Source: Scytonema hofmannii PCC 7110 | GTDB taxonomy: Bacteria; Cyanobacteriota; Cyanobacteriia; Cyanobacteriales; Nostocaceae | Reading direction: 5' to 3' | Assembly (NCBI RefSeq): GCF_000346485.2 | Contig: NZ_KQ976354.1 | Location: 11,118,341 to 11,182,340 of the forward strand | Length of the DNA: 64,000 nucleotides | Part shown: one piece after another, positions 1 to 64,000 of the stretch | Layout of the letters: each line of letters opens with the position of its first letter | How positions within the stretch are numbered: position 1 is the stretch's first letter | The notes under the pieces: generated by a model | The model's database searches: none | Told to the model about the DNA's origin: nothing | The model's input: only the letters and a program-made list of their open reading frames with translations | Program-made: the position numbers and the translations under genes

Positions 1-136
1 CTGCATCTCCCATTTCTATAATTTGCTGATATGCTTTATGGTTTGTTTTTTCTCCAACAAATGATGAACCATTCACCTCTAATTCCCATAGAGTTACTAA
101 TTCCTTAAATTTCTGTGCTATGTCTGTTGTCAGCAT
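1..136 (-). CDS. Partial small hypothetical protein (N-terminal 45 residues)
   Basis: The reading frame is open from an ATG at 136 to the window edge. It begins MLTTDIAQKFKELVTLWELE and continues with an acidic, helical sequence ending near QQIIEMGDA. From memory this resembles the start of a family of roughly 100-residue cyanobacterial proteins of unknown function; I cannot run the search. It lies 111 bp downstream of the helicase stop on the same strand, so the two could be co-transcribed. No function is assigned. The C-terminus is outside the window. Confidence 0.6.
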   Translation of the reverse strand, partial: MLTTDIAQKFKELVTLWELEVNGSSFVGEKTNHKAYQQIIEMGDA

Positions 137-247
137 AATTATCTTGACCTTCACCTATTTAAATAATTAAACTATATGAACATACTAGTACAGCGCATTG
201 GAAATAACCTCGCGATTCAATTCCCGACGCTATTGCATATAAAAATG

Positions 248-3200
248 TTAACTTGGTTCGCTTCCCTGCTGCCACAATTCTTTCCAATTGTAGTTTACAC
301 TCGTGACGCCAAAATCCGGTTCTTTTTGAAAGGGACGCTGTACGTAGTGAATAACACAGGCATTATCTCGCACTTTATAAGTTCCCTGTGATTCTTTCAC
401 TTTCCACACATCACCTTCGGTAAATTTCTTGGATTTAGGTACTTGCACGAGTGCCAAAATAAAATTATCTGGCTTATTCAGAGCAGTGATAATTTCATTT
501 TTGGTGACTGTCACTGTATCAGATCCCTCTATCCGTCCCTTAACTTCAATAAATCGCAATTTTCCCGTATTGGGAATACGCGATTCTATATCATAGCCGC
601 ACTTATCAGCACTGACATCTTTTGGTTCGTAACCCAACTGCTTTTCTGCATCCAAAACTGCTTGCATTGCTAGTTGTTCTACTCTCTGCTTTTCCTGGGC
701 GAAGGTATCGGCTGTGGCTTGACGCTTTCCTTGCAGTCGTTGCAGTAACCCTATCGATACAACTAACGCACCTCCTACTACAACAGGAGGTAGGGGGGAA
801 AGACGGCTTTCTTGCTCTAATTCTCCCATCCGCTTTTGCAATCGTGCTTGTAGCTCGTCGGCTCTTGCTCTTGCTTTGGCTGAGTTAATTTTAGCATTCG
901 CCTTACCTGCCATTTCTTGCAGTTGCAAATCTTCTGCACGGCGATCCCAATAATTAATTTCCTTAATCAATCGGTCTTTTACCGCCGCCATTGTCTTGTC
1001 TATCAATTCCTCTTTGTGATGCTTTACTTCCTGTAAATGTTGGGGAACAATATGAGCGATTGCATAACTTGCTGCTTGAGCTTCAATATCTTTTCGCAAC
1101 CAAGTTTGTTCTAATATTGGCTCTAGCAGTGGTTGCATTTCTTCTGGGAGTGCTTGATAGTTTAAGTAAGGTGCATAACCCGCATTCCGTGCTTGTCCAG
1201 TTGGATCGATTTCTACATACTGCATCCGTCGCGATACGACTCGACGATTCCCCGTTACATCTGTCCGAGCATCTTGTATAGAATGTTCTAAATAAACTAA
1301 AGCACGAACTTGTTCGCCCGGATCGTTTTCATCGACTAAGATACTACCCTGTTTCAGAACATCTCTGTGGCGTTCGAGAATTAGGTCGATAGTAGCATCT
1401 AACAAAGGATGTCCGGGACAAACCAAGGCAGCTAGTGGTTTACCGGAAACGCTAATCAGTTGCTTGTCAAAACAAATCCTCTCGTAACGGGTGAGAATTG
1501 CTTCTCTAGTCCCTACAACCCGTCCTCGGTTGCGAATTATGGCTGGAACATAAGTAATTTCATAACGGTGAGATTCCCGTTCCCTGACTGTTCCGCCTAA
1601 CTTTTGAAAAGCTTCCAAGAAAAACGAAGCAACGAAATGCGGTTGCAATTTTCTGGCTTCGGCTCGTTCCATTTCTTCTCGAATTTGCCGTACCTTAGAA
1701 ATATCCATTGCATCCCGTGCTAGAGCTTTTTCTTCTAATAACTGTTGCAAGCGCTGACGATCTAAGCAATCGGCAACAACTTTGGTGAGTCGCTCTTTCA
1801 CTTCCAGAGAATCACCATAGCGAATTGCCTCAATCAAAAGTTCCCGCAGTTGCACGCCGTCAATGGCTTTGCCCAGAACATCAAAAACTTTACCTCCCAA
1901 GGCATCCTGCTCGACTTCCAGCTTTTTCAACAGTGCTAAGTAGACATCACCTTCACGAGTTTCCTTCGCAACCAAATTCCACAGGTGACAAACTTCAGTT
2001 TGCCCAATACGGTGAATGCGACCAAAACGCTGTTCCAAGCGGTTGGGGTTCCAGGGCAAATCGTAATTCACCATAAGGTGCGCTCGTTGCAGGTTAATGC
2101 CTTCTCCAGCAGCATCTGTCGCAATCAATACTTGTACGTCAGGATCTTGGGTAAATGCTTCTTGGGATTTTCGCCTTTCTTCTCGCCCCATCCCCCCGTG
2201 AATTGTTGCTATAGCTTCGGGGTTTCCCAAGAGGGTACTAATCTGCTGTGTTAAGTAATTTAACGTATCGCGATGTTCGGTAAATATGACGAGTTTGCGG
2301 CGGTGACCCTTGGCATCAAACAGTTCTGCTTCATTTTGTAGAATCTGGGAAAGTTCCTCCCACTTTCTATCCGTACCTCCACGACGAACTTTTAAGGCAA
2401 GCTGCTCTAATTGCTGTAACTGAGCAATCTCTACTTTGAGTTCAGCAATGGTTCTTGCAGCAGAAGCTTGGTCAACCACTTCTTCTTCTGTTGCTTCTCG
2501 TTCATCACTGGGGCTATCTTCTTCAAATTCCTCTACATCTTCAATTACGACTCCGAATATATCAATTCGGGCATCATTGCCTCGTTTGAGTAATTCTTCT
2601 TCTCGCAAGCGTTTTTGTAACCGTTCCCGTCGCCGTCGCAGTGACTGATAGATAGCTTCTGGAGAAGATGCCAAGCGGCGCTGTAAAATCGTCAAAGCAA
2701 AGCCTACAGTTCCTTTGCGTCCTTGATTGTCAAGGGCATCAGCACGGTTAAACTCTTCGCGAACATACTCGGTAACCTGTTTGTAAAGCACCGCTTCTAA
2801 GTCGGAAAGTTCGTAATCGACAGTAGAAGCGCAGCGTTCGGGAAATAGAGGAGTGCCATCAAATTTCAACAAATCTTCTTTGACCAACCGCCGCATCAAG
2901 TCGGAGGTGTCGCAAACGTGAACTCCATCTCGGAATCTACCCTCAAAGCGATCGCCATCTAACAACGCCATGAAGAGTTGAAAGTCTTCTTCCTTACCGT
3001 TGTGAGGTGTAGCAGTCATGAGCAAGAAATGCCGGGTAATACTGGAAAGCAACTTACCTAGCTTGTAGCGCTTTGTTTCTTTAATATCACCGCCAAAAAA
3101 GGAGGCAGACATTTTGTGTGCTTCATCGCAAATCACCAAATCCCAATCAGTTTGGGCTAGTTTCGCAAGTAGGTCATCGTCACGGCTCAATTTATCTAGA

Positions 3201-3811
3201 CGTGCAATGACTAGAGGCATTTCTGCCAAAGCATTGCCTGTACGGGCGGCTTCAATGCGATCGTTGGTGAGGATTTCAAACGGGAGGTGAAAGCGCTGGT
3301 ATAATTCATCTTGCCACTGAGCAGCGAGACTGCCCGGACAAACTACAAGACAGCGGTGTAAGTCACCTCGGACAGAAAGTTCTGCCATCAGCAATCCCGC
3401 CATAATCGTTTTCCCTGCACCGGGATCGTCAGCCAGTAGAAACCGCAAGGGTTGGCGAGCGAGCATTTCCCCATAAACTGCCGTAATTTGATGGGGAAGG
3501 GGTTCGACTAGGGATGTGTGTACTGCTAGTAGGGGGTCAAAAAGGTGTGCTAAACGAATGCGGTGTGCTTCTGAAACCAGACGTAATAACGAGCTATCGG
3601 CGTTAAAACTCCAAGGACGGTCTTGAGTAACGCTTTCCAGTGTGGTTTCGCGATCGCGATACAATAACTCATTTCCCGGACGACCACTGGTGTCTTTGTA
3701 TGTTAATTCTATAACATCAGAGCCAAACCATTTTATGTCAACAACTGTAACCGCTTGATTGAGTAAAATGCCTCTGACTATTGCCCCTTTAACCAATTCC
3801 TCTAGTCGCAT
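248..3811 (-). CDS. SNF2/DEAH-type helicase with C-terminal DUF3883 (restriction-like) domain
   Basis: A 1187-residue superfamily 2 helicase. Walker A (DDPGAGKT) is near residues 128-135, the DEAH box (ICDEAHK) near 227-233, and motif III TATPHNG near 266. The C-terminal helicase lobe has DAAGEGINLQ and the arginine-finger motif QRFGRIHRIGQ, typical of the SNF2/RapA-like branch. After a long charged linker, the last ~100 residues contain GYDIESR followed by RFIEVKGR. This D...ExK pattern is that of DUF3883, a PD-(D/E)XK-like domain often fused to defence helicases. Such proteins are found as stand-alone defence helicases and, as DrmD-like proteins, in DISARM class 1. No methylase, drmA, drmB or drmC is visible here, so DISARM membership is not supported. 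The start is ATG at 3811 without a clear Shine-Dalgarno. Confidence 0.88.
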   Translation of the reverse strand: MRLEELVKGAIVRGILLNQAVTVVDIKWFGSDVIELTYKDTSGRPGNELLYRDRETTLESVTQDRPWSFNADSSLLRLVSEAHRIRLAHLFDPLLAVHTSLVEPLPHQITAVYGEMLARQPLRFLLADDPGAGKTIMAGLLMAELSVRGDLHRCLVVCPGSLAAQWQDELYQRFHLPFEILTNDRIEAARTGNALAEMPLVIARLDKLSRDDDLLAKLAQTDWDLVICDEAHKMSASFFGGDIKETKRYKLGKLLSSITRHFLLMTATPHNGKEEDFQLFMALLDGDRFEGRFRDGVHVCDTSDLMRRLVKEDLLKFDGTPLFPERCASTVDYELSDLEAVLYKQVTEYVREEFNRADALDNQGRKGTVGFALTILQRRLASSPEAIYQSLRRRRERLQKRLREEELLKRGNDARIDIFGVVIEDVEEFEEDSPSDEREATEEEVVDQASAARTIAELKVEIAQLQQLEQLALKVRRGGTDRKWEELSQILQNEAELFDAKGHRRKLVIFTEHRDTLNYLTQQISTLLGNPEAIATIHGGMGREERRKSQEAFTQDPDVQVLIATDAAGEGINLQRAHLMVNYDLPWNPNRLEQRFGRIHRIGQTEVCHLWNLVAKETREGDVYLALLKKLEVEQDALGGKVFDVLGKAIDGVQLRELLIEAIRYGDSLEVKERLTKVVADCLDRQRLQQLLEEKALARDAMDISKVRQIREEMERAEARKLQPHFVASFFLEAFQKLGGTVRERESHRYEITYVPAIIRNRGRVVGTREAILTRYERICFDKQLISVSGKPLAALVCPGHPLLDATIDLILERHRDVLKQGSILVDENDPGEQVRALVYLEHSIQDARTDVTGNRRVVSRRMQYVEIDPTGQARNAGYAPYLNYQALPEEMQPLLEPILEQTWLRKDIEAQAASYAIAHIVPQHLQEVKHHKEELIDKTMAAVKDRLIKEINYWDRRAEDLQLQEMAGKANAKINSAKARARADELQARLQKRMGELEQESRLSPLPPVVVGGALVVSIGLLQRLQGKRQATADTFAQEKQRVEQLAMQAVLDAEKQLGYEPKDVSADKCGYDIESRIPNTGKLRFIEVKGRIEGSDTVTVTKNEIITALNKPDNFILALVQVPKSKKFTEGDVWKVKESQGTYKVRDNACVIHYVQRPFQKEPDFGVTSVNYNWKELWQQGSEPS

Positions 3812-4090
3812 TGCTCGCGAATCTTTTAGGTCTAATATTATTTTATGTTATGGATTGGGCGGGAAGAGAAATTTTGATTTTGTAACGAAGTGTAAAATTT
3901 TTAGCTTCGATTTGTAGTTGAGATGCACGCGAAGACAGCGCTACTACGAACCAATTATGTTACGAACCCAACTATGCTCTTGTGGTACGGGCGAGGACGC
4001 CCGTACCACAAGAATTAGGTTGATTAAGATTGTGCAAGTTAAACAATTCTGAGCTTAATCTTCAATTCACAATTAGCAATTAGCAATTAA
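3812..4090. other. Intergenic region with dispersed palindrome and short repeats
   Basis: No gene is seen. It holds a perfect palindrome at 3979-4012 (listed separately) and a short AATTAGCAATT-type tandem repeat at about 4066-4088, just behind the ABC-F stop. Confidence 0.5.
3979..4012. repeat. Dispersed palindromic repeat, 15-bp arms
   Basis: The arm CTTGTGGTACGGGCG is followed by the loop AGGA and its exact complement. Related palindromes recur at 11994-12198 and 43984-44050, so this is a mobile-type cyanobacterial repeat. It could also act as a terminator for the ABC-F gene, whose stop is at 4091, although no T-tract follows. Confidence 0.75.
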
Positions 4091-6019
4091 CTAAGACTCC
4101 CTTTCAGCCAATTCCAACCATCGTTCAGTTGCTGTATCAATTGCTTGCTTTAAAGTTTCTACTTGTTCGTAGAGTTTCTGCACTTGGCTGTAGTTACCAG
4201 GAGGAACTTTTGTCAGTGCTTTTTCCGCTTCTGTTTTTTGAGTTTCTAGCTGAGCAATTTTCCCTTCTAATTGTTCAAATTCGCGCTTCTCCCAATTGGA
4301 TAATCCTCGCTTTTTCGCTGTTCCATTCTCTTGAGAGTGAGACTTTGCATCTAATGTCTCATTTTTGACTTTCTCTTTGGTAGGAGCGCTTTGTTGCAGC
4401 TGTTCTTCTTCTGCTTTCTTATAATCTAAATAAACCGAGTAATTGCCTGGATACTGTCGAATATTTCCACCTTCTTCAAAAGCCAATATAGTGTCTACTG
4501 TCCTATCTAGAAAATAGCGATCGTGAGAGACAACGATCGCACAACCAGAAAAATCCTCTAGATAATCTTCCAGTACTGCCAAAGTCTGAACGTCCAAATC
4601 GTTCGTCGGTTCATCTAATATTAGGACATTGGGCGCACCCATCAAAATACGTAGCAGAAATAACCGTTGTTTTTCTCCTCCAGAAAGTTTGTGAATGGGA
4701 GCATATTGTTGGTTACCTGGAAACAAAAAGCGCTCTAGCATTTGGGAGGCAGTAATTCTCGTGCCATCCGCTATACTGACAAATTCTCCTTCTTCTTTAA
4801 TGTAGTCAATCACGCGCTGATTTTCGTTCAATGCCGATAGCAATTCTTCAGAATGTTGATCGAAATAACCAATGTGAATGGTAGAACCGATGTCTACAAG
4901 CCCGGAATCTGGAGTACTGCGTCCCGTAATGATGTTTAGTAAAGTGGATTTACCCGCACCATTACTACCAATGATACCAACTCGGTCTTCCGGGCTAAAT
5001 TCGTAGGTAAAATCTTTGATTAATGTTCTTTCATTATAAGCCTTAGATACGTTATTAATTTCAATAACTTTTTTGCCGATACGACGACTTACTGTAGAAA
5101 TATCAACTTTACCTTGAACTTGTTTAAACTCTGTTTCCCTCATTGCCTGAATGCGGTCAATTCTGGCTTTTTGTTTCGTACTGCGGGCTTTGGGTCCCCG
5201 TTTTAACCATTCCAATTCACGCCGCAAGACACCTTGATGTTTTCGTTGGCTGCTAACAGCAGAGTCTTCCGCTAATGCCTTCTTTTCTAAGTAGTAGGAG
5301 TAGTTACCTGCGTAGGTGTAAATGTCTCCTCGGTCAATTTCAATAATCCGATTGGTGACTTTATCCAAAAAGTAGCGATCGTGAGTTATCAGTAAGAGTG
5401 CGCCACGATAACGATTTAAGTAACTTTGCAACCACTCTACAGAATTGGCGTCTAAATGGTTTGTCGGTTCATCCATGAGCAACAAATCAGGTTCTGACAG
5501 CAAAGCCGTAGCCAAAGCGATTCGTTTGCGATAACCACCAGATAAAGTGCCAACAAGAGCATTAAAGTCTGTGATGCCTAATTGTGAAAGAATGATTTTA
5601 GCATTTGTTTCCAGTTCCCAAGCATTAATTGAGTCCATCCGCTGCATGACGGAAGATAAACGCGATAGCAACTGTTTATTTTCTGGTGTATGGGCTAATT
5701 TATCGGAAAGTTCTTCATACTCCCGCACTAAAGTCATTTGTTCGCCACTGTCAGCAAAAACTTGCTCTAAAACTGTGTGGTTTTCATCGACTTCTGGTTG
5801 TTGGGGTAGATATATGATTTTAGCACCAGAATTGGCTAGAATTTGACCGCTATCAATCGGTTCTAATCCGGCAATCATTTTTAACAATGTGGATTTTCCA
5901 GAACCATTGGTTCCAATTAATCCGACTTTATCATTTGCATCTAGGCTAAAACTTGCCTCTTTGAGAATTTCTTTGATACCAAAATCTTTTTTAACTGATT
6001 GTAGTGTGATAATACTCAT
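4091..6019 (-). CDS. uup: ABC-F family ATPase, Uup-like
   Basis: A 642-residue protein with two ABC ATPase domains in one chain and no membrane segments, which defines the ABC-F family (ribosome-associated translation or ribosome-rescue factors). The first Walker A (GTNGSGKST) is at residues 36-44, with signature LSGGYRKR and Walker B LLLMDEPTNHLD. The second domain has GSNGAGKST, LSGGEKQR and VLILDEPTNDLD. The linker contains RRELEWLKRGPKAR, which resembles the Uup group more than EttA. The C-terminal ~90 residues form a charged coiled coil, also a Uup feature. It is monocistronic: the upstream 300 bp is repeat-containing and the next gene runs the other way. The start is ATG at 6019 with no strong Shine-Dalgarno. 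Confidence 0.9.
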   Translation of the reverse strand: MSIITLQSVKKDFGIKEILKEASFSLDANDKVGLIGTNGSGKSTLLKMIAGLEPIDSGQILANSGAKIIYLPQQPEVDENHTVLEQVFADSGEQMTLVREYEELSDKLAHTPENKQLLSRLSSVMQRMDSINAWELETNAKIILSQLGITDFNALVGTLSGGYRKRIALATALLSEPDLLLMDEPTNHLDANSVEWLQSYLNRYRGALLLITHDRYFLDKVTNRIIEIDRGDIYTYAGNYSYYLEKKALAEDSAVSSQRKHQGVLRRELEWLKRGPKARSTKQKARIDRIQAMRETEFKQVQGKVDISTVSRRIGKKVIEINNVSKAYNERTLIKDFTYEFSPEDRVGIIGSNGAGKSTLLNIITGRSTPDSGLVDIGSTIHIGYFDQHSEELLSALNENQRVIDYIKEEGEFVSIADGTRITASQMLERFLFPGNQQYAPIHKLSGGEKQRLFLLRILMGAPNVLILDEPTNDLDVQTLAVLEDYLEDFSGCAIVVSHDRYFLDRTVDTILAFEEGGNIRQYPGNYSVYLDYKKAEEEQLQQSAPTKEKVKNETLDAKSHSQENGTAKKRGLSNWEKREFEQLEGKIAQLETQKTEAEKALTKVPPGNYSQVQKLYEQVETLKQAIDTATERWLELAERES

Positions 6020-6297
6020 AATATTTGGTTAGTGGTTAGTTGTTAGTAGGGGCGCAAGGCTTTGCGCCCGTACAGTGGTTGGTACATTGAGAAATCCGGG
6101 AACTACAGATGAACGCAGACGGTTGATTGCTCTTCCGAATGATAATGTTATCAATACCTCTTTTGAGTTTGGTTAAGATTTATTGTAGCAAGCAAATAAC
6201 CACTTACCTCCAACTAAACACACTAATCTAAGGGGAAATGCTTAAATACATTGTTGACTTTGCCTTGAAATTAAAGTTACTTAGAGAAGGAGTAATT
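6020..6297. other. Intergenic region between divergent genes, repeat-containing
   Basis: This stretch separates the divergent ABC-F gene and DUF6932/XRE pair. It starts with a TTAGTGGTTAGTTGTTAG heptamer-type repeat (about 6027-6048), followed by an imperfect palindrome at 6050-6074. The rest is AT-rich and presumably contains both promoters; I cannot place them with confidence. Confidence 0.45.
6050..6074. repeat. Dispersed palindrome (GGGCGCAA...TTGCGCCC type)
   Basis: GGGGCGCAA and TTGCGCCC arms surround a 4-nt loop. The same repeat recurs near 29074 (imperfect) and, as a perfect copy, at 57695-57722. Confidence 0.65.
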
Positions 6298-6318
6298 ATG
6301 ATATGTGCTAAGGTGTGA
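6298..6318 (+). other. Possible 6-codon upstream ORF with strong RBS
   Basis: AGAAGGAG at 6284-6291 is an excellent Shine-Dalgarno placed 6 nt before an ATG at 6298. That frame encodes only MICAKV before TGA at 6316-6318, 4 nt before the ATG at 6323 of the DUF6932 gene. It may couple translation into the downstream pair, or it may be chance. Translation is not proven. Confidence 0.35.
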
Positions 6319-6322
6319 GTTA

Positions 6323-6775
6323 ATGATTCCGGAGTTTGACGAAAATGGTAATTTGCCACTAGGCATTCATTTCTGTGAGTGGGAGGAGTTTGTCGAACGA
6401 TTTGGTACTACACCGCGTCGGTTGAAATTGATAGATGGACTAAAAAAAGCAATGGAGCAACTCAAAGAAGCTGAGTGTCCTACTATTTATATAGATGGTA
6501 GTTTTGTTACCAGTAAACAAAATCCTGGAGATTTTGATGCATGCTGGGAAGATAATGGAGTTAATGTTAGCTATCTAAAATTTATAGCGCCTACTTTATA
6601 TAATTTTACAGTTATGCGTGTCGAACAGAAAGTTAAGTATAGAGGTGAAATTTTTTCCTCGAATTATCCTGCTAATGAATCGGGTATGGTTTATATAGAT
6701 TTTTTTCAATTTGATACAAGAACGAATACACGTAAAGGGATTATCGCTATAGATTTAGTGAGGTGGGAACCATGA
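6323..6775 (+). CDS. DUF6932 nucleotidyltransferase-fold protein, putative toxin of a TA pair
   Basis: A 150-residue protein starting MIPEFDENGNLPLGIH, which I recognise as the DUF6932 signature. The central segment IDGSFVTSKQNPGDFDACW fits the GS-x(n)-DxD nucleotidyltransferase active-site pattern, as in MNT- and AbiEii-type proteins. ATG at 6323 is chosen because it gives the conserved family N-terminus and has AAGGTG 7 nt upstream; a GTG at 6305 in the same frame is the alternative. Its stop overlaps the next gene's ATG (ATGA), so the two are translationally coupled. Pairing with an HTH protein suggests a toxin-antitoxin module; that function is inferred from organisation only. Confidence 0.72.
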   Translation: MIPEFDENGNLPLGIHFCEWEEFVERFGTTPRRLKLIDGLKKAMEQLKEAECPTIYIDGSFVTSKQNPGDFDACWEDNGVNVSYLKFIAPTLYNFTVMRVEQKVKYRGEIFSSNYPANESGMVYIDFFQFDTRTNTRKGIIAIDLVRWEP

Positions 6776-7314
6776 TGATTAAAAATGACCAACAGTTACG
6801 CAATACAAAGGAATGGTTACAGCGATTTGAACAATCTGTAGCCGAACTAGATAATAATGATACTTTAAAAGCAGACCTTACACGCTGGAAGTTGCATAGA
6901 GATTCATACCAGAGCCAAGTTGATGAGTTAAAGGAAAAAATTGCTGAATATGAAGCCCTCGTTAATCACGATTATTTGAAACCAATTGTCCTAAAAATTA
7001 ATGAGATTAATCATCTACCTCAGATCCTAATTAAAGCACGTATGGCAGCTAAACTTAGTCAAAAGGAACTAGCTGACTTAGCAGGACTAACAGAGGAACA
7101 AATTAAGCTTTATGAAGATAAAGATTACGAGGGGGCTAGTTTTTTAGATGTGCTGGCAGTATTTGATGCATTGGAGATAAAAATCCAAGCAGGTGAGTTT
7201 TTAGTTCCTTTAGATACTTTAAGAAGAACACCAATTACTAAAGATGAATTAATATCATCTCATCAAGAAAAGAGGAATCAAAACCAACAAACAATTCAAG
7301 AACTACAAGCTTAA
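6772..7314 (+). CDS. XRE-family HTH protein with N-terminal coiled coil, putative antitoxin
   Basis: A 180-residue protein. Residues 1-70 are charged and helical (coiled-coil-like). A Cro/CI-type HTH follows near residues 85-140, with the pattern KARMAAKLSQKELADLAGL and then EEQIKLYEDKDYEG. This matches HigA-type antitoxins, in which the HTH autoregulates the operon. The ATG at 6772 overlaps the DUF6932 stop by 4 nt; the in-frame upstream start at 6763 is less likely. The C-terminal tail is Gln/Asn rich. The partner context makes an antitoxin role likely, but no experiment is implied. Confidence 0.7.
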   Translation: MMIKNDQQLRNTKEWLQRFEQSVAELDNNDTLKADLTRWKLHRDSYQSQVDELKEKIAEYEALVNHDYLKPIVLKINEINHLPQILIKARMAAKLSQKELADLAGLTEEQIKLYEDKDYEGASFLDVLAVFDALEIKIQAGEFLVPLDTLRRTPITKDELISSHQEKRNQNQQTIQELQA

Positions 7315-7451
7315 CCAAGTTTACATTTTAACTGACTCTGAAGTAATGCCTGTTGCTCTGGTTCTACAGTTTTTTTGCATTGTATTAAAAAGGAGAGCAA
7401 TGCCCATCTTTTGAATACAAGCAGCACGAACAACAGGTAACTAACTAATAA

Positions 7452-7868
7452 CTAAACAAACAAATCAAGAGGTAAATGCCCAAACATTTCATTAACTCCT
7501 CCCTGAGAATAAGATTGACAGCTAACAAGTACACCACGATGATGTCCTGAGTAAGAATCAAGGTAGCACAAGCCATTTTTCCCATTTAATTTGATGTAGA
7601 CTGGACCCTCCATCATAGGTAGATCGCTAGGTGCTTCATAACCAAAGGCATGGGAATAAGTTTTCATTGCCAACATTCCTTCTTCAGCAGTATCAGCACA
7701 GATACCTAAAATTTGATAGTCAGAAAGATTTGCAAATAAAATTAACGCTTCACGGACTGCAGCCTTTTCTGATGATTTGAGATTGGGGGCAATGTCTACG
7801 CAGTTAAATTTATTAAGAATTTTTTTAGCTTCTTGAATGTTCAAATTGTTTTGTTGTCGATTGGTCAT
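7452..7868 (-). CDS. DUF1824 family protein
   Basis: A 138-residue protein of the cyanobacterium- and plastid-lineage family DUF1824, of unknown function. The conserved core begins NIQEAKKILNKFNCV and includes LSDYQILGICADT and the C-terminal GHHRGVLVSCQSY. ATG at 7868 is preferred because the alternative ATG at 7904 lies inside a TGACCAG-type tandem repeat, so the extra 12 residues would be repeat-encoded. Neither start has a strong Shine-Dalgarno. It lies about 75 bp downstream of the SPFH gene on the same strand, separated by the repeat. Confidence 0.8.
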   Translation of the reverse strand: MTNRQQNNLNIQEAKKILNKFNCVDIAPNLKSSEKAAVREALILFANLSDYQILGICADTAEEGMLAMKTYSHAFGYEAPSDLPMMEGPVYIKLNGKNGLCYLDSYSGHHRGVLVSCQSYSQGGVNEMFGHLPLDLFV

Positions 7869-7901
7869 ATATGAATTTATGATCCTTGATGTGTTATTCG
7901 T

Positions 7902-7962
7902 CATTGGTCACTGGTTACTGGTCACTGGTCACTGGTCACTGATTACCGATCGCTAGTCACTG
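7902..7962. repeat. Short tandem repeat, CTGGTCA (TGACCAG) heptamer
   Basis: About eight heptamer units with variants (CTGGTTA, CTGATTA) fill the gap between the SPFH and DUF1824 genes. The repeat supplies the last codons and stop of the SPFH gene. Sister arrays occur at 38011-38068, 51475-51510, 53611-53650 and within 59054-59231. Confidence 0.85.
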
Positions 7963-8794
7963 TATTGCCTAAGTTAAAAAGAAATGGCGCGCTACTCTTA
8001 GAATCGCTATCCATAACCAGAACTTTTGGCATTTGAGCACCGCCACTTTTCCAAGCTTCAATAGCTTCTTTCTGCAAAACTAACTGTCCCCCTTGAGCTT
8101 TCAACGTTTCGGCTAATAGTCTTTGGGCTTCTGCTTTACCCTTAGCACGATTGATATCTGCTTGTGCTTCTTGTTCAGCTTCTTGTGCTACATAAACTGC
8201 TCTTTGTGCTCTTTGTTCGGCAATTTGTTTTTCTTCTACTGCTCTAGCAAACTCTGGAGAAAACGTTAAGTCTACTACACTAGTATCCAGTACTATTATT
8301 CCATATTTATCTAAGCGTTGCCCCAAGGCTGCGTCAAAGTCTTCTTTTAATTCACTCCTTTTAGTAATAGCTTCTTCTACTGTTCTTCTGGCAGCTGCAA
8401 TTTTGAAGGATTCTTGTGTTTGTGGGGCAATAATTTTGGTAACAATATTTTCTAGTGTCCCTTGTTTCCTTCTAATTTGAACAACCTGGATGGGGTCGAT
8501 GCGAAAGTTAATTGCAAATCTTGCTGTTAAAGTTTGCAAATCCTTTGTCGAACTCTCTGCAGGAACCTCAAACTTTTGTACTGTTAAATCATACACATCC
8601 ACTACTGAAATAAAAGGTGGTATGAGGTGGATACCTTCTATCAAAACTCCATCTTTAGCTTTACCCAAAATACTCAGTACCCCTGCTTGTCCGGGGTTGA
8701 TAATAATGAAGGAATTTAAGCTTAAAGCGACAAGTATCGCCGCTACAATTCCCAAAACTGTGATTTGCCAATTTGCAAACTGCTGATTTTTCAA
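7943..8794 (-). CDS. Prohibitin-like SPFH/Band 7 membrane protein
   Basis: A 283-residue protein. It has one N-terminal transmembrane helix (residues about 10-32), then an SPFH domain (IINPGQAGVLSILGK through VVDLTFSPEFARAVEEK), then an Ala/Gln/Glu-rich coiled coil (EKQIAEQRAQRAVY onward). This is the prohibitin pattern; cyanobacterial homologues form membrane-anchored ring oligomers. The start codon is TTG at 8794, supported by a strong AAGGAGAGAAGG upstream on the minus strand. The final residues TVTSDR plus the stop are encoded by the TGACCAG heptamer repeat, so the C-terminus was probably altered by repeat insertion. Confidence 0.88.
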   Translation of the reverse strand: MKNQQFANWQITVLGIVAAILVALSLNSFIIINPGQAGVLSILGKAKDGVLIEGIHLIPPFISVVDVYDLTVQKFEVPAESSTKDLQTLTARFAINFRIDPIQVVQIRRKQGTLENIVTKIIAPQTQESFKIAAARRTVEEAITKRSELKEDFDAALGQRLDKYGIIVLDTSVVDLTFSPEFARAVEEKQIAEQRAQRAVYVAQEAEQEAQADINRAKGKAEAQRLLAETLKAQGGQLVLQKEAIEAWKSGGAQMPKVLVMDSDSKSSAPFLFNLGNTVTSDR

Positions 8795-8810
8795 TTCCTT
8801 CTCTCCTTCA

Positions 8811-8885
8811 AATTTTGGATTAACCGATTTTGGATTTTAGATTTTGGATTTGGATTTTGGATTAACCGATTTTGAGTTTTGGATG
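8811..8885. repeat. Short tandem repeat, GATTTTGGATT type
   Basis: Degenerate tandem copies of GATTTTGGATT/TAACCGATTTTG lie directly upstream of the SPFH gene. No coding content. Confidence 0.7.
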
Positions 8886-8990
8886 GAAAAGCTTTACATT
8901 TGAACTGTCTTAACCTTAGCAAACAATACTAAGTAGAAGCTCTCAGATCGAGTGTAAAACACTCAAAACTAGTACAACTTTTTATCCTTC

Positions 8991-9034
8991 TGCCCAATCC
9001 CCGATGCCCAATGCCCAATGCCCAATGCCCAATC
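8991..9034. repeat. Short tandem repeat, ATGCCCA heptamer
   Basis: Five near-perfect ATGCCCA/ATCCCCG units. The first possible ATG of the following exporter frame (9011) is inside this repeat, which argues against that start. Confidence 0.85.
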
Positions 9035-9073
9035 GTCGTGCTACTATTCAGATCCAAGCATCTACTTACGACA

Positions 9074-10882
9074 GTGGCTAAGATACTTAGGTCTTATCAA
9101 AAATCGAGAAGGCAAGCGTCTTCAACCCATCCCCTTAAGCGATTGCTGAATTACGGACATCGATATCGCAAACAAATTTGGCTGGCGACAGGTTGTTCGA
9201 TCCTCAATAAGCTTTTTGACTTAGCACCACCAGGGTTAATTGGCATCGCAGTGGATGTGGTGGTAAAGCAGCAAGATTCTATCATTGCTCAGTTGGGTGT
9301 GAAAGATATCTTTTGGCAATTCTTAATTCTTTCATTTTTGACTGTTATTGTCTGGATACTGGAATCTGTTTTTGAATACGCTTATGCCAGACTCTGGCGC
9401 AATTTAGCGCAAGATATCCAGCACGATCTCCGTCTAGATGCTTACAAACATTTGCAAGAGTTGGAACTGGCATATTTTGAAGAACGCAGTACAGGTGGTT
9501 TGATGTCCATACTTAGCGATGATATCAATCAACTGGAACGTTTTTTGGATGTGGGAGCAAATGATATTCTCCAAGTTGTCACTACCGTTGTGATTATTGG
9601 TAGTGCTTTCTTTATTTTGACTCCTAGTGTTGCCTGGATGTCAATGCTACCAATACCTTTTATTCTCTGGGGTTCTTTTGCGTATCAGGATTTGCTTGCA
9701 CCTCGTTATGCGGCTGTCCGGGAAAAGGTAGGGCTGCTTAATTCTCGTCTGGCAAATAATTTAGGTGGCATCACGACTATTAAAAGTTTTACCTCCGAAG
9801 ATTACGAAATTTCACGGTTGGCAGAGGAAAGTGAGGCATATCGTCGCAGTAATAATAAAGCCATCAAGCTATCTGCGGCATTTATTCCCTTGATTCGGAT
9901 GTTGATTTTAGGTGGGTTCACGGCATTGCTGTTGTTTGGTGGTATTGCTGCTGTCAATGGCAAAATGTCTGTTGGTACTTATAGTGTCCTCGTTTTCTTA
10001 ATTCAGCGCTTGCTTTGGCCCCTCACAAGATTGGGTGAAACTTTTGACCAATACCAACGGGCGATGGCTTCTACAAATCGAGTGATGGATTTGTTGGATA
10101 CTCCTATCGCCATTCCTACAGGAGACATCGCGTTACCTATCGATAAAGTACGTGGTGAGTTGGCATTAAAAGAGGTGACGTTTAGTTATAAGAATAGGTT
10201 ACCTGTCGTTGAGAATTTATCTTTGCATATTCCGGCGGGTAAAACAATTGCCATTGTTGGTTCTACTGGATCGGGTAAAAGTACCCTAATTAAACTTTTA
10301 TTACGCTTATATGAAGTCCAATCGGGACAAATTACCCTAGATGGCATCAATATCCAAGATTTAAAATTGCGGGATTTACGCCGTTGTATTGGTTTAGTCA
10401 GTCAGGACGTCTTTTTATTTCATGGAACTGTTGCAGAAAATATATCTTACGGTAGATTTGAAGCAAAAGAGCATGAAATAATCAAGGCAGCTAAGGTGGC
10501 TGAAGCACATGATTTTATTATGCAGTTACCTCAAGGATACAAAACAATTGTCGGCGAAAGGGGTCAAAAGTTATCTGGCGGACAACGACAGCGAATTGCG
10601 ATCGCACGTGCTGTCTTAAAAAATCCACCCATTCTGATTTTAGACGAGGCTACCTCAGCCGTCGATAATGAGACAGAAGCGGCAATTCAACGCTCCTTAG
10701 AACATATTACCGTCAATAGAACAACAATTGCGATCGCGCACCGTCTTTCTACGATTCGCAACGCCGATTGCATTTATGTCATGGAATACGGACAATTTGT
10801 AGAATTAGGAACTCACGAACAACTCCTCAACCAAAACGGAGTTTACGCAAGTCTTTGGCGCGTACAATCTGGTCTAAAATAG
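9074..10882 (+). CDS. ABC transporter, fused permease-ATPase (MsbA/multidrug exporter type)
   Basis: A half-transporter of about 602 residues. The six-helix ABC exporter domain has helices starting at [16 protein letters not shown] and carries [19 protein letters not shown], the usual EXXXRXXG-like coupling region. The ATPase domain has Walker [10 protein letters not shown], a Q-loop in [10 protein letters not shown], the signature LSGGQRQR, Walker [13 protein letters not shown] and the H-loop AHRLST. As a homodimer it would export a hydrophobic substrate that cannot be named from sequence. GTG at 9074 is my preferred start because the in-frame ATG at 9011 falls in a tandem repeat; the true start is uncertain within these 63 bp. 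Confidence 0.85.
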
Positions 10883-10887
10883 GGATC

Positions 10888-10926
10888 GCGCAAAGACGTA
10901 AAGACTCCTAGAGAGACGCTTTGCGT
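10888..10926. repeat. Inverted repeat behind the exporter gene, possible terminator
   Basis: CGCAAAG and CTTTGCG arms enclose about 25 nt, and TTTTTGCG follows. It belongs to the dispersed CGCAAAGACG repeat family also seen near 20371, 41881, 46028 and 62679. A termination role is possible but unproven. Confidence 0.5.
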
Positions 10927-10967
10927 TTTTGCGTGAGATTCTTCTTATCCAAAATCCCAAATTAATT

Positions 10968-11396
10968 ATGTTCTTTGGTAATACCCAACCCGAAACAACA
11001 GATAACAAGTGGCGGCGTCAGTTAGATAGCTTTGTGAAAACACATCAACAAGAATTAGCAGCGCTGTCTTGGGGTTTGTGGTTAGAAAATGGTAACGACC
11101 AAGGCACTATAGGCATAGATCTACAACCAACGCCACATTTTGTTTATTGTCCCAAAGAAGCTGTAGAAAAACTAAATAGTAGCGTTGAAAACAGGCTTCA
11201 GGAAGTTATGGGAATTGTAGAGCATTACAATCCTGAAGTCGAAGTTCTGATGATAGGAATTGGCAAAGAGCAAATTAAGTTAATTCATTTTCAACCCGCA
11301 ACCTCACCACCTGTCTGTTACGAACAAGTCGGTAAAGATGTCAATAGTTTATTGGAACAGTTGGAAGAGGAGTTAAGTCAAGAGTTAGTTATGTAG
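10968..11396 (+). CDS. Conserved hypothetical cyanobacterial protein
   Basis: A 142-residue soluble protein starting MFFGNTQPETTDNKW. It has no signal peptide or membrane segment, and an acidic C-terminus (LLEQLEEELSQ). I have a general memory of similar cyanobacterial hypotheticals with the ALSWGLWLE motif but no function. ATG at 10968 is preferred over TTG at 10929 because the upstream sequence is a CGCAAAG-type repeat. It lies 85 bp after the ABC exporter on the same strand. Confidence 0.6.
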   Translation: MFFGNTQPETTDNKWRRQLDSFVKTHQQELAALSWGLWLENGNDQGTIGIDLQPTPHFVYCPKEAVEKLNSSVENRLQEVMGIVEHYNPEVEVLMIGIGKEQIKLIHFQPATSPPVCYEQVGKDVNSLLEQLEEELSQELVM

Positions 11397-11442
11397 GGTG
11401 GGCATCTTGCCCGCCCATTTCATCGAAAAATTTTGTACATAG

Positions 11443-11481
11443 GGCTATGCTACCGCCTTATGCTTTATGTGTGGCATAGCC
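11443..11481. repeat. Inverted repeat between convergent genes
   Basis: GGCTATGC (11443-11450) pairs with GCATAGCC (11474-11481). It sits between the convergent hypothetical at 10968 and the GlsB-like gene and may terminate either. Confidence 0.45.
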
Positions 11482-11499
11482 TTACCTACTTGCAAATTT

Positions 11500-11769
11500 C
11501 TAGAGCGCTCTGTGAGAAAATCGGTAGTACAAGAAAATTGCAATAATTGCACCTAAGACAGCAACAAACAAACCAGGAATACTCAGCGTTGCAGAAGTTA
11601 GAGTGAAAGTTCCTGTTTGCACTAAGTTAACCAATGTTCCGCCAACTAAAGCACCAACAATTCCCAAAAGTAAAGTAGCTAAAATCCCACCGCCTTGATA
11701 ACCGGGATAGATAGCTTTTGCGATCGCACCAGCAAGAAGACCCAAAACAACCCAAGCAATAAGATTCAT
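11500..11769 (-). CDS. GlsB/YeaQ/YmgE family small membrane protein
   Basis: An 89-residue protein with three hydrophobic segments: LIAWVVLGLLAGAIAKAIYP, a Gly-rich ILATLLLGIVGALVGG and a C-terminal FVAVLGAIIAIFLYY. This is the transglycosylase-associated (GlsB/YeaQ/YmgE) pattern of stress-related inner-membrane proteins whose biochemical function is unknown. ATG at 11769 is preceded by AAGGAATT about 8 nt upstream on the minus strand, which decides it over the longer frame starting at 11802. Monocistronic. Confidence 0.85.
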   Translation of the reverse strand: MNLIAWVVLGLLAGAIAKAIYPGYQGGGILATLLLGIVGALVGGTLVNLVQTGTFTLTSATLSIPGLFVAVLGAIIAIFLYYRFSHRAL

Positions 11770-11993
11770 TGTTTTAATTCCTTTGTGTTCTGCACCGAAC
11801 ACGTCCTATTTTAATATCATGCAATACTTTGCTTCATCTTTCATCAGAAACAATCCCAGCTTTTCTGGAGAAAGAGAATAAGGTGTTAGAAGTTACAATT
11901 GATTAAGTCTTGAGAAGGTATAGCTCGCTCTAAAGTTATACTCATTGCATAAATATTTGTAAGTAGGGATTTTCCAAAAATCCATTACACATC

Positions 11994-12198
11994 TTGTGGT
12001 GCGGGCATCTTGCCTGCTCTTAATAAATCGCGGGCAGAATATCTCTCTTTCATGAATCGCGGGCAGAATATCTCTCTTTCATGAATCGCGGGCAGGATGC
12101 TCGTCATCAATGAATCGCGGGCAGGATGCTCGTCATCAATGAATCGCGGGCAGGATGCTCGTCATCAATGAATCGCGGGCAGGATGCCCGCACTACAA
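11994..12198. repeat. Palindromic dispersed repeat expanded by a 29-bp tandem array
   Basis: Outer arms are CTTGTGGTGCGGGCATCTTG near 11994 and GGATGCCCGCACTACAA near 12182. Between them lie six direct 29-bp units starting at 12026, 12055, 12084, 12113, 12142 and 12171, each beginning AATCGCGGGCAG. Units 1-2 share the tail AATATCTCTCTTTCATG. Units 3-5 share GATGCTCGTCATCAATG. Unit 6 merges into the right arm. There are no spacers, so it is not CRISPR. The 480 bp between the flanking genes contains nothing else I can identify. Confidence 0.9.
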
Positions 12199-12280
12199 AA
12201 AATTTTGATGTTTTTTTAAAATTGGAAGTTACTAGTAACTGTTATTATCGTTTTTAGCAGTAAAAATAAACATTGTAAAA

Positions 12281-12787
12281 ATGAATTTAGAAACTGAAAA
12301 CTCCCAGGAAATTGTTGAATTGAAAACAGAAGCGCTCGCCAAACGCAATCAAGGAGAAGTTCTATTTGAAATCAAAAAAATCATACCCGATAACTCAACA
12401 GAACACCCAACCAATCGCTCTATTGAACCCTCTCATGAGGTTATAGAACTGATCGATTCATTCGTTAGTCAACAAGGATGCCATAATCTGGGAGAGCGTT
12501 GGAGAGAAATTAGTCAAGAAGAAGCTGAAAAAATTATAAATTTTATTATGACGAAAGATTTAGCTTATTCTGTAGAAATTATGTCTTCTCAAGAAGCTCA
12601 GCAACTTTCTTCTAAAGTGTTAACTCTGTTTACAGGAGATTGCAAATATTTTACAAATGCATCATTTGTAAACAATTTTTCGGGAATGAGTGAATGGAAT
12701 TCGATTACAGAATCAACCTTTGATACAGGAGTCATTATTGTTAGTGGCGATCGCATTGGTATGTTGTGGGTTCAAGATGAAGATTAA
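12281..12787 (+). CDS. Hypothetical protein
   Basis: A 168-residue soluble protein with no recognised domain. The N-terminal ~45 residues are charged and probably disordered. A middle part (SHEVIELIDSFVSQQGC onward) looks helical, and the end has a beta pattern, TGVIIVSGDRIGMLWVQDED. ATG at 12281 lies in an AT-rich context with no Shine-Dalgarno. The C-terminal strand pattern resembles nothing I can name. The open length and normal codon use support a real gene. Confidence 0.6.
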   Translation: MNLETENSQEIVELKTEALAKRNQGEVLFEIKKIIPDNSTEHPTNRSIEPSHEVIELIDSFVSQQGCHNLGERWREISQEEAEKIINFIMTKDLAYSVEIMSSQEAQQLSSKVLTLFTGDCKYFTNASFVNNFSGMSEWNSITESTFDTGVIIVSGDRIGMLWVQDED

Positions 12788-12857
12788 GTAAAAGTAAGTA
12801 AACGCCACCCATAAATCATCAACTCATATGCTAAATAGTAATTCATTCATTAATTAA

Positions 12858-13193
12858 ATGCAGTTTGATATGTCTAAATTAGTTCCACCTTTCAAGGTAA
12901 TGGGGGGAGCAATATTACTGCTGTCCTTTTTTATTTTTAGAGCCAATAGTGCCACAATTTTAGAAGGATTTGAGTCTGGAGATCGAGAAAATTACGCACC
13001 TGCTGAGGTGAAGATTAGTACAGGTATTTGGAATTTAAACAATGCTGTAATTAGTAATTCTCGTTCTCCTTCTACTTCTCTCCCTTCCAATACTACTCGG
13101 ATAAGCCATTCTTTCCTCCCCTGCACAAAGGTGCTTGTCTTGATGAAAAATCTTGTTAACCGAGCAGTATTGAACCCCAAGTGCCTACAGTAG
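12858..13193 (+). pseudogene. Truncated secreted protein (signal peptide plus start of a domain)
   Basis: The 111-codon frame begins with a signal peptide-like stretch (MGGAILLLSFFIFRA then NSAT) and continues ILEGFESGDRENYAPAEVKI and STGIWNLNNAVISN. The F-E-S-G...Y-A-P...W-N-L-N-N-A pattern recalls the opening of extracellular beta-sandwich domains in secreted bacterial hydrolases and adhesins. After about residue 68 the sequence becomes Ser/Pro-rich and unlike a domain, and the frame ends at 13193. I interpret it as the surviving 5' part of a larger secreted gene. A genuine short protein cannot be excluded. Confidence 0.35.
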
Positions 13194-13478
13194 CAACTTC
13201 ACAAGTTTTAAAATATTACCAAGGCTTTTGGCGATTGTTACGAGAGCAGTCAAATTGTGAAGTGCCACTTTGCACAGTCAACATTAACTCTATTTCGTTA
13301 ATATGTATGAAGCCGTACCACGATAGGGTATATCTTGAGTCGCGAGCTAGCAACAGCAGTCAATAGACCTGTTGCTGTTTAAGTGCTGCCTTAGGATATC
13401 CCCGATGCATCGATGGAACTTGACGAGCTAGTCCAAGAAGCCCAATACCTTCTCTAATGTGGGGTAGGTAATCTCTCT
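13194..13478. other. Intergenic stretch, probable gene debris
   Basis: No convincing gene. A 61-codon frame (13181-13366) has atypical composition. Near 13405-13456 a short open segment reads LGYPDASMELDELVQEAQYLL before a stop, which looks like the tail of a lost gene. The region between the truncated secreted gene and the DUF4168 gene may be a deletion scar. Confidence 0.3.
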
Positions 13479-13485
13479 AAGGAGG
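13479..13485 (+). promoter_or_regulatory. Ribosome binding site deciding a GTG start
   Basis: AAGGAGG lies 8 nt before GTG at 13494 and fixes this as the start of the DUF4168-like secreted protein. Confidence 0.7.
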
Positions 13486-13493
13486 AACTCAAC

Positions 13494-14009
13494 GTGTTCA
13501 AGCAACTTCTGACAGGTAGCTGTATTTTTCTTTTCTTGCTTGTCGGCAACCTGTCGGTTCAAGCACAACCAAAACCAGTATCCCCATCCTCATCCCCTCA
13601 ATCTCAGCCTCCAGCATCCAATACTCCAACCAACACCCAAGTTAGTTCAGAAGAACTTCAAAAATTTGCACGCACAATAAAACAGTTGATAGGTATTGAG
13701 CAGAATGCAAATCAGGAAATGTCCCAGACGATCACTAAATCTGGTTTAAGTCAACAACGATTTATGGAGATTTATAAATCACAGAAAACCCCTTCTGCTC
13801 AACCAACACAAGCAGTCAGTTCCCAAGAAAAGCAGCAGTTTGAGAAGGCATTCACAAATTTGAGGCAGATTCAACAACAAGCTGAGACTAAAATGAAACA
13901 GGTATTGCAGACCGAAGGGCTACAACCAGAACGCTTTAATCAAATTGAAGCAGCCGTCAGACAAGATCCAGCGCTTCAGAAAAAAGTGCGCGAGATGATT
14001 AAGGGATAG
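13494..14009 (+). CDS. Secreted DUF4168-like protein
   Basis: A 171-residue protein. A signal peptide occupies residues 1-25 (hydrophobic FLFLLVGNLSVQA, cleavage likely after VQAQ). A Pro/Ser/Gln-rich linker follows, then two similar helical segments: VSSEELQKFARTIKQL and VSSQEKQQFEKAFTNLRQIQ. This duplicated Q-rich helical pattern is that of DUF4168, common in periplasmic proteins of cyanobacteria and proteobacteria with unknown role. The start is GTG at 13494, supported by AAGGAGG at 13479-13485. Located in the periplasm (inference). Confidence 0.75.
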   Translation: MFKQLLTGSCIFLFLLVGNLSVQAQPKPVSPSSSPQSQPPASNTPTNTQVSSEELQKFARTIKQLIGIEQNANQEMSQTITKSGLSQQRFMEIYKSQKTPSAQPTQAVSSQEKQQFEKAFTNLRQIQQQAETKMKQVLQTEGLQPERFNQIEAAVRQDPALQKKVREMIKG

Positions 14010-14143
14010 TCTTTCAGAACAAGGTAATAGGTGCATTCTGACTTTCTCATACACTTTATCTATTGGGGGAATCGCTTTTGGTTTTGGGAACTACGGAACT
14101 AAGGCAATTGCCCCTTTTTATCTACCGTTTTACTTAGGGCTTG

Positions 14144-14464
14144 CTACATTTCACGAGTCTCCCAAAGATACTCTCGCAGATTAATTTTTCCATCAGGAGT
14201 AAATTTTATTCCTTCTTCTTCTAGAAGTAATTGTTGCCTGTAATCAGTTCCATGTCGTAGAGGGGAATGGGATATTTCACCTTTAGCATTCACTACGCGA
14301 TGCCAGGGAACATTTGATAAGCTTATATCGACTCGGTAAAGAGCATATCCAACCAAACGGGCTTTGCCATATAGATGAGCTAAGTCTGCCACTTGACCAT
14401 AAGTAGCAACCCGACCTCTGGGAATCTGACGTACAATCGCGTAGATATTTGCGTAAGTAGACAC
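14144..14464 (-). CDS. Alkyltransferase-like protein (ATL; MGMT family without catalytic Cys)
   Basis: A 106-residue protein consisting only of the MGMT DNA-binding/active-site domain. It has IPRGRVATYGQVADLA (HTH recognition region with the arginine finger) and PWHRVVNAKGE at residues 53-63. In O6-alkylguanine transferases this motif is PCHRV. Here Trp54 replaces the acceptor cysteine, which is the hallmark of ATL proteins, which bind O6-alkylguanine lesions and hand them to nucleotide excision repair. Length is typical for ATL. ATG at 14464. Monocistronic. Confidence 0.88.
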   Translation of the reverse strand: MSTYANIYAIVRQIPRGRVATYGQVADLAHLYGKARLVGYALYRVDISLSNVPWHRVVNAKGEISHSPLRHGTDYRQQLLLEEEGIKFTPDGKINLREYLWETREM

Positions 14465-14857
14465 TTATTTTTCCTCTGACTATTAAAAATCAAAAATTTG
14501 ATAAATACTGACCGTATATTTACGTAAGCAATTTTCTAGAACTTTTAAGATAACTTGATATAAGGTTTGAACTTTAGTACTGATATTTTATGATCATTTT
14601 ATCGAATATATGACAAACTTACGTCAGTATATACGAAACAGAAGAAAAAACACGCAAGAGAATTGAAATCGCGGCTATACAAACAAAGTCCACCTGCGTG
14701 GACTGATGCATCAAAGCCTGCGGAGGCTGGCTTTGTTTGTATAGCAAGAGAATTCTATTCTTGCAGGCTTGTGCCAAAATGGGATGCTCCCCAATCTTTG
14801 GATTAAAAATTAAATATATATAATTTGTTTACCAAATTTTGAAATTGCTAAGAAAAA
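14465..14857. other. Intergenic region with dispersed inverted repeat
   Basis: 393 bp between divergent genes. It contains an inverted repeat at 14674-14745 (listed) and AT-rich sequence before the hypothetical gene at 14858. No ORF of note. Confidence 0.5.
14674..14745. repeat. Dispersed repeat with perfect 15-bp terminal inverted arms
   Basis: GCTATACAAACAAAG (14674-14688) is mirrored exactly by CTTTGTTTGTATAGC (14731-14745). Two smaller stem-loops lie inside (GTCCACCTGCGTGGAC and AGCCTGCGGAGGCT). Flanking GCAAGAGAATT copies at about 14654 and 14744 look like duplicated ends. The structure is MITE-like. Confidence 0.75.
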
Positions 14858-15448
14858 ATGATGAAATTGCTTAAAAAACTTAGATCGTTAATAACAGGTT
14901 TTAATGCAGCCTTAGAAACAGGGATACTGCCAACGTCTCCATCAAAAGCTGTTACCATAAAATTTTCCGGTCAGTTAACAGGATATGGGCTTGCCGTTTT
15001 AGGCAATCAATTTTATGGAAAATTAGAACTGCCCGTAACTTTAGATGAACTTTATCAGAAAAGCCAATTCCATAGTATTCTAGAGACGACAAGTATAACT
15101 AGCGATCGCGGAATTATTCTCCCAGTTGATATTCGACTATCCGTATTTAATTTCCATTCCAATTATAGTTACAGCTTATTTATTTCTAGTGGTTTGACTG
15201 GTATTTCTGCTTACTACGATATAAAAGAAGAGAGAGACGTTGTCAAAGATTTTAAAATTCCTTATTGGGTAGTACAAGAACACAATTTTTTCGGTTCGGG
15301 TTTTGATTCTATCTTAGGCAATCTACAAGAATCAGAAATTTGCTTTCACAATTTATTATTACAAATTCAGAAAAAGTCTACAGTACTAGTTTCCGAAAAT
15401 TTGAAAATTCAAGACAAAGCAGTAGCCAGTAGAGGGCGGTATAGATAA
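14858..15448 (+). CDS. Hypothetical protein
   Basis: A 196-residue protein of unknown family. The N-terminus MMKLLKKLRSLITGFNAA is amphipathic and basic, not a clear signal peptide. The middle has alternating hydrophobic residues suggestive of a beta-rich fold (NFHSNYSYSLFISSGLTGI, with ISAYYDIKEERD after it). ATG at 14858 or 14861 follows an A-rich tract without a strong Shine-Dalgarno. An HIP1-like site lies in the gene. Converges on gcvP across a hairpin. Confidence 0.55.
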   Translation: MMKLLKKLRSLITGFNAALETGILPTSPSKAVTIKFSGQLTGYGLAVLGNQFYGKLELPVTLDELYQKSQFHSILETTSITSDRGIILPVDIRLSVFNFHSNYSYSLFISSGLTGISAYYDIKEERDVVKDFKIPYWVVQEHNFFGSGFDSILGNLQESEICFHNLLLQIQKKSTVLVSENLKIQDKAVASRGRYR

Positions 15449-15455
15449 ACCATCT

Positions 15456-15483
15456 GTAGAGACGCGCCATGGCGCGTCTTTAC
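15456..15483. terminator. Hairpin between convergent genes (GACGCGCCATGGCGCGTC)
   Basis: 13-bp arms with one mismatch lie around AT, between the convergent stops at 15448 and 15498. A relative of the palindrome at 38105-38142. Probably acts as a bidirectional terminator, and is also a dispersed repeat. Confidence 0.6.
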
Positions 15484-15497
15484 ACACCTAGCTAACT

Positions 15498-18452
15498 CTA
15501 ATAAGCATCCATTGGCAAACAAGAACAAACAAAATTCCTGTCACCAAAAGCAGCATCAATGCGACCTACACTAGGCCAGAATTTGTGTTCGCGAGTCCAA
15601 GGTGCGGGGTATGCAGCTTGTTCTCGCGAGTAGGGATGCTTCCATTCTCCAACAATAAGACTCTCTGCCGTATGAGGTGCATTTTTCAAGACATTATCTT
15701 GAATATCCATCTTGCCAGATTCAATTTCAGCAATTTCTTGACGAATAGCAATAAGTGCATCACAGAAACGATCTAACTCTTCTTGAGATTCACTTTCTGT
15801 TGGTTCTACCATGATTGTACCGGCCACAGGCCACGAAACAGTGGGTGCGTGAAACCCATAGTCCATCAGACGCTTGGCAATATCATCAATTTCTATGGAA
15901 GCAGATTTTTTCAGCGATCGCAAATCCAAAATGCACTCATGAGCAACCAGATTGTTCTTCCCTTTATAAAGCACAGGATAGTAACTTTCGAGCCTGCGAG
16001 CAATGTAGTTAGCATTAAGAATCGCCACCTTAGTTGCTTCCGTCAAACCGACTGTACCCATCATAGCAATATACATCCAAGAAATGACCAAGATGCTAGC
16101 ACTACCCCAAGGTGCAGCAGAAACAGCACCCACGCGTTGGGAATTGGGCACTGAGAATTGGGCACTAGGAACTAAGTATTGATTTTCTTTGCCATGCCCT
16201 ACAACTACGTGTCCGGGAAGAAAAGGCACTAAATGAGAAGCAACGCCAATAGGTCCCATACCAGGACCGCCACCACCGTGAGGAATACAGAAAGTTTTGT
16301 GCAGGTTGAGGTGACAAACATCCGCGCCGATATCTCCAGGACGGCAAAGCCCTACCTGGGCATTCATATTTGCCCCATCCATATAAACTTGCCCGCCGTT
16401 AGCATGAATCACAGCGCAAATTTCCTGGATTTGTTCCTCAAACACGCCATGAGTTGAGGGATATGTCACCATCAAAGCTGAAAGTTCCTGGCCGTGCTTT
16501 TCCGCTTTAGCTTTCAAATCATCTAAATCGACATTTCCCTCAGAATCACAAGCAACAGCAACCACTCTCATCCCACACATGACAGCACTGGCGGGGTTTG
16601 TGCCATGTGCAGACTGAGGAATTAAACAGACATTCCGATGCCCTTCCCCACGACTTTCATGATAGCGACGAATCACTAATAATCCCGCATACTCACCTTG
16701 AGAACCAGCATTTGGTTGCAAAGAAATCCCAGCAAACCCAGTAATTTCACCCAACCATTCCTCAAGCTGCTGAAACAGGATTTGATAACCCCGTGTTTGA
16801 GACTGAGGCGCAAAAGGATGTATCTTGCCAAATTCCGCCCATGAGACAGGCATCATCTCAGATGTTGCATTGAGCTTCATCGTACACGAACCCAAAGGAA
16901 TCATCGACGTTGTCAGTGACAAGTCTTTAGTTTCCAGCCTGTGCAGGTAGCGTAGCAACTCAGTTTCTGAGTGATAGCTGTTAAAGATGGGATGAGAGAG
17001 GTAGCTAGTGGTACGGGGAAGGGGGAGAGAGGGGGAGAGGGGGAGAGGGGGAGAAGCTAGATCTTCTGGAGTGAAGGGTAAGTCATTTCCGAGAGCAAAT
17101 ATTTTCCAGAGGACAATTAAATCTTTGACTGTAGTTGTTTCGTCTAAAGATAGACCAACACTACTTGTATCAAAAATCCGTATGTTGATACGTTGTGCTT
17201 CGCAACCGGCTAAAATCTCCTCTAAACTGCGTTCTCCTAAATTGACACGCAAAGTATCAAAGAAAGACTCATTTGAAATGCTGTAACCCAACTGCTTCAG
17301 CCCAAACGCCAGCATTACAGTCAGTTGGTGGACATTCGCAGCAATTTTTCTTAACCCACTCGGACCGTGATACACAGCATACATACCTGCCATCACTGCT
17401 AGTAACACTTGTGCCGTACAGATATTACTGGTAGCTTTTTCACGACGGATATGCTGTTCTCTAGTTTGTAAAGCAAGACGTAATGCAGGTTTACCCCCAG
17501 CATCTTTTGATACACCAACAATTCTCCCTGGAACTTGCCGCTTGTACTCTTCTTTAGTAGCAAAGTAAGCAGCATGAGGTCCGCCATAGCCCAGAGGAAT
17601 ACCGAAGCGCTGGGTACTGCCTATAGCGATATCAGCACCAAATTCACCTGGAGGTGTCAGTAAAGTCAAACTCAATGGATCTGCGGCTACCGTTACCAAT
17701 GCTCCCTCAGCATGGGCTTTTTCTACAAAAGCGCGGTAATCGTAGATTTTACCATCAGTTGCAGGATATTGAAGAATTGCACCAAAAATGGGTTCAGAAA
17801 AATCAAAGGTTTGATGATCGCCCACAACAATCTTGATTCCCAAAGGATTTGCCCGTGTTTGCAACACATCTATCGTTTGGGGATGACAGTCCTGAGAAAC
17901 AAAATAGCTATTTGCTTTACTTTTGCAAACACCATAGCTCATACTCATAGCTTCTGCTGCTGCTGTCGCTTCATCAAGTAATGAAGCATTCGCAATTTCC
18001 AAACCGGTTAAATCAATAATCATTGTTTGGAAATTCAGCAGTGCTTCTAGCCGTCCTTGAGCAATTTCAGGTTGATAGGGAGTATATGCAGTATACCAAC
18101 CTGGGTTTTCCAAGATATTGCGCTGAATTACGGGAGGTGTAATACAGTCATAGTATCCCGTACCAATGAATGAACGGAAAACTTGATTTTTTGAGGCTAT
18201 TTCTTTTAACGTAACGAGGGCTGCGTACTCAGTTTGTGCTTCTGGTAACTTTAACGGGCGAGATAACCGGATTCCTTGTGGAACTGTTTTGTTAATTAGC
18301 TCGTCAAGGGATGTGTAGCCCAATACCTCAAGCATTTGCTGAATATCATTGGATGACGGTCCAATGTGCCTTGCTTGAAAGCTCAACCTCTCACTTTTGT
18401 TCTCCAACGGTTGTTGAAGAGTACACTCAACACGAGACTCGGAGTTTATCAC
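15498..18452 (-). CDS. gcvP: Glycine dehydrogenase (decarboxylating), P protein
   Basis: A 984-residue pyridoxal-phosphate enzyme that decarboxylates glycine and passes the aminomethyl group to the lipoyl arm of GcvH; in cyanobacteria it serves photorespiration and C1 supply. Conserved landmarks are [13 protein letters not shown] near the start, [16 protein letters not shown], and the PLP-lysine motif [19 protein letters not shown] with Lys719. Two tracts do not belong to the family: a Pro/Leu/Ser stretch at about residues 466-479 encoded by a GGGGGAGA repeat (17018-17056), and about residues 759-773 encoded by a tandem AGTGCCCAATTC repeat (16134-16181). Both keep frame. The start is GTG at 18452 with GAGAGAA upstream. 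Third gene of gcvT-gcvH-gcvP, separated from gcvH by a heptamer repeat. Confidence 0.96.
16134..16181 (-). repeat. In-frame repeat insertion inside gcvP (AGTGCCCAATTC tandem)
   Basis: On the gcvP strand two copies of AGTGCCCAATTCYC encode [12 protein letters not shown] between GHGKENQ and [10 protein letters not shown], positions that are normally close together in P proteins. It belongs to the same short-repeat world as the ATGCCCA array at 8991. Confidence 0.75.
17018..17056. repeat. In-frame GGGGGAGA octamer repeat inside gcvP
   Basis: About four GGGGGAGA units encode [12 protein letters not shown] in gcvP, just before the conserved [15 protein letters not shown] segment, at the hinge between the two halves of the enzyme. 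Confidence 0.8.
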
Positions 18453-18553
18453 AAATTTCTCTCTAGACGCGATACTTAATATTTTGCAACAAGTATATTT
18501 AACACGTCAGGTATATGTGATTAGTTTATCGAATTGTAACGAAATTCAGGGCT

Positions 18554-18632
18554 AGGGAGTAGGGAGTAGGGAGTAGGGAGTAGGGAGAATTCTACCTCCT
18601 CACCCCCACTCCCTATTCCCCACTCCCTAACT
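18554..18632. repeat. GGGAGTA heptamer array with inverted partner
   Basis: Five GGGAGTA units (18554-18588) are followed by CCCCACTCCCTATTCCCCACTCCC-like inverted units (18603-18627), able to fold into a long stem. It fills the gcvH-gcvP gap and could modulate gcvP expression (inference). Confidence 0.75.
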
Positions 18633-18633
18633 C

Positions 18634-19020
18634 TTACCCTTCTACCTGGGCGCTATACTCCTCTGCAGTCAATGCGTCCTCAATATCTTCGGGATCGTCA
18701 GCGCGGACTTTTAACAACCAACCATCTCCATAAGGGTCATCTGCCACTTGTTCGGGAGATTCAATTAAAATTTCATTGCGTTCTACAACTGTGCCAGTCA
18801 CTGGTGAATTTAGGTCTTCAACAGCTTTCACTGACTCGATTGAGCCAAAGCGTTCTCCTTTGGTCACAACATCACCAATTTCTGGGAGTTCCAAAAACAC
18901 AACGTCGCCTAATTGATCCACAGCAAAGGCACTAATGCCAACGGTGGCGATTTCTCCATCTAGACGCACGTATTCATGGGTATCTAGGTATCTTAAATTC
19001 TCAGGATATTCCAAAGACAT
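18634..19020 (-). CDS. gcvH: Glycine cleavage system H protein
   Basis: A 128-residue lipoyl carrier of the glycine cleavage system. It starts [20 protein letters not shown]. The lipoylation motif [18 protein letters not shown] has the modified lysine near residue 65. The C-terminal [17 protein letters not shown] is family typical and the length is normal. Second gene of the gcvT-H-P unit on the minus strand; 102 bp from gcvT, with a TAGCTAA repeat in the gap. Confidence 0.96.
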
Positions 19021-19040
19021 ATCACTTCCTCATCCACATC

Positions 19041-19122
19041 AAAAAATTAACACAGCTAATGGCTAATCGCTTATAGCTAATAGCTAATAGTAAAGACACA
19101 ATTAGCAATTAGCAATTAGCAC
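19041..19122. repeat. Short tandem repeat, TAGCTAA/TTAGCAA type
   Basis: Degenerate heptamers (GCTAATG, AGCTAAT, TTAGCAA) lie in the gcvT-gcvH gap, directly behind the gcvT stop. Confidence 0.7.
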
Positions 19123-20268
19123 TTATCCATTACCACTCATGACACGATTTTTTGAACGGTAAAAAGGTTTCTTAACGACAACCCCAGGGTAGGCTTTGCC
19201 CCGAATTTCTACTTCTAGGTGCTGACCAACGGTTGCAAGTTCCGTGGGAACATAGGCAAGAGCAATAGGATAGCCAAGCGTAGGTGATAGTGTACCACTT
19301 GTGACTTCTCCAACGACTGCGCCTTGAGAGAGCACTTGGTATCCATGACGGGCAATATTGCGTCCTTGCATTCGCAAACCAACTAATCGGCGTTGCACTC
19401 CGCTAGCTTTTTGCTGTTCCAAGACTGACCGACCAATAAAGTCTTCTTTTTTATCAAGATGTACCAGCCAGCCTAAACCAGCTTCTAAAGGCGTGGTGGT
19501 GTCATCAATATCTTGTCCGTAAAGTGCCATTGCAGCCTCAAGGCGAAGGGTGTCTCTCGCACCCAATCCGCAAGGAATAACACCAGCATTAAGCAGGCTG
19601 CGCCACAACTCTACTCCCGCATCTGGATCTACCATGACTTCAAATCCATCTTCCCCAGTATAACCAGTACGGGCAAGGAATGCGGTCTTACCAAATACTG
19701 TTGCCTCTAAGTGTCCAAATGCCTTAACCTGGGTAATGTCTTTGTCAACAAATGATTGCAGCAAACTCACAGCTTGCGGTCCTTGTAAGGCAATTAAGAC
19801 TTTTTCGGGTGAAAGGTCTTGGAAAACAAGCTCATCTGAGTTTAGGTGTTGCAGGAACCATGTTTTATCTTTGCTGGTAGTGGCAGCGTTAACAATTATA
19901 AGTCCTCGTTGTCCTCCAGTTGAATCTTCACTTTGGTAATAAACAATAATGTCGTCGATGATACCACCTTGGGGGTTTAACAAAACAGTATATTGTGCTT
20001 GACCGGGTTGCAAACGGCTTAAGTCTGAAGGAACTAAATGCTGGAGTTGCGTAATGAGGTTTTTGCCTTGCAGGATAAACTTACCCATGTGGGAAATATC
20101 AAACATTCCTGCTGTATTTCTGACCGCTTCATGTTCTTTACTAATACCAGCAAACTGTACGGGCATTTCCCAACCACCAAAGCTGGTGAGTCGTGCTTTG
20201 AGTTCTTGGGCAATAATAAATAAAGGTGTTCTCGCTAAAGACAGGGCGATTTCTTCTTGATTAGCCAC
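19123..20268 (-). CDS. gcvT: Aminomethyltransferase, glycine cleavage system T protein
   Basis: A 381-residue protein that transfers the methylene group from aminomethyl-GcvH to tetrahydrofolate and releases ammonia. It shows the T-protein N-terminus (RTPLFIIAQELKARLTSFGG, then WEMPVQF), the conserved MFDISHMGKF, and the folate-binding ARTGYTGEDGFEVM. The C-terminal TSGTLSPTLGYPIALAYVP is diagnostic. The start is GTG at 20268, as for cyanobacterial homologues; no Shine-Dalgarno is visible. First gene of the gcvT-H-P unit. I looked for a glycine riboswitch in the 250 bp upstream and saw none. Confidence 0.96.
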   Translation of the reverse strand: MANQEEIALSLARTPLFIIAQELKARLTSFGGWEMPVQFAGISKEHEAVRNTAGMFDISHMGKFILQGKNLITQLQHLVPSDLSRLQPGQAQYTVLLNPQGGIIDDIIVYYQSEDSTGGQRGLIIVNAATTSKDKTWFLQHLNSDELVFQDLSPEKVLIALQGPQAVSLLQSFVDKDITQVKAFGHLEATVFGKTAFLARTGYTGEDGFEVMVDPDAGVELWRSLLNAGVIPCGLGARDTLRLEAAMALYGQDIDDTTTPLEAGLGWLVHLDKKEDFIGRSVLEQQKASGVQRRLVGLRMQGRNIARHGYQVLSQGAVVGEVTSGTLSPTLGYPIALAYVPTELATVGQHLEVEIRGKAYPGVVVKKPFYRSKNRVMSGNG

Positions 20269-20607
20269 AGGTTGTTTCAGTAGAGTGGGTCAACATATAT
20301 ATCCTAATTGCCACGGCAGATGCTTCGCGAATGTGCCTTTATGGTTCAAAAATAATTTTTAACCGCAAAGACGCAAAGAGCGCGAAGGGCGGGTAGTAGA
20401 TAAACCACGCTCATTGGCAGGATCGCAAATGTTCAAGCCGAAAAATTATGTATTTTTAAGGTTTGAAAAATGCTCTGTATTTTGCATAGCATTTTTTCTG
20501 GTAACGGGGTGAAATGAGCATCCGTTCAGAAACCTACGCTAAGAACTTAATGACCTGTTTTCAACATCCTGTCCACCTGGGCGTGATGTAAGTACCAAGA
20601 TTTTGTA
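20269..20607. other. Upstream region of gcvT with CGCAAAGACGCAAAG repeat
   Basis: Contains a dispersed AACCGCAAAGACGCAAAG repeat at 20371-20388 followed by GAGCGCGAAGGGCGGG. It presumably carries the gcvT promoter. The far end touches the IS1 relic. Confidence 0.4.
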
Positions 20608-20740
20608 GGTCTTTCTAACCAAATGAGAAATTCTTTGACGCATTGTATTATTAAACCGTTCAATATGATTACCTGATTGGGGGCAAGCGGCACATATTGC
20701 TGTTCAGGCTTGTTTGCCAGATTTCCTAACGTTTTCAATT
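20608..20740 (-). pseudogene. IS1-family transposase relic
   Basis: On the minus strand the frame through 20608-20697 reads CPQSGNHIERFNNTMRQR followed by ISHLVRKT, matching the catalytic C-terminal region of IS1 InsB-type transposases (IERFNNT...RLVRKTLSFSK). The sequence loses the family pattern right after RKT, and the upstream part is in another frame, so the gene is broken by truncation and frameshift. No terminal inverted repeats recognised. Confidence 0.6.
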
Positions 20741-20995
20741 TTACTTCATCTTGAACGAATGCGTTCCTTCCTACTTAGTCAAAGAATTAACATTCATATT
20801 TCCAGGTACAAGATATAAGTGTACTAATTGCTCAGTTAATGCTTGACGCTCCAAGAATCCTAGTTCTGATTTCATAGCTTTTCTACTCGAAGTGCAGTGT
20901 TTAAACTTGGTCAATAAGTGTATCGTAATTTAAAACAACGAGACCGAACTGTATCAGATATCCTTTGATAAAAAACTTGCAACTGAGGTAAAAAA
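20741..20995. other. Intergenic region before the methyltransferase gene
   Basis: AT-rich, no gene seen. Short frames here are not recognisable. It may include more IS debris. Confidence 0.3.
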
Positions 20996-21745
20996 ATGGC
21001 AGATGTGTATGATAGTATAGCTCTTCAGTTTCAAAAACTTAACAAATTGCCTTATCGCTTGTATGGTGAGGCATATACATACTTAAATCTCATCGGAGAT
21101 GTTGCCGGGAAATCAATCCTCGATCTAGCTTGTGGAGAAGGATTTTTCACACGATTGCTCAAGCTAAATGGCGCTGCACGTTTGGTTGGTGTGGATATTT
21201 CCTCAAAAATGATAGAACTGGCAAGACTTGAAGAAGCCTCTGGTCCCAAGAAAATTGAATATATCATCGGTGATGTCACCGAAGTTGGTTCTCTTGGCAG
21301 CTTCGATATTGTGGTATCCTCCTACTTGCTGAATTACGCTTCAACTAAAGAGCAACTACTCAAAATGTGTCAGGCCATAGCAATTCATCTCAAACCTGGT
21401 GATCGATTTGTCGGTTTGAACAATAATTTAGAACTGCCAAGAGAGTTTTATCATAAACATGAGAAATATGGCATTTCTAGAAAATGTGCCCAGTCGCTGA
21501 AGGAAGGTACTCCCATAACTTTAACATTAACAATTCCTGATGACGGTGAGTTTATCAGTATCAGTTTTGACAACTACTACCTCAGCAAAGCGACTTATGA
21601 ATGGGCCTTGATGAGTGCTGGTTTTAAAGAGATCTGCTGGCATCAACCAACAATCAGTCCTGAAGGCATACAGAAATTTGGCTTTGAGTTCTGGCAGGAC
21701 TACATTGACTATCCCGATATGGTAGGCATTACCTGTATAAAATAG
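20996..21745 (+). CDS. Class I SAM-dependent methyltransferase
   Basis: A 249-residue soluble enzyme with Rossmann-type motif I ILDLACGEGFFTR (residues 41-53), VGVDISSKMIELA (acidic residue binding the SAM ribose), IIGDVTEV and FDIVVSSYLLNYA. The overall layout resembles ToxA-type or other small-molecule methyltransferases. The substrate cannot be deduced. The start ATG at 20996 follows AACTGAGGTAAAAA (GAGG Shine-Dalgarno). Stands alone, flanked by an IS1 relic, so horizontal transfer is possible. Confidence 0.82.
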   Translation: MADVYDSIALQFQKLNKLPYRLYGEAYTYLNLIGDVAGKSILDLACGEGFFTRLLKLNGAARLVGVDISSKMIELARLEEASGPKKIEYIIGDVTEVGSLGSFDIVVSSYLLNYASTKEQLLKMCQAIAIHLKPGDRFVGLNNNLELPREFYHKHEKYGISRKCAQSLKEGTPITLTLTIPDDGEFISISFDNYYLSKATYEWALMSAGFKEICWHQPTISPEGIQKFGFEFWQDYIDYPDMVGITCIK

Positions 21746-22009
21746 CTTTCGATGCGGTTGGTTAGGTAAGTCTTGAGTCCGTAGGAGCGATCGCACATCC
21801 CCAGGGCAAAGTTTCACCCAACCACCCGGTGAAGCTCACTCATAGTTAACGCTCTTTCTAACTCAAGCAAATAACTGGTGATCCAACTATCATTACAGGA
21901 AATACAAACGCATTCTGACGCTCCCCCACCGCAGACTTCAGGAACTTCAGGCGGTTCTCGACTACAGTTAGCTTTATAACCACTGTCAGTTTTTTTTAGT
22001 CATTTCTGT

Positions 22010-22930
22010 CTACTCAATCTGTGTATATAGAATATTTAACTCAGCTTGACTGAGCACTTTTGGCTTCATTTGTTGTAAATCCCGCAGCACAATTTTAGCA
22101 TCCTCAGTATTGAAGTTGTAGTATTCTGTTAGAGTTCCTATGGGATGATTGAACTCTTGGTAGCGATGCTTGAAATATTTTTCTACATTTCCTCGATGTA
22201 CCCAACTTCCTAGCACTTGTATATTCACTGTCTGAAAGTACTTTTTTAGATCGCGTTGTATCTCTTCAATTCGTTCATCTACAGACCGCTGTGTCACTCC
22301 AATTTTATGGAATATTTTATCATCACCTTGAATTATTAAATAATAAAGAGTTGTAGATAAAATTCTTTTTAGTTGAGTGCGGTATATTCGTAAATCTACA
22401 AGCAATTCCGGTAAATTAGACAAGTTGATAAGTTGAGCACGCTCGGTTTTTTCTTCTAAATCAGATAACTTCTTTAAGAGAAGTGGTTCCTGCACCTGAT
22501 TAAAATGTACAGGTGGTAAACCACCAAAAGGAATTTTTCCCAATTTTGTAAATTCATAAACTGGAGGGTTGAACCCAGGTTTTTCTTGTACTAATTCACG
22601 ATATAAAAAGCTGGTAAAAATCAATTCTCTCATAATAATTTGATTCTTCGAGCCAAATTCCCGCCAAAGAAGTTTTAAGCGATCAAACTCCTTACCTGAA
22701 AGCTGAAGATTAAAATTTTCGTATAAAGGCAGTACGGGTATCTCCCTGTTAGTAGCTGCAACTGCACGACAGGTTTCCTCGGAATGAGCAAAGTGATGCT
22801 CTTTTATCTTTCCTTTTTTAGCTGTGAGACTTGTACCACAATAGGGACACTGCAACGGAGTTTTCCCTTTAGGAACATCTTCAATACTGACTAATGCTCC
22901 ATTTTTATCTACACCATACTTTAACCACAT
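22010..22930 (-). CDS. CoiA-like zinc-ribbon protein with C-terminal GIY-YIG-type nuclease domain
   Basis: A 306-residue protein. The N-terminus WLKYGVDKNGALVSIEDV followed by LQCPYCGTSLTAKKG and then HHFAHSEETC matches the N-terminal region of CoiA-like competence proteins and related nucleases: a zinc ribbon plus the HxxxHxxxxC-like motif. The C-terminal third has YYLIIQGDDKIFHKIGVTQR, then DERIEEIQRDLKKYF and VEKYFKHRYQ, the layout of T5orf172/MUG113-type GIY-YIG domains. The fusion suggests a DNA-cleaving protein, perhaps in DNA uptake or defence (inference). ATG at 22930 is chosen over TTG at 22957. It lies 27 nt after the DUF72 stop, so the two are probably co-transcribed. Confidence 0.65.
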   Translation of the reverse strand: MWLKYGVDKNGALVSIEDVPKGKTPLQCPYCGTSLTAKKGKIKEHHFAHSEETCRAVAATNREIPVLPLYENFNLQLSGKEFDRLKLLWREFGSKNQIIMRELIFTSFLYRELVQEKPGFNPPVYEFTKLGKIPFGGLPPVHFNQVQEPLLLKKLSDLEEKTERAQLINLSNLPELLVDLRIYRTQLKRILSTTLYYLIIQGDDKIFHKIGVTQRSVDERIEEIQRDLKKYFQTVNIQVLGSWVHRGNVEKYFKHRYQEFNHPIGTLTEYYNFNTEDAKIVLRDLQQMKPKVLSQAELNILYTQIE

Positions 22931-22957
22931 AAGAAAACCATCACTTTCACAGCACAA

Positions 22958-23827
22958 TTACCACAAACTCAGTTGATTGGGGGCGTTATCAAGAGTATTC
23001 CAAGGTAAAGAGGGAACTTCTGCTTGATTTTGTTCTAATAATTTTTGGAAGTAACGTGCTGTGCTGGGTGACTTCTCTTCTACAGGACAGTGAACAAAAA
23101 AATAAATTTGCGTTCCTTGCTTAAGCCACTGTTTAATTTGAATCATCCACTCCTCCATAAACGGCTGATTGACCGATAAGGTGGGATGGGAAATAAACCG
23201 AATTAAACTAAAGGGCGCTGTAACGCTAAATTGTACTGGCAGTTTGGGTTTGCGCCGTTCTGATTGTATTTGAGGGTCATCCTCTCCACTATAGATAGGA
23301 CGCGTGTCTAGCAGTACTTTCCCTATATGCAGCTTTTCTAGCAGTGCTATTAAATGACTGGTATGAGGTTCTGCAAACCAGTCCTGATGCCTAACTTCTA
23401 ATGCTAAACGAGTTCCTGTTTGTTGCCACGCTTCGAGAAAAGCAGCTAGGTCATCAATTAACTTGGGTGAATAACTCGGAGGTAATTGGGCAAAGATAGG
23501 TCCTAGGTGTTTACCTAAAAGGCTCATTTCCTCAAAAAACTTTAAAGCTGTGGGGATATTGGGTTGTAGCAAACCTTTATGAGTGATATCTCTTGGCAAT
23601 TTTAGGCAAAACTCAAAACCTGGAGGGGTATCTGCAGCCCAACGAGTGACAGTTTCCGCGTTAGGTACAGCGTAGAAAGTTGTATTACCTTCAACAGTGG
23701 TAAAGCGCCTGCTATACAAGTGTAAAAAGTCAGCAGCACGAGTCCCTTGGGGGTAAAGTTCACCTACCCAACCCTTGTATGCCCAAACAGCACAACCAAT
23801 AAAAAATGGAGATTGACCAGACAGCAC
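22958..23827 (-). CDS. DUF72 (YecE) family protein
   Basis: A 289-residue TIM-barrel protein of the DUF72/YecE family. It begins FFIGCAVWAYKGWVGELYP and contains the conserved FTTVEGNTTFYAVPN, PPGFEFCLKLPRDITH, FAQLPPSYSP and VEVRH-like LALEVRHQDWF. The biochemical function of the family is not established. The start is GTG at 23827. The gene is first of a two-gene unit with the CoiA-like/GIY-YIG gene; a functional link between them is speculative. Confidence 0.9.
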   Translation of the reverse strand: MLSGQSPFFIGCAVWAYKGWVGELYPQGTRAADFLHLYSRRFTTVEGNTTFYAVPNAETVTRWAADTPPGFEFCLKLPRDITHKGLLQPNIPTALKFFEEMSLLGKHLGPIFAQLPPSYSPKLIDDLAAFLEAWQQTGTRLALEVRHQDWFAEPHTSHLIALLEKLHIGKVLLDTRPIYSGEDDPQIQSERRKPKLPVQFSVTAPFSLIRFISHPTLSVNQPFMEEWMIQIKQWLKQGTQIYFFVHCPVEEKSPSTARYFQKLLEQNQAEVPSLPWNTLDNAPNQLSLW

Positions 23828-24042
23828 AGCCTTTACACTTCAGTTTGTTTGCAGTTCATTTCCTACGTTAGCAAAGCTTTCCTCGAATGTTGTGCTGGAT
23901 GTTTAAACTTGTACTGATAAGGTGTACAGTAAAACTAAGTGTAAAATAAACTTACACCGAAAGAAAGAAACTAAAATCATTAAAATTTGTAAAGATGGTG
24001 AGTAAAGAATAAGGTATCGGTTCAATTATTTGTAGGTGTGCC

Positions 24043-24183
24043 ATGTCTGATACTAAGAAATATGCCAAAGAATCTACGAGTCCAGATATTTGGAAAAATA
24101 TAGACCCTGAAAAAATCAAGCAGAGGATTGATAAAATTTCTGCTAAGTTAGAAGCGGTTATAAGTAAACATAACATATTGTAA
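24043..24183 (+). CDS. Small hypothetical protein (46 aa)
   Basis: ATG at 24043, preceded by GTAGGTGTGCC, opens a frame reading MSDTKKYAKESTSPDIWK and ending in AKLEAVISKHNIL. The charged, helical composition and normal codon use look coding. It lies 87 bp before the DUF6745 gene on the same strand, perhaps as a leader gene. No family recognised. Confidence 0.4.
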   Translation: MSDTKKYAKESTSPDIWKNIDPEKIKQRIDKISAKLEAVISKHNIL

Positions 24184-24270
24184 GTAGGCGATAAGCTGGA
24201 TACGGCTTGCGCAATCGATCGATCGCAAATGGCTCAAGCTAGAGTTGAACAGTAGTGTTTTTTCCTAGTT

Positions 24271-25296
24271 ATGTCCAATCAAAAAATTGACAAGATCGCT
24301 CCAAAACAAGAAGCGTTAATTTCAGTCTATTTGGATAAATGGAAAAAAATTATATTTTCAACAGAAAAAATTCATAGAAAAAAAGCTACCAAATCATTAA
24401 ATAAAGCATATGCATTAAATGGTTTATCTAAACCTAGAATTATATTTCTTGATAGCCCTGCTGCCATAGAGTCTATTGGTTTACAGGTATGGATAGAACC
24501 ACGAGGAAAACTATATAGCTACTTATCAAGTCAGTTTCAAAATCAAATTGAAAATCCTCTTTGGCACATCATTTCTGCAAAACTTTTCCACGGTAGTATC
24601 AATGAACACGCATTATTAATAAATTTATATTTTCCACTTGAATCTTTGATTAAAAATCATTTATATAGAGTTGATGGATATGAAACGTTTGAAACAAAAT
24701 ATTGGTTAGCTTATAGCTGTTTGTTTGATTTTTGTATTTCCGTTTTGAATTGTGCTTATCCAGCAGAGTATTGGTATATTATGCAAGACGTAGCTGAAAA
24801 TTGTGGCTTAATTTTTGGCTCTGAAAGTGTAGCAATTATTTGCGATCGCCCCACAAAAATTTCCTTTGATAACCAAAATCGGCTTCATGCCGAAGCCGAA
24901 CCAGCTATTCAATTTAGTGACGGCTATAGCGTCTATGCCTATCATGGTGTAATTATACCGGAGAAATACGGTCTATCTTTGCCGCAAAAATGGCAATCGG
25001 AATGGATTTTAGAAGAAGAGAGTGCCAAATTGCGACACGTACTTATTCAAGGTATTGGTTATGCTCGTATTTGTGAGGAATTAAAAGCAGTTGAATTGGA
25101 TTTATGGAAAGATTATGTGTTACTAGGTATTGATGAAGGGTTAGGTGTTGAACCTCTTTATTTCTTAAAGATGATTTGCCCAAGTACGAAACAAATTCAT
25201 TTACTAAGAGTACCACCTAATATAAATTCTGCAAAGGAAGCAATCTGTTGGATGAATTGGTCAATTAACCTAACAGATTTTCCCATGCAAGTGTGA
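24271..25296 (+). CDS. DUF6745 domain protein
   Basis: A 341-residue soluble protein. The C-terminal half carries the pattern I associate with DUF6745: CDRPTKISFDNQNRLHAEAE, then YAYHGVIIPEKYG, RHVLIQGIGYARICEEL and LKMICPSTKQIHLLRVPPN. Proteins of this family occur in cyanobacteria and actinobacteria, often beside leucine-rich-repeat or defence-type genes; no function is known. ATG at 24271. The N-terminal ~60 residues are Lys/Ile rich. AT-rich relative to its neighbours. Confidence 0.72.
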   Translation: MSNQKIDKIAPKQEALISVYLDKWKKIIFSTEKIHRKKATKSLNKAYALNGLSKPRIIFLDSPAAIESIGLQVWIEPRGKLYSYLSSQFQNQIENPLWHIISAKLFHGSINEHALLINLYFPLESLIKNHLYRVDGYETFETKYWLAYSCLFDFCISVLNCAYPAEYWYIMQDVAENCGLIFGSESVAIICDRPTKISFDNQNRLHAEAEPAIQFSDGYSVYAYHGVIIPEKYGLSLPQKWQSEWILEEESAKLRHVLIQGIGYARICEELKAVELDLWKDYVLLGIDEGLGVEPLYFLKMICPSTKQIHLLRVPPNINSAKEAICWMNWSINLTDFPMQV

Positions 25297-25376
25297 AGAG
25301 GTTCACTAGCCTGCGGCGATGTTAAAGGCATAGGCGAACGCAATTTTTGGCATGAAAGGCTGAAATAAATGGAGTG

Positions 25377-26783
25377 CTAATTTTTATCGATAGGCAAGCA
25401 GACAATAAAGCAGGTTTTTCCAGGTACGGACTCAACCAAAATATTTCCATGATGCCGATTTTCCACAATTCGTCTAGAGGTTTCCAAACCCAGACCTGAC
25501 CCTTTACCTACGGGTTTAGTTGTAAAGAATGGCTCAAAGATGCGGGATTGTATGTCCGCAGGAATGCCTGAACCTGAGTCGATAATTTCAACTAGGACAC
25601 GATGTCCTTTAGATAAAGTTTTGATTTCTAAAATACCTCGACCGTTCATTGCATCTATGGCGTTGTCGATTAGATTTGTCCAAACTTGGTTTAATTCACT
25701 GCCATAAGCGGAGATTTTGGGAAGGGATGGATCGTAAGAACACTTGACTGCGATCCCTTCTTTTAGTTTGTGGGAGAACAACTGTAATGTATCTTCTATT
25801 CCTTCATGAATATCGATGATTTGTTGTGCGCCTCGGTCAAGATAGGTGTAGGATTTCATTGCGTTTACCAATGTATCAATCCTTTCGGCTCCGCGCAATC
25901 CGCTACGTATCATAGATGTCACCTCAAATGATAGTGCTAGCCAGCGAATTCCCAAATCCCGTAGTTCTGTGGTGGTATTTCGCCAAGGTTGGGTCAGTTC
26001 CTCAAGTATTTCTATCTTGATACCTGCTGATGCTAGGGGTGTTGCTAGTTTCCACGCTTGCTCAACTCCATAGTTTTCCAGCCATTCTAAAAGTTCATCC
26101 TCGCGATCGCTTAGCATAATGGGGTCAACCAAATCGTTGACAATAGACTCGACTCCAGCATCTCTCACTTCTAACCATTGCTGAGTATGTTCGGAATCTA
26201 CACGCTGTTGTCCGTAGATAAAGTTCATCCGCTCTAGTTCTCGGACTGCTGGAATCATCCCATTGAGCGATCGCACTAGGGCGGCGGCTGGATTATTAAT
26301 TTCATGAGCCAATCCTGCTGCTAGAGTTCCCAATGCAGCCATCTTTTCACGAGTGCGAATAAAAGACTCCAAACCTCTCAGGCGTCGTTCAACAGTACGA
26401 AAGACAACTCGTTCAAAATCGCGACATTTATGTAGCAGGGAGAGGAAGTCAGCCGCCGCCAGTTTATACAGCTTACAATCTATTATTGCTCGCATAGTCA
26501 CTGCCATCGGTTCTTCTGTCAACACCGAGACTTCTCCAAAAAAATTAGGAGCACTGTGCTGACCGATTGGCATTTCAACGCGATCGCTCACACGAGTAAT
26601 GCTTATTCTTCCCTTAGCTAAGATAAACACGCCTGTGGTACTGTCAGTAGCATCACCTTCATGAATGAGGGTTTCTCCCTGACGCAAATCGATGGGTTCG
26701 ACGCGATCGCATACCCATTCCAATTGCTTTGGTGGAAGCTGTCGAAAAGCGTCTAGTTTCAGTAAATCATCCACGCACAGCAT
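25377..26783 (-). CDS. Sensor histidine kinase with N-terminal cyclic-nucleotide-binding domain
   Basis: A 468-residue cytosolic kinase. Residues about 5-125 form a CRP-like cNMP-binding domain (GETLIHEGDATDSTTGVFIL, FFGEVSVLTEEPMAV). The dimerisation/phosphoacceptor helix is GTLAAGLAHEINNPAAAL with His160. A HATPase domain follows (N-box VWTNLIDNAIDAMNG, G1 EIIDSGSGIP, F-box FEPFFTTKP, G2 GKGSGLGLETS). No membrane segments. No response regulator is adjacent, so the partner is unknown. The architecture is common in cyanobacteria. It diverges from the PrmA-like gene. Confidence 0.92.
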   Translation of the reverse strand: MLCVDDLLKLDAFRQLPPKQLEWVCDRVEPIDLRQGETLIHEGDATDSTTGVFILAKGRISITRVSDRVEMPIGQHSAPNFFGEVSVLTEEPMAVTMRAIIDCKLYKLAAADFLSLLHKCRDFERVVFRTVERRLRGLESFIRTREKMAALGTLAAGLAHEINNPAAALVRSLNGMIPAVRELERMNFIYGQQRVDSEHTQQWLEVRDAGVESIVNDLVDPIMLSDREDELLEWLENYGVEQAWKLATPLASAGIKIEILEELTQPWRNTTTELRDLGIRWLALSFEVTSMIRSGLRGAERIDTLVNAMKSYTYLDRGAQQIIDIHEGIEDTLQLFSHKLKEGIAVKCSYDPSLPKISAYGSELNQVWTNLIDNAIDAMNGRGILEIKTLSKGHRVLVEIIDSGSGIPADIQSRIFEPFFTTKPVGKGSGLGLETSRRIVENRHHGNILVESVPGKTCFIVCLPIDKN

Positions 26784-26918
26784 AAAAAGCTATCTCCCCG
26801 TTCATTAAGATGATTTGCCATCCAACACAGTCAACTGCCGCTCGGTTTGCAACCTTAACCAAGGATTTCATACACTCTTGTTATCATAGGGCATGAGTTA
26901 AAACAAAAGATAAAAAAT

Positions 26919-27878
26919 ATGTCGTGGGTAGAACTAAGCCTCAACATCACGCATGAGGCTGTTGATTGGGTTTGTACACTGCTAGCTGCAACTCGCTACA
27001 CAGATGATATTTATGTAGATAAATATACTAATTTAGATGCAAACTTCCCAATTAATTCAGATGTCACACAACCCCAATGGGCGTTTACAATCCGTCTCTA
27101 CGTATCTAGCGATATATATATAGAAGAAATTGCTAACTCGCTCTTATCCTTGCAACGGGCTGGACTATGCAGTCCTCTTCAAGAGGCTTTTGTGGAAAAA
27201 AAACCTCAGAGGGGAGGAATTAACCCTATAATTCACCGTATTGGTCAACGCTTTGTCGTCCTAACTCCCGAAGTCCCTTACGAACGCGCATCTGACGAAA
27301 TTGTCTTACGGCTCAAAACAAATCTTGCATTCGGCAGTGGTTTACATCCAACAACAATTCTTAATCTGCGACTCCTCGAACGCCATGTAGTCCCCAAGAT
27401 GAATGTTCTCGATCTTGGTTCTGGTTCGGGAATTTTGAGTATTGCCATGGCAAAACTTGGAGCATACGTTTTGGCAGTCGATAACGACAGTATTGCCGTG
27501 CAATCCACTCAAGATGCTGTCAATCGTAATAGCGTAGAGCAACAGGTCACAGTTATGAGAGGAAGCCTGGGACGTGGTAGTGAATTGGGGCATTGGATGG
27601 GCATAGGTACTATTGATAATGTGTCTACTATTCAGGAAACACAAACCTTTGACCTGATTACCGCGAATATCCTAGCACGGATACACATTACCCTTGCCCC
27701 AGATTTTCGGCAAGCTTTGCGTTGGGATGGAACACAATCCGGTCTCTTGATTGCGTCCGGTTTTGACACCGATTACGAGAATGCAGTGACGAAAACCTTT
27801 ACAGAAGTTGGATTTGAAGCGATCGATCGCGAACAATTGGATGAATGGGTTGCAATTGCTTATCACCTTAAAGAATAG
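26919..27878 (+). CDS. prmA: Ribosomal protein L11 methyltransferase (PrmA)
   Basis: A 319-residue protein. The N-terminus MSWVELSLNITHEAVDWV resembles the PrmA substrate-recognition domain. The catalytic domain has the PrmA-specific LAFGSGLHPTTILNLRLLE and motif I NVLDLGSGSGILSIAMAKLG. A ~25-residue loop rich in Gly/Thr after RGSLGRGSELGHW is longer than in E. coli PrmA. It would trimethylate ribosomal protein L11. ATG at 26919, no strong Shine-Dalgarno. The assignment is good; loss of activity through the loop is unlikely. Confidence 0.88.
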   Translation: MSWVELSLNITHEAVDWVCTLLAATRYTDDIYVDKYTNLDANFPINSDVTQPQWAFTIRLYVSSDIYIEEIANSLLSLQRAGLCSPLQEAFVEKKPQRGGINPIIHRIGQRFVVLTPEVPYERASDEIVLRLKTNLAFGSGLHPTTILNLRLLERHVVPKMNVLDLGSGSGILSIAMAKLGAYVLAVDNDSIAVQSTQDAVNRNSVEQQVTVMRGSLGRGSELGHWMGIGTIDNVSTIQETQTFDLITANILARIHITLAPDFRQALRWDGTQSGLLIASGFDTDYENAVTKTFTEVGFEAIDREQLDEWVAIAYHLKE

Positions 27879-28026
27879 TTGGTTTTTGCAGAAGGAAAAC
27901 TAGAATTTTCCCTCACCGGGCTTCACTATCACAAACTTGTACGACAAAGGGCACGGTAATGACGTGCCCCTTAAGCTTTCAATCTTATCTTCTTACTTCA
28001 TCACAGTTGAAGCCTGCAAGCGCAAC

Positions 28027-28380
28027 TTATGCCATTGCTCCAGCCATTTGACGACAGGATTCGGCGCAACGGCGGCAGGATGTAGCGCAGCGTTTGCAGT
28101 GGTCGTGGTCATACTTCTCACACTCAGCCGCACAGCGATCGCAAGCTTCAGCACAGATCTTACACATTTGAGCATGGAGAGCCGAATTGCGAGACATAAA
28201 ACGGGCGCATAGAGCGCAAGTGTCAGCGCAATCTCGGCACAGCTTGATACACTGAGCCATCATCTGTACCATATGGCCACTTAAGCAGGCATCAGCACAA
28301 TTTTCGCAATCACGCAAGCAATCAAAACAATTCTGAATGCAAGTTTCAAGCAGGGATTGGTGCGATTTAGATACTGCCAT
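28027..28380 (-). CDS. Four-helix-bundle copper-binding protein (Csp/DUF326)
   Basis: A 117-residue cytosolic protein with 21 cysteines in CxxxC and CxxC patterns along predicted helices (for example CIQNCFDCLRDCENC and CAEACDRCAAECEKYDHDHC). This matches the DUF326/Csp family, which stores many Cu(I) ions within a four-helix bundle. No Tat or Sec signal, so it resembles the cytosolic Csp3 type. ATG at 28380, with TAGGAG upstream. Next to the CopM-like and Cus-type genes on the other strand, which supports a role in copper buffering. Confidence 0.9.
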   Translation of the reverse strand: MAVSKSHQSLLETCIQNCFDCLRDCENCADACLSGHMVQMMAQCIKLCRDCADTCALCARFMSRNSALHAQMCKICAEACDRCAAECEKYDHDHCKRCATSCRRCAESCRQMAGAMA

Positions 28381-29459
28381 AATTTAACTCCTACTAAAAG
28401 ACATTAGTTGTACAAGAGGCAGCATTTATACCTCTTCGCCCTTACATTAAGAACTAATTAGTGCGCTTGCGTCTTCCTAATGACGTGATAATTATTTATT
28501 TCTCATGAACGATATTCATTTCATCCGGATTTCATTTCTCTATGCATAACTGTTTATTTGTATTAGGAATTACAAGGATTTTAAACTTATTTTATTTTTT
28601 ATGAAAACATATATGTGTATGTAGGGAACCTTAGCATTGTTAGAAACTGGGTTAATAATTATAGCAATTCCCGCATTCGTGAGGTACAGGATATTGAATT
28701 AACCGCAGCCTGTAGCGGATGGACGCAGATAAATTTGTACCTCAGCAGCCTAGAGCACTGGTACATTAATCAAAATCGGGAATAAAAAACCCGGTTTCTT
28801 CGCCTGCAAAGCTTGATATCTCGTTGACTCAACTTAAAGAAACCGGGTTTTTGGGACTACTGTACCGATGCTCTAGGAAACGCTATATGATTTTTGATGA
28901 AAAACTATTTGTAATTAGTGCATGACTTGGAAAAGGTAGGGTTTAAAACCAAACTTTGTCTTACGGTGTTGCTGTTCGACATCTGTTTTCCTCTTATACT
29001 GTGAACGGCTAAGAACTGTTCTTTTTCAGGATGGTTTCACAACAATTTTTATATAAATGAACCATAGGATTTGTAGGGGCGCAAGACCTTGCGCTCCTAA
29101 GAATTTTGACAATTATTGAAAAGTCAAGTTCTAAACGGTTTTTAGTATAGTTGTTGTTTCAATTCAGCACTTATACCAAATCAAAGGGGCATTAGTTCAT
29201 CGCTTTCAACAACCTGTAGAACGGCGTTATCTGGCAGCTTAAGTACAAGCCAGATACAAGCATTTCATCCAAATTTCATTTGTCTTTGAAATACTTAATA
29301 TGTAGTAGTGAAATTTTATGAGTCAAGTAGCAAATTTGCTATCTTGCCTCAAAAATCAGCTACTTGGACAAGAAGTTGACACTTGACACTCCAGCTAGCT
29401 GGAGATTTCAGAATAGTAGAAGAAAACTTTGCATGGTAATTTTAGGTGAGTACTTGGTT
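28381..29459. other. 1.1-kb intergenic region with MITE-like element and palindromes
   Basis: Divergent region between the Csp and CopM-like genes. It contains a nested inverted repeat at 28749-28877, an imperfect GGGGCGCAAG palindrome near 29074-29100, and long AT-rich tracts. Both copper genes must be driven from here; no certain operator could be picked by eye. An upstream in-frame extension of the CopM gene (from 29364) is unlikely to be translated. Confidence 0.45.
28749..28877. repeat. MITE-like nested inverted repeat
   Basis: Outer arms CCTAGAGCACTGGTAC (28749-28764) and GTACCGATGCTCTAGG (28862-28877) match at 14 of 16 positions. Inner arms AAAAACCCGGTTTCTT (28785-28800) and AAGAAACCGGGTTTTT (28837-28852) are perfect complements. 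No coding content. Confidence 0.75.
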
Positions 29460-30164
29460 ATGCAATCTATTTCTTGGAAAACTGGATTTTTTGCGTTAAG
29501 CTTTGTAGCACTCGCATCTTTAACAGGCGGTGTTCTGACAGCCTGTTCTACAACTGCCTCCCAAAACGAAACCCAAGCCCCAAACAACGTAACTGAAGCT
29601 AGTGACAAGCAAATGAACCACGGTGGTATGTATCATGGCGGTGGTATGAGTCACAACATGGATCTAGGTCCGTCTGATACTAACTATGATTTGCGGTTCA
29701 TTGATGCAATGAGGTTGCATCACCAGGGGGCGATCGCGATGGCGAAAGAAGCCGAGCCAAAATCTCAACGCCCTGAGATTAAAAGTCTGGCACGCAACAT
29801 CATTGTGACTCAAAGCAAAGAAGAAAACGAGCTGTTGCGAAACTGGAGACAAGCTTGGTATCCCAAAGCAAGTGCAGAGCCTGTTGCTTATGGTGGTGAA
29901 GGTAAATCTGTCGTACCCATGTCAAAAGAACAACAAAAAAGTATGGCAATGGATGAGGATTTAGGACCAGCCAATGCTGAGTTCGACCTGCGCTTTATGA
30001 ATGCCATGATTGTCCATCATGAAGGCGCTGTGGAAATGGCTAAAGATGCCTTAAATAAGTCTAAGCGTCGTGAAATCAAGCAATTGGCGGCGGAGATTAT
30101 AGCTTCACAGCAAAAAGAGATTGACCAAATGTCGCAATGGCGACAAGCTTGGTATAAACATTGA
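29460..30164 (+). CDS. copM: CopM-like copper-binding lipoprotein with two DUF305 domains
   Basis: A 234-residue protein. The signal peptide ends in a lipobox LTAC, so it is a likely lipoprotein facing the periplasm. A Met/His-rich patch follows (MNHGGMYHGGGMSHNMD). Two DUF305 repeats come next: DLRFIDAMRLHHQGAIAMAK... ending NWRQAWY, and DLRFMNAMIVHHEGAVEMAK... ending QWRQAWY. This layout is that of CopM, a periplasmic Cu-binding protein of Synechocystis. ATG at 29460 is chosen because it directly precedes the signal peptide. The gene lies upstream of an RND efflux pair, as in cyanobacterial cop loci. No copRS genes are visible. Confidence 0.85.
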   Translation: MQSISWKTGFFALSFVALASLTGGVLTACSTTASQNETQAPNNVTEASDKQMNHGGMYHGGGMSHNMDLGPSDTNYDLRFIDAMRLHHQGAIAMAKEAEPKSQRPEIKSLARNIIVTQSKEENELLRNWRQAWYPKASAEPVAYGGEGKSVVPMSKEQQKSMAMDEDLGPANAEFDLRFMNAMIVHHEGAVEMAKDALNKSKRREIKQLAAEIIASQQKEIDQMSQWRQAWYKH

Positions 30165-30367
30165 CCTCTCCCCTATCTGAAGAAAGGGGATTTAATCGCG
30201 TTGTTTGCACTGGGTAAAATCGAGAGACCTGCCTGTCCTGAGTGCAATTTCATCTCAATTTCATTTCTAAATGCAAAACTGGGGAAGAAGTGCATTCTCA
30301 ATGCTTAAAAGCACAAAGGTGCGCTCCCAATTCCCTTTCCTCAGTACTCAAGAACTACTGAAGCACA

Positions 30368-32056
30368 ATGTCTGACTCTGATTCCAAACTATCTACAAAC
30401 ATTCATTATATTTCTGGAACACTTCTTTCGCTTTTGTTATTTGCTAGTCCCGCATCTGTTTTAGCCCACGGCGGACACGGGAACGAGTTTCAAGGAGTTC
30501 GTGAAGCCGCTCCAGCAACTAGCTCTATTAAGGTAGATGCTCAAACCGCGAAACGGTTAGGAATACTAGTTGAGCCAGTCAAACGTCAGCCCTTAGCTGT
30601 TGGCATTAAAACTACAGGACAGATTGAAACTTTGCCCAGCCAACTCGTGGAAGTCACTACCCCTATTTCTGGGGCGAAAGTGGTTGAGTTGTTGGTAGAA
30701 CCAGGCGCATCAGTAAAACAAGGTCAGCCTGTTGCCGTTGTGACTAGCCCCGATCTAGTAACACTGCGCGTTGAATCTCAGGAAAAACTGGCACAAGGTC
30801 AAGCTGATTTGCAGCAAGCGCAAGCTGACTTAAGGCTCGCTCAGCAAAACTACCAGAAGTATCAAGGAATAGCTACAGCTGAAATTGCTCAAGCACAAAG
30901 CCAAGTAGACTTTGCTCAAGAAAAGTATGACAAAGACAAGCAGTTAGCTGATGCTGGCGCTCTCCCGCGTCGCGATGCCTTGGAATCCCAAACCCAGCTA
31001 GCACAAGCCAAAGCTGAACTGGTCAAAATGTCGAGTCGTCGAGACGTTATCGCGGCAGAAAATCAGCTAAAACGTGCCCAAGCAGCTGTTGATGTAGCCA
31101 GATCGCGTATCCAACTCAGTAATACTGCTTATCAAACACGGCTGCAACAATTAGGAAATCGTGCTAATGCTAAGGGACTGGTGACGGTGACGGCTCCCAT
31201 TTCTGGGAAGGTTGCTGATAGGGAAGTTACAATTGGTCAATCCTTTGAGGATGCGGGTGGCAAGCTGATGACTATTGTGAATGACAGTCGGGTATATGCC
31301 ACAGCAAATATTTATGAAAAAGATTTGGGAAAGGTGAAGACGGGTCAACGGGTCAGCGTTAAAGTGACTTCTGTGCCTAATCGCACCTTCACTGGAAGAA
31401 TTGCCGTGGTTGGGTCAGTGGTAGAAGGTGAAACACGGGTAGTTCCTGTGAAAGCCGAAATAAATAACCCCGGTGGAGTTCTCAAGCCTGGGATGTTTGC
31501 TGAACTAGAAGTTTTGACAAATCAAACATCAACAGCTACATTAGCTATTCCTAGTGCGGCTATAGTTGAGGCAAATGGCAAGAAACAGGTTTACGTGCAA
31601 AATGGTGATGCTTTTCAGCCTGTAGAAGTGTCATTAGGTCAAGCATCTGGAGACATAGTTGAGGTGAAGAGTGGCTTATTTGAGGGGGATATGGTAGTGA
31701 CTCAACGTGCGCCTCAACTTTATGCTCAGTCTTTGCGAGGCGGTAGCAGTGCAAACGAAGATGAACACACCCAAACTCCGCAAGCTTCTTCACAGGCTCC
31801 GGAAGCTAAAACGCCCAAGGAGCCAGTACCGCTATGGCTGGTGGCAGCAGGTGGCTCAGCTGCACTAGCGACTGTGGCTTTCATGGCTGGTGCTCTCTGG
31901 TCTGGTCGTCGCAAAAAATCTCAGCTTCAACCATCAGCAGAATTTACCTTCTCATTAGAAGAACTTCCCACCCAATCGCCAGCATGGAATGACAACCACT
32001 GCGTCCCCCATCAAGAGCCAAAAGTTACAATTATCAGTAAAAATACTCAAGACTAA
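30368..32056 (+). CDS. RND efflux periplasmic adaptor (CusB/CopB-like)
   Basis: A 562-residue adaptor. The N-terminal signal or anchor (LLSLLLFASPASVLA) is followed by HGGHGNEF, a His-rich metal-binding patch. The barrel-sandwich/lipoyl halves are GAKVVELLVEPGASVKQGQP and GLVTVTAPISGKVADREVTI, with a long coiled-coil hairpin between. The beta-barrel domain has VYATANIYEKDLGKVKTGQR. Unusual for an adaptor is a C-terminal hydrophobic helix (LWLVAAGGSAALATVAFMAG) with a basic stop-transfer (GRRKK) and a ~40-residue tail. Stop at 32056 is 2 nt before the RND pump ATG, so the two are one operon, likely for Cu/Ag efflux. Confidence 0.86.
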   Translation: MSDSDSKLSTNIHYISGTLLSLLLFASPASVLAHGGHGNEFQGVREAAPATSSIKVDAQTAKRLGILVEPVKRQPLAVGIKTTGQIETLPSQLVEVTTPISGAKVVELLVEPGASVKQGQPVAVVTSPDLVTLRVESQEKLAQGQADLQQAQADLRLAQQNYQKYQGIATAEIAQAQSQVDFAQEKYDKDKQLADAGALPRRDALESQTQLAQAKAELVKMSSRRDVIAAENQLKRAQAAVDVARSRIQLSNTAYQTRLQQLGNRANAKGLVTVTAPISGKVADREVTIGQSFEDAGGKLMTIVNDSRVYATANIYEKDLGKVKTGQRVSVKVTSVPNRTFTGRIAVVGSVVEGETRVVPVKAEINNPGGVLKPGMFAELEVLTNQTSTATLAIPSAAIVEANGKKQVYVQNGDAFQPVEVSLGQASGDIVEVKSGLFEGDMVVTQRAPQLYAQSLRGGSSANEDEHTQTPQASSQAPEAKTPKEPVPLWLVAAGGSAALATVAFMAGALWSGRRKKSQLQPSAEFTFSLEELPTQSPAWNDNHCVPHQEPKVTIISKNTQD

Positions 32057-32058
32057 AA

Positions 32059-35000
32059 ATGCTCAGTTCCATCATCAAATGGGCGATCGCTCGTCGTTGG
32101 CTAGTCATCCTGGGTACAGTTATCGTTACTATTTGGATATTTCGTACAATTATCCAAATGCCTTTGGATGTCTTTCCTAGCTTTGCACCGCCTCAAGTTG
32201 AAATTCAAACTGAAGCGCCAGGACTCGCTCCCGAGGAAGTAGAATCTCTGGTGACTTTACCAATTGAAAGTTCCATTAACGGTACTCCCGGTATACAAGC
32301 AGTACGTTCTTCGAGTGCATCGGGAATCTCCGTTGTCAAAGTTATTTTTAACTGGGGCACTGATATCTATCAAGCTCGCCAGTTGGTAACAGAGCGATTG
32401 CAACAAGCTCAAAGTAAGCTTCCATCCGGGGTGGAAACACCGCAAATTTCCCCTACTAGCTCTCCTATCGGTACTGTATTGCAATATGCCTTCACTTCTT
32501 CTAGTACACCTTTAATGGAAGTGCGGCGCATAGTTGATTGGCAGGTGACAAACCGTATTTTGGCTGTCCCTGGTGTGAGTCAGGTAATAGCCTATGGTGG
32601 GGATGTTCGTCAATATCAAGTATTAGTCGATCCAGAAAAACTAAAAGCTTTTAATGTCACTTTAGAAAATATTGTAGAAGCAGCCTCAGCTGCCAATGTT
32701 AACGCTCCTGGTGGCTATTTAATCACTCCTGACCGAGAAAAGTTAATTCGGGGTATTGGACGGATTGAGTCTATTGAAGAATTACAGCAATCAGTGATTA
32801 CTGCCCGTAATGGGACTCCTGTGAAAATATCTGATGTTGCAAATGTGCAAATTGGAGCAGGTGTTAAACGAGGTGATGGCAGTTTTAACGGTGAAAAGGC
32901 AATTATTGTCATGATTAATAAACAGCCTCAAGCCGATACTCCTACTGTCACCCGTGCGATAGAAGCAGCGATGTCAGAAGTGAGAGCAGGCTTACCCAAA
33001 GATGTTAAGGTACATCCTACCTTTCGGCAAGAAAGCTATATTGATTCTTCGATTGAGAATGTTAGAGAAGCTTTAGTTGAAGGTAGTATTATTGTTGCCC
33101 TTATTTTGATTCCCTTTTTGATGAATTGGCGCAACTTGGCTATTTGTTTAACTGCCCTTCCTTTATCTTTGCTGATAGGAGTCTTACTACTCAATTGGTT
33201 AGGACAAGGTTTAAATACTATGACCTTGGGAGGATTGGCAGTGGCAATTGGTTCTGCAGTTGATGATGCAATTGTTGATGCTGAAAATGTCTATCGGAAT
33301 CTGCGAGAAAATAAGCACTCTCTCAATCCACGTCCCGTTTTAGATGTGGTATTTGACGGCTGTCAAGAGGTACGCGATTCGGTGTTTGGAGCTACGATAA
33401 TTACTATAGTTGTTTTCTCACCAGTTTTTGCGTTGACTGGTGTAGAGGGTAGCATTTTTATTCCTATGGGGTTGGGCTACATGGCGGCAGTTATTGCTTC
33501 TAGTTTGACAGCATTAACTGTGACTCCGGCTTTATGTGCCATTTTATTGCCTTACGGTCACTTGCCAGAAACCGAACCTTGGGTAGCAAGATTTTTTAAG
33601 GGACTTTATCAGCCCCTGTTAAAATTGTCTCTGCGGTTTTCTGGAATTATAATAGTCGTAGCTGCTGCTAGTCTCATAGCCGCAATGGTAATTGTTCCTT
33701 CTTTTGGCAGAGTGTTTTTACCAGAGTTTCAGGAGCAAACTTTGGTTAATACCCTAACTCTTTATCCTGGTGTATCATTGGAAACTACCAATGCTGCAGG
33801 TGAGGCGCTTCAGCAGGCGCTTAAGGGAGACAAGAGATTTCCCTATGTACAGTTGCGTTCCGGACGTGCGCCAGGAGATGCGGATGCAGCGGGGGTAAAT
33901 TTGGGACATTTGGATATTGAGTTGAGCGACGAAGGTTTGAAGGATAGGGAAGAGACTATCGAGAAGCTGCGCTCCGAATTTGCTAAGTTACCAGGGGTAG
34001 CACCAAATATTGGGGGTTTTATTTCTCACCGGATGGATGAGGTGTTGTCTGGGGTTAGGAGTGCTATTGCCGTCAAAATTTTCGGTCCTGACTTAGAACA
34101 ACTCCGCACCATTGGCTCTCAAGTGGATGCGGTGATGAAAACCGTTAATGGTATTGTAGATTTGCAACTTGAACCCCAAGTTCCAGTAGAACAGATACAA
34201 ATTAAGTTCAACCGTTCTGCTGCGGCTCGCTATGGTTTGACAGTCGGAAAACTTTCCGAAATTATTGAAACAGCCCTCAATGGACGAGTGGTTTCCCAAG
34301 TCTTGGAGAAACAACAAACTTTCGATCTCGTTGTGTGGTTACAGCCAGATGCACGTCAAAACTTGGATACCGTTCGTAATTTGTTAGTTGATACTCCTAA
34401 CGCTCAAAAGATTCCTCTAGCACAAGTTGCCACAATAGAAAATGGGACTGGTCCCAACACTATCAACCGAGAAAATGTATCCCGCTTGATTGTTGTTTCT
34501 GCTAATGCTAAGGGCAGAGATTTACGCTCTATTGTCAATGAGATTCGAGACAAAGTTAATCAACAAGTACAAATGCCTGCTGGTTACTACATTCAGTACG
34601 CGGGGCAATTCGAGGCGCAAGAACGAGCCACTCAGAATATTTTAATTTTCAGTGCCATCGCCCTTGTCGCCATTACTGTCATTATGTACCTTTCCGTCAA
34701 ATCTATCCCTTCTACCGTGATGATTATGATTAACTTGCCTTTGGCATTAGTAGGGGGAGTCTTTTCGGTGGCTTTGACTGGCGGCATTATTTCAATCGCC
34801 TCTTTGGTGGGCTTTGTCACCCTATTTGGAGTGGCTACCCGTAATGGGTTGCTGTTAGTAGATAATTACAGCACCAAATATGCTGAAGGTATGCCACTTA
34901 AAGAAGTGTTAATCAAAGGTTCAATGGAACGGCTTAACGCCATTTTGATGACAGCGTTTACCTCGGCTTTAGGATTAGCACCTCTGGTCATTGAGAGTGG

Positions 35001-35184
35001 TCCTGGAAAGGAAATTCTGCAACCACTGTCAATAGTGGTGTTGGGTGGGTTGTTTACTTCTACAGCATTAACACTGGTAGTTTTACCAGCGTTATATGCT
35101 AAGTTTGGCCGGATTTTGCTGCCAAAGCGAACTACGCCAGTTGTTAATAATGGTAAGGCAGTTGGAGTCGTCTTGGAGCAGTAA
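32059..35184 (+). CDS. Heavy-metal RND efflux pump (CusA/CzcA family)
   Basis: A 1041-residue inner-membrane pump. It starts MLSSIIKWAIARRWLV and has the classical P-[LF]-D-V-F-P motif (PLDVFPSF), LVTLPIESSINGTPG, 12 predicted membrane helices, two large periplasmic loops, and the proton-relay helix 4 with VAIGSAVDDAIVDAENVYR. It belongs to the heavy-metal (HME) RND branch. Context with CopM-like and Csp-type proteins points to copper. ATG is at 32059, nearly abutting the adaptor. No outer-membrane component gene is adjacent; a TolC-like protein elsewhere must serve. Confidence 0.9.
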   Translation: MLSSIIKWAIARRWLVILGTVIVTIWIFRTIIQMPLDVFPSFAPPQVEIQTEAPGLAPEEVESLVTLPIESSINGTPGIQAVRSSSASGISVVKVIFNWGTDIYQARQLVTERLQQAQSKLPSGVETPQISPTSSPIGTVLQYAFTSSSTPLMEVRRIVDWQVTNRILAVPGVSQVIAYGGDVRQYQVLVDPEKLKAFNVTLENIVEAASAANVNAPGGYLITPDREKLIRGIGRIESIEELQQSVITARNGTPVKISDVANVQIGAGVKRGDGSFNGEKAIIVMINKQPQADTPTVTRAIEAAMSEVRAGLPKDVKVHPTFRQESYIDSSIENVREALVEGSIIVALILIPFLMNWRNLAICLTALPLSLLIGVLLLNWLGQGLNTMTLGGLAVAIGSAVDDAIVDAENVYRNLRENKHSLNPRPVLDVVFDGCQEVRDSVFGATIITIVVFSPVFALTGVEGSIFIPMGLGYMAAVIASSLTALTVTPALCAILLPYGHLPETEPWVARFFKGLYQPLLKLSLRFSGIIIVVAAASLIAAMVIVPSFGRVFLPEFQEQTLVNTLTLYPGVSLETTNAAGEALQQALKGDKRFPYVQLRSGRAPGDADAAGVNLGHLDIELSDEGLKDREETIEKLRSEFAKLPGVAPNIGGFISHRMDEVLSGVRSAIAVKIFGPDLEQLRTIGSQVDAVMKTVNGIVDLQLEPQVPVEQIQIKFNRSAAARYGLTVGKLSEIIETALNGRVVSQVLEKQQTFDLVVWLQPDARQNLDTVRNLLVDTPNAQKIPLAQVATIENGTGPNTINRENVSRLIVVSANAKGRDLRSIVNEIRDKVNQQVQMPAGYYIQYAGQFEAQERATQNILIFSAIALVAITVIMYLSVKSIPSTVMIMINLPLALVGGVFSVALTGGIISIASLVGFVTLFGVATRNGLLLVDNYSTKYAEGMPLKEVLIKGSMERLNAILMTAFTSALGLAPLVIESGPGKEILQPLSIVVLGGLFTSTALTLVVLPALYAKFGRILLPKRTTPVVNNGKAVGVVLEQ

Positions 35185-35185
35185 T

Positions 35186-35290
35186 GTTTTCATGGGTTTA
35201 GCAGTTGCTGTTTTGGCAGATATGGGAACCTTCTTACTTGTAACCGCTAACGGGATGCGGCTGTTTAAAGTCAAGAGTTATCAATTTTAG
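35186..35290 (+). pseudogene. C-terminal relic of a heavy-metal P-type ATPase
   Basis: Directly after the RND stop, a +1 frame reads FMGLAVAVLADMGTFLLV followed by TANGMRLFKVKSYQF and a stop. LAVLADxGxxxLVxxNGxRL is the end of P1B metal ATPases (last transmembrane helix). Only about 34 codons remain and no start is present, so this is a deletion remnant of a second metal exporter. Confidence 0.6.
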
Positions 35291-35602
35291 TAAGCGTGTT
35301 TCTGATTTTACTTTTGTGATTAAAAAATCTGTTCAATCTTCTAAATTTTTCTGCTTTATAGACTGGTTGGATGTCTCAACATTTGCTGCTTGGGGAATAT
35401 TAGGGGTCACCGTGCCAAAACGGACTAATTGTACGCTAAGCGCAAAATTCCTTCTAGACAAGGATTTCAGCCAACAAAGCAGGACGGTTTTTCTAGAGAT
35501 TGAGTGAATGTCAATGTAGGGAAGAAAATAGTTACGCTGCAACAAAATGCCACAGAAAATTTAAAATCCTTACTCAAAGTAGGTTTTCAAAACGGTAACT
35601 CC
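35291..35602. other. Non-coding or degenerate stretch
   Basis: A 63-codon frame (35316-35507, including DWLDVSTFAAWGILGV) could be a decayed membrane-protein start but is not assignable. Another frame from about 35505 (NVNVGKKIVTLQQNAT) overlaps the VOC relic on the other strand. I regard the stretch as gene debris. Confidence 0.3.
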
Positions 35603-35803
35603 TTAGTCAACTCTTTCAGCAAAGTGAATGGCATTGCCGTTTAAGTCGAGTATCACGAACTCCTTTAGTCCCCAAGGCTTCAGTTCCAACTGGCTCGACG
35701 GGTGGATAACATCCACTCGCTGGTATTCAGCATAAAGCCCAGAACCCAGACTATATCGTTTGTCTAAAAAAGTCGCTCTGCCAAAAGTGGATGCTCCCGG
35801 TTT
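35603..35803 (-). pseudogene. C-terminal relic of a VOC/glyoxalase (bleomycin-resistance-like) protein
   Basis: The minus-strand frame, opening right after an in-frame TGA and lacking any start codon, reads PGASTFGRATFLDKRYSLG, then YAEYQRVDVIHPSSQ, and ends KPWGLKEFVILDLNGNAIHF followed by AERVD and TAA. The last segment is the typical final beta strand of VOC proteins (PWGxxEFxxxDxxGNxIxF). The N-terminal half is absent from the upstream sequence, so this is a truncated gene. Confidence 0.65.
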
Positions 35804-36005
35804 TCAATCCTATGTTTATTTGAATTATAAAAATTTAATAAACCACACCAGAAGCAGAGATCGCGGAGGGAAGAAAAAGAGGATTTCAACAATCAAACTG
35901 GATTGCTAGATAAAAATTCTGAAGTATTTACGGGATTCTACTCAGGTTGCTATTTAAAGGGATAGTTATTTTGGGATAGCACGTAACTAATTTAATTTAT
36001 TAACT

Positions 36006-38030
36006 ATGAAAAATTATAGTTTATTTCTCTTAGCATTGAGTACTTTAGTCACTACAGCTATTGCTAGCACTAGCGATCGCGCAATTGCACAGCCACCCCA
36101 TTTTGATAATTATTATTTTTCTCAGAAACGAATTGCCCAAGGAATTAAAGTTGATGATTTGTTTAAAGAAGCGAGTGCTTTAAGAGGAACTGGAGATTAT
36201 AAACAAGCGCTTCAAGTCTTAGAAGAGGTTGTGAAAATTAAACCAGATAATTTTCTGGCTTGGTACTTGCTAGGGTATACCTACAGTAACAATTTTGGCA
36301 ATTACAATCGAGCGATCGCAGCTTACGAACAAGCAATCAAACTCAATCCAAATTATTTATTAGCCATAGTTGAGAAAGGCAACACTCTTTATGAATTGCA
36401 GCGTTACGAATTAGCACTTAATAGTTGGAAGCAAGCACTCAAAATCCGTCCTCAATCTGAGTTGGAAGTGTCGCTGGTCAAAAATATATTACCTAAGAAA
36501 ATTGCTCAAGTTCTCATAAATGACTTGAAACGTTATGATGAGGCGATCGCCTATTGCGACCAAATTGCTAAAATGAATCCTAACATGGCTGCAATTTGGA
36601 CATATCGCAGCAATGCATTATATCACACAGGTAAATACCAAGAAGCGCTGACATCATATAACAAAGCACTTCAAATTGACTCTCAAGACTATCAAGCCTG
36701 GAATGGTAAAGGACTTACCCTGTATCGCTTGAATCGTCGCCAAGAAGCAATTTCTGCTTTAGAGAATGCATCCACCATCAAACCAGATGATTTAGAAATT
36801 GCTGGCTTAATTGTAGCCCTCAAAAACTTTAATGGCTCGGAAAATCAAGGACAACTCATTGGAAATCAAAGCCAGACATCACAGCAGTCTATTATTCAAC
36901 TTCAAAGAGAAGTTCGCAATCAAGAGGATAAATTAAAAGTCTCTCAAGAAGCAGTAAAGACATCTGAAGCGAGATTGGCTTTAGTGCAAAACCAAGTGCG
37001 CGAATCAGATTCAAAATTTCAAGCATCGGAAGCTCGATTAACAGCATTACAAAATGAAGTTCGTGTAGCTGAAGACAAAGTAAAATTATCTCAAGCTGAG
37101 GTTAGGACATCTGAAACTAGACTAATCGCCATTAAAAATGAAGTCAGTGCATCAGAAGCTAAATTAAAAGTTTCTCAAACCCAATTAATTGCTCTGCAAA
37201 GCGAGATTCGTCAAGCAGAAGAAAAACTAAAAATCTCTCAAGCCGACGCGGGTAAATTTGAACAAAGATTGGTAGCACTGCGTGGGGACATCACAAAATC
37301 AGAAGAGAAGCTCAAAGTCTCCCAAATAGCCGTGGTTAAATCTGAAGAAAGGTTGGCTTTTCTCAAAGGTGAGATTAAAACTTCTGAAGATAAGTTAAAA
37401 ACTTCCACAATTGAGGTAGACACACTTCAACAGAGATTAGTTGCCGTGCGTGGAGAAATTAAAACCAACGAAGATCAGCTAAAAACCTCCAATGCGGAAT
37501 TACGTACACTAGAACAGAGATTAATTGCCGTGCGTGGACAAGTCAGCACCTCCGAAGAACAGCTAAAAATCTCTCAGGTCGAGACGAGGAAAATAGAACA
37601 AAGATTGGTTGCTGTGCGCGAGGAAATAAAAACCAGCGAGGCTAAGTTAACAGCATCTCAATCTGAAGTAAAAACACTAGAACAGAAATTGGTCGCCATA
37701 CGAGGGGAAATTAAAACCAACGAGACCAAGCTAAGCGCCTCTCAAACTGAGGTCAAAACCTTGCAACAGAAGATAGTCGCACTGCAAAGCGAAGTCCGCA
37801 CCTCTGAAGAAAAACTCAAACTCTCTCAAGTAGAATTACGGCAGATGGATGAGAAGAAGCGAGTTACGACAGAAAAACTGACTGCAGTACAAGTACAGTA
37901 TTGTGCCATGCAGGAAAAGCTGAGCGAACTGGAGGTTGGAATACGTCAATTGAGGGGTAGGCAACAGGCATCAGATACTGTTCAACGTTGTCCTTTGGCA
38001 AATCGTCGTTCAGTGACCAGCGATCAGTGA
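36006..38030 (+). CDS. Secreted TPR protein with 28-residue repeated coiled coil
   Basis: A 674-residue protein. The signal peptide is LFLLALSTLVTTAIAS with cleavage near AIAQ. About six TPR units follow (for example NRAIAAYEQAIKLNPNYLLA and QEALTSYNKALQIDSQDYQA). From about residue 295 to 650 there is a coiled coil built of roughly a dozen 28-residue units of the type KLKxSxxEVxTLEQRLVAxR + GEIKTSE, that is four heptads each. The length of the coiled coil would span roughly 50 nm, suggesting a periplasmic or envelope scaffold (inference). The C-terminal SVTSDQ and stop come from the TGACCAG repeat. ATG at 36006. Converges on the phosphatase gene. Confidence 0.8.
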   Translation: MKNYSLFLLALSTLVTTAIASTSDRAIAQPPHFDNYYFSQKRIAQGIKVDDLFKEASALRGTGDYKQALQVLEEVVKIKPDNFLAWYLLGYTYSNNFGNYNRAIAAYEQAIKLNPNYLLAIVEKGNTLYELQRYELALNSWKQALKIRPQSELEVSLVKNILPKKIAQVLINDLKRYDEAIAYCDQIAKMNPNMAAIWTYRSNALYHTGKYQEALTSYNKALQIDSQDYQAWNGKGLTLYRLNRRQEAISALENASTIKPDDLEIAGLIVALKNFNGSENQGQLIGNQSQTSQQSIIQLQREVRNQEDKLKVSQEAVKTSEARLALVQNQVRESDSKFQASEARLTALQNEVRVAEDKVKLSQAEVRTSETRLIAIKNEVSASEAKLKVSQTQLIALQSEIRQAEEKLKISQADAGKFEQRLVALRGDITKSEEKLKVSQIAVVKSEERLAFLKGEIKTSEDKLKTSTIEVDTLQQRLVAVRGEIKTNEDQLKTSNAELRTLEQRLIAVRGQVSTSEEQLKISQVETRKIEQRLVAVREEIKTSEAKLTASQSEVKTLEQKLVAIRGEIKTNETKLSASQTEVKTLQQKIVALQSEVRTSEEKLKLSQVELRQMDEKKRVTTEKLTAVQVQYCAMQEKLSELEVGIRQLRGRQQASDTVQRCPLANRRSVTSDQ

Positions 38031-38068
38031 CCAGTGACCAGTAATCAGTGACCAGTAATCAGTGACCG
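38011..38068. repeat. Short tandem repeat, TGACCAG heptamer
   Basis: About eight units (CAGTGAC, CAGCGAT, CAGTAAT variants) overlap the last codons of the TPR gene and provide its stop. Confidence 0.85.
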
Positions 38069-38104
38069 TATCTAGTGGTTTGCCACATTAGACATTTCCG
38101 AAAC

Positions 38105-38142
38105 ACAACCCAGAGACGCGCCATAGCGCGTCTCTGGGTTGT
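38105..38142. terminator. Perfect 17-bp palindrome between convergent genes
   Basis: ACAACCCAGAGACGCGC, loop CATA, then its exact complement. It lies between the convergent stops at 38030 and 38172. A strong hairpin, probably a bidirectional terminator; it shares its GACGCGCCAT core with 15456-15483. Confidence 0.65.
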
Positions 38143-38171
38143 ACACAATTCTTTTTCCCAGTCTCCAATCT

Positions 38172-39608
38172 TTAGTCCCCAGTCTCTGAGGGGATTCTCT
38201 GTATAGCTAGCATGGTAATGTCATCAAATTGGGGTGCATCATCAATATGGGCGAACAAATGAGTTTTGATGCGATCGAGTAAATCGCTAACTGACAAAGT
38301 AGGCTCCTCTAAAAGTTTTAGCAGTCGTTTGAGAGTAAAGAAATCACCGTTAGGAGCACGAGCTTCTGTCACCCCGTCTGTATAACCAATTAAAATGTCT
38401 TCCGGCTCTAATTGTACCTGATGAATTTTAAACTTCATATCTGGTATCATTCCTACTGCAGGTCCGGTAGGTTTAAGACTTGTCTTGACTCCTTGCGAGT
38501 TAACGATAAACAGGGGTTCATGTCCGGCATTGATGTAAGTTAGCGAGTGAGTCGCTGGATTTAACACTCCAAAAAAAAGCGTGGCGAACATACCCATTTG
38601 AGCATGATTTTGTGTGATGTAGTTGTTTGTTAGCTCAACAGCTTTGAGAGCACTGATTTGCTCTAGATCGGCTGGGCAAAGGTCATTAACATTGCAGCAC
38701 GAAACCTCATCATTACTTACTATAGACAAGCCATAGATACTAGTTTGTCCAGAAAAAATTCTGATTAAGCTACGGAACAAAGCCATAAAGAGTGCAGCTC
38801 CGACACCCTTATCACAAACATCAGCAAGAACTAATCCAAGGTAATTACCAGGAAGGATAAAAGCGTCGTAAAAATCACCCGCAACCTGACGAGCAGGATA
38901 AAAACACGTTGCAATTTCTAAGTTAGGTAGTTTTGGAATGTCGGTAGGTAAAAAATCTATCTGAATCTGCCTACCTTTTTCTAGTTCATCATCTAGCGCT
39001 CTTTTAGCTTGGGAAAGTTGATCGGTTTGCTTCTTTATTAGACGTGTTGCTAACTTATGAATTTGAGCTTGAGCTACCAGTAATTGATGTATATCTAACA
39101 ACTTATAAACTTCATTGTCAAATTTTACGACTAGCGGTTCCCTAAGTAATTCCGGAGGACGTTGTAAACATCGACTCGCCGCTTTGACAATTAACGTATT
39201 GCTATGCAAAACTAATACATCTGTTTCAACATAGGTGTATAAGCGACTGAGTGGAGCAGTAAAAAACAGTTCTCTGGCATAAGGACGGCTCAGAATTCTC
39301 AAGAATCGTTGGCGCGAAACTTTCCCCTTGAACTTCCCTTGCTCTGTTAGAATTGCTCCTGGCAGTAACGGATTTTGTTCAAAAGCTTTGGATAGGTCTT
39401 CCCCCAAGCAAGAGAGTTCTATTTGGAAATCATAAAGAGACAGTTCTTGCAAAGTGGACTCTAACTTAAGACTCTCAGATAATTCTTTAGAACGCTCTTG
39501 CTTAGAGCCGGACTGTGGAGGCTCGTGACAATCGGAAGGGGTTGGTTGGGCGTTGCCAATAACCTCGGATGACTCAGTGCTAGCGTTTATGAACTGATGA
39601 ATCAGCAT
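38172..39608 (-). CDS. PP2C-type (SpoIIE/RsbU) serine phosphatase with CBS-like N-terminus
   Basis: A 478-residue regulator of partner switching. Residues ~85-200 resemble the CBS-like input domain of cyanobacterial SpoIIE-type phosphatases (VSRQRFLRILSRPYARELFF to LLDIHQLLVAQAQIH). A short coiled coil follows (~200-232), then the PP2C domain with metal-binding motifs ARQVAGDFYDAF, LADVCDKGVGAALFMA, IGYTDGVTEAR and FDDITMLAI. It would dephosphorylate a STAS antagonist; two STAS proteins and an RsbW-like kinase lie at 48.9-52.5 kb on the other strand. An insertion rich in Cys/Asn (EVSCCNVNDLCPADL) breaks the PP2C core. ATG at 39608. Confidence 0.9.
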   Translation of the reverse strand: MLIHQFINASTESSEVIGNAQPTPSDCHEPPQSGSKQERSKELSESLKLESTLQELSLYDFQIELSCLGEDLSKAFEQNPLLPGAILTEQGKFKGKVSRQRFLRILSRPYARELFFTAPLSRLYTYVETDVLVLHSNTLIVKAASRCLQRPPELLREPLVVKFDNEVYKLLDIHQLLVAQAQIHKLATRLIKKQTDQLSQAKRALDDELEKGRQIQIDFLPTDIPKLPNLEIATCFYPARQVAGDFYDAFILPGNYLGLVLADVCDKGVGAALFMALFRSLIRIFSGQTSIYGLSIVSNDEVSCCNVNDLCPADLEQISALKAVELTNNYITQNHAQMGMFATLFFGVLNPATHSLTYINAGHEPLFIVNSQGVKTSLKPTGPAVGMIPDMKFKIHQVQLEPEDILIGYTDGVTEARAPNGDFFTLKRLLKLLEEPTLSVSDLLDRIKTHLFAHIDDAPQFDDITMLAIQRIPSETGD

Positions 39609-39994
39609 AGATCAATTATATAAGTGTTAGCCATTTCATATTTGCCTATTGACGTAGTCTTGCCTGACTTGATGGTTACCATCTTCAGACTAAAATTACG
39701 GTTCTCCACAAATGCTGCCTGTAATTTATAGCTGCCATTTATCTAGTATAAAGTACAATTCTTTACAAATTCGTGTTGGCAATCTTATTAAATCTTAATA
39801 CAGTTCTTGAATAATCAGTTTTGCTTTATAGTATATTACCGAATCTTGAAGATTTTCAAATATATTAAATTCTTATAAATGTGAATACTTTGATTTTTAA
39901 TGCTAAGCTTCAAAACGCTTATATAATAAGGCTTTTCATCTTATAGATTTTAGATAAATCTAAGATGCTACCATAAAAATAAGATTTGGAGTAG

Positions 39995-40030
39995 AGAGAG
40001 AATAGGGTAAAATTAAACCCCGTTCTCTCT
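39995..40030 (+). promoter_or_regulatory. Two-step hairpin, possible leader RNA structure
   Basis: AGAGAGAA (39995-40002) pairs with TTCTCTCT (40023-40030), and GGGT (40005-40008) pairs with ACCC (40017-40020). The 2-nt internal loops are symmetric. No T-tract follows. It may be an RNA structure or an operator. Confidence 0.4.
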
Positions 40031-40141
40031 AAGAGTTTAGAGAAGTTTAGACAACAAGTCAGGATAATTTAACAAACTTTTTCGACAACAATTAAGCCTA
40101 ATTTAAATCTTCCTTATTCTAAATTTAACTAAATATTAACT

Positions 40142-40252
40142 CTATACAAGTTGGCTTACTTATATAGATAACCTCATAAGTAATCTTTAATAGAACAGTC
40201 CCTTTAGATTTAAGCAATCCAACGTAAATTAAAAATAAGATGAATCGAGGTT
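40142..40252 (+). promoter_or_regulatory. Conserved 111-bp element, copy A (upstream of halogenase/epimerase cluster)
   Basis: Aligns without gaps to 57852-57962, about 87 of 111 positions identical by hand count. Fully conserved blocks are CTATACAAGT, CCTCATAAGT and TAAGATGAATCGAGGTT. The 5' part forms a hairpin (CTATACAAGT with ACTTATATAG, one mismatch). It lies 160 bp before the VOC start. Shared promoter, operator or leader RNA. Confidence 0.7.
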
Positions 40253-40412
40253 GGCTGCTATCAATATTTCTGCAATGGTTCTTCCCTCGATAGCATCTAA
40301 CTTAATAATGTCAGAAGAAGTTAACGCGTACTGCACTTAGTTACCGATGGTTTCCTTCTGTCAAAGACTTATTCCTTAATTGCAAAAATCGTCATTTGAG
40401 AGGACTAGAGTT

Positions 40413-41168
40413 ATGGCTGTAGGACAAGTAGCTAGTTCTTTTGAACAAAAAGCTTCCTCTGCTATTAGTAAGCAATTGAGAGGAGTTCACCATATTGGTC
40501 TCACTGTTGAGGACATGGGAAAAGCTTTAGAATTTTATACGGAGGTATTGGGTGGAAAAATCATAATTCCAGAAATCGGTCTTGCTGGCGAAGTTATGCA
40601 CAATACTTTGCTGCAAAAAGAAGAGATTGAAGCGATCGCCCTTGGAACCGATCCAAAAACCCTTGGTATACCCAACCTTAGAGATGGGGAACAAAATCTA
40701 GACCTTTATTTTATTCAGTTTGATAATGTTGTCCTGGAAATTCTACAGTACAGAGATGCTTCAGAGCAACCCAATGGTTCCGTAGCTTTCCCAGTAAAAA
40801 ATTCTTACTCCAGTCCAGCTTGCTTCAACTCAATGCATATATCCTTTTATTTAAAGGACGATGTAGATGTCGATGAGTTTGTGAACAACTTGGAAACAGA
40901 ATGTCACAAGCGCGGAATGGATCGAGTCAAATGTAATCGAATTGTTCGCGTCAAAACAGAACAGGAAAGGGCAAATACCGATCCACAGTACAACTCATGC
41001 AAACTATTTGACCCTTCCTTTGGAGATTTTGAAGGATGGACACTCGTTTACTGTAAAGGACCCAACGGAGAGCAATTGGAGTTTAATCAAGTGCTACGTA
41101 AAGCCAAAGTTTTGTTTGAAACAGCACAAGATGAGTATCAAAAAGAGAAAGCTGAAATTAATAATTGA
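40413..41168 (+). CDS. VOC (glyoxalase/dioxygenase superfamily) protein
   Basis: A 251-residue protein with a vicinal-oxygen-chelate fold. LRGVHHIGLTVEDMGKALEF, then YTEVLGGKIIIPEIG, is the first module with the metal-binding His. MHISFYLKDDVDVDEFVNNL opens the second module, and GPNGEQLEFNQVL supplies the Glu of the metal site. ATG at 40413 follows GAGAGGACTAGAGTT. First gene of the same-strand cluster behind the 111-bp element; 19 bp before the next gene. Substrate unknown; it could be an isomerase, lyase or dioxygenase of the cluster's product. Confidence 0.82.
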   Translation: MAVGQVASSFEQKASSAISKQLRGVHHIGLTVEDMGKALEFYTEVLGGKIIIPEIGLAGEVMHNTLLQKEEIEAIALGTDPKTLGIPNLRDGEQNLDLYFIQFDNVVLEILQYRDASEQPNGSVAFPVKNSYSSPACFNSMHISFYLKDDVDVDEFVNNLETECHKRGMDRVKCNRIVRVKTEQERANTDPQYNSCKLFDPSFGDFEGWTLVYCKGPNGEQLEFNQVLRKAKVLFETAQDEYQKEKAEINN

Positions 41169-41187
41169 AACAAGGAGATAAACAATC

Positions 41188-41754
41188 ATGCGTCAAAGAA
41201 TAAACTACTACAAAGATTTAGCTGCTGATTATTCAAAGGCTGGACTAGTTTCCGAAGAGCTTAAGGAAAGACTTATCCAGCTATCTAAAGAATTGATTTC
41301 CAAAAAAGAAGAAACTTTGCCACCAATTAGTTCTGACTATACTGCAAAACAAGTTGAACAAGAAAATAGGGACTGGTGGCCTACTCATTGTGAAGCATTA
41401 AGACAGGGACGCGGTGATTTGTTAACAGGTGAATATCGCGATGACCTCGTTTATTTATGCCAAGACGGTTACTATGTTGGCTTGACAGAACAACAAGAGC
41501 GAGAGCAACACTGGTGGGCATTGATTTCACAGCCCGGAGTCACTATGTGTTGGCCAATTGTCATGTTTCATGATGATGTGACTTATTTTGAATGGAAATC
41601 TGTAGATGACGAAACAGGTGAAACCATTGCAAAGGGGAACGTGACTTTCCTACGTCGCGGTCATAGAGGAGGCGTTTACTTAAAAACCGAACAGTTGACT
41701 TTCTACCGTGATGTCTTTGCATCTCCCGAACTTCTGAAGCTCATTAAACTCTAA
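41188..41754 (+). CDS. SnoaL/NTF2-like protein
   Basis: A 188-residue protein. The N-terminal 50 residues are helical (INYYKDLAADYSKAGLVSEE). The C-terminal cone-like domain has RDWWPTHCEALRQGRGDLLT, then YRDDLVYLCQDGYYVGLTEQ, VTMCWPIVMFHDDVTYFEWK and GNVTFLRRGHRGG. This resembles SnoaL-like/NTF2 domains, which include small-molecule cyclases and hydrolases. ATG at 41188 with AAGGAG upstream. 19 bp after the VOC gene, clearly one operon. Reaction unknown. Confidence 0.68.
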   Translation: MRQRINYYKDLAADYSKAGLVSEELKERLIQLSKELISKKEETLPPISSDYTAKQVEQENRDWWPTHCEALRQGRGDLLTGEYRDDLVYLCQDGYYVGLTEQQEREQHWWALISQPGVTMCWPIVMFHDDVTYFEWKSVDDETGETIAKGNVTFLRRGHRGGVYLKTEQLTFYRDVFASPELLKLIKL

Positions 41755-41757
41755 TAA

Positions 41758-41790
41758 GTTAACAGTCAATGGTCAATAGTCAATAGTTAT
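41758..41790. repeat. Short tandem repeat, AATAGTC/AATGGTC type
   Basis: Heptamers CAATGGT, CAATAGT and CAATAGT lie right behind the stop of the NTF2-like gene. Confidence 0.65.
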
Positions 41791-41865
41791 TGATTTCTGT
41801 TAATTACGGGCTATGAACCATTGACTCCCTATAAGTAGAGCTTTACTCCCTTCCCATCACACGAT

Positions 41866-41930
41866 TACCGATTTTCTTCCTTCGTGTCCTTTGCGTCTTT
41901 GCGGTTCATTCAAATAAGCAATTTTCAGGC
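41866..41930. repeat. Dispersed repeat, TTCGTGTCCTTTGCGTC type
   Basis: ATTACCGATTTTCTTCC, TTCGTGTCCTTTGCGTCTTT and GCGGTTCATTCAAATAAG recur almost unchanged at 62655-62728 in the phn operon. A shorter form lies at 46028-46062. Confidence 0.7.
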
Positions 41931-41995
41931 GAGATAGGATTAGTGCGATCGCAAACCTTCTTATTGACTTCTTTAAAAAAGGCTGTTGATCTCAT

Positions 41996-42658
41996 ATGAC
42001 AGATAAAAAAGGCAAAATAGGTGTAATTATCGAAGAATACTTTGGGGAGCTTGAGTATCAACAATTTAACCACTTCTTTCCCAGAAACGGATATGAAGTA
42101 GAATACATTTCTCATCTCTGGAAGCAAAAGCAACTTACTTTCAGAGGGCATGAGTATATATCAGAAGTAACTGTTACAACCGATTTTAAGAATGTTGACC
42201 CAACTGACTACAAAGGTATTCTCCTTATTGGTGGATATGCAATGGATCGCTTGCGATATCAAGTGAGTTGCCATCCCGATCAACCCAACCAATCTCCTGC
42301 TGTAGAGTTTCTCCGCAAAGCAGTGAAGGCAATGGATACCGATTTATTAAAGATTGGTACAATCTGTCATGGCTTGTGGCTGTTTTGTGCAGCACCAGAA
42401 CTTTTAAAAGGTCGTAGAGTTACCTGCATTCACAATATCATTGATGATGTGAAAAATGCCGGGGGAGCGATCGTGTATGAGGACGGTCAAACCCGATCTA
42501 CTTGTATCGATGGTAACTTAATAACAGCACGTCATCCAGGAGTGATCGACGAATTCCTTACAGTTTTTTTAGAAGAACTTGAAAAGAAGGATAAGGCAAC
42601 AAAACCCACCATTATAGAACCTTCTTTATCAATGCCAACACCTTCTAAAATAAGATAG
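41996..42658 (+). CDS. DJ-1/PfpI family protein (copy 1)
   Basis: A 220-residue class I glutamine amidotransferase-like protein. It starts TDKKGKIGVIIEEYFGELEY, has the acid VIIEE, the GGYAMDRLRY segment and the nucleophile elbow GTICHGLWLFCA with the active-site Cys followed by His. The family includes proteases, glyoxalase III and deglycases (YhbO, PfpI). ATG at 41996. A close paralogue lies at 43313, and a SIS-domain gene lies between them, so the gene was duplicated in place. It may remove glyoxal-type damage or act in the pathway. Confidence 0.85.
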   Translation: MTDKKGKIGVIIEEYFGELEYQQFNHFFPRNGYEVEYISHLWKQKQLTFRGHEYISEVTVTTDFKNVDPTDYKGILLIGGYAMDRLRYQVSCHPDQPNQSPAVEFLRKAVKAMDTDLLKIGTICHGLWLFCAAPELLKGRRVTCIHNIIDDVKNAGGAIVYEDGQTRSTCIDGNLITARHPGVIDEFLTVFLEELEKKDKATKPTIIEPSLSMPTPSKIR

Positions 42659-42676
42659 CCAGAGAAAAAACATAAT

Positions 42677-43279
42677 ATGGTACAAGTATATCATAGCCAT
42701 CCAGAAACGTCAGCGACTCTTCAAGAACACCTTACACAGGCAATTAATTTAGTTTTATCAGAGAACAAACGAGTTTTAGAAAAAATAGGTTATTCCGTAA
42801 TTGAACACCTTACCGAAAAAATTGCAGGTGCAGAACGAATATTTGTGATTGGAGAAGGTCGTAGTGGTTTGGTAATCCGCATGGTAGCAATGCGGCTGAT
42901 GCATTTAGGATATTTGGTTTACGTTTTGGGTGAAACGACTACACCATCCTTGAGAAAAGGTGATTTACTTATTGCCTTTTCTGGTTCGGGTAGTACGGGT
43001 AATGTTGCTATGATGGTTGCAAAAACAAAGAAAATAGGCGGTCATATTGTTGGTGTAACCACTCAATCAGAATCTCCTTTAGGAAAAATGGCTGATGTAT
43101 TGATTGAAATTGAAGCCGCCCCCAAACAAGACCACAGCTATCAGTATTCAAAACAGTATCCTGGTTCTTTGTTTGAGCAGGCTGCATTGCTTTTATTCGA
43201 TGCAATATTTCATGTTTTATCCCAAAGCTTAAATAAGAGTGCAGAAATGCTATGGGAAATGCATACCAATCTTGAGTAA
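42677..43279 (+). CDS. hxlB: 6-phospho-3-hexuloisomerase-like SIS protein
   Basis: A 200-residue SIS-domain protein. ERIFVIGEGRSGLVIRMVAM, then RLMHLGYLVYVLGETTTPSL and LIAFSGSGSTGNV, are the phosphosugar-binding motifs of PHI (HxlB). The C-terminal GSLFEQAALLLFDAIFHVL is family typical. PHI interconverts hexulose-6-phosphate and fructose-6-phosphate, with partner HPS (HxlA); no HPS gene is in the window, so here it may act on another ketose phosphate. ATG at 42677, 18 bp behind the first DJ-1 gene. Part of the cluster. Confidence 0.82.
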   Translation: MVQVYHSHPETSATLQEHLTQAINLVLSENKRVLEKIGYSVIEHLTEKIAGAERIFVIGEGRSGLVIRMVAMRLMHLGYLVYVLGETTTPSLRKGDLLIAFSGSGSTGNVAMMVAKTKKIGGHIVGVTTQSESPLGKMADVLIEIEAAPKQDHSYQYSKQYPGSLFEQAALLLFDAIFHVLSQSLNKSAEMLWEMHTNLE

Positions 43280-43312
43280 TGTGTAAACTCTTTCAAAAAA
43301 GTTGAGAAGAAT

Positions 43313-43942
43313 ATGACAACACAAACAAAGGGCAAAATCGGTATCCTTATTGAAGAACACTTTGATGAAACTGAGTATCGGCGATTCAATGAGTTTTTTC
43401 CAGAGCATGGATACGAAGTAGAATACATTTCTAATCTTTGGAATCAAGAGAGCCTTACCTTTAAAGGTAACGACCACACAGAAGAAGTAACAGTTACAGT
43501 TGATGTCAAAGATATTAATCTTTCAGATTACAAAGGGATTATCCTGATTGGCGGGTATGCCATGGATCGCTTGCGCTATCAAGTCCTTCCCAAACCCGGT
43601 CAGCCGAACCAATCTCCTGCTGTAGAATTTCTACGCCAAGCTGTAAAAGAGATGGATTTGGGAAATTTGAAAATTGGCACAATATGCCACAGTGTCTGGC
43701 TTTTTTGTGCCGATCCAGAACTTATTAAAGGTCGTAAGGTAACCTGCGCTCATAACATCATTTGTGATGTGGAAAATGCTGGGGGAATAGTCATGTATAA
43801 CGATGATGGAACCCTAAGTATATATGTAGATGGTAACTTGGTTACATCACAACACCCTGGGGTTGTCGAAGAATTTATGGAAGTTTTCTTACAGGAACTT
43901 GAAAAGAAAAATCAATCAACGACTCCTGCTCTAATAGGTTGA
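43313..43942 (+). CDS. DJ-1/PfpI family protein (copy 2)
   Basis: A 209-residue paralogue of the 41996 gene with the same sequence frame: GKIGILIEEHFDETEYRRFN, GGYAMDRLRYQV and nucleophile elbow GTICHSVWLFCADPE. The two copies keep the active-site Glu and Cys-His. ATG at 43313 with GTTGAGAAGAAT upstream. 33 bp after the SIS gene. Retention of both copies suggests different roles or a heteromer (inference). Confidence 0.85.
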   Translation: MTTQTKGKIGILIEEHFDETEYRRFNEFFPEHGYEVEYISNLWNQESLTFKGNDHTEEVTVTVDVKDINLSDYKGIILIGGYAMDRLRYQVLPKPGQPNQSPAVEFLRQAVKEMDLGNLKIGTICHSVWLFCADPELIKGRKVTCAHNIICDVENAGGIVMYNDDGTLSIYVDGNLVTSQHPGVVEEFMEVFLQELEKKNQSTTPALIG

Positions 43943-43983
43943 TTTTAAGGGATTTCCAGGAAATAAATTATCTTATACTGTAG

Positions 43984-44050
43984 GACGGGCGTCCCCGCCC
44001 GTCTTCTATATAGTGGCGGGTAGTGGCGGGCGAGGACGCCCGCACCACAA
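43984..44050. repeat. Two dispersed palindromes of the GCGGGCG family
   Basis: GACGGGCG/CGCCCGTC around TCCC (43984-44003), then GCGGGCG, AGGA and CGCCCGC plus CACCACAAG. Same family as 3979-4012 and 11994-12198. Separates the DJ-1 and AGE genes. Confidence 0.7.
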
Positions 44051-44153
44051 GAAATTTTGGAATATTTTTTTACTTGGAAGTCCCTAACTACTCACGATGA
44101 CAGGCGAGACGCCTGTCCTACACCACTAACAACTAACCAATGAACAATGAACA

Positions 44154-45971
44154 ATGAACAACATAAACTTTCCAATCTCAGACCTCATAGCTGGGTATGT
44201 GACCCACTTTGATGCAGAAAATGATATTTTTGGTATCAAAACTTCAGATGGCAGAGAATTCCACGCGGCCTTAAGTCCAATGACCTATGCCAAACTAGTG
44301 CAAAATTTAGAAGAACCTTACCCAGATGCTACTGGAGCCATGAGGTCTATGCTTGTACCAGGTCGGTATTTGTTTGCCTATGGTATTTTCTACCCGGATA
44401 GTTCTAAATTTGAAGCCAAACAAATTGTTTTCGTTGGTCGAACTGAAAACGATTATGTTTTTGAAAAACCTCACTGGTGGATCAAACAGATTCAGTCTCT
44501 GGCAGATTTTTACCTAAAAGCCCAGTTTGGAGAAGAAGAAATTGACTACCGCAACTATCGCACCGATTTAACTTTAGTTGGTGCTAAGCAAACCTACAAT
44601 TTTCGCCAAGAAACTGATACGATCTCGCGCATGGTTTATGGGTTTGCTAGTGCTTATCTGTTAACTGGCGAAGAGCGATTTCTCGATGCTGCTGAAAAAG
44701 GTACCGAATACCTGCGCGAACATATGCGGTTTGTAGATTTAGATGAAGGTATTGTCTATTGGTATCACGGCATTGATATGTATGGCGATCGCGAACACAA
44801 AATCTTCGCCTCAGAATTTGGTGATGATTACTATGCGATTCCAGCCTACGAGCAAATTTACGCCTTAGCGGGTCCGATACAAACTTACCGAATCACGGGC
44901 GATCCCCGTATCCTAAGCGATGCTCAGTTAACAGTCAAGCTATTTAACGACTTTTTCCTAGACAGAAGCGAGCATGGCGGCTACTTCTCTCATCTTGACC
45001 CTGTCACTCTAAACGCCCACAGCGATTCCCTTGGTCGTAACAAAGCAAAAAAGAACTGGAACTCTGTTGGCGATCATGCCCCAGCATACTTGATTAATCT
45101 CTGGTTAGCTACAGGTCAACCAGAATACGCCAAAATGCTGGAGTATACCTTTGACATAATTGCAAAACGGTTTCCAGATTGGGAGAACAGTCCCTTTGTT
45201 CAAGAACGTTTCTACGAAGATTGGTCAGCTGATACAACCTGGGGATGGCAGCAAAATCGTGCTGTGGTTGGTCACAACCTCAAAATTGCCTGGAACCTAA
45301 TGCGGATGTACAGCCTAAAACCCAAAGACGAGTACGTCGAACTAGCACAAAAAATTGCCCAAATCATGCCCGATGTTGGCAGTGACCAGCAGCGTGGCGG
45401 ATGGTACGACGTAGTTGAACGCCTTCTCGAACCAGGTCAAACGGCTCACCGCTTTGTCTGGCACGATCGCAAAGCTTGGTGGCAGCAAGAACAAGCTATC
45501 TTAGCCTACTTCATTTTAGCTGGTTTACTAAAAGACGAAGACCATCTCCGATTAGCACGTGAGTCTGCTGCCTTTTACAATGCTTGGTTCTTAGACACAG
45601 AAGACGGTGGTGTCTATTTCAATGTTCTTGCTAATGGTATCCCCTATCTCGTCAGTGGAAATGAACGTCGCAAAGGTTCACACTCAATGAGTGCATATCA
45701 TTCTACTGAGTTGTGTTATCTTGCCTCTGTCTACACTAATCTCCTGATTCATAAAAACCCAATGGACTTTTACTTCAAGCCCACTCCAGGAGGATTTCCC
45801 AATAATCTCCTACGAGTGTCGCCAGACATTTTACCCCCAGGCAGTATCAAGATTGGTGCTTGTGAAATCAATGGAGAAACCTACAACAACTTTGACGCTG
45901 AAAACTTAACCGTAACATTACCAGAAACGCAAGAGCCAGTCAAAGTCAAGGTGCAAATTATTCCTAAGTAA
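44154..45971 (+). CDS. AGE-family epimerase/isomerase with N-terminal extension
   Basis: A 605-residue protein. The N-terminal ~110 residues (LIAGYVTHFDAENDIFGIKT onward) form a small beta-rich domain not found in the classical enzyme. The rest is an (alpha/alpha)6 barrel of the N-acylglucosamine 2-epimerase/cellobiose 2-epimerase superfamily. Motifs include TISRMVYGFASAYLLTGEER, GGYFSHLDP, GHNLKIAWNLMRMY and HDRKAWWQQEQAILAYFILA, whose conserved His residues match the epimerase active site. ATG at 44154. It probably isomerises a sugar at C2 in the cluster's pathway; the substrate is unknown. Confidence 0.8.
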   Translation: MNNINFPISDLIAGYVTHFDAENDIFGIKTSDGREFHAALSPMTYAKLVQNLEEPYPDATGAMRSMLVPGRYLFAYGIFYPDSSKFEAKQIVFVGRTENDYVFEKPHWWIKQIQSLADFYLKAQFGEEEIDYRNYRTDLTLVGAKQTYNFRQETDTISRMVYGFASAYLLTGEERFLDAAEKGTEYLREHMRFVDLDEGIVYWYHGIDMYGDREHKIFASEFGDDYYAIPAYEQIYALAGPIQTYRITGDPRILSDAQLTVKLFNDFFLDRSEHGGYFSHLDPVTLNAHSDSLGRNKAKKNWNSVGDHAPAYLINLWLATGQPEYAKMLEYTFDIIAKRFPDWENSPFVQERFYEDWSADTTWGWQQNRAVVGHNLKIAWNLMRMYSLKPKDEYVELAQKIAQIMPDVGSDQQRGGWYDVVERLLEPGQTAHRFVWHDRKAWWQQEQAILAYFILAGLLKDEDHLRLARESAAFYNAWFLDTEDGGVYFNVLANGIPYLVSGNERRKGSHSMSAYHSTELCYLASVYTNLLIHKNPMDFYFKPTPGGFPNNLLRVSPDILPPGSIKIGACEINGETYNNFDAENLTVTLPETQEPVKVKVQIIPK

Positions 45972-46168
45972 TCAAGCAACAATTGCACTATAGCAATCCT
46001 CAATCATTTGTAAAATTTTCTCTTCTCTCTTTTCTTTGCGCTCTTTGCGTCTTTGCGGTTAATAATTCTTATAACTCAATAGGACTGCTATATTCTGTTC
46101 TTGCATCTATAACGGGCTCTTATCATCACTCAAACAAAAAGTCAAACAACTTACAGGAAAATCCTTCG

Positions 46169-47650
46169 ATGTCTATTCTACCCAGTCATACACAAGTATT
46201 AGTTATCGGTGGCGGTCCTGCCGGTTCTACCGCTGCTACTCTTCTGGCTCGTGAGGGCTTTGATGTCACATTATTAGAGCGAGAAGTTTTCCCTCGCTAC
46301 CACATTGGCGAATCGCTCTTACCGGCTGCGTTAGAGATATTCGATCTGTTAGGTGTGCGCGAAAAAGTAGAAGCCCACGGCTTCCAATACAAGCCAGGAG
46401 CTCGCATAGATTGGCGATCTGAGGCATGGAACGTCAAATTTGAGCGATCGGTAAAGACTCACACCTACAGTTATCAAGTTCGCCGTGACGAATTCGACCA
46501 ATTGCTCTTAGAGCATGCCAAAAGCCAGGGAGTTAAAGTTTTTGAGGGAATTGAGGTCAAGAGTCTGTCTTTTGAGGGAGAAAGACCCCGGAGTGCAGCT
46601 TGGTCTCAGATTACTGGAGGAAGTGAGACTGGAGAAGCGTCCTTCGACTTCCTGATTGATGCATCGGGTCGCGCTGGAATTATGTCAACGCGTTACTTAC
46701 GCAACCGTCGTGATGCCAATGCATTCCAGAATATTGCCACGTGGGGGTACTGGAAGAACGCAAAAAGGTTACCCAATGGTTTCGAGGGCGCGATTTCTAC
46801 TGTCACTATCCCGGATGGCTGGGTGTGGGCGATCCCGCTTTCCGATCAAACAATGAGTATTGGTGCAGTGTACCCCAAATCAGTTTATAAAGAAAAACGG
46901 CAGGCGTCTCTGAGGGATTCTTATATTCAGGCGATCGCAGGCAATCCTTTAATAGAGGATATGATTAGCTCGGCAGATCTGGTATCAGAGGTGCGCGTTG
47001 AGCAAGATTACTCATATACAGCTAACCGTTTTGCTGGACAGGGCTACTACTTATTAGGAGATGCAGCGTGCTTTCTAGACCCCTTACTATCCACTGGCGT
47101 TCATCTGGCAATGTACAGCGCCGTGTTAGCAACAGCCAGCCTTGCTAGCGTCGTGCGTGGTGAAGTAGAAGAAAATCTTGCAATAGCTTTCTTTGAGAAA
47201 AGTTATAGTCGATCCTACCTGCGCTTGATGATGTTGATAGCAATCTTCTACAACAAAAACTGTAATTCAGATGCTTATCTTTCCGAAGCCTATCAGCTCA
47301 GCCGCTACAAGTCCGAATCATCTAATGATATGGAGTCCAAGACAGAGTCGTTTATAAACTTAGCAACTGGTCTTGAGGATATCTGGGATGCTTATAACCC
47401 TACACCCAGTCAGGTTTTAGGAGAGATATCGGAGCGTCTGGAGAAAAGCCTCAATTTTCTGGAAGAAGAGCGGGGTGCTGATACAAGAGTGAAGCCCAGC
47501 AAGTTGCAGAAGACAAATGCCCAATTTTTTGAGGCGATCCAGGAATTCATTTCACTATCTGCACCAGGATCTGGCGACGATTTGTATGTTGTAACCAAGC
47601 CAAGGTTGGGAATGGGAAAAGCAAGCGCTCCGATTTTACAAAATGTTTAG
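46169..47650 (+). CDS. FAD-dependent monooxygenase of the halogenase family (GGGPAG and WxWxIP motifs)
   Basis: A 493-residue flavoprotein. The FAD-binding GGGPAGSTAA is at residues 14-23, followed by FPRYHIGESLLPAALEIFDL, and WVWAIP at 218-223 matches the WxWxIP signature of flavin-dependent halogenases. A second FAD motif is YLLGDAACFLDPLLSTGVHL. The ~110-residue C-terminal region is helical and variable. ATG at 46169 is chosen because the upstream in-frame extension (45983-46168) is repeat-containing and unlike the family. Whether it halogenates or only oxidises a substrate cannot be told. The next gene encodes an O-methyltransferase, the usual tailoring partner. Confidence 0.82.
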   Translation: MSILPSHTQVLVIGGGPAGSTAATLLAREGFDVTLLEREVFPRYHIGESLLPAALEIFDLLGVREKVEAHGFQYKPGARIDWRSEAWNVKFERSVKTHTYSYQVRRDEFDQLLLEHAKSQGVKVFEGIEVKSLSFEGERPRSAAWSQITGGSETGEASFDFLIDASGRAGIMSTRYLRNRRDANAFQNIATWGYWKNAKRLPNGFEGAISTVTIPDGWVWAIPLSDQTMSIGAVYPKSVYKEKRQASLRDSYIQAIAGNPLIEDMISSADLVSEVRVEQDYSYTANRFAGQGYYLLGDAACFLDPLLSTGVHLAMYSAVLATASLASVVRGEVEENLAIAFFEKSYSRSYLRLMMLIAIFYNKNCNSDAYLSEAYQLSRYKSESSNDMESKTESFINLATGLEDIWDAYNPTPSQVLGEISERLEKSLNFLEEERGADTRVKPSKLQKTNAQFFEAIQEFISLSAPGSGDDLYVVTKPRLGMGKASAPILQNV

Positions 47651-47681
47651 CAAGTGTTTAAGTAGCTCTAGGAGAATTAAC

Positions 47682-48740
47682 ATGACTCAAGCAATTGATA
47701 AATCTGCAATTAATCCCATTCCCCAACCACAAACAGATGGTACACAAGTTTGGGATGCAATTGTTGGTCTGCACGGTCACCCAACAGTGCTAGTAGCGCA
47801 TGAACTGAAACTATTTCCGTTGTTGGCAGAAACACCACGCACTTTGCAGGAGATTAGTCAAAGCCTTAATCTTGCACCACGAGCAGCAAGTGCAGTTTTA
47901 TCTATATGCACTTCAATGGGTTTTATTCAACTCAAAGATGGATATTACTCCCTGACTCTTGTCGCTTGTGAATATCTTCTTGAAAGCAGTCCCACTTCTT
48001 TTTGTGGGTGGTTGGACTTAATGATCGCTAATGCTAATTCTTTCTCTTATGAAGGAATTAAGGAAGCTATATTAACAGATGCTCCTGTTGTTTACGAGGG
48101 TGATTCTCTCTATAAGGTTCACGAACAAGAAGATAAAGATGAGCAAACTCGCATTTTTACACGAGCTATGCATTCTGCAAGTGTAGCTCCTGCTTTGGCT
48201 TGGCCTACAGCTGTGGATCTTTCTGGTAATACACATATGTTAGATATTGCTGGAGGTTCTGGCGCTCACAGCATTGGTGCGACTCTCAAATGGTCTAACT
48301 TGCGATCGACTATTTTGGACATTGCACCAGTTTGCCAAGTTGCACAAGAGTATATTGCTCAGTACAAGCTGCAAGAACAGATTAGCACTCAAGTCAGTGA
48401 TATGTGGAACGATCCTTTCCCGTCTGCCGATCTGCACTTTTACTCGCTGATTTATCACAATTACGATTTAGAGAAAAATCGTTTTCTCACTAAAAAAAGC
48501 TTTGATTGTCTTGAGCCTGGTGGACGGATAATTATTCATCAATGGTTATTTAATCACGATCGCACGGGACCACTTGCAACAGCTGCATATAATATTATGA
48601 TGCAGCTTTGGTGTGCTGGAGGGCAGGAATATTCTGATGTGGAATTATCAAATCTTTTAGCTGAGGTTGGGTTTGTTAATATTGAAGTTAAACCGACTTT
48701 TGGCTACTGGAGTATTGTGACTGGACGAAAAATTAATTAA
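47682..48740 (+). CDS. O-methyltransferase (hydroxyindole/caffeate OMT type)
   Basis: A 352-residue SAM-dependent enzyme. The N-terminal winged-helix dimerisation domain has HPTVLVAHELKLFPLLAETP, then RTLQEISQSLNLAPRAA. The catalytic domain has motif I MLDIAGGSGAHSIG, and LIYHNYDLEKNRFLTKKSF and CLEPGGRIIIHQWLF in the usual places. It resembles the acetylserotonin/polyketide O-methyltransferase family. ATG at 47682 is preceded by AGGAG at 47670-47674. 31 bp after the flavoprotein stop, so they are co-transcribed. It would methylate a hydroxyl of the cluster product. Confidence 0.85.
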   Translation: MTQAIDKSAINPIPQPQTDGTQVWDAIVGLHGHPTVLVAHELKLFPLLAETPRTLQEISQSLNLAPRAASAVLSICTSMGFIQLKDGYYSLTLVACEYLLESSPTSFCGWLDLMIANANSFSYEGIKEAILTDAPVVYEGDSLYKVHEQEDKDEQTRIFTRAMHSASVAPALAWPTAVDLSGNTHMLDIAGGSGAHSIGATLKWSNLRSTILDIAPVCQVAQEYIAQYKLQEQISTQVSDMWNDPFPSADLHFYSLIYHNYDLEKNRFLTKKSFDCLEPGGRIIIHQWLFNHDRTGPLATAAYNIMMQLWCAGGQEYSDVELSNLLAEVGFVNIEVKPTFGYWSIVTGRKIN

Positions 48741-48872
48741 TAATAATCTGCTTGGATTGATGGAATTAATGGTTTTTGAACCGCAGAGAACGCAGAGAAC
48801 ACAGAGGAAAGAGAATGGAGATTTTTACGATTGAATTAGCATTGCTTGTGAACTACACATAGGGCTTTTAAG

Positions 48873-49211
48873 ATGGAAATCAAAACCCTGACAGTTGAAG
48901 AGGTCATGTTGGTAGAACTGGCGGGTGAAGTGGATGCAAATACTGCACCGATAATTCAAGAGAAAGTTTTACCCCTAACCCTGCCAGGTAATAAGATTCT
49001 GATAGATTTGAGCAAAGTGCCTTATATGTCCAGTACTGGCTTGCGGATGCTCCTGTCGCTCTACCGACGGACAAACGCTCAGGATGGGAAATTAGTACTA
49101 GTAGGGCTTTCAGAAGAAATTCAAGATATTATGTCTGTGACTGGATTTCTTGATTTCTTTATGACTAGCGAAACGCTTGAATCGGGATTGTTGCTAATGG
49201 CTAATGGCTAA
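48873..49211 (+). CDS. STAS-domain anti-sigma factor antagonist (first copy)
   Basis: A 112-residue SpoIIAA/RsbV-like protein. VELAGEVDANTAPIIQEKVL and LSKVPYMSSTGLRMLLSLYR are the STAS hallmarks; Ser54 in YMSSTGLR is the expected phosphorylation site. It would bind an RsbW-like kinase when dephosphorylated by a SpoIIE-type phosphatase. The last residues LLLMANG and the stop run into a GCTAATGG repeat. ATG at 48873. One of two STAS genes in the cluster, with GlgX between them. Confidence 0.88.
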   Translation: MEIKTLTVEEVMLVELAGEVDANTAPIIQEKVLPLTLPGNKILIDLSKVPYMSSTGLRMLLSLYRRTNAQDGKLVLVGLSEEIQDIMSVTGFLDFFMTSETLESGLLLMANG

Positions 49212-49352
49212 TGGTTAATGGTTAGTAGTTAATAGTTAATAGCTAATAGTTAATAGCTAATAGGAATTAGTCATTAGCCATTAACAACTAACAACCAACA
49301 ACCAACAACTAACAACCAACAACTAACAACTAACAACTAACAACTAACAATT
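49195..49352. repeat. Heptamer arrays in inverted orientation (TAGTTAA and TAACAAC types)
   Basis: GGTTAAT/AGTTAAT/AGCTAAT units (49195-49262) are followed by complementary CATTAGCCATTAACAACTAA units (49270-49345). The two blocks could fold on each other. They fill the STAS-glgX gap. Confidence 0.8.
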
Positions 49353-49364
49353 AGCATCATCCAT

Positions 49365-51494
49365 ATGGAACGCATTGATATTCATCCAACGCATAGCTAT
49401 AAGAATTTCAAATTGCGCTGTGGGCGACCGTTTCCTTTTGGTGCTACTCTTGTACCGGGAGGTGTGAATTTCTCAATTTTTTCTAGCTATGCTAAATCTT
49501 GTACTTTAGTACTTTTTAAAAAGCATGCACTTGAGCCATATGCAGAAATTCCGTTTCCTGATGAATTTCGCATTGGCAATGTCTTTCGTATGGTTGTATT
49601 CGACTTAGACTACGAAAATATTGAATACGGCTATCGCATGGATGGACCTTTTAATCCGAAGGAAGGTCACTGGTTTGATGAAAGCAAAATTCTCTTAGAC
49701 CCCTATGCTAAAATTATAGGTGGTCGCGATATCTGGGGAACTTCTCCTGATTGGAGTGATATCTACCAACATCGTGCGCGTCTCGCTTTTGACGACTTTG
49801 ATTGGGAAGACGATCGCTATGCAGAAATTCCACCGGAAGATTTGGTTATCTATGAGATGCATGTGCGTGGCTTTACCCGTCATGCTTCTTCTAAGATTAA
49901 GCATTTAGGAACCTTTGCAGGTATCCGTGAAAAAATCCCTTACCTAAAGGAGCTAGGTGTCAATTGTATTGAACTCATGCCTATTTATGAGTTTGATGAG
50001 TTTGAAAACAGTCGCCTTAACCCAGAAACTGGAGACTTGCTTTTAAATTACTGGGGTTATAGCACTGTAGGTTTCTTTGCTCCCAAGGCTGGTTATGCAG
50101 CTTCTGGGAAATGGGGAATGCAGGTTGATGAGTTTAAAGCCCTTGTCAAAGCACTACATAAAAATGGCATTGAAGTCATACTAGATGTGGTCTTTAACCA
50201 TACAGGGGAAGGTAACGAGTACGGTCATACAATTTCTTTCCGAGGAATTGACAATAAAACGTACTATATGCTAACTCCCGATGGGTATTACTTTAACTTT
50301 AGTGGTACTGGCAACACGCTCAACTGCAATAATCCTATTGTTCGCACTATGGTGCTTGATTGTCTGCGCTACTGGGCGAGTGAATATCACATTGATGGCT
50401 TCCGCTTTGATTTAGCCACTATTTTAGGACGTGACCCTTGGGGAGCACCGTTAACTAACCCTCCGTTACTGGAATTACTTGCTTTTGACCCGATTTTGGC
50501 TAAGTGCAAACTGATCGCTGAAGCTTGGGATGCGGGTGGTCTCTATCAAGTTGGTAGTTTCCCTGCTTTTGGTCGCTGGGCTGAGTGGAATGGCAAGTAC
50601 CGTGATAGTATTCGCAAATTCCTCAAAGGCGATCCCGGTCAAGTGGGAGAGTTTGCACAACGGCTACAAGGTTCACCAGACTTGTATGCTAAGGCTGGGC
50701 GGGGACCAGCAACATCTATTAATTTCATTACAGCACACGATGGATTTACTCTAGCTGATTTAGTTTCTTATAACGGGAAACACAACGAGGCGAATGGTGA
50801 ATATAACAACGATGGTTGTAATGATAATGACAGTTGGAATTGTGGTGCTGAAGGATGGACGGAGGATTGGGGTATCCTTTCTTTGCGTCAAAGGCAGATG
50901 AAAAATGCGATCGCCATGCTGCTAGTCAGTCAGGGTGTACCCATGATTCTTATGGGGGATGAAATGGGGCGCAGTCAGTGCGGTAATAACAATACCTATT
51001 GCCACGACAACGAATTTAACTGGTTGGATTGGAATCTGTTGGAACTCAATGCCAACTTATTTCGGTTTGTCAAAAACTGCATTGCCTTCCGCATGGCTCA
51101 CCCAGTTCTCAGAAATCGGTACCATTTTCGCAATATTGACTATGTGGGAAGCGGCTACGCCGATATTACTTGGCATGGCACTCAAGCTTGGAATGCAGAT
51201 TGGTCTGAGCATAGTCGGACTCTCGCTTTCATGCTTTGTGGTAAGCACGCTAAGGGAGGTACTGTTCAAGATAACTACATTTATGTAGCGATGAATATGC
51301 ATTGGGAAACACACTGGTTTGAAATTCCAGGCTTGCGAGATGGGATGAAGTGGCACGTATTTGCTAACACTGGAGCACTTCCACCAGAGGATATCTGGGA
51401 ACCAGGAACAGAACCAGTACTAGAAAATCAATCTGGAATGATCGTAGGCGATCGCTCTGTTGCAGTCCTTATATCAGTGACCAGTGACCAGTAA
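49365..51494 (+). CDS. glgX: Glycogen debranching enzyme (GlgX/isoamylase type, GH13)
   Basis: A 709-residue GH13 enzyme that hydrolyses alpha-1,6 branches of limit dextrins. The N-terminal CBM48-like part has GATLVPGGVNFSIFSSYAKS. The catalytic barrel has VILDVVFNHTGEGNEYG, the nucleophile region DGFRFDLATILGRDPWG, the acid/base LIAEAWDAGG and ITAHDGFTLADLVSYN. All three carboxylates are present. The C-terminus ISVTSDQ and stop are provided by the TGACCAG repeat. ATG at 49365 follows long heptamer arrays. Its place between two STAS genes suggests glycogen mobilisation under the same stress control. Confidence 0.92.
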   Translation: MERIDIHPTHSYKNFKLRCGRPFPFGATLVPGGVNFSIFSSYAKSCTLVLFKKHALEPYAEIPFPDEFRIGNVFRMVVFDLDYENIEYGYRMDGPFNPKEGHWFDESKILLDPYAKIIGGRDIWGTSPDWSDIYQHRARLAFDDFDWEDDRYAEIPPEDLVIYEMHVRGFTRHASSKIKHLGTFAGIREKIPYLKELGVNCIELMPIYEFDEFENSRLNPETGDLLLNYWGYSTVGFFAPKAGYAASGKWGMQVDEFKALVKALHKNGIEVILDVVFNHTGEGNEYGHTISFRGIDNKTYYMLTPDGYYFNFSGTGNTLNCNNPIVRTMVLDCLRYWASEYHIDGFRFDLATILGRDPWGAPLTNPPLLELLAFDPILAKCKLIAEAWDAGGLYQVGSFPAFGRWAEWNGKYRDSIRKFLKGDPGQVGEFAQRLQGSPDLYAKAGRGPATSINFITAHDGFTLADLVSYNGKHNEANGEYNNDGCNDNDSWNCGAEGWTEDWGILSLRQRQMKNAIAMLLVSQGVPMILMGDEMGRSQCGNNNTYCHDNEFNWLDWNLLELNANLFRFVKNCIAFRMAHPVLRNRYHFRNIDYVGSGYADITWHGTQAWNADWSEHSRTLAFMLCGKHAKGGTVQDNYIYVAMNMHWETHWFEIPGLRDGMKWHVFANTGALPPEDIWEPGTEPVLENQSGMIVGDRSVAVLISVTSDQ

Positions 51495-51510
51495 CCAGTG
51501 ACCAGTGAGT
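51475..51510. repeat. Short tandem repeat, TGACCAG heptamer
   Basis: Five units covering the last codons and stop of glgX and continuing downstream. Confidence 0.85.
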
Positions 51511-51610
51511 TAATGCTGCAAGAAGCTTTTTTCTCTGGGCGATTGGGTCAATGACAAACCGATTACTGATTTAATCCAAAATCCAAAATCCCTCAATCCA
51601 AAATTGAACT

Positions 51611-51949
51611 ATGACTTTTAACGCCAGTTTAGAAACAAACAACGATATTGCTACAATTACTCTCTCTGGAGAACTTGATGCAAATACAGCACCAGTGTTT
51701 AAGGAGAAGGTAGAAGAAGTCACAACGCAAAATGTCAAACGTCTTGTTTTGCTAGTACAAGACTTAGAGTATATGTCTAGTGCAGGTTTAAGGGTACTGA
51801 TCTTTGCAAAGCAAAAGATGGGACCGAAGGTTGATATTTACATAGTAGGTGCTCAAGAAATGGTAAAGGATACTATTGAGCACACTGGTTTCCATTATAG
51901 TGTGGTGATGCTTGATGGATATAACGAGACTGAGATACAACATGTGTAA
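51611..51949 (+). CDS. STAS-domain anti-sigma factor antagonist (second copy)
   Basis: A 112-residue RsbV/SpoIIAA-like protein. ITLSGELDANTAPVFKEKVE and VQDLEYMSSAGLRVLIFAKQ are STAS motifs, and Ser57 is the likely phospho-acceptor. Similar in length and framework to the 48873 protein but clearly diverged. It lies 112 bp before the RsbW-like gene, the usual kinase partner. ATG at 51611. Confidence 0.88.
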   Translation: MTFNASLETNNDIATITLSGELDANTAPVFKEKVEEVTTQNVKRLVLLVQDLEYMSSAGLRVLIFAKQKMGPKVDIYIVGAQEMVKDTIEHTGFHYSVVMLDGYNETEIQHV

Positions 51950-52061
51950 ACCAGCACCTTTTCCCCACTTTTTAAGGAGGGGTGCTTGATACAACAGACT
52001 GACGCTATTCGCTCTGCAATCAATTGCAGAGCCATTGGAGCATTTTTGCATAAAAATAACA

Positions 52062-52490
52062 ATGATGGAACAATTAATAGAACAATTAACTGTGCCTGAT
52101 TCTCTGGATTCGTTAACAGCGATCGCTAAGTACGTTATGGCTGTGGCAAGTACTGCTGGATTGGATAAAAAAGCTTCTTATAAACTTCGCTTAGCAGTAG
52201 ATGAAATTGCCACGAATATCATTATTTATGGTTATCAAGAAGCAGGTCGCGCAGGAGTGCTAGATTTACAAGCAGAAGTTACCGAACAACATCTAATTAT
52301 CTGTATGGAAGATACTGGTTTACCTTATGACTCCACGCAAACAGATACTCCTGACAATCTTGATAAGCCTTTAGAAAATCGGCAAATAGGCGGCTTAGGT
52401 GTATACCTTGCTATTCGTAGTGTTGATAAGTTCATTTATGAACGAATCGGGAACCGAAATCGAAATATTTTTATTGTCAATAGGAGTTAG
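52062..52490 (+). CDS. RsbW-like anti-sigma factor/serine kinase (HATPase)
   Basis: A 142-residue GHKL ATPase. The N-box is LRLAVDEIATNIIIYGYQEA (Glu48, Asn52), the G1 box CMEDTGLPYD, and the G2 region NRQIGGLGVYLAIRSVDKF. No sensor or phosphoacceptor domain, so it is the small anti-sigma/kinase type that phosphorylates STAS proteins. ATG at 52062 is chosen over the longer frame because it directly precedes the first conserved strand; ATG at 52065 is also possible. Together with two STAS genes and the PP2C phosphatase it forms a complete partner-switching set. Confidence 0.88.
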   Translation: MMEQLIEQLTVPDSLDSLTAIAKYVMAVASTAGLDKKASYKLRLAVDEIATNIIIYGYQEAGRAGVLDLQAEVTEQHLIICMEDTGLPYDSTQTDTPDNLDKPLENRQIGGLGVYLAIRSVDKFIYERIGNRNRNIFIVNRS

Positions 52491-52739
52491 ATCAACTGAA
52501 GGATGAAAAATGAAATATAAATTTTTTTATCCTTTATCCTTCTTCATTTTTCATCTTTATCCTTAACCCCCCTTCCGCACCCCCTACTGTCATAATCGGT
52601 TTTTTCGGATTTTTACTAACTATAAAGGCTATATTTTTTACAAACAGAGGAAAATAGCGATGGCGATCGCTAACCCCAAATCCTCAAACGTTCAAAATTC
52701 GTAGTGTGACACTTTAGGGTGCGGAAGGTAGGCTTAATT

Positions 52740-53363
52740 TCACATATTTACATAGTGTAAAGTGGCGGCATGACTGCCATTCTCACCCACCTCATAAATT
52801 GTAATTTTATGAATTGTGCCTATAAGGTTTGAAGACAATGATTTTACTAAATGAGTCAAAGCTGCTTCATCATTCATCCGCCTATTATCAAAAGTCCTAC
52901 CTAATGTAATATGAGGTTGAAACGCATCTCCAATATAACGATATCCATAGCTAAGATAATTGATTTTTTCTAAATAACTATAGTGAGAAGTATTTTTTTG
53001 CTTATCTTCTTCCGTAAGAAATAACGAATCTTTAAGTTCTTCAAAAACAAATCTATGAGCACCATGAAACATATAATTATGAGGGAATTTTAGAAAATAC
53101 CAACCCGATGGCTTGTATTCTAATTCAACGTCTTTAAGTTCTAAAGAGTACTTTTGTCTGTGGCAATAATTTCGCAATTCTAAAACTAAGCTCATCCAAT
53201 TAATCTGATTTCTAAACCGCCCTTGAAGAAGTGTGATGTGAGGAATATTTTGCTTGGTTTCTAATAGAGGACTAAGTGGACAAATTCGCAGAGTTTTTTT
53301 TTGTAATTCCACAAGAGATTCAATCATCTCAATATCAGGAATCATGGCAATACCAAATTTCAT
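52740..53363 (-). CDS. 2H phosphoesterase (2'-5' RNA ligase/LigT-like) superfamily protein
   Basis: A 207-residue protein with two HxT motifs, IPHITLLQGRF near residue 45 and QPHITLGRTFDNRR near 155, separated by about 110 residues. This is the 2H phosphoesterase signature (cyclic phosphodiesterase, LigT/ThpR). The long middle segment is unusual for bacterial ThpR. It probably acts on 2',3'-cyclic or 2'-5' phosphodiester bonds in RNA or a nucleotide. ATG at 53363. Monocistronic; function not further defined. Confidence 0.82.
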   Translation of the reverse strand: MKFGIAMIPDIEMIESLVELQKKTLRICPLSPLLETKQNIPHITLLQGRFRNQINWMSLVLELRNYCHRQKYSLELKDVELEYKPSGWYFLKFPHNYMFHGAHRFVFEELKDSLFLTEEDKQKNTSHYSYLEKINYLSYGYRYIGDAFQPHITLGRTFDNRRMNDEAALTHLVKSLSSNLIGTIHKITIYEVGENGSHAATLHYVNM

Positions 53364-53442
53364 ACAATTATCCTGTCTTCATTTTTTATACCAGAAATTA
53401 GGCAAATTTAACCTACTTTCCGGGATTCTAGACATTGCAGAT

Positions 53443-53472
53443 CCCCCCAACCCCCCTTAAAAAGGGGGGCTA
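53443..53472. repeat. Palindromic repeat CCCCCCTTAAAAAGGGGGG
   Basis: CCCCCCTT and AAGGGGGG arms, with a second CCCCCC run just upstream. A widespread cyanobacterial dispersed repeat. Confidence 0.6.
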
Positions 53473-53610
53473 TGCGTAAGTCCTATATACGTAAAAGTGA
53501 TGGATTTAACTAATTTGACCAGTTAGGTATACAGTACAAAACCCTAAATTTATTTATGAAAAAAATAAATTGTTCATTATTCAAATCCCCTACTTTTAAG
53601 TCTGGGGATT

Positions 53611-53650
53611 CACTGGTCACTGGTCACTGGTCACTGGTTACTGGTTACTG
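53611..53650. repeat. Short tandem repeat, CTGGTCA heptamer
   Basis: Five to six units immediately downstream of the porin stop (minus strand). Confidence 0.85.
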
Positions 53651-53658
53651 TTAATGCT

Positions 53659-55413
53659 CTAGAAAGTGAATGTTGCCCGGACAGAGCCTACATAAATGTT
53701 GTCATTGTTACTATTATGTTCTGGATTAAAAATGATAAATGCCCCAGGAGTGATGGCGAGATTGTCAGTCATCTTGAAGCGATAGAAAGCTTCCAGATGG
53801 TATGAGGTATCTCGATCTTCACGAGTACTGATATCGTTATCTGTTACTTTAGGCGGCATACCGAATACAAAACCTAGTAGGCTTCCTTTTGATCCCACAT
53901 CAAACAAACCTAAAGTTACTGCCCAGTTCCAAATCTTAGCACTATCTCCTTTTGTGATTGCAGCGCTTCCACCATCTTCAGCGATCGCAGTCGTGTAACC
54001 AGCCCAACCAGATAGGGATATGCTAGGGCTGAACCGTAAATTGGTTTGGAATCCATAGTGATTGGCAGAAGTTGCAATGTTACCGAAGGGTTGATTGGCA
54101 AAGATGCTACCAGTTGTACCTGAAACTTGGACACCGCCTGCAGGATTATAGTAGGAATGCACATAGGTGAAACCTAAGTTAATCACATCATTAGGTCGAA
54201 ACGCTAACTGAGCTAAAGCTGCATAAGAACCATCGTAGAGTCCAAACTTATCATTTGGGTTATTGGCGACTCTAGGGTTCGTCATATAGCCCAAAGATAT
54301 AGCAAGTGGCTTACTAAAGTTATAGGTTAAAGTAGCTCCTGTACCTTCAGCACTTTGACGGTAGATGGGACTGAAGCGCCCGAATCGGGAGAGCGCACCA
54401 CTACCACTTGGATCGAAGCCCGGATTGAAGTTAAACATATTGTCATTGAACTCACCTCCAACTGCTGACACATAGACAACCGCCTGCGACGTCAAGGGGA
54501 AACGATATTCCAATTTTTGGAGGAAGACATCGTTGTTATCATCATTCCCGTCATACCCCAATCGGGTCATATTGGTACCTGTTACTCCGGTATTAAATGG
54601 AGTAATATTTCGGGCTTGCAGACGGGTTTGCAGCCGATCTTTACCAGTGAAACTAGTTAGCAAGTTCAAGCGTACCCGATCGGAGAAGATAGTGTTGAGG
54701 TCTAAGTCAGGATTGGAAGCAGTATTACCAGAAGGAACAGCCCTTTCATCACCAAAAACATCAGCAACAGTAAAGATGACTTCACCAACGAGTTTAGTGG
54801 TAGCGGAAAACTGATTGGCTTCCAATTCAGCAGTTCGTGCTTCTAACGCATCTACTCGACCCCGTAGAGTTGCTAGTTCAGCAGCAAATTCTTCCTGTAA
54901 TCGCTGCAAGGTTGCTAAGTCTTCTTTTCTGACTAATTCAGCTGTTGCTGTTGCAATCAGTTCGTTAACCCTATCCAGACAAGCATTTAAACCAGCTGCA
55001 AACTCATAACGGGTCAAAGCACGGTTACCACGATAAGTTTCATTGGGATAACCAGCAATACAACCATAGCGTTCAACTAAAGACTGCAATGCTTGGAATG
55101 CCCAATCAGTTGGTTGTACATCAGAGAACTGAGAAACTGATGTGACTTGAGACTGAGAATTTTTCTTTCCTTGGTTACTGTACTGATTAACTTGCTCTAA
55201 AACTTCACTAGTTTCTTGAACAGTAGTCATATCCATTACAGAAGTTTGAGCTAGCTGTATGCCTGTTGACACATTTGCTTGCACGATGGCGTCTTCCAAA
55301 TTATCAATGCCAGCTGCAGATGCCTTGGCAGACACAATACCATTCGTTAGTAACAAGATGATGCCCAAGGCGGCTGACCATACTTGTAAGTTATTCCAGA
55401 GGATGATTAACAT
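53659..55413 (-). CDS. Iron-uptake porin (SLH domain plus OprB-type barrel)
   Basis: A 584-residue outer-membrane protein of the cyanobacterial Som/iron-uptake porin family. The signal peptide is VWSAALGIILLLTNGIVSAK. The SLH domain is SQFSDVQPTDWAFQALQSLV, then ERYGCIAGYPNETYRGNRAL. A coiled coil follows (LRGRVDALEARTAELEANQF), then the beta barrel ending in VRATFTF with the terminal Phe needed for outer-membrane assembly. ATG at 55413 is preferred to TTG at 55437. It neighbours the PhnF-like regulator and may supply the outer-membrane route for the phn system (inference). Confidence 0.88.
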   Translation of the reverse strand: MLIILWNNLQVWSAALGIILLLTNGIVSAKASAAGIDNLEDAIVQANVSTGIQLAQTSVMDMTTVQETSEVLEQVNQYSNQGKKNSQSQVTSVSQFSDVQPTDWAFQALQSLVERYGCIAGYPNETYRGNRALTRYEFAAGLNACLDRVNELIATATAELVRKEDLATLQRLQEEFAAELATLRGRVDALEARTAELEANQFSATTKLVGEVIFTVADVFGDERAVPSGNTASNPDLDLNTIFSDRVRLNLLTSFTGKDRLQTRLQARNITPFNTGVTGTNMTRLGYDGNDDNNDVFLQKLEYRFPLTSQAVVYVSAVGGEFNDNMFNFNPGFDPSGSGALSRFGRFSPIYRQSAEGTGATLTYNFSKPLAISLGYMTNPRVANNPNDKFGLYDGSYAALAQLAFRPNDVINLGFTYVHSYYNPAGGVQVSGTTGSIFANQPFGNIATSANHYGFQTNLRFSPSISLSGWAGYTTAIAEDGGSAAITKGDSAKIWNWAVTLGLFDVGSKGSLLGFVFGMPPKVTDNDISTREDRDTSYHLEAFYRFKMTDNLAITPGAFIIFNPEHNSNNDNIYVGSVRATFTF

Positions 55414-55619
55414 TGTTTTATTCTCACACCTTAACAAACTAAAGCTGTAAATTTTTCAACAGGTTTAGTTCTTAATTTATAGGGTGTGTGTTAAGTCTTT
55501 AGAAGCCGTTTTATAAAGAACTACTTATGAGCACTTTCATACAAGTCATATGACTTGTATATTTATTCTAGTATCTGATTGACTGGACAAAATACGATAT
55601 CACACAACATCTTGATTGT

Positions 55620-56393
55620 TCAGTAAGAAATACCTAGGGAAAAGCGATCGCCACGAAAACGACTGACTGTATACTCGAACAATTGATTGTGTTGGTCACA
55701 AACTTGGCTTTTTGTTGTCAGTATTGGTGAACCAGGAGAAATCTTTAGCAGTTTTGCTTCTTCTTTATAGGCTGCTTCCGTTTCTACCTGAGTACGAATA
55801 CGACGCGGATGAGTGCCATAATGATTTCGCAGTAAGCTGTACAAAGAGTGGGATTTGTATATGAGTATAGGTAGATTGGGAAATTTTTCCAAAAGTAAAT
55901 AGGAATCACTAATACACAATGGCAACATCTCCGGTACAGCAGGCTCGGTATTTGTATTCTCTGTCATTGTCGGTGATGCTGCACGCAGAACTTTAACTCG
56001 AAACACAGAAGTTCCTATTTGAGTCTCTAGTAAATTAGCAAGTTGTTCACCAGCAGTTAGAACTTTACTACTTACAATTCGGATGCAGGGAAGATAGCCT
56101 AAGTTAAACAAAGCTTGAGTAAAATTAGTATTTAAGTTCAGACAATAATCAATTTTTTCTTCTTTTACAAAAGCACCGCGCCCTTGTATTCTATACACTA
56201 AATCTTTCTCTACTAGAGTTGTGATTGCCATCCGTGCAGTCAATCGATGGACACCATATTGGGCTGCTAGTTCATTCTCCGAAGGTATGCGATCGCCCGG
56301 ACAATAAACCCCACTCTCTATATCTGCAATTAGTTTCTGGGCTATTTGGTTATAGAGAGAATTCCCTTTTTCCTGTTGCTTTGTAGGCTTCAT
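55620..56393 (-). CDS. phnF: GntR/HutC-family regulator, PhnF-like
   Basis: A 257-residue regulator. The N-terminal GntR HTH is LYNQIAQKLIADIESGVYCP, then GDRIPSENELAAQYGVHRLT and RMAITTLVEKDLVYRIQGRG. The C-terminal UTRA-type ligand domain carries AAYKEEAKLLKISPGSPIL and the final FRGDRFSLGI, both typical of PhnF. PhnF represses phosphonate genes in several bacteria, which fits the phn operon 1.7 kb away on the other strand. A short insertion (SPTMTENTNTEPAVPEMLP) lies in the UTRA domain. ATG at 56393. Confidence 0.85.
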   Translation of the reverse strand: MKPTKQQEKGNSLYNQIAQKLIADIESGVYCPGDRIPSENELAAQYGVHRLTARMAITTLVEKDLVYRIQGRGAFVKEEKIDYCLNLNTNFTQALFNLGYLPCIRIVSSKVLTAGEQLANLLETQIGTSVFRVKVLRAASPTMTENTNTEPAVPEMLPLCISDSYLLLEKFPNLPILIYKSHSLYSLLRNHYGTHPRRIRTQVETEAAYKEEAKLLKISPGSPILTTKSQVCDQHNQLFEYTVSRFRGDRFSLGISY

Positions 56394-57035
56394 AAATCAA
56401 CTTACTCCGCTTCAATAATCAAACTGTTGCTTGTAACCTCTAGTTGAATAATCTGATTTCACCTCCTAAACTTTAACTAATTAAAAGTAACACTAGCAAA
56501 GTCAGTATGTCTTTGACTACACTGTGAAAGTAGCAAACTACAGAGCCATACATTATTTCAAGAACTTGAGTTAATCAGGTAATTCCTTGGTTATTCAAAA
56601 GAATAACAGATGGTTCCCTGTCATCAGATCTATGAGCAAATATCTTTTTAAGACAGATATTAAATCACAAAGCTGATTTTTGACAATAAATTAAATCTTT
56701 ATTTATATAAAAATTCTAAAATTTTTATCAATTTAGGATTTGGTATTTTATTGTTTAAAACAATTGCCAATATATTTAAAATTAAATTATGTATTTAAGA
56801 TTTCTTAGTTAATTAAAGGTTAAATTATAGTTAATAAGTAATTGAATTTTAGAAAAGTCTATCTTTCCCCAGACGCGATCGCTCATTCTGTAAACAAACG
56901 CCCGTCCCGCCCACTATACCAATTGCAGTATATGTAACACGGTACGAGCGCTGATTTTTCGGTAAGGGTTAGGAAAAATTTCCCCTAGTGGTCTACCACA
57001 TTAATTTTTATGGGTAAACTAATTCTTACGATAAT
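56394..57035. other. AT-rich intergenic region
   Basis: 642 bp with no gene, very AT-rich between about 56640 and 56860. One HIP1-like GCGATCGC at about 56876. It holds the phnF promoter and the 3' end of the 57036 gene. Nothing else recognised. Confidence 0.4.
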
Positions 57036-57569
57036 CTACTTAGCGTTGACTCGCTGTCCTGTGAAAGTAAACGTCCCTACAACTGGAGCATCAGTTTCTA
57101 GAGGATTTGCCTTTAAATCGTAAAAACGAAGCGTGATGTCCCCTTGCAATGCTTTAGTTTGAGGATTGAAAGTCACGCGATAATTTTGTCGAGCAATGCT
57201 GGCGGAACCAGAACTTCCTGGATAACTGAAATTAAGTGTCGTTGCAGTAATCTCTTGCTTGTCAGTATATTTCCAACTACCTTGTGAATCGCTGAAAGGA
57301 TTGAATTGACCTGGAACACCCCCTTGGTTGGAGTCAACAACAAAGAAGTTACCATCTTGTGTAAACGTGATAATTGAGCGGGATGCAAATTCACCACTAG
57401 ATGTGGATACAGTTATCAGATATGTACCAGCGAACTTGCGGGAATTAGCCTGGTAAGTATGGGTATCAACCTGTTCAGCCGCTACTTGATGTAGGCTCAA
57501 GGCAGGAACGCTGAATGTTGATATGGCACAAACTGCAAACAGTGCAAAAGTTTTACACGTTTTCATCAC
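57036..57569 (-). CDS. Secreted hypothetical protein
   Basis: A 177-residue protein with a signal peptide (FALFAVCAISTFSVPALS) and a beta-rich body with repeated strand patterns (FAGTYLITVSTSSGEFASRS, GNFFVVDSNQGGVPGQF, GSWKYTDKQEI, and the final GTFTFTGQRV). The pattern suggests a small lipocalin- or calycin-like barrel. Family not named. ATG at 57569 or 57566, with GGAGGATT upstream on the minus strand. It is divergent from phnD across the region holding the 111-bp element, so it could share control. Confidence 0.65.
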   Translation of the reverse strand: MMKTCKTFALFAVCAISTFSVPALSLHQVAAEQVDTHTYQANSRKFAGTYLITVSTSSGEFASRSIITFTQDGNFFVVDSNQGGVPGQFNPFSDSQGSWKYTDKQEITATTLNFSYPGSSGSASIARQNYRVTFNPQTKALQGDITLRFYDLKANPLETDAPVVGTFTFTGQRVNAK

Positions 57570-57694
57570 AAATCCTCCAATAAACTTTGTATTCTCTTTT
57601 ACGCAAATGTTGCTTTTACTATGTAGAGTATCTAAAGAAGAGGCAGCTTTTGTTTAAAGTTTTTATGAAGTTTTCACCTAAATGAACCACGGAT

Positions 57695-57722
57695 GTAGGG
57701 GCGCAATGCCTTGCGCCCCTAC
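57695..57722. repeat. Dispersed palindrome, perfect 12-bp arms
   Basis: GTAGGGGCGCAA, loop TGCC, then its complement. Same family as 6050-6074 and the imperfect copy near 29074. Confidence 0.8.
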
Positions 57723-57844
57723 ATTTGCGATCTATTAACCTGAAAATGGCTGTAAGAGGCAATGTGCAATTTGTATGTATATACTACCCCTATGCTACAG
57801 GGGTCTATTGCAACCCAAATACGGCGTATTTTTTCGTTCGCGTA

Positions 57845-57884
57845 AGGCAACCTATACAAGTCGAGTTACTTGTATAGGTTGCCT
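57845..57884 (+). promoter_or_regulatory. Perfect 17-bp stem-loop at the start of element copy B
   Basis: AGGCAACCTATACAAGT (57845-57861), loop CGAGTT, and its complement (57868-57884). A possible -35 TTGCCT (57879-57884) lies at its 3' end, with TATAAC (57901-57906) 16 nt on. The copy at 40142 keeps the stem with one mismatch. Operator, promoter or RNA hairpin. Confidence 0.5.
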
Positions 57885-57962
57885 CATAAGTAACTTTTAA
57901 TATAACAGCTCCTTTGGATTTAAAAAAGAAAGCGTAGATTGTCATTAAGATGAATCGAGGTT
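57852..57962 (+). promoter_or_regulatory. Conserved 111-bp element, copy B (upstream of the phn operon)
   Basis: Ungapped partner of 40142-40252, about 78 % identical by hand count. It ends 134 bp before phnD. A third CCTCATAAG occurs at 58001-58009, inside the phnD leader. No Pho-box repeat that I could call with confidence is visible nearby. Confidence 0.7.
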
Positions 57963-58096
57963 AAGAGTTCTCAAGGATTCCAACCTGATAAGGCAACTAA
58001 CCTCATAAGCTAAAAACTTCTAACTATAACCATTTTAGCTAGATAATCTTATACTTCGATATCACTCATTCTTAATTTGAGGAGGAGTTTTGCGCT

Positions 58097-59056
58097 ATGT
58101 CTCACCAAAAGTTTTTTACTGCGATCGCTCTTAGCGCAAGCCGTACCCGGCTTATCGCATCTGTGGTCTCTATTATAGCAGTTAGCAGCCAAGTCAACCC
58201 TCAAGGAATCAATACTTTACTACAGGGACAATTTAACCTACCAGTCGCTTCAGCTCAAAACCGTCCAATTGTCATGGGATTAATTCCTGCGGAAAATAAC
58301 CAAGAAATGACCCAGAAATTTGAGCCGATGCGGGCTTACCTAGAAAAGAAACTCGGTCGCCCTGTCAAAGTTTTCACAGCAACTGATTATGCTGGCGTGA
58401 TTGAAGCCATGAGAAGAGATCGAGTAGACATTGCTTGGTTTGGTCCTCTCTCTTACGTGCTTGCTGAGCAAGAAGCAGGAGCAGAAGCCTTTGCTGTAGG
58501 CGTTCGTAAAAATGGGCAATCCACATATCGCAGTATCTTTGTTGTTCCCGGTGACTCTCCTGTCAAATCTTTGCAAGATTTAAAAGGTAAGAATGTTGCT
58601 TTTGTCGATCCCGCTTCTACTTCTGGAGCACTTGTACCCAGTTTTATCGTCAAGAAAACTACAGGTAAACTACCTCAAGAATTTTTCGGTAAGCTGACTT
58701 ACGCTGGTTCTCATGATGCAGCCGAACTAGCAGTGAAAAACAAGACAGTAGATGCAGCAGCTGACAATGACATTACCTACGAAAAGATGCTTTCTCAAGG
58801 TTTAATTACCAAACAAAGCAATCGAGTTCTACTGACTTCTGACCCCCTACCTGGTTCTCCCCTCACTTACCGGAACGATTTGGATGCAGCTATCAAACAA
58901 AAAGTTCGGGACGCTATTTTAAACGCCCACAAAGAAATCAAGGTAACAGGTTACGGAGATCTTCTGCGTTACGATGCAGTAACTCCGCCTAAATATCAGT
59001 CAATTCGGGATATGGTCAAGCAGTTAGGACTCAGACGCGAACAGATGCTCAAGTAG
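58097..59056 (+). CDS. phnD: Phosphonate ABC transporter substrate-binding protein
   Basis: A 319-residue periplasmic binding protein. After a signal peptide it shows VMGLIPAENNQEMTQKFEPM, then KKLGRPVKVFTATDYAGVIE, and AWFGPLSYVLAEQEAGAEAF, the PhnD pattern for phosphonate, phosphite or phosphate-ester binding. FVDPASTSGALVPSF is the second ligand-contact segment. ATG at 58097 with GGAGGAG 9 nt upstream. First gene of phnD-C-E-E-G-H-I-J. The stop TAG is next to the TTAGTTG repeat that fills the gap to phnC. Ligand specificity cannot be told between phosphonate and phosphite, but the C-P lyase genes favour phosphonates. Confidence 0.9.
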   Translation: MSHQKFFTAIALSASRTRLIASVVSIIAVSSQVNPQGINTLLQGQFNLPVASAQNRPIVMGLIPAENNQEMTQKFEPMRAYLEKKLGRPVKVFTATDYAGVIEAMRRDRVDIAWFGPLSYVLAEQEAGAEAFAVGVRKNGQSTYRSIFVVPGDSPVKSLQDLKGKNVAFVDPASTSGALVPSFIVKKTTGKLPQEFFGKLTYAGSHDAAELAVKNKTVDAAADNDITYEKMLSQGLITKQSNRVLLTSDPLPGSPLTYRNDLDAAIKQKVRDAILNAHKEIKVTGYGDLLRYDAVTPPKYQSIRDMVKQLGLRREQMLK

Positions 59057-59231
59057 TTAGTTGTTAGTTGTTAGTTGTTAGTTGTTAGTTGTTAGTTGTT
59101 AATAGGGTTCTAGCAATTAACTACTACCAACAACTAACCAGTGACCAGTGACCAGTGACCAGTGACCAATCTACTAACCACTAACAACCAACCACTAACA
59201 ACCAACCACTAACAACCAACCACTAACCAAT
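59054..59231. repeat. Heptamer arrays TTAGTTG, TGACCAG and CCACTAACAAC in the phnD-phnC gap
   Basis: Seven TTAGTTG units come first (59054-59100), then TGACCAG units (59139-59168), then CACTAACAACCAAC units (59175-59228). The first and last blocks are complementary, so the spacer RNA could fold into a long stem within the operon. Confidence 0.85.
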
Positions 59232-59232
59232 T

Positions 59233-60024
59233 ATGTGTTTGATACAACTCAATCAAGTCAGCAAACGCTACGAAAATGGATTTCAAGCTCTACATGCCAC
59301 AACTCTGACAATCAATCCGGGCGAATTCACAGTCATTCTTGGACCTTCAGGTGCTGGTAAGTCTACTCTTTTGCGTTTAATCAATGGCTTAGAAACTCTT
59401 AGCAGTGGTGAAATTTTTATTGCCAATCGTCAACTGACGAAAGAAAATCGCCGCCGCCTCCGTGCTAAGGTTGGTATGGTCTTCCAACACTTTAATCTGG
59501 TAAGCCGTTTAAATGTAATGACGAACGTTCTTACCGGAAGGTTATATCACCGTTCTTGGTGGGAAAGCCTTTTGTATCTCTTTCCCAAAAAAGATTATGA
59601 ACTCGCTCACTGGGCGTTAACACGGGTGAATTTGACAGATAAAGCTTGGAACCGCGCCAGCAAACTATCTGGAGGTCAGCAACAACGGGTGGCGATCGCT
59701 CGTGTTCTAGCGCAGCAACCTGAAGTTATCCTAGCAGACGAACCCGTTGCCAGTCTTGACCCCGTCACGACTGAAGAAATCATGCACTTGTTGAGAGAAA
59801 TTTGCAAAAGTGATGGCGTGACTGTGGTGGCTAGTTTGCACCAAGTTGGGTTAGCAATACAGTTTGCTGAACGCATTATTGGTATCAATAGCGGTCAAGT
59901 CGTTTTTGATGGTACAGCCTGTGAACTCTTTCACAAACAAGAAATTCTCGAAACTATTTATCGTCGTGCGGATGGAAGCTTAGATGAGAAGTTTAACATG
60001 GAAATGGCATTGGCCAAGTCGTGA
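59233..60024 (+). CDS. phnC: Phosphonate ABC transporter ATP-binding protein
   Basis: A 263-residue ATPase. Walker A GPSGAGKST is at residues 37-45, the Q-loop in GMVFQHFNLV, the signature KLSGGQQQRVAIARVL and Walker B VILADEPVASLDP. The PhnC-specific stretch RLYHRSWWESLLYLFPKKDY is present. It powers import through the two PhnE-type permeases that follow. ATG at 59233 lies directly after a repeat array. Its 3' end overlaps the first permease by 41 nt. Confidence 0.93.
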   Translation: MCLIQLNQVSKRYENGFQALHATTLTINPGEFTVILGPSGAGKSTLLRLINGLETLSSGEIFIANRQLTKENRRRLRAKVGMVFQHFNLVSRLNVMTNVLTGRLYHRSWWESLLYLFPKKDYELAHWALTRVNLTDKAWNRASKLSGGQQQRVAIARVLAQQPEVILADEPVASLDPVTTEEIMHLLREICKSDGVTVVASLHQVGLAIQFAERIIGINSGQVVFDGTACELFHKQEILETIYRRADGSLDEKFNMEMALAKS

Positions 60025-60787
60025 TGGTTTGCCTCCACTTGCACTGATTGCTTTGCTATTAACAATCTTGCTTGCTCTTGGCAGTACTGCTGCATTAGTG
60101 GAAGTGGATTTAGTTCGTATCATTCAATCGACAGGAAGACTGTTTGAGTTTGCAAGACAGTTATTTGCTCTTCCCAACTGGGATTATCTCCCAACTCTTG
60201 GGGTAAAAATGTTGGAAACCATAGAAATTGCTTTTCTAAGTACAACTTTTGCCCTTCTTCTCAGCCTACCTCTTGGGGTACTTGCTGCTCGCAACAGTAC
60301 TCCCCATCCTATTGTTTACCACTTTAGCCGCAACCTTCTTTCGATAATGCGTGCTTTACCAGAAGTTGTATGGGCGCTCGTATTCGTTTCTGCAGTAGGC
60401 TTAGGTGCTTTACCAGGCGTGATGGCGCTCAGTTTTGTAACCACTGGCTTTATGGCAAAGTTTTTTGCTGAAAGTATAGAGGTGGTAGATAGTAAAGCAG
60501 TTGAGGGAATTACCGCCACAGGTGCTAGTTGGTTGCAATTGATAAACTTCGCAATGCTTCCTCAAGCATTTCCAGATATCATTGGTACAGTTCTCTACAT
60601 TCTCGATCACAATCTTCGAACAGCAACGATTGTTGGTTTGGTAGGTGCTGGTGGAATCGGTTATGAACTTGTGACATCTATTCGCTTGTTTAACTACAGT
60701 CAACTCATGATGATTGTGCTGGCGATTTATTTAGCTGTCACAGTACTGGATAGAGTATCTAACCAATTACGTTCGCGGGTGATTTAA
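59984..60787 (+). CDS. phnE: Phosphonate ABC transporter permease (first PhnE)
   Basis: A 267-residue inner-membrane permease with about six helices. The EAA-type loop is VEGITATGASWLQLINFAML, followed by GTVLYILDHNLRTATIVGLV and GAGGIGYEL, the PhnE signature. ATG at 59984 overlaps the end of phnC by 41 nt, in keeping with translational coupling. The gene is followed 2 nt later by a second phnE; paired PhnE permeases are common in cyanobacterial phn operons. Confidence 0.92.
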   Translation: MRSLTWKWHWPSRDGLPPLALIALLLTILLALGSTAALVEVDLVRIIQSTGRLFEFARQLFALPNWDYLPTLGVKMLETIEIAFLSTTFALLLSLPLGVLAARNSTPHPIVYHFSRNLLSIMRALPEVVWALVFVSAVGLGALPGVMALSFVTTGFMAKFFAESIEVVDSKAVEGITATGASWLQLINFAMLPQAFPDIIGTVLYILDHNLRTATIVGLVGAGGIGYELVTSIRLFNYSQLMMIVLAIYLAVTVLDRVSNQLRSRVI

Positions 60788-60789
60788 AG

Positions 60790-61584
60790 ATGTTACTGAA
60801 TCAGTCTCAACTCCCTACACTTCCTAAAAAACCTGCCAATTTAGTTCCTTTCTGGTTAGGGCTGTTTTTAATTCTTGTCGGATTAGTCATTTTCCACCTT
60901 GAAATTTCATTTGAAACTTTATTTTGGAGTTTCGGTGATATTATCGAGTACTTAGGAAGGTACAGTACACCAAACTTTAGTGACATTGGCAAGTATCTAG
61001 GATTGATGGGACAAACATTGGCAATAGCACTTTGGGGAACAGTTTTAGCCTTTATTATCAGCTTTTTCCTAACCCCATTTGCAGCTAAAAATATTTCCCC
61101 ACATCGTGTTCTTTATAGAATTGTACGCGAGTTACTCATCTTTTTACTAGCATTGCCCGATCTCGTTTTAGCACTCATCTTTGTAGCTGCTTTAGGGCTT
61201 GGTCCCTTACCTGGAGTGTTAGCCTTAGGTTTTCATACAGCAGGGTTTTTGTCTAAGTTCTTTTCAGAGAGTATGGAACGAGTTGAACCGGGAATTTATG
61301 AAGCAGTTAATGCAACCGGCGCTAACTTTCTCCAACTTGTGATGTTTGCTGCTTGGCCTTCCATTGTTCAAGAGGTCATTGGTTATACACTCTATATTTT
61401 CGATCGCAATGTCAGAGTTGCAACTGTATTAGGATTAGTAGGAGCCGGAGGTATTGGTTTGGAGTTAAACGCCAATTTGCGCTTCTTTCAATATGACCAA
61501 GCTGCAGCAATTATTGCAATTATTCTCATCTCTATCATCATTATTGATTACATTTCTGGTTTCCTCAGGAAAAAACTCTCATGA
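60790..61584 (+). CDS. phnE: Phosphonate ABC transporter permease (second PhnE)
   Basis: A 264-residue permease, paralogous to the first: the EAA loop region YEAVNATGANFLQLVMFAAW, then YTLYIFDRNVRVATVLGLVG and GAGGIGLEL. N-terminal helix PFWLGLFLILVGLVIFHLEI. ATG at 60790, 2 nt after the first phnE stop. The stop TGA overlaps the phnG ATG (ATGA). The two permeases probably form a heterodimer. Confidence 0.92.
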   Translation: MLLNQSQLPTLPKKPANLVPFWLGLFLILVGLVIFHLEISFETLFWSFGDIIEYLGRYSTPNFSDIGKYLGLMGQTLAIALWGTVLAFIISFFLTPFAAKNISPHRVLYRIVRELLIFLLALPDLVLALIFVAALGLGPLPGVLALGFHTAGFLSKFFSESMERVEPGIYEAVNATGANFLQLVMFAAWPSIVQEVIGYTLYIFDRNVRVATVLGLVGAGGIGLELNANLRFFQYDQAAAIIAIILISIIIIDYISGFLRKKLS

Positions 61585-62048
61585 GAATTCCTTCACGCTG
61601 TCTCTGGGTAAGAGCTTTAACTGCTCATTCATCTCATAAACTACAATCTCTAGCAGAAGATTTAATTGCCCAATGGGAAGTCAATTATAAATCTTTACCA
61701 CAAACTGGTCTCAGCTTGCTACAAATGGAAGATGGTGTGTTTCACGAACCATACTATTTAGGAGAAATTCCTGTAGCCAATGCATGGATAGAACTCACCA
61801 ACTCAAGCAATGAAAGTTTTGAAGGCGCAGCTTGGGTTATGAATGATTCTGCTGAATTAGCTGTTGCTTTAGCAGTATGTGATGCAGTGTTAGCTCACCA
61901 ACTACCAGGATGGCAAAAAGTGGCCGATTTAATAGACAAAGGAATGGAAAAACGCGCTTTAGAAGAAGCTCAACGGAGTACAATTTTAGTAAAAACAAAA
62001 GTTAATTTTTCCTTGTTAAGTCAGGAAGACGATGATGATAAACATTGA
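61581..62048 (+). CDS. phnG: C-P lyase complex subunit PhnG
   Basis: A 155-residue protein matching PhnG: VNYKSLPQTGLSLLQMEDGV, then YLGEIPVANAWIELTNSS and GAAWVMNDSAELAVALAVCD. PhnG with PhnH, PhnI and PhnJ forms the core C-P lyase that makes alkylphosphonate ribose triphosphate and cleaves the C-P bond. ATG at 61581 overlaps the second phnE by 4 nt. The 3' end (Asp-rich QEDDDDK) overlaps phnH by 17 nt. Confidence 0.9.
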   Translation: MRIPSRCLWVRALTAHSSHKLQSLAEDLIAQWEVNYKSLPQTGLSLLQMEDGVFHEPYYLGEIPVANAWIELTNSSNESFEGAAWVMNDSAELAVALAVCDAVLAHQLPGWQKVADLIDKGMEKRALEEAQRSTILVKTKVNFSLLSQEDDDDKH

Positions 62049-62604
62049 TATTGTTTGGTCACCAGAAACCCAACAAAAGATTTTTCGTAATTTATTAAAT
62101 TGCATGAGTCTACCAGGAGAAATTGCCGATATCAGCCAACATTTAGGTAAGTCTTCAGCCCTAGTAGGACTACTAGCAACACTGCTGGATAGAAGCGTAA
62201 CTTGGAGTGACGAAGAAGAATTGGTCAAAAAAAGCGATCGCAATCTTCTTCAAGCACCTACCACCTCTAGTGAAACAGCAAAATTTGTTATTAGAGATGC
62301 TAAAAATCCTCCTGAAAAACATTTCTGTCCCAACTTAGGAGAATTAGCCAACCCAGAAAAAGGAGCAACCCTAATACTTCAGGGAACAGCACTAAGTGAA
62401 GGAAATACAACACTACAGTTATCAGGCGCGGGTATACCAACAACCCGCCTCTTGCATCTCAATGGATTTCATCCTCAATGGTTCAGACAGCGTCAGAACT
62501 GGGTAGAAAACTTTCCTTTAGGAATAGACGTATTTTTAGTCGATTCTACACAAGTGACAGCAATACCAAGAACAACTCATATCCAAATTCCAAACGCACC
62601 CTAA
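62032..62604 (+). CDS. phnH: C-P lyase complex subunit PhnH
   Basis: A 190-residue protein with the PhnH pattern: WSPETQQKIFRNLLNCMSLP, ALVGLLATLLDRSVTW, LANPEKGATLILQGTAL and LQLSGAGIPTTRLLHLNGFH near the end, followed by NFPLGIDVFLVD. It is a structural subunit of the core C-P lyase. ATG at 62032 (or 62035) overlaps phnG. 195 bp of dispersed repeat separates it from phnI. Confidence 0.92.
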   Translation: MMINIDIVWSPETQQKIFRNLLNCMSLPGEIADISQHLGKSSALVGLLATLLDRSVTWSDEEELVKKSDRNLLQAPTTSSETAKFVIRDAKNPPEKHFCPNLGELANPEKGATLILQGTALSEGNTTLQLSGAGIPTTRLLHLNGFHPQWFRQRQNWVENFPLGIDVFLVDSTQVTAIPRTTHIQIPNAP

Positions 62605-62654
62605 AAGCGAGAGCACGCGAACAATCAGCCACTACTCCATTCGGTTCTATAAAA

Positions 62655-62728
62655 TTACCGATCTTCTTCTCCTCTTTCTTCGTGTCCTTTGCGTCTTTGC
62701 GGTTCATTTAAATAAGTAATCTTGGGGC
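62655..62728. repeat. Dispersed repeat inside the phn operon
   Basis: Near copy of 41866-41930: TTCGTGTCCTTTGCGTCTTT then GCGGTTCATTTAAATAAG. It interrupts the otherwise tightly packed phnH-phnI junction and could affect read-through. Confidence 0.7.
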
Positions 62729-62799
62729 GGGAAAAAAGTAAGTATCCTGCATTCTTTTATCAGCGTCCATCAGCGTTCATCTGCGGTTCAAAAACAACT

Positions 62800-63897
62800 A
62801 TGGGTTACGTTGCAATCAAAGGCGGCGAATCTGCTATCGAAGAAGCCATTAAACTACTAGACTTCTTAAGAACACAAGATAGCACTGAATCTCCCCTATC
62901 TCTAGAAACAATTCGCCATCAACTACACTTTTTACACAGCCGTGTTTTATCAGAAGGAGGCTTGTATCACCCAGAATTAACTTCACTAGCCATCAAGCAA
63001 AGTGCTGGTGATACCCTCGAAGCCGCCTTCTACTTAAGAGCTTATCGTTCCACCCGTCCCAGAGTAGGGGAAACCCCTCTCCACAACGGCAAAAATATGC
63101 GTCTTATCCGTCGCATTTCCGCCGCATTTAAAGATATTCCCGGTGGACAGATGTTAGGACCAACATCAGACTACTTACAGCGTCTGTTTCGATTTGAACT
63201 GCTTGATGAATCACCAAAACAGTTTCGTAAAGTAGCTAAAAATTGGCTGAAAGACATACCAGAGGAAACCCTACCAACAACATTTCCCAAAGTGTTAGAT
63301 ACTTTACGTCAGGAAGGGCTGTTATCACCAATTACAGAACGTCACGAACCACCATTTGACATCACCAGAGAACCCTTAATTTTCCCAGTTCCACGTTCTG
63401 CAGCACTATCTACAATGGCAAGAGCGGAAACTGGTTCCATTTTATCCATCGCATATTCCAATATGCGTGGCTACGGCGATATTCACCCCACCGTCGCTGA
63501 GTTGCGAGTTGGTTACCTACCAGTTGAATTACCGCATCCCGCTACAGGTGAATTGATGGAAGCTGGAGAAGTGCTTATAACAGAGTGTGAAGTCGTTGCT
63601 ATGTACGAGGCAAATGATAACAAAGGTAAACCAACCTTTGGATTGGGATACGGTGCTTGTTTTGGACATAACGAAGTCAAAGCGATCGCTATGGCGATTT
63701 TAGACCGAGCTTTGCAAAAAGGCATGAGCCAAGGTCCTGATAATCCCTCCGAAGACCCCGAATTTGTTCTTCTTCATATCGATGGCATTGAGTCAATGGG
63801 TTTTGCTTCCCACTACAAAATGCCCCACTATGTTACCTTCCAATCTGATTTAGATAGGCTCCGTACCACTCAGAAAAACCATAAACCCGAGTCATGA
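62800..63897 (+). CDS. phnI: C-P lyase complex subunit PhnI
   Basis: A 365-residue nucleosidase subunit that, with PhnG/H/L, displaces adenine of ATP by phosphonate. It starts MGYVAIKGGESAIEEAIKLL and has LSEGGLYHPELTSLAIKQSA and DTLEAAFYLRAYRST, then RPRVGETPL, and LGYGACFGHNEVKAIAMAIL, all PhnI landmarks. ATG at 62800 is chosen because MGYVAIKGGE is the family N-terminus; the upstream in-frame extension is repeat-derived. The stop overlaps the phnJ ATG (ATGA). Confidence 0.95.
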   Translation: MGYVAIKGGESAIEEAIKLLDFLRTQDSTESPLSLETIRHQLHFLHSRVLSEGGLYHPELTSLAIKQSAGDTLEAAFYLRAYRSTRPRVGETPLHNGKNMRLIRRISAAFKDIPGGQMLGPTSDYLQRLFRFELLDESPKQFRKVAKNWLKDIPEETLPTTFPKVLDTLRQEGLLSPITERHEPPFDITREPLIFPVPRSAALSTMARAETGSILSIAYSNMRGYGDIHPTVAELRVGYLPVELPHPATGELMEAGEVLITECEVVAMYEANDNKGKPTFGLGYGACFGHNEVKAIAMAILDRALQKGMSQGPDNPSEDPEFVLLHIDGIESMGFASHYKMPHYVTFQSDLDRLRTTQKNHKPES

Positions 63898-64000
63898 AAA
63901 CACGAACGCAATCTTTAATAAACGAAAAAATAGAAACCAAAGAAAGCATATTTGCAGAAGCAAAAAACGAGACTTCTACAATTCAAAATAATGCCTATCG
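63894..64000 (+). CDS. phnJ: C-P lyase catalytic subunit PhnJ, N-terminal fragment (partial)
   Basis: ATG at 63894 overlaps the phnI stop. The 35 visible residues (MKTRTQSLINEKIETKESIF onward, ending NNAY) are an N-terminal extension preceding the expected conserved core, which lies past the window edge. The assignment rests on operon order (phnG-H-I-J), not on conserved residues. Confidence 0.7.
   Translation, partial: MKTRTQSLINEKIETKESIFAEAKNETSTIQNNAY

Follow-up and report, generated by a model that had tools for sequence, protein, structure and literature searches.

A predicted PhnF operator-promoter shared by phosphonate, porin, carbon-control and terpene genes in Scytonema hofmannii PCC 7110

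Introduction

Why should an operon for phosphonate use and an operon once described as an unknown pathway be preceded by nearly the same 111 base pairs? Both operons lie in the stretch of Scytonema hofmannii PCC 7110 DNA analysed here (the window: 64,000 nucleotides of contig NZ_KQ976354.1, positions 11,118,341 to 11,182,340 of the forward strand). A preliminary description of the window proposed either a promoter/operator common to the two operons or a leader RNA.

In Mycobacterium smegmatis, PhnF is a GntR-family regulator that is reported to bind two sequences in a promoter region, and phnDCE is its reported target (PMC7866108). Among cyanobacteria, phnF is noted as the regulator in the phn clusters of Nodularia spumigena and other species, and Trichodesmium IMS101 and Synechococcus JA-2-3Ba have no phnF (PMC5955973). 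The terms 'Pho box', 'promoter' and 'GntR' are absent from the text of that paper as available, so no operator is described in it. Su et al. (2007) predicted SphR sites before the phn operons of three cyanobacteria, and passages on phn in their paper make no mention of a PhnF operator (PMC1906773). In open-licence literature, at the level of titles and the opening of abstracts, we found neither a cyanobacterial PhnF operator nor a phosphonate-controlled terpene cluster.

Results

Eight copies of the element in one region

Copy a (positions 40142-40252, plus strand) and copy b (57852-57962, plus strand) align without gaps at 87 of 111 positions, exactly as counted by hand in the preliminary description, and BLASTN, run against the 12.3-Mb genome, joins them at E = 1.4e-19. 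The conserved blocks and the 5' hairpin are present in both as described, and the distance to the first gene, given earlier as 130-160 bp, is 160 bp from the end of copy a to the ATG at 40413 and 134 bp from the end of copy b to the ATG at 58097. The number of copies was underestimated at two: a third lies in the window and five more just beyond it, making eight in the genome. Copy c (55452-55562, minus strand) is identical to copy a at 64 of 111 positions and to copy b at 63 of 111 in an ungapped window scan, and the 3' block is absent from it.

A pattern drawn from copies a, b and c, searched through the genome with at most three mismatches, gives three exact matches (a, b and c) and four that differ at two positions; these seven lie within 53 kb. 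Its single three-mismatch match, at 9.89 Mb (C1:9890183), was taken as chance; a backward control pattern gives two matches. A sequence-only profile (R1), trained on seven copies from this genome (G000) and one from a genome of another family (G216), finds eight matches in the whole genome at E ≤ 5.2e-9, of which seven belong to the training set and copy h does not. All eight fall in G000:C1:11158479-11211319, a 53-kb region that makes up 0.43% of the genome. Beyond them, R1 matches copy b read in reverse (E 0.128), and its sole match outside the region, at C1:9699244 with an E value of 0.86, was likewise taken as chance.

The promoter-like siting claimed for the first two copies extends to all eight, each of which lies upstream of a gene on its own strand. 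The predicted -10 hexamer is 36 to 374 bp from the first gene in seven of the eight; copy e is the odd one, at about 1150 bp.

Gene units downstream of the copies

Copy a precedes an operon (40413..52490, plus strand) that encodes, in order, a VOC protein, a 188-aa protein without a family match, DJ-1, HxlB, DJ-1, an AGE-like protein (so labelled from a weak NCBIfam match only), a flavin halogenase-like protein and an O-methyltransferase (together 45983..48740, plus strand), STAS, GlgX, STAS and HATPase. A gene for an icfG-like SpoIIE/PP2C phosphatase (38172..39608, minus strand) diverges from copy a. Two STAS proteins, an isoamylase, an anti-sigma kinase and a PP2C phosphatase thus occur together here. 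The same set, its two STAS-type members being antagonists, is listed for the icfG cluster of Synechocystis PCC 6803, which is tied to carbon regulation (gene list of PMC12329169). Unlike the PCC 6803 cluster, this one is near phn under a shared element, its phosphatase gene is divergent, and the halogenase-like gene, the methyltransferase and HxlB are inserted. Counterparts of these three are absent from the operons seen in G216, G051, G091, G165 and G120. The label of an unknown pathway therefore has to be narrowed: by gene content the operon is mostly of the icfG carbon-control type, with the halogenase-like gene and the methyltransferase inserted, and we read the rest of it as an icfG-type operon apparently placed under the phn element.

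Copy b precedes the phn C-P lyase operon (58097..64000 and on past the window to phnL, plus strand), from phnD onward; PhnD, PhnJ and PhnM are named by family and the other phn genes from gene order and similarity. Copy c precedes an SLH/OprB porin gene (53659..55437, minus strand; NCBIfam 'iron uptake porin'). The five remaining copies are all on the plus strand, and their positions continue the window numbering past 64000. Copy d (66804) leads into dxs, terpene synthase, P450, polyprenyl synthase, cytidylate kinase, ispG, dxr and ispH. Copy e (80660) overlaps a small ORF that matches no Pfam family, with a second porin gene about 1.15 kb downstream, and copy f (84813) precedes a Gfo/Idh-type oxidoreductase, a GMC oxidoreductase and an O-methyltransferase. 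Copy h (90025) precedes metK and a metF-like gene, and copy g (92867) a gene whose product weakly matches squalene-hopene cyclase and on our reading may be a diterpene cyclase, followed by phnM.

Copies d, e, f, h and g thus accompany the terpene, MEP and SAM genes in the roughly 28 kb between phnL and phnM, two genes that are adjacent in G518, a genome of the same class but outside the order. This block (G000:C1:11185000-11213000) includes the terpene synthase, P450, MEP genes, a second metK and the metF-like gene. A copy-number check that covered the metK and dxr of the block finds both to be second copies, the others lying at C1:2972641 (77%) and C1:9261080 (79%). An alkaline phosphatase-like gene (G000:C1:11215852-11217213, minus strand; NCBIfam match below cut-off) follows phnM, and no element copy was found before it.

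A candidate Pho-type promoter in the 3' half

In an alignment of 15 copies (eight from this genome, five from G216 and two from G518) the element reads, in order, TATACAAGT, N6, ACTTGTATA, about eight bases, CATAA, TTTAATA, CTT, ATTTAA and TAnnnT. The TAnnnT hexamer is present in 15 of 15 copies, about 11 bases past the last TTTAA; these block counts lean towards conservation, since the models used to find the copies contain the same columns. We take TAnnnT as the probable -10 hexamer, which is TAAATT in copy a (40225..40230, plus strand), TAGATT in copy b (57935..57940, plus strand) and TAAATT in copy c (55474..55479, minus strand). The predicted transcript start, AAGATGAATCGAGG, is conserved in several copies (window positions 40225-40260 and their equivalents), in some with an ATG; a role in initiation, or a very short ORF, is possible.

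The TTTAA-type boxes between the inverted repeat and the -10 hexamer were scored with a Pho-box matrix; of the 30 rows of such boxes given by Su et al. (PMC1906773), 25 went into it. Averaged over the eight aligned copies at 46 offsets, the score is highest at offsets 0 (3.2), 11 (3.6) and 34 (2.6); offsets 10 (1.2) and 33 (0.3) are also positive, and all remaining ones are not. Measured against the three tandem 8-mers with 3-bp linkers given in that paper, two boxes are in register (0 and 11), one stands at 34 and none at 22. The 8-bp boxes and 11-bp spacing are those of the cyanobacterial Pho regulon (PMC1906773), unlike which the boxes here are degenerate and placed after an inverted repeat. 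Between the end of the last box and the -10 hexamer are about 10 bp, as the same source says of PhoB. Absolute scores are modest, at 4.5-9.2 bits per pair in the element copies. Of the four pstS genes over the cut-off in this genome, two carry, just upstream, pairs of 13.4 and 13.5 bits; a third reaches 10.0 bits and the fourth has none of at least 9 bits. Over a 121-kb region, 74 places on the two strands reach at least 9 bits; copy g is the sole element to do so in the proposed register, and copies b and h contain places at this level on the reverse strand. Upstream of phnF itself, by 413 bp, are three tandem Pho-box-like 8-mers with 3-bp linkers (56806..56835, minus strand), whose two overlapping pairs score 14.2 bits each. 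We also note four tandem Pho-box-like 8-mers at 11-bp spacing in window positions 40102-40142, abutting the inverted repeat of copy a.

The fit of the matrix at these offsets and the boxes before phnF, set against the modest scores, make Pho-type activation, most likely by SphR, a likely though unproved reading. A variant that shares most of this explanation would leave PhnF on the 5' half and assign the 3' half to another promoter class, served by a special sigma factor or a SAM-linked signal. It draws on the modest scores, on the position of copy h before metK, and on two genomes of one other genus in which the same half, with the inverted repeat absent, lies upstream of metK (G147:C5:297724-297795 and G065:C1:6780036-6780103). 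We consider this variant possible but the less probable choice, given that the 11-bp spacing agrees with an independently derived matrix, that the last box stands from the -10 hexamer as stated for PhoB (PMC1906773), and that phnF has its own three tandem boxes.

The inverted repeat and a PhnF-like regulator

The preliminary description held the element to be neither palindromic nor tandem. This is incorrect in part, since the 5' side is an inverted repeat with a 15-bp stem in copy b. In copy a the repeat is CTATACAAGT-N6-ACTTATATAG (40142..40167, plus strand), with one mismatch between the arms, and in copy b CTATACAAGT-N6-ACTTGTATAG (57852..57877, plus strand). The symmetry is real: 85.0% of cells pair in the alignment, compared with 18-55% when one arm is slid by one to three columns. 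A weak reverse match (40100..40170, minus strand; E 0.0079) covers the repeat of copy a and points at the PP2C gene (38172-39608), whose orthologue in G216 has an element copy of its own.

The site bound by M. smegmatis PhnF is TGGTATAGACCA, which resembles ACTTRTATAGACAAGT. A scan with three 16-bp palindromes, their consensus picked after the sites had been seen, gives nine places within three mismatches. Two are nearly complete HutC-like palindromes with one mismatch, in a phn promoter of G518 and one of G216; of the other seven, three lie in the G518 phn-porin spacer or in copy h and four elsewhere. These palindromes suggest two ACTTRTATAGACAAGT-like 16-bp sites with centres 22 bp apart, of which TATACAAGT and ACTTGTATA would be the inner halves, an arrangement in which the half-sites face outward rather than in the usual inward order. 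The exact 17-mer TAAGATGAATCGAGGTT occurs in six stretches of a contig database, none with a cyanobacterium in its title.

A candidate to bind this repeat is encoded beside copy c (55620..56393, minus strand). The protein has the winged helix and the UTRA domain of the GntR/HutC family, both over cut-off (GntR 74.1 bits, cut-off 27; UTRA 95.5 bits, cut-off 23.8). Its best NCBIfam match is TIGR02325 (PhnF) at 155.7 bits, 1.1 short of the cut-off of 156.8, and we accordingly name it PhnF-like. Among solved structures the best sequence matches are YvoA/NagR (E 1.5e-28) and DasR; 3f8m, the PhnF of M. smegmatis, gives E 2.5e-8, so that by sequence the regulator is closer to YvoA/NagR.

The gene beside copy c is the only PhnF homologue of this genome at E ≤ 1e-30, a threshold passed in five of 291 genomes searched within the order. 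Extended to the class at E ≤ 1e-60, the scan finds PhnF in two of 388 genomes, including this one, and adds G518. In the genomes searched, PhnF about 60% identical or more occurs in three (G000, G216 and G518), and the element is present in all three, diverged in G518. In each of them phnF lies beside or in the phn operon and the element precedes phn. In the three genomes whose PhnF is 45-51% identical (G253, G118 and G169) no full copy was found, with a partial match in G253 (E 0.06); the drafts of G253 and G118 comprise 290-380 contigs, so a copy there may have been missed.

The best inference from these data is that the PhnF-like repressor reads the element. Should some other local or global regulator bind the operator, with PhnF a mere neighbour, the element would still be a shared promoter, and the 1.1-bit shortfall in the TIGR02325 score as well as the outward half-sites could be counted in favour of this. 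We regard it as unlikely, because no second PhnF homologue exists in the genome at E ≤ 1e-30, phnF adjoins copy c, and full copies are found solely in genomes with a close PhnF.

The hairpin is kept as sequence rather than as an RNA stem

A leader RNA was the other proposal of the preliminary description. Such an RNA, common to the operons, could be a riboswitch or attenuator whose hairpin and closing CCTC/GAGG pair sense a metabolite. It would suit the stable folding of copy b (z = -3.74) and the conserved transcript start, but copy a folds no better than its shuffles (z = -0.29) and no Rfam family matches the window at gathering thresholds. Pairing between the arms (85.0% of cells) is equalled by shuffled partners (83.9%), and changes on both sides of the stem occur in one cell, against a shuffled mean of 3.4. 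The arms thus appear to be kept as sequence, in the manner of protein half-sites. In addition, TAnnnT lies downstream of the hairpin, which, judged from this predicted -10, would place the stem outside the transcript. With arms that do not covary and a predicted start beyond the repeat, we abandon the leader RNA as very improbable.

The element in other genomes

BLASTN with copy b detects the element in only one of 291 genomes of the order, its own, so a profile is needed for relatives. The order scan with the profile gives a match of any kind in five of 388 genomes and full copies in two, this genome and G216. G147 and G065 match over the promoter half alone, and the match in G340, weak and inside a coding stretch, was taken as chance. 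G216 has copies before phnD, before an MFS-phnG-H-I-J-K operon, and before both the PP2C gene and the VOC operon. A fifth sits past phnF, at the edge of its contig; a porin gene is expected past this edge, as another contig ends in a porin. To this extent the proposed promoter/operator common to phosphonate use and the other pathway is borne out: the element stands before both operons here and again in G216. In G518 a divergent pair of weak, diverged copies precedes phnD and a porin gene (E 6e-6 and 0.0016, model positions 11-99 and 22-103), and a clear first half-site is absent from them.

VOC relatives occur in 19 of 237 genomes, including G000 and G216. A second profile (R2) has no match at E ≤ 5 in 26 loci with about 1.5 kb of flank each (19 of the 21 VOC places, G000 and G216 left out, three PhnF-relative loci and four pstS loci). 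In nine larger loci the sole R2 matches are at the metK promoters of G147 and G065; none falls in the larger stretches of G051, G091, G165, G055 and G120. With VOC relatives elsewhere lacking the element, the link to icfG is confined to G000 and G216. In the stretch of G051 that was seen, the isoamylase and one STAS gene are missing. In many genomes (for example G055) VOC relatives about 50% identical sit in open frames of 400-1190 aa, and so seem fused to other domains.

Within a genome, identity reaches 77% between copies a and b (aligned core), 72% between a and e, and 83% between the phn and porin-side copies of G216, whereas copies at the same position in different genomes are 63% (phn), 53% (porin) and 58% (VOC) identical. 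Such values are consistent with promoter copying inside each lineage, with the proviso that many pairs from one genome show no higher identity than pairs drawn from two. An ordinary dispersed or MITE-like repeat standing before genes by chance would also leave duplicated copies, as the 77% and 83% identities show these to be, but is the least credible reading, since the eight copies are neither spread genome-wide nor scattered among unrelated genes, every one of them is oriented toward its downstream gene, the blocks are conserved while the spacers vary, and the element precedes phn in three families.

Discussion

That the element is a shared operator-promoter, and that it links the operons, is well supported. 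As a whole we think it probable that it combines a PhnF operator with an activator-dependent, presumably Pho-type, promoter and defines one local regulon. The 5' end (TATACAAGT-N6-ACTTGTATA) would be the operator for the local PhnF-like GntR/HutC repressor. The TTTAA-type boxes that follow are placed as for a Pho-type response regulator and would replace the -35 element, with the TAnnnT -10 and the transcript start coming next. PhnF would keep the copies repressed unless bound to a ligand, which may be phosphate itself, a phosphonate or an intermediate of C-P lyase, and an activator, most likely SphR, would raise expression during phosphate starvation. The eight copies would then form a single local regulon of phn, two porins, the icfG-type operon with its insertions and the terpene/MEP/SAM block.

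This arrangement shares with M. smegmatis a GntR-family regulator beside a phnDCE transporter, and departs from it in scope, from the phnDCE target there to eight units here, including porins, carbon control and the terpene block (PMC7866108). With NagR and DasR, to which it is homologous by sequence, the regulator shares a UTRA domain and would share palindromic operators as described for those GntR/HutC proteins (PMC4333415, PMC4918961); it differs from them in the outward pairing of the half-sites and in the genes concerned.

A further step, to which we give an even chance, is that a terpene cluster with its own MEP and SAM supply, its product perhaps methylated and halogenated, moved into the C-P lyase operon, and that the phn operator-promoter was copied before each unit, so that PhnF and phosphorus limitation would turn on phosphonate use, carbon control and terpene synthesis as a single programme. 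Many silent cyanobacterial gene clusters have no known trigger. If the proposal is true, the trigger of this terpene cluster would be predictable from sequence, as low phosphate, phosphonate or loss of phnF. PhnF would gain an operator and a regulon in cyanobacteria, phosphorus scavenging would be linked to icfG carbon control, and a gene cluster would have taken over the promoter of its host operon by copying it.
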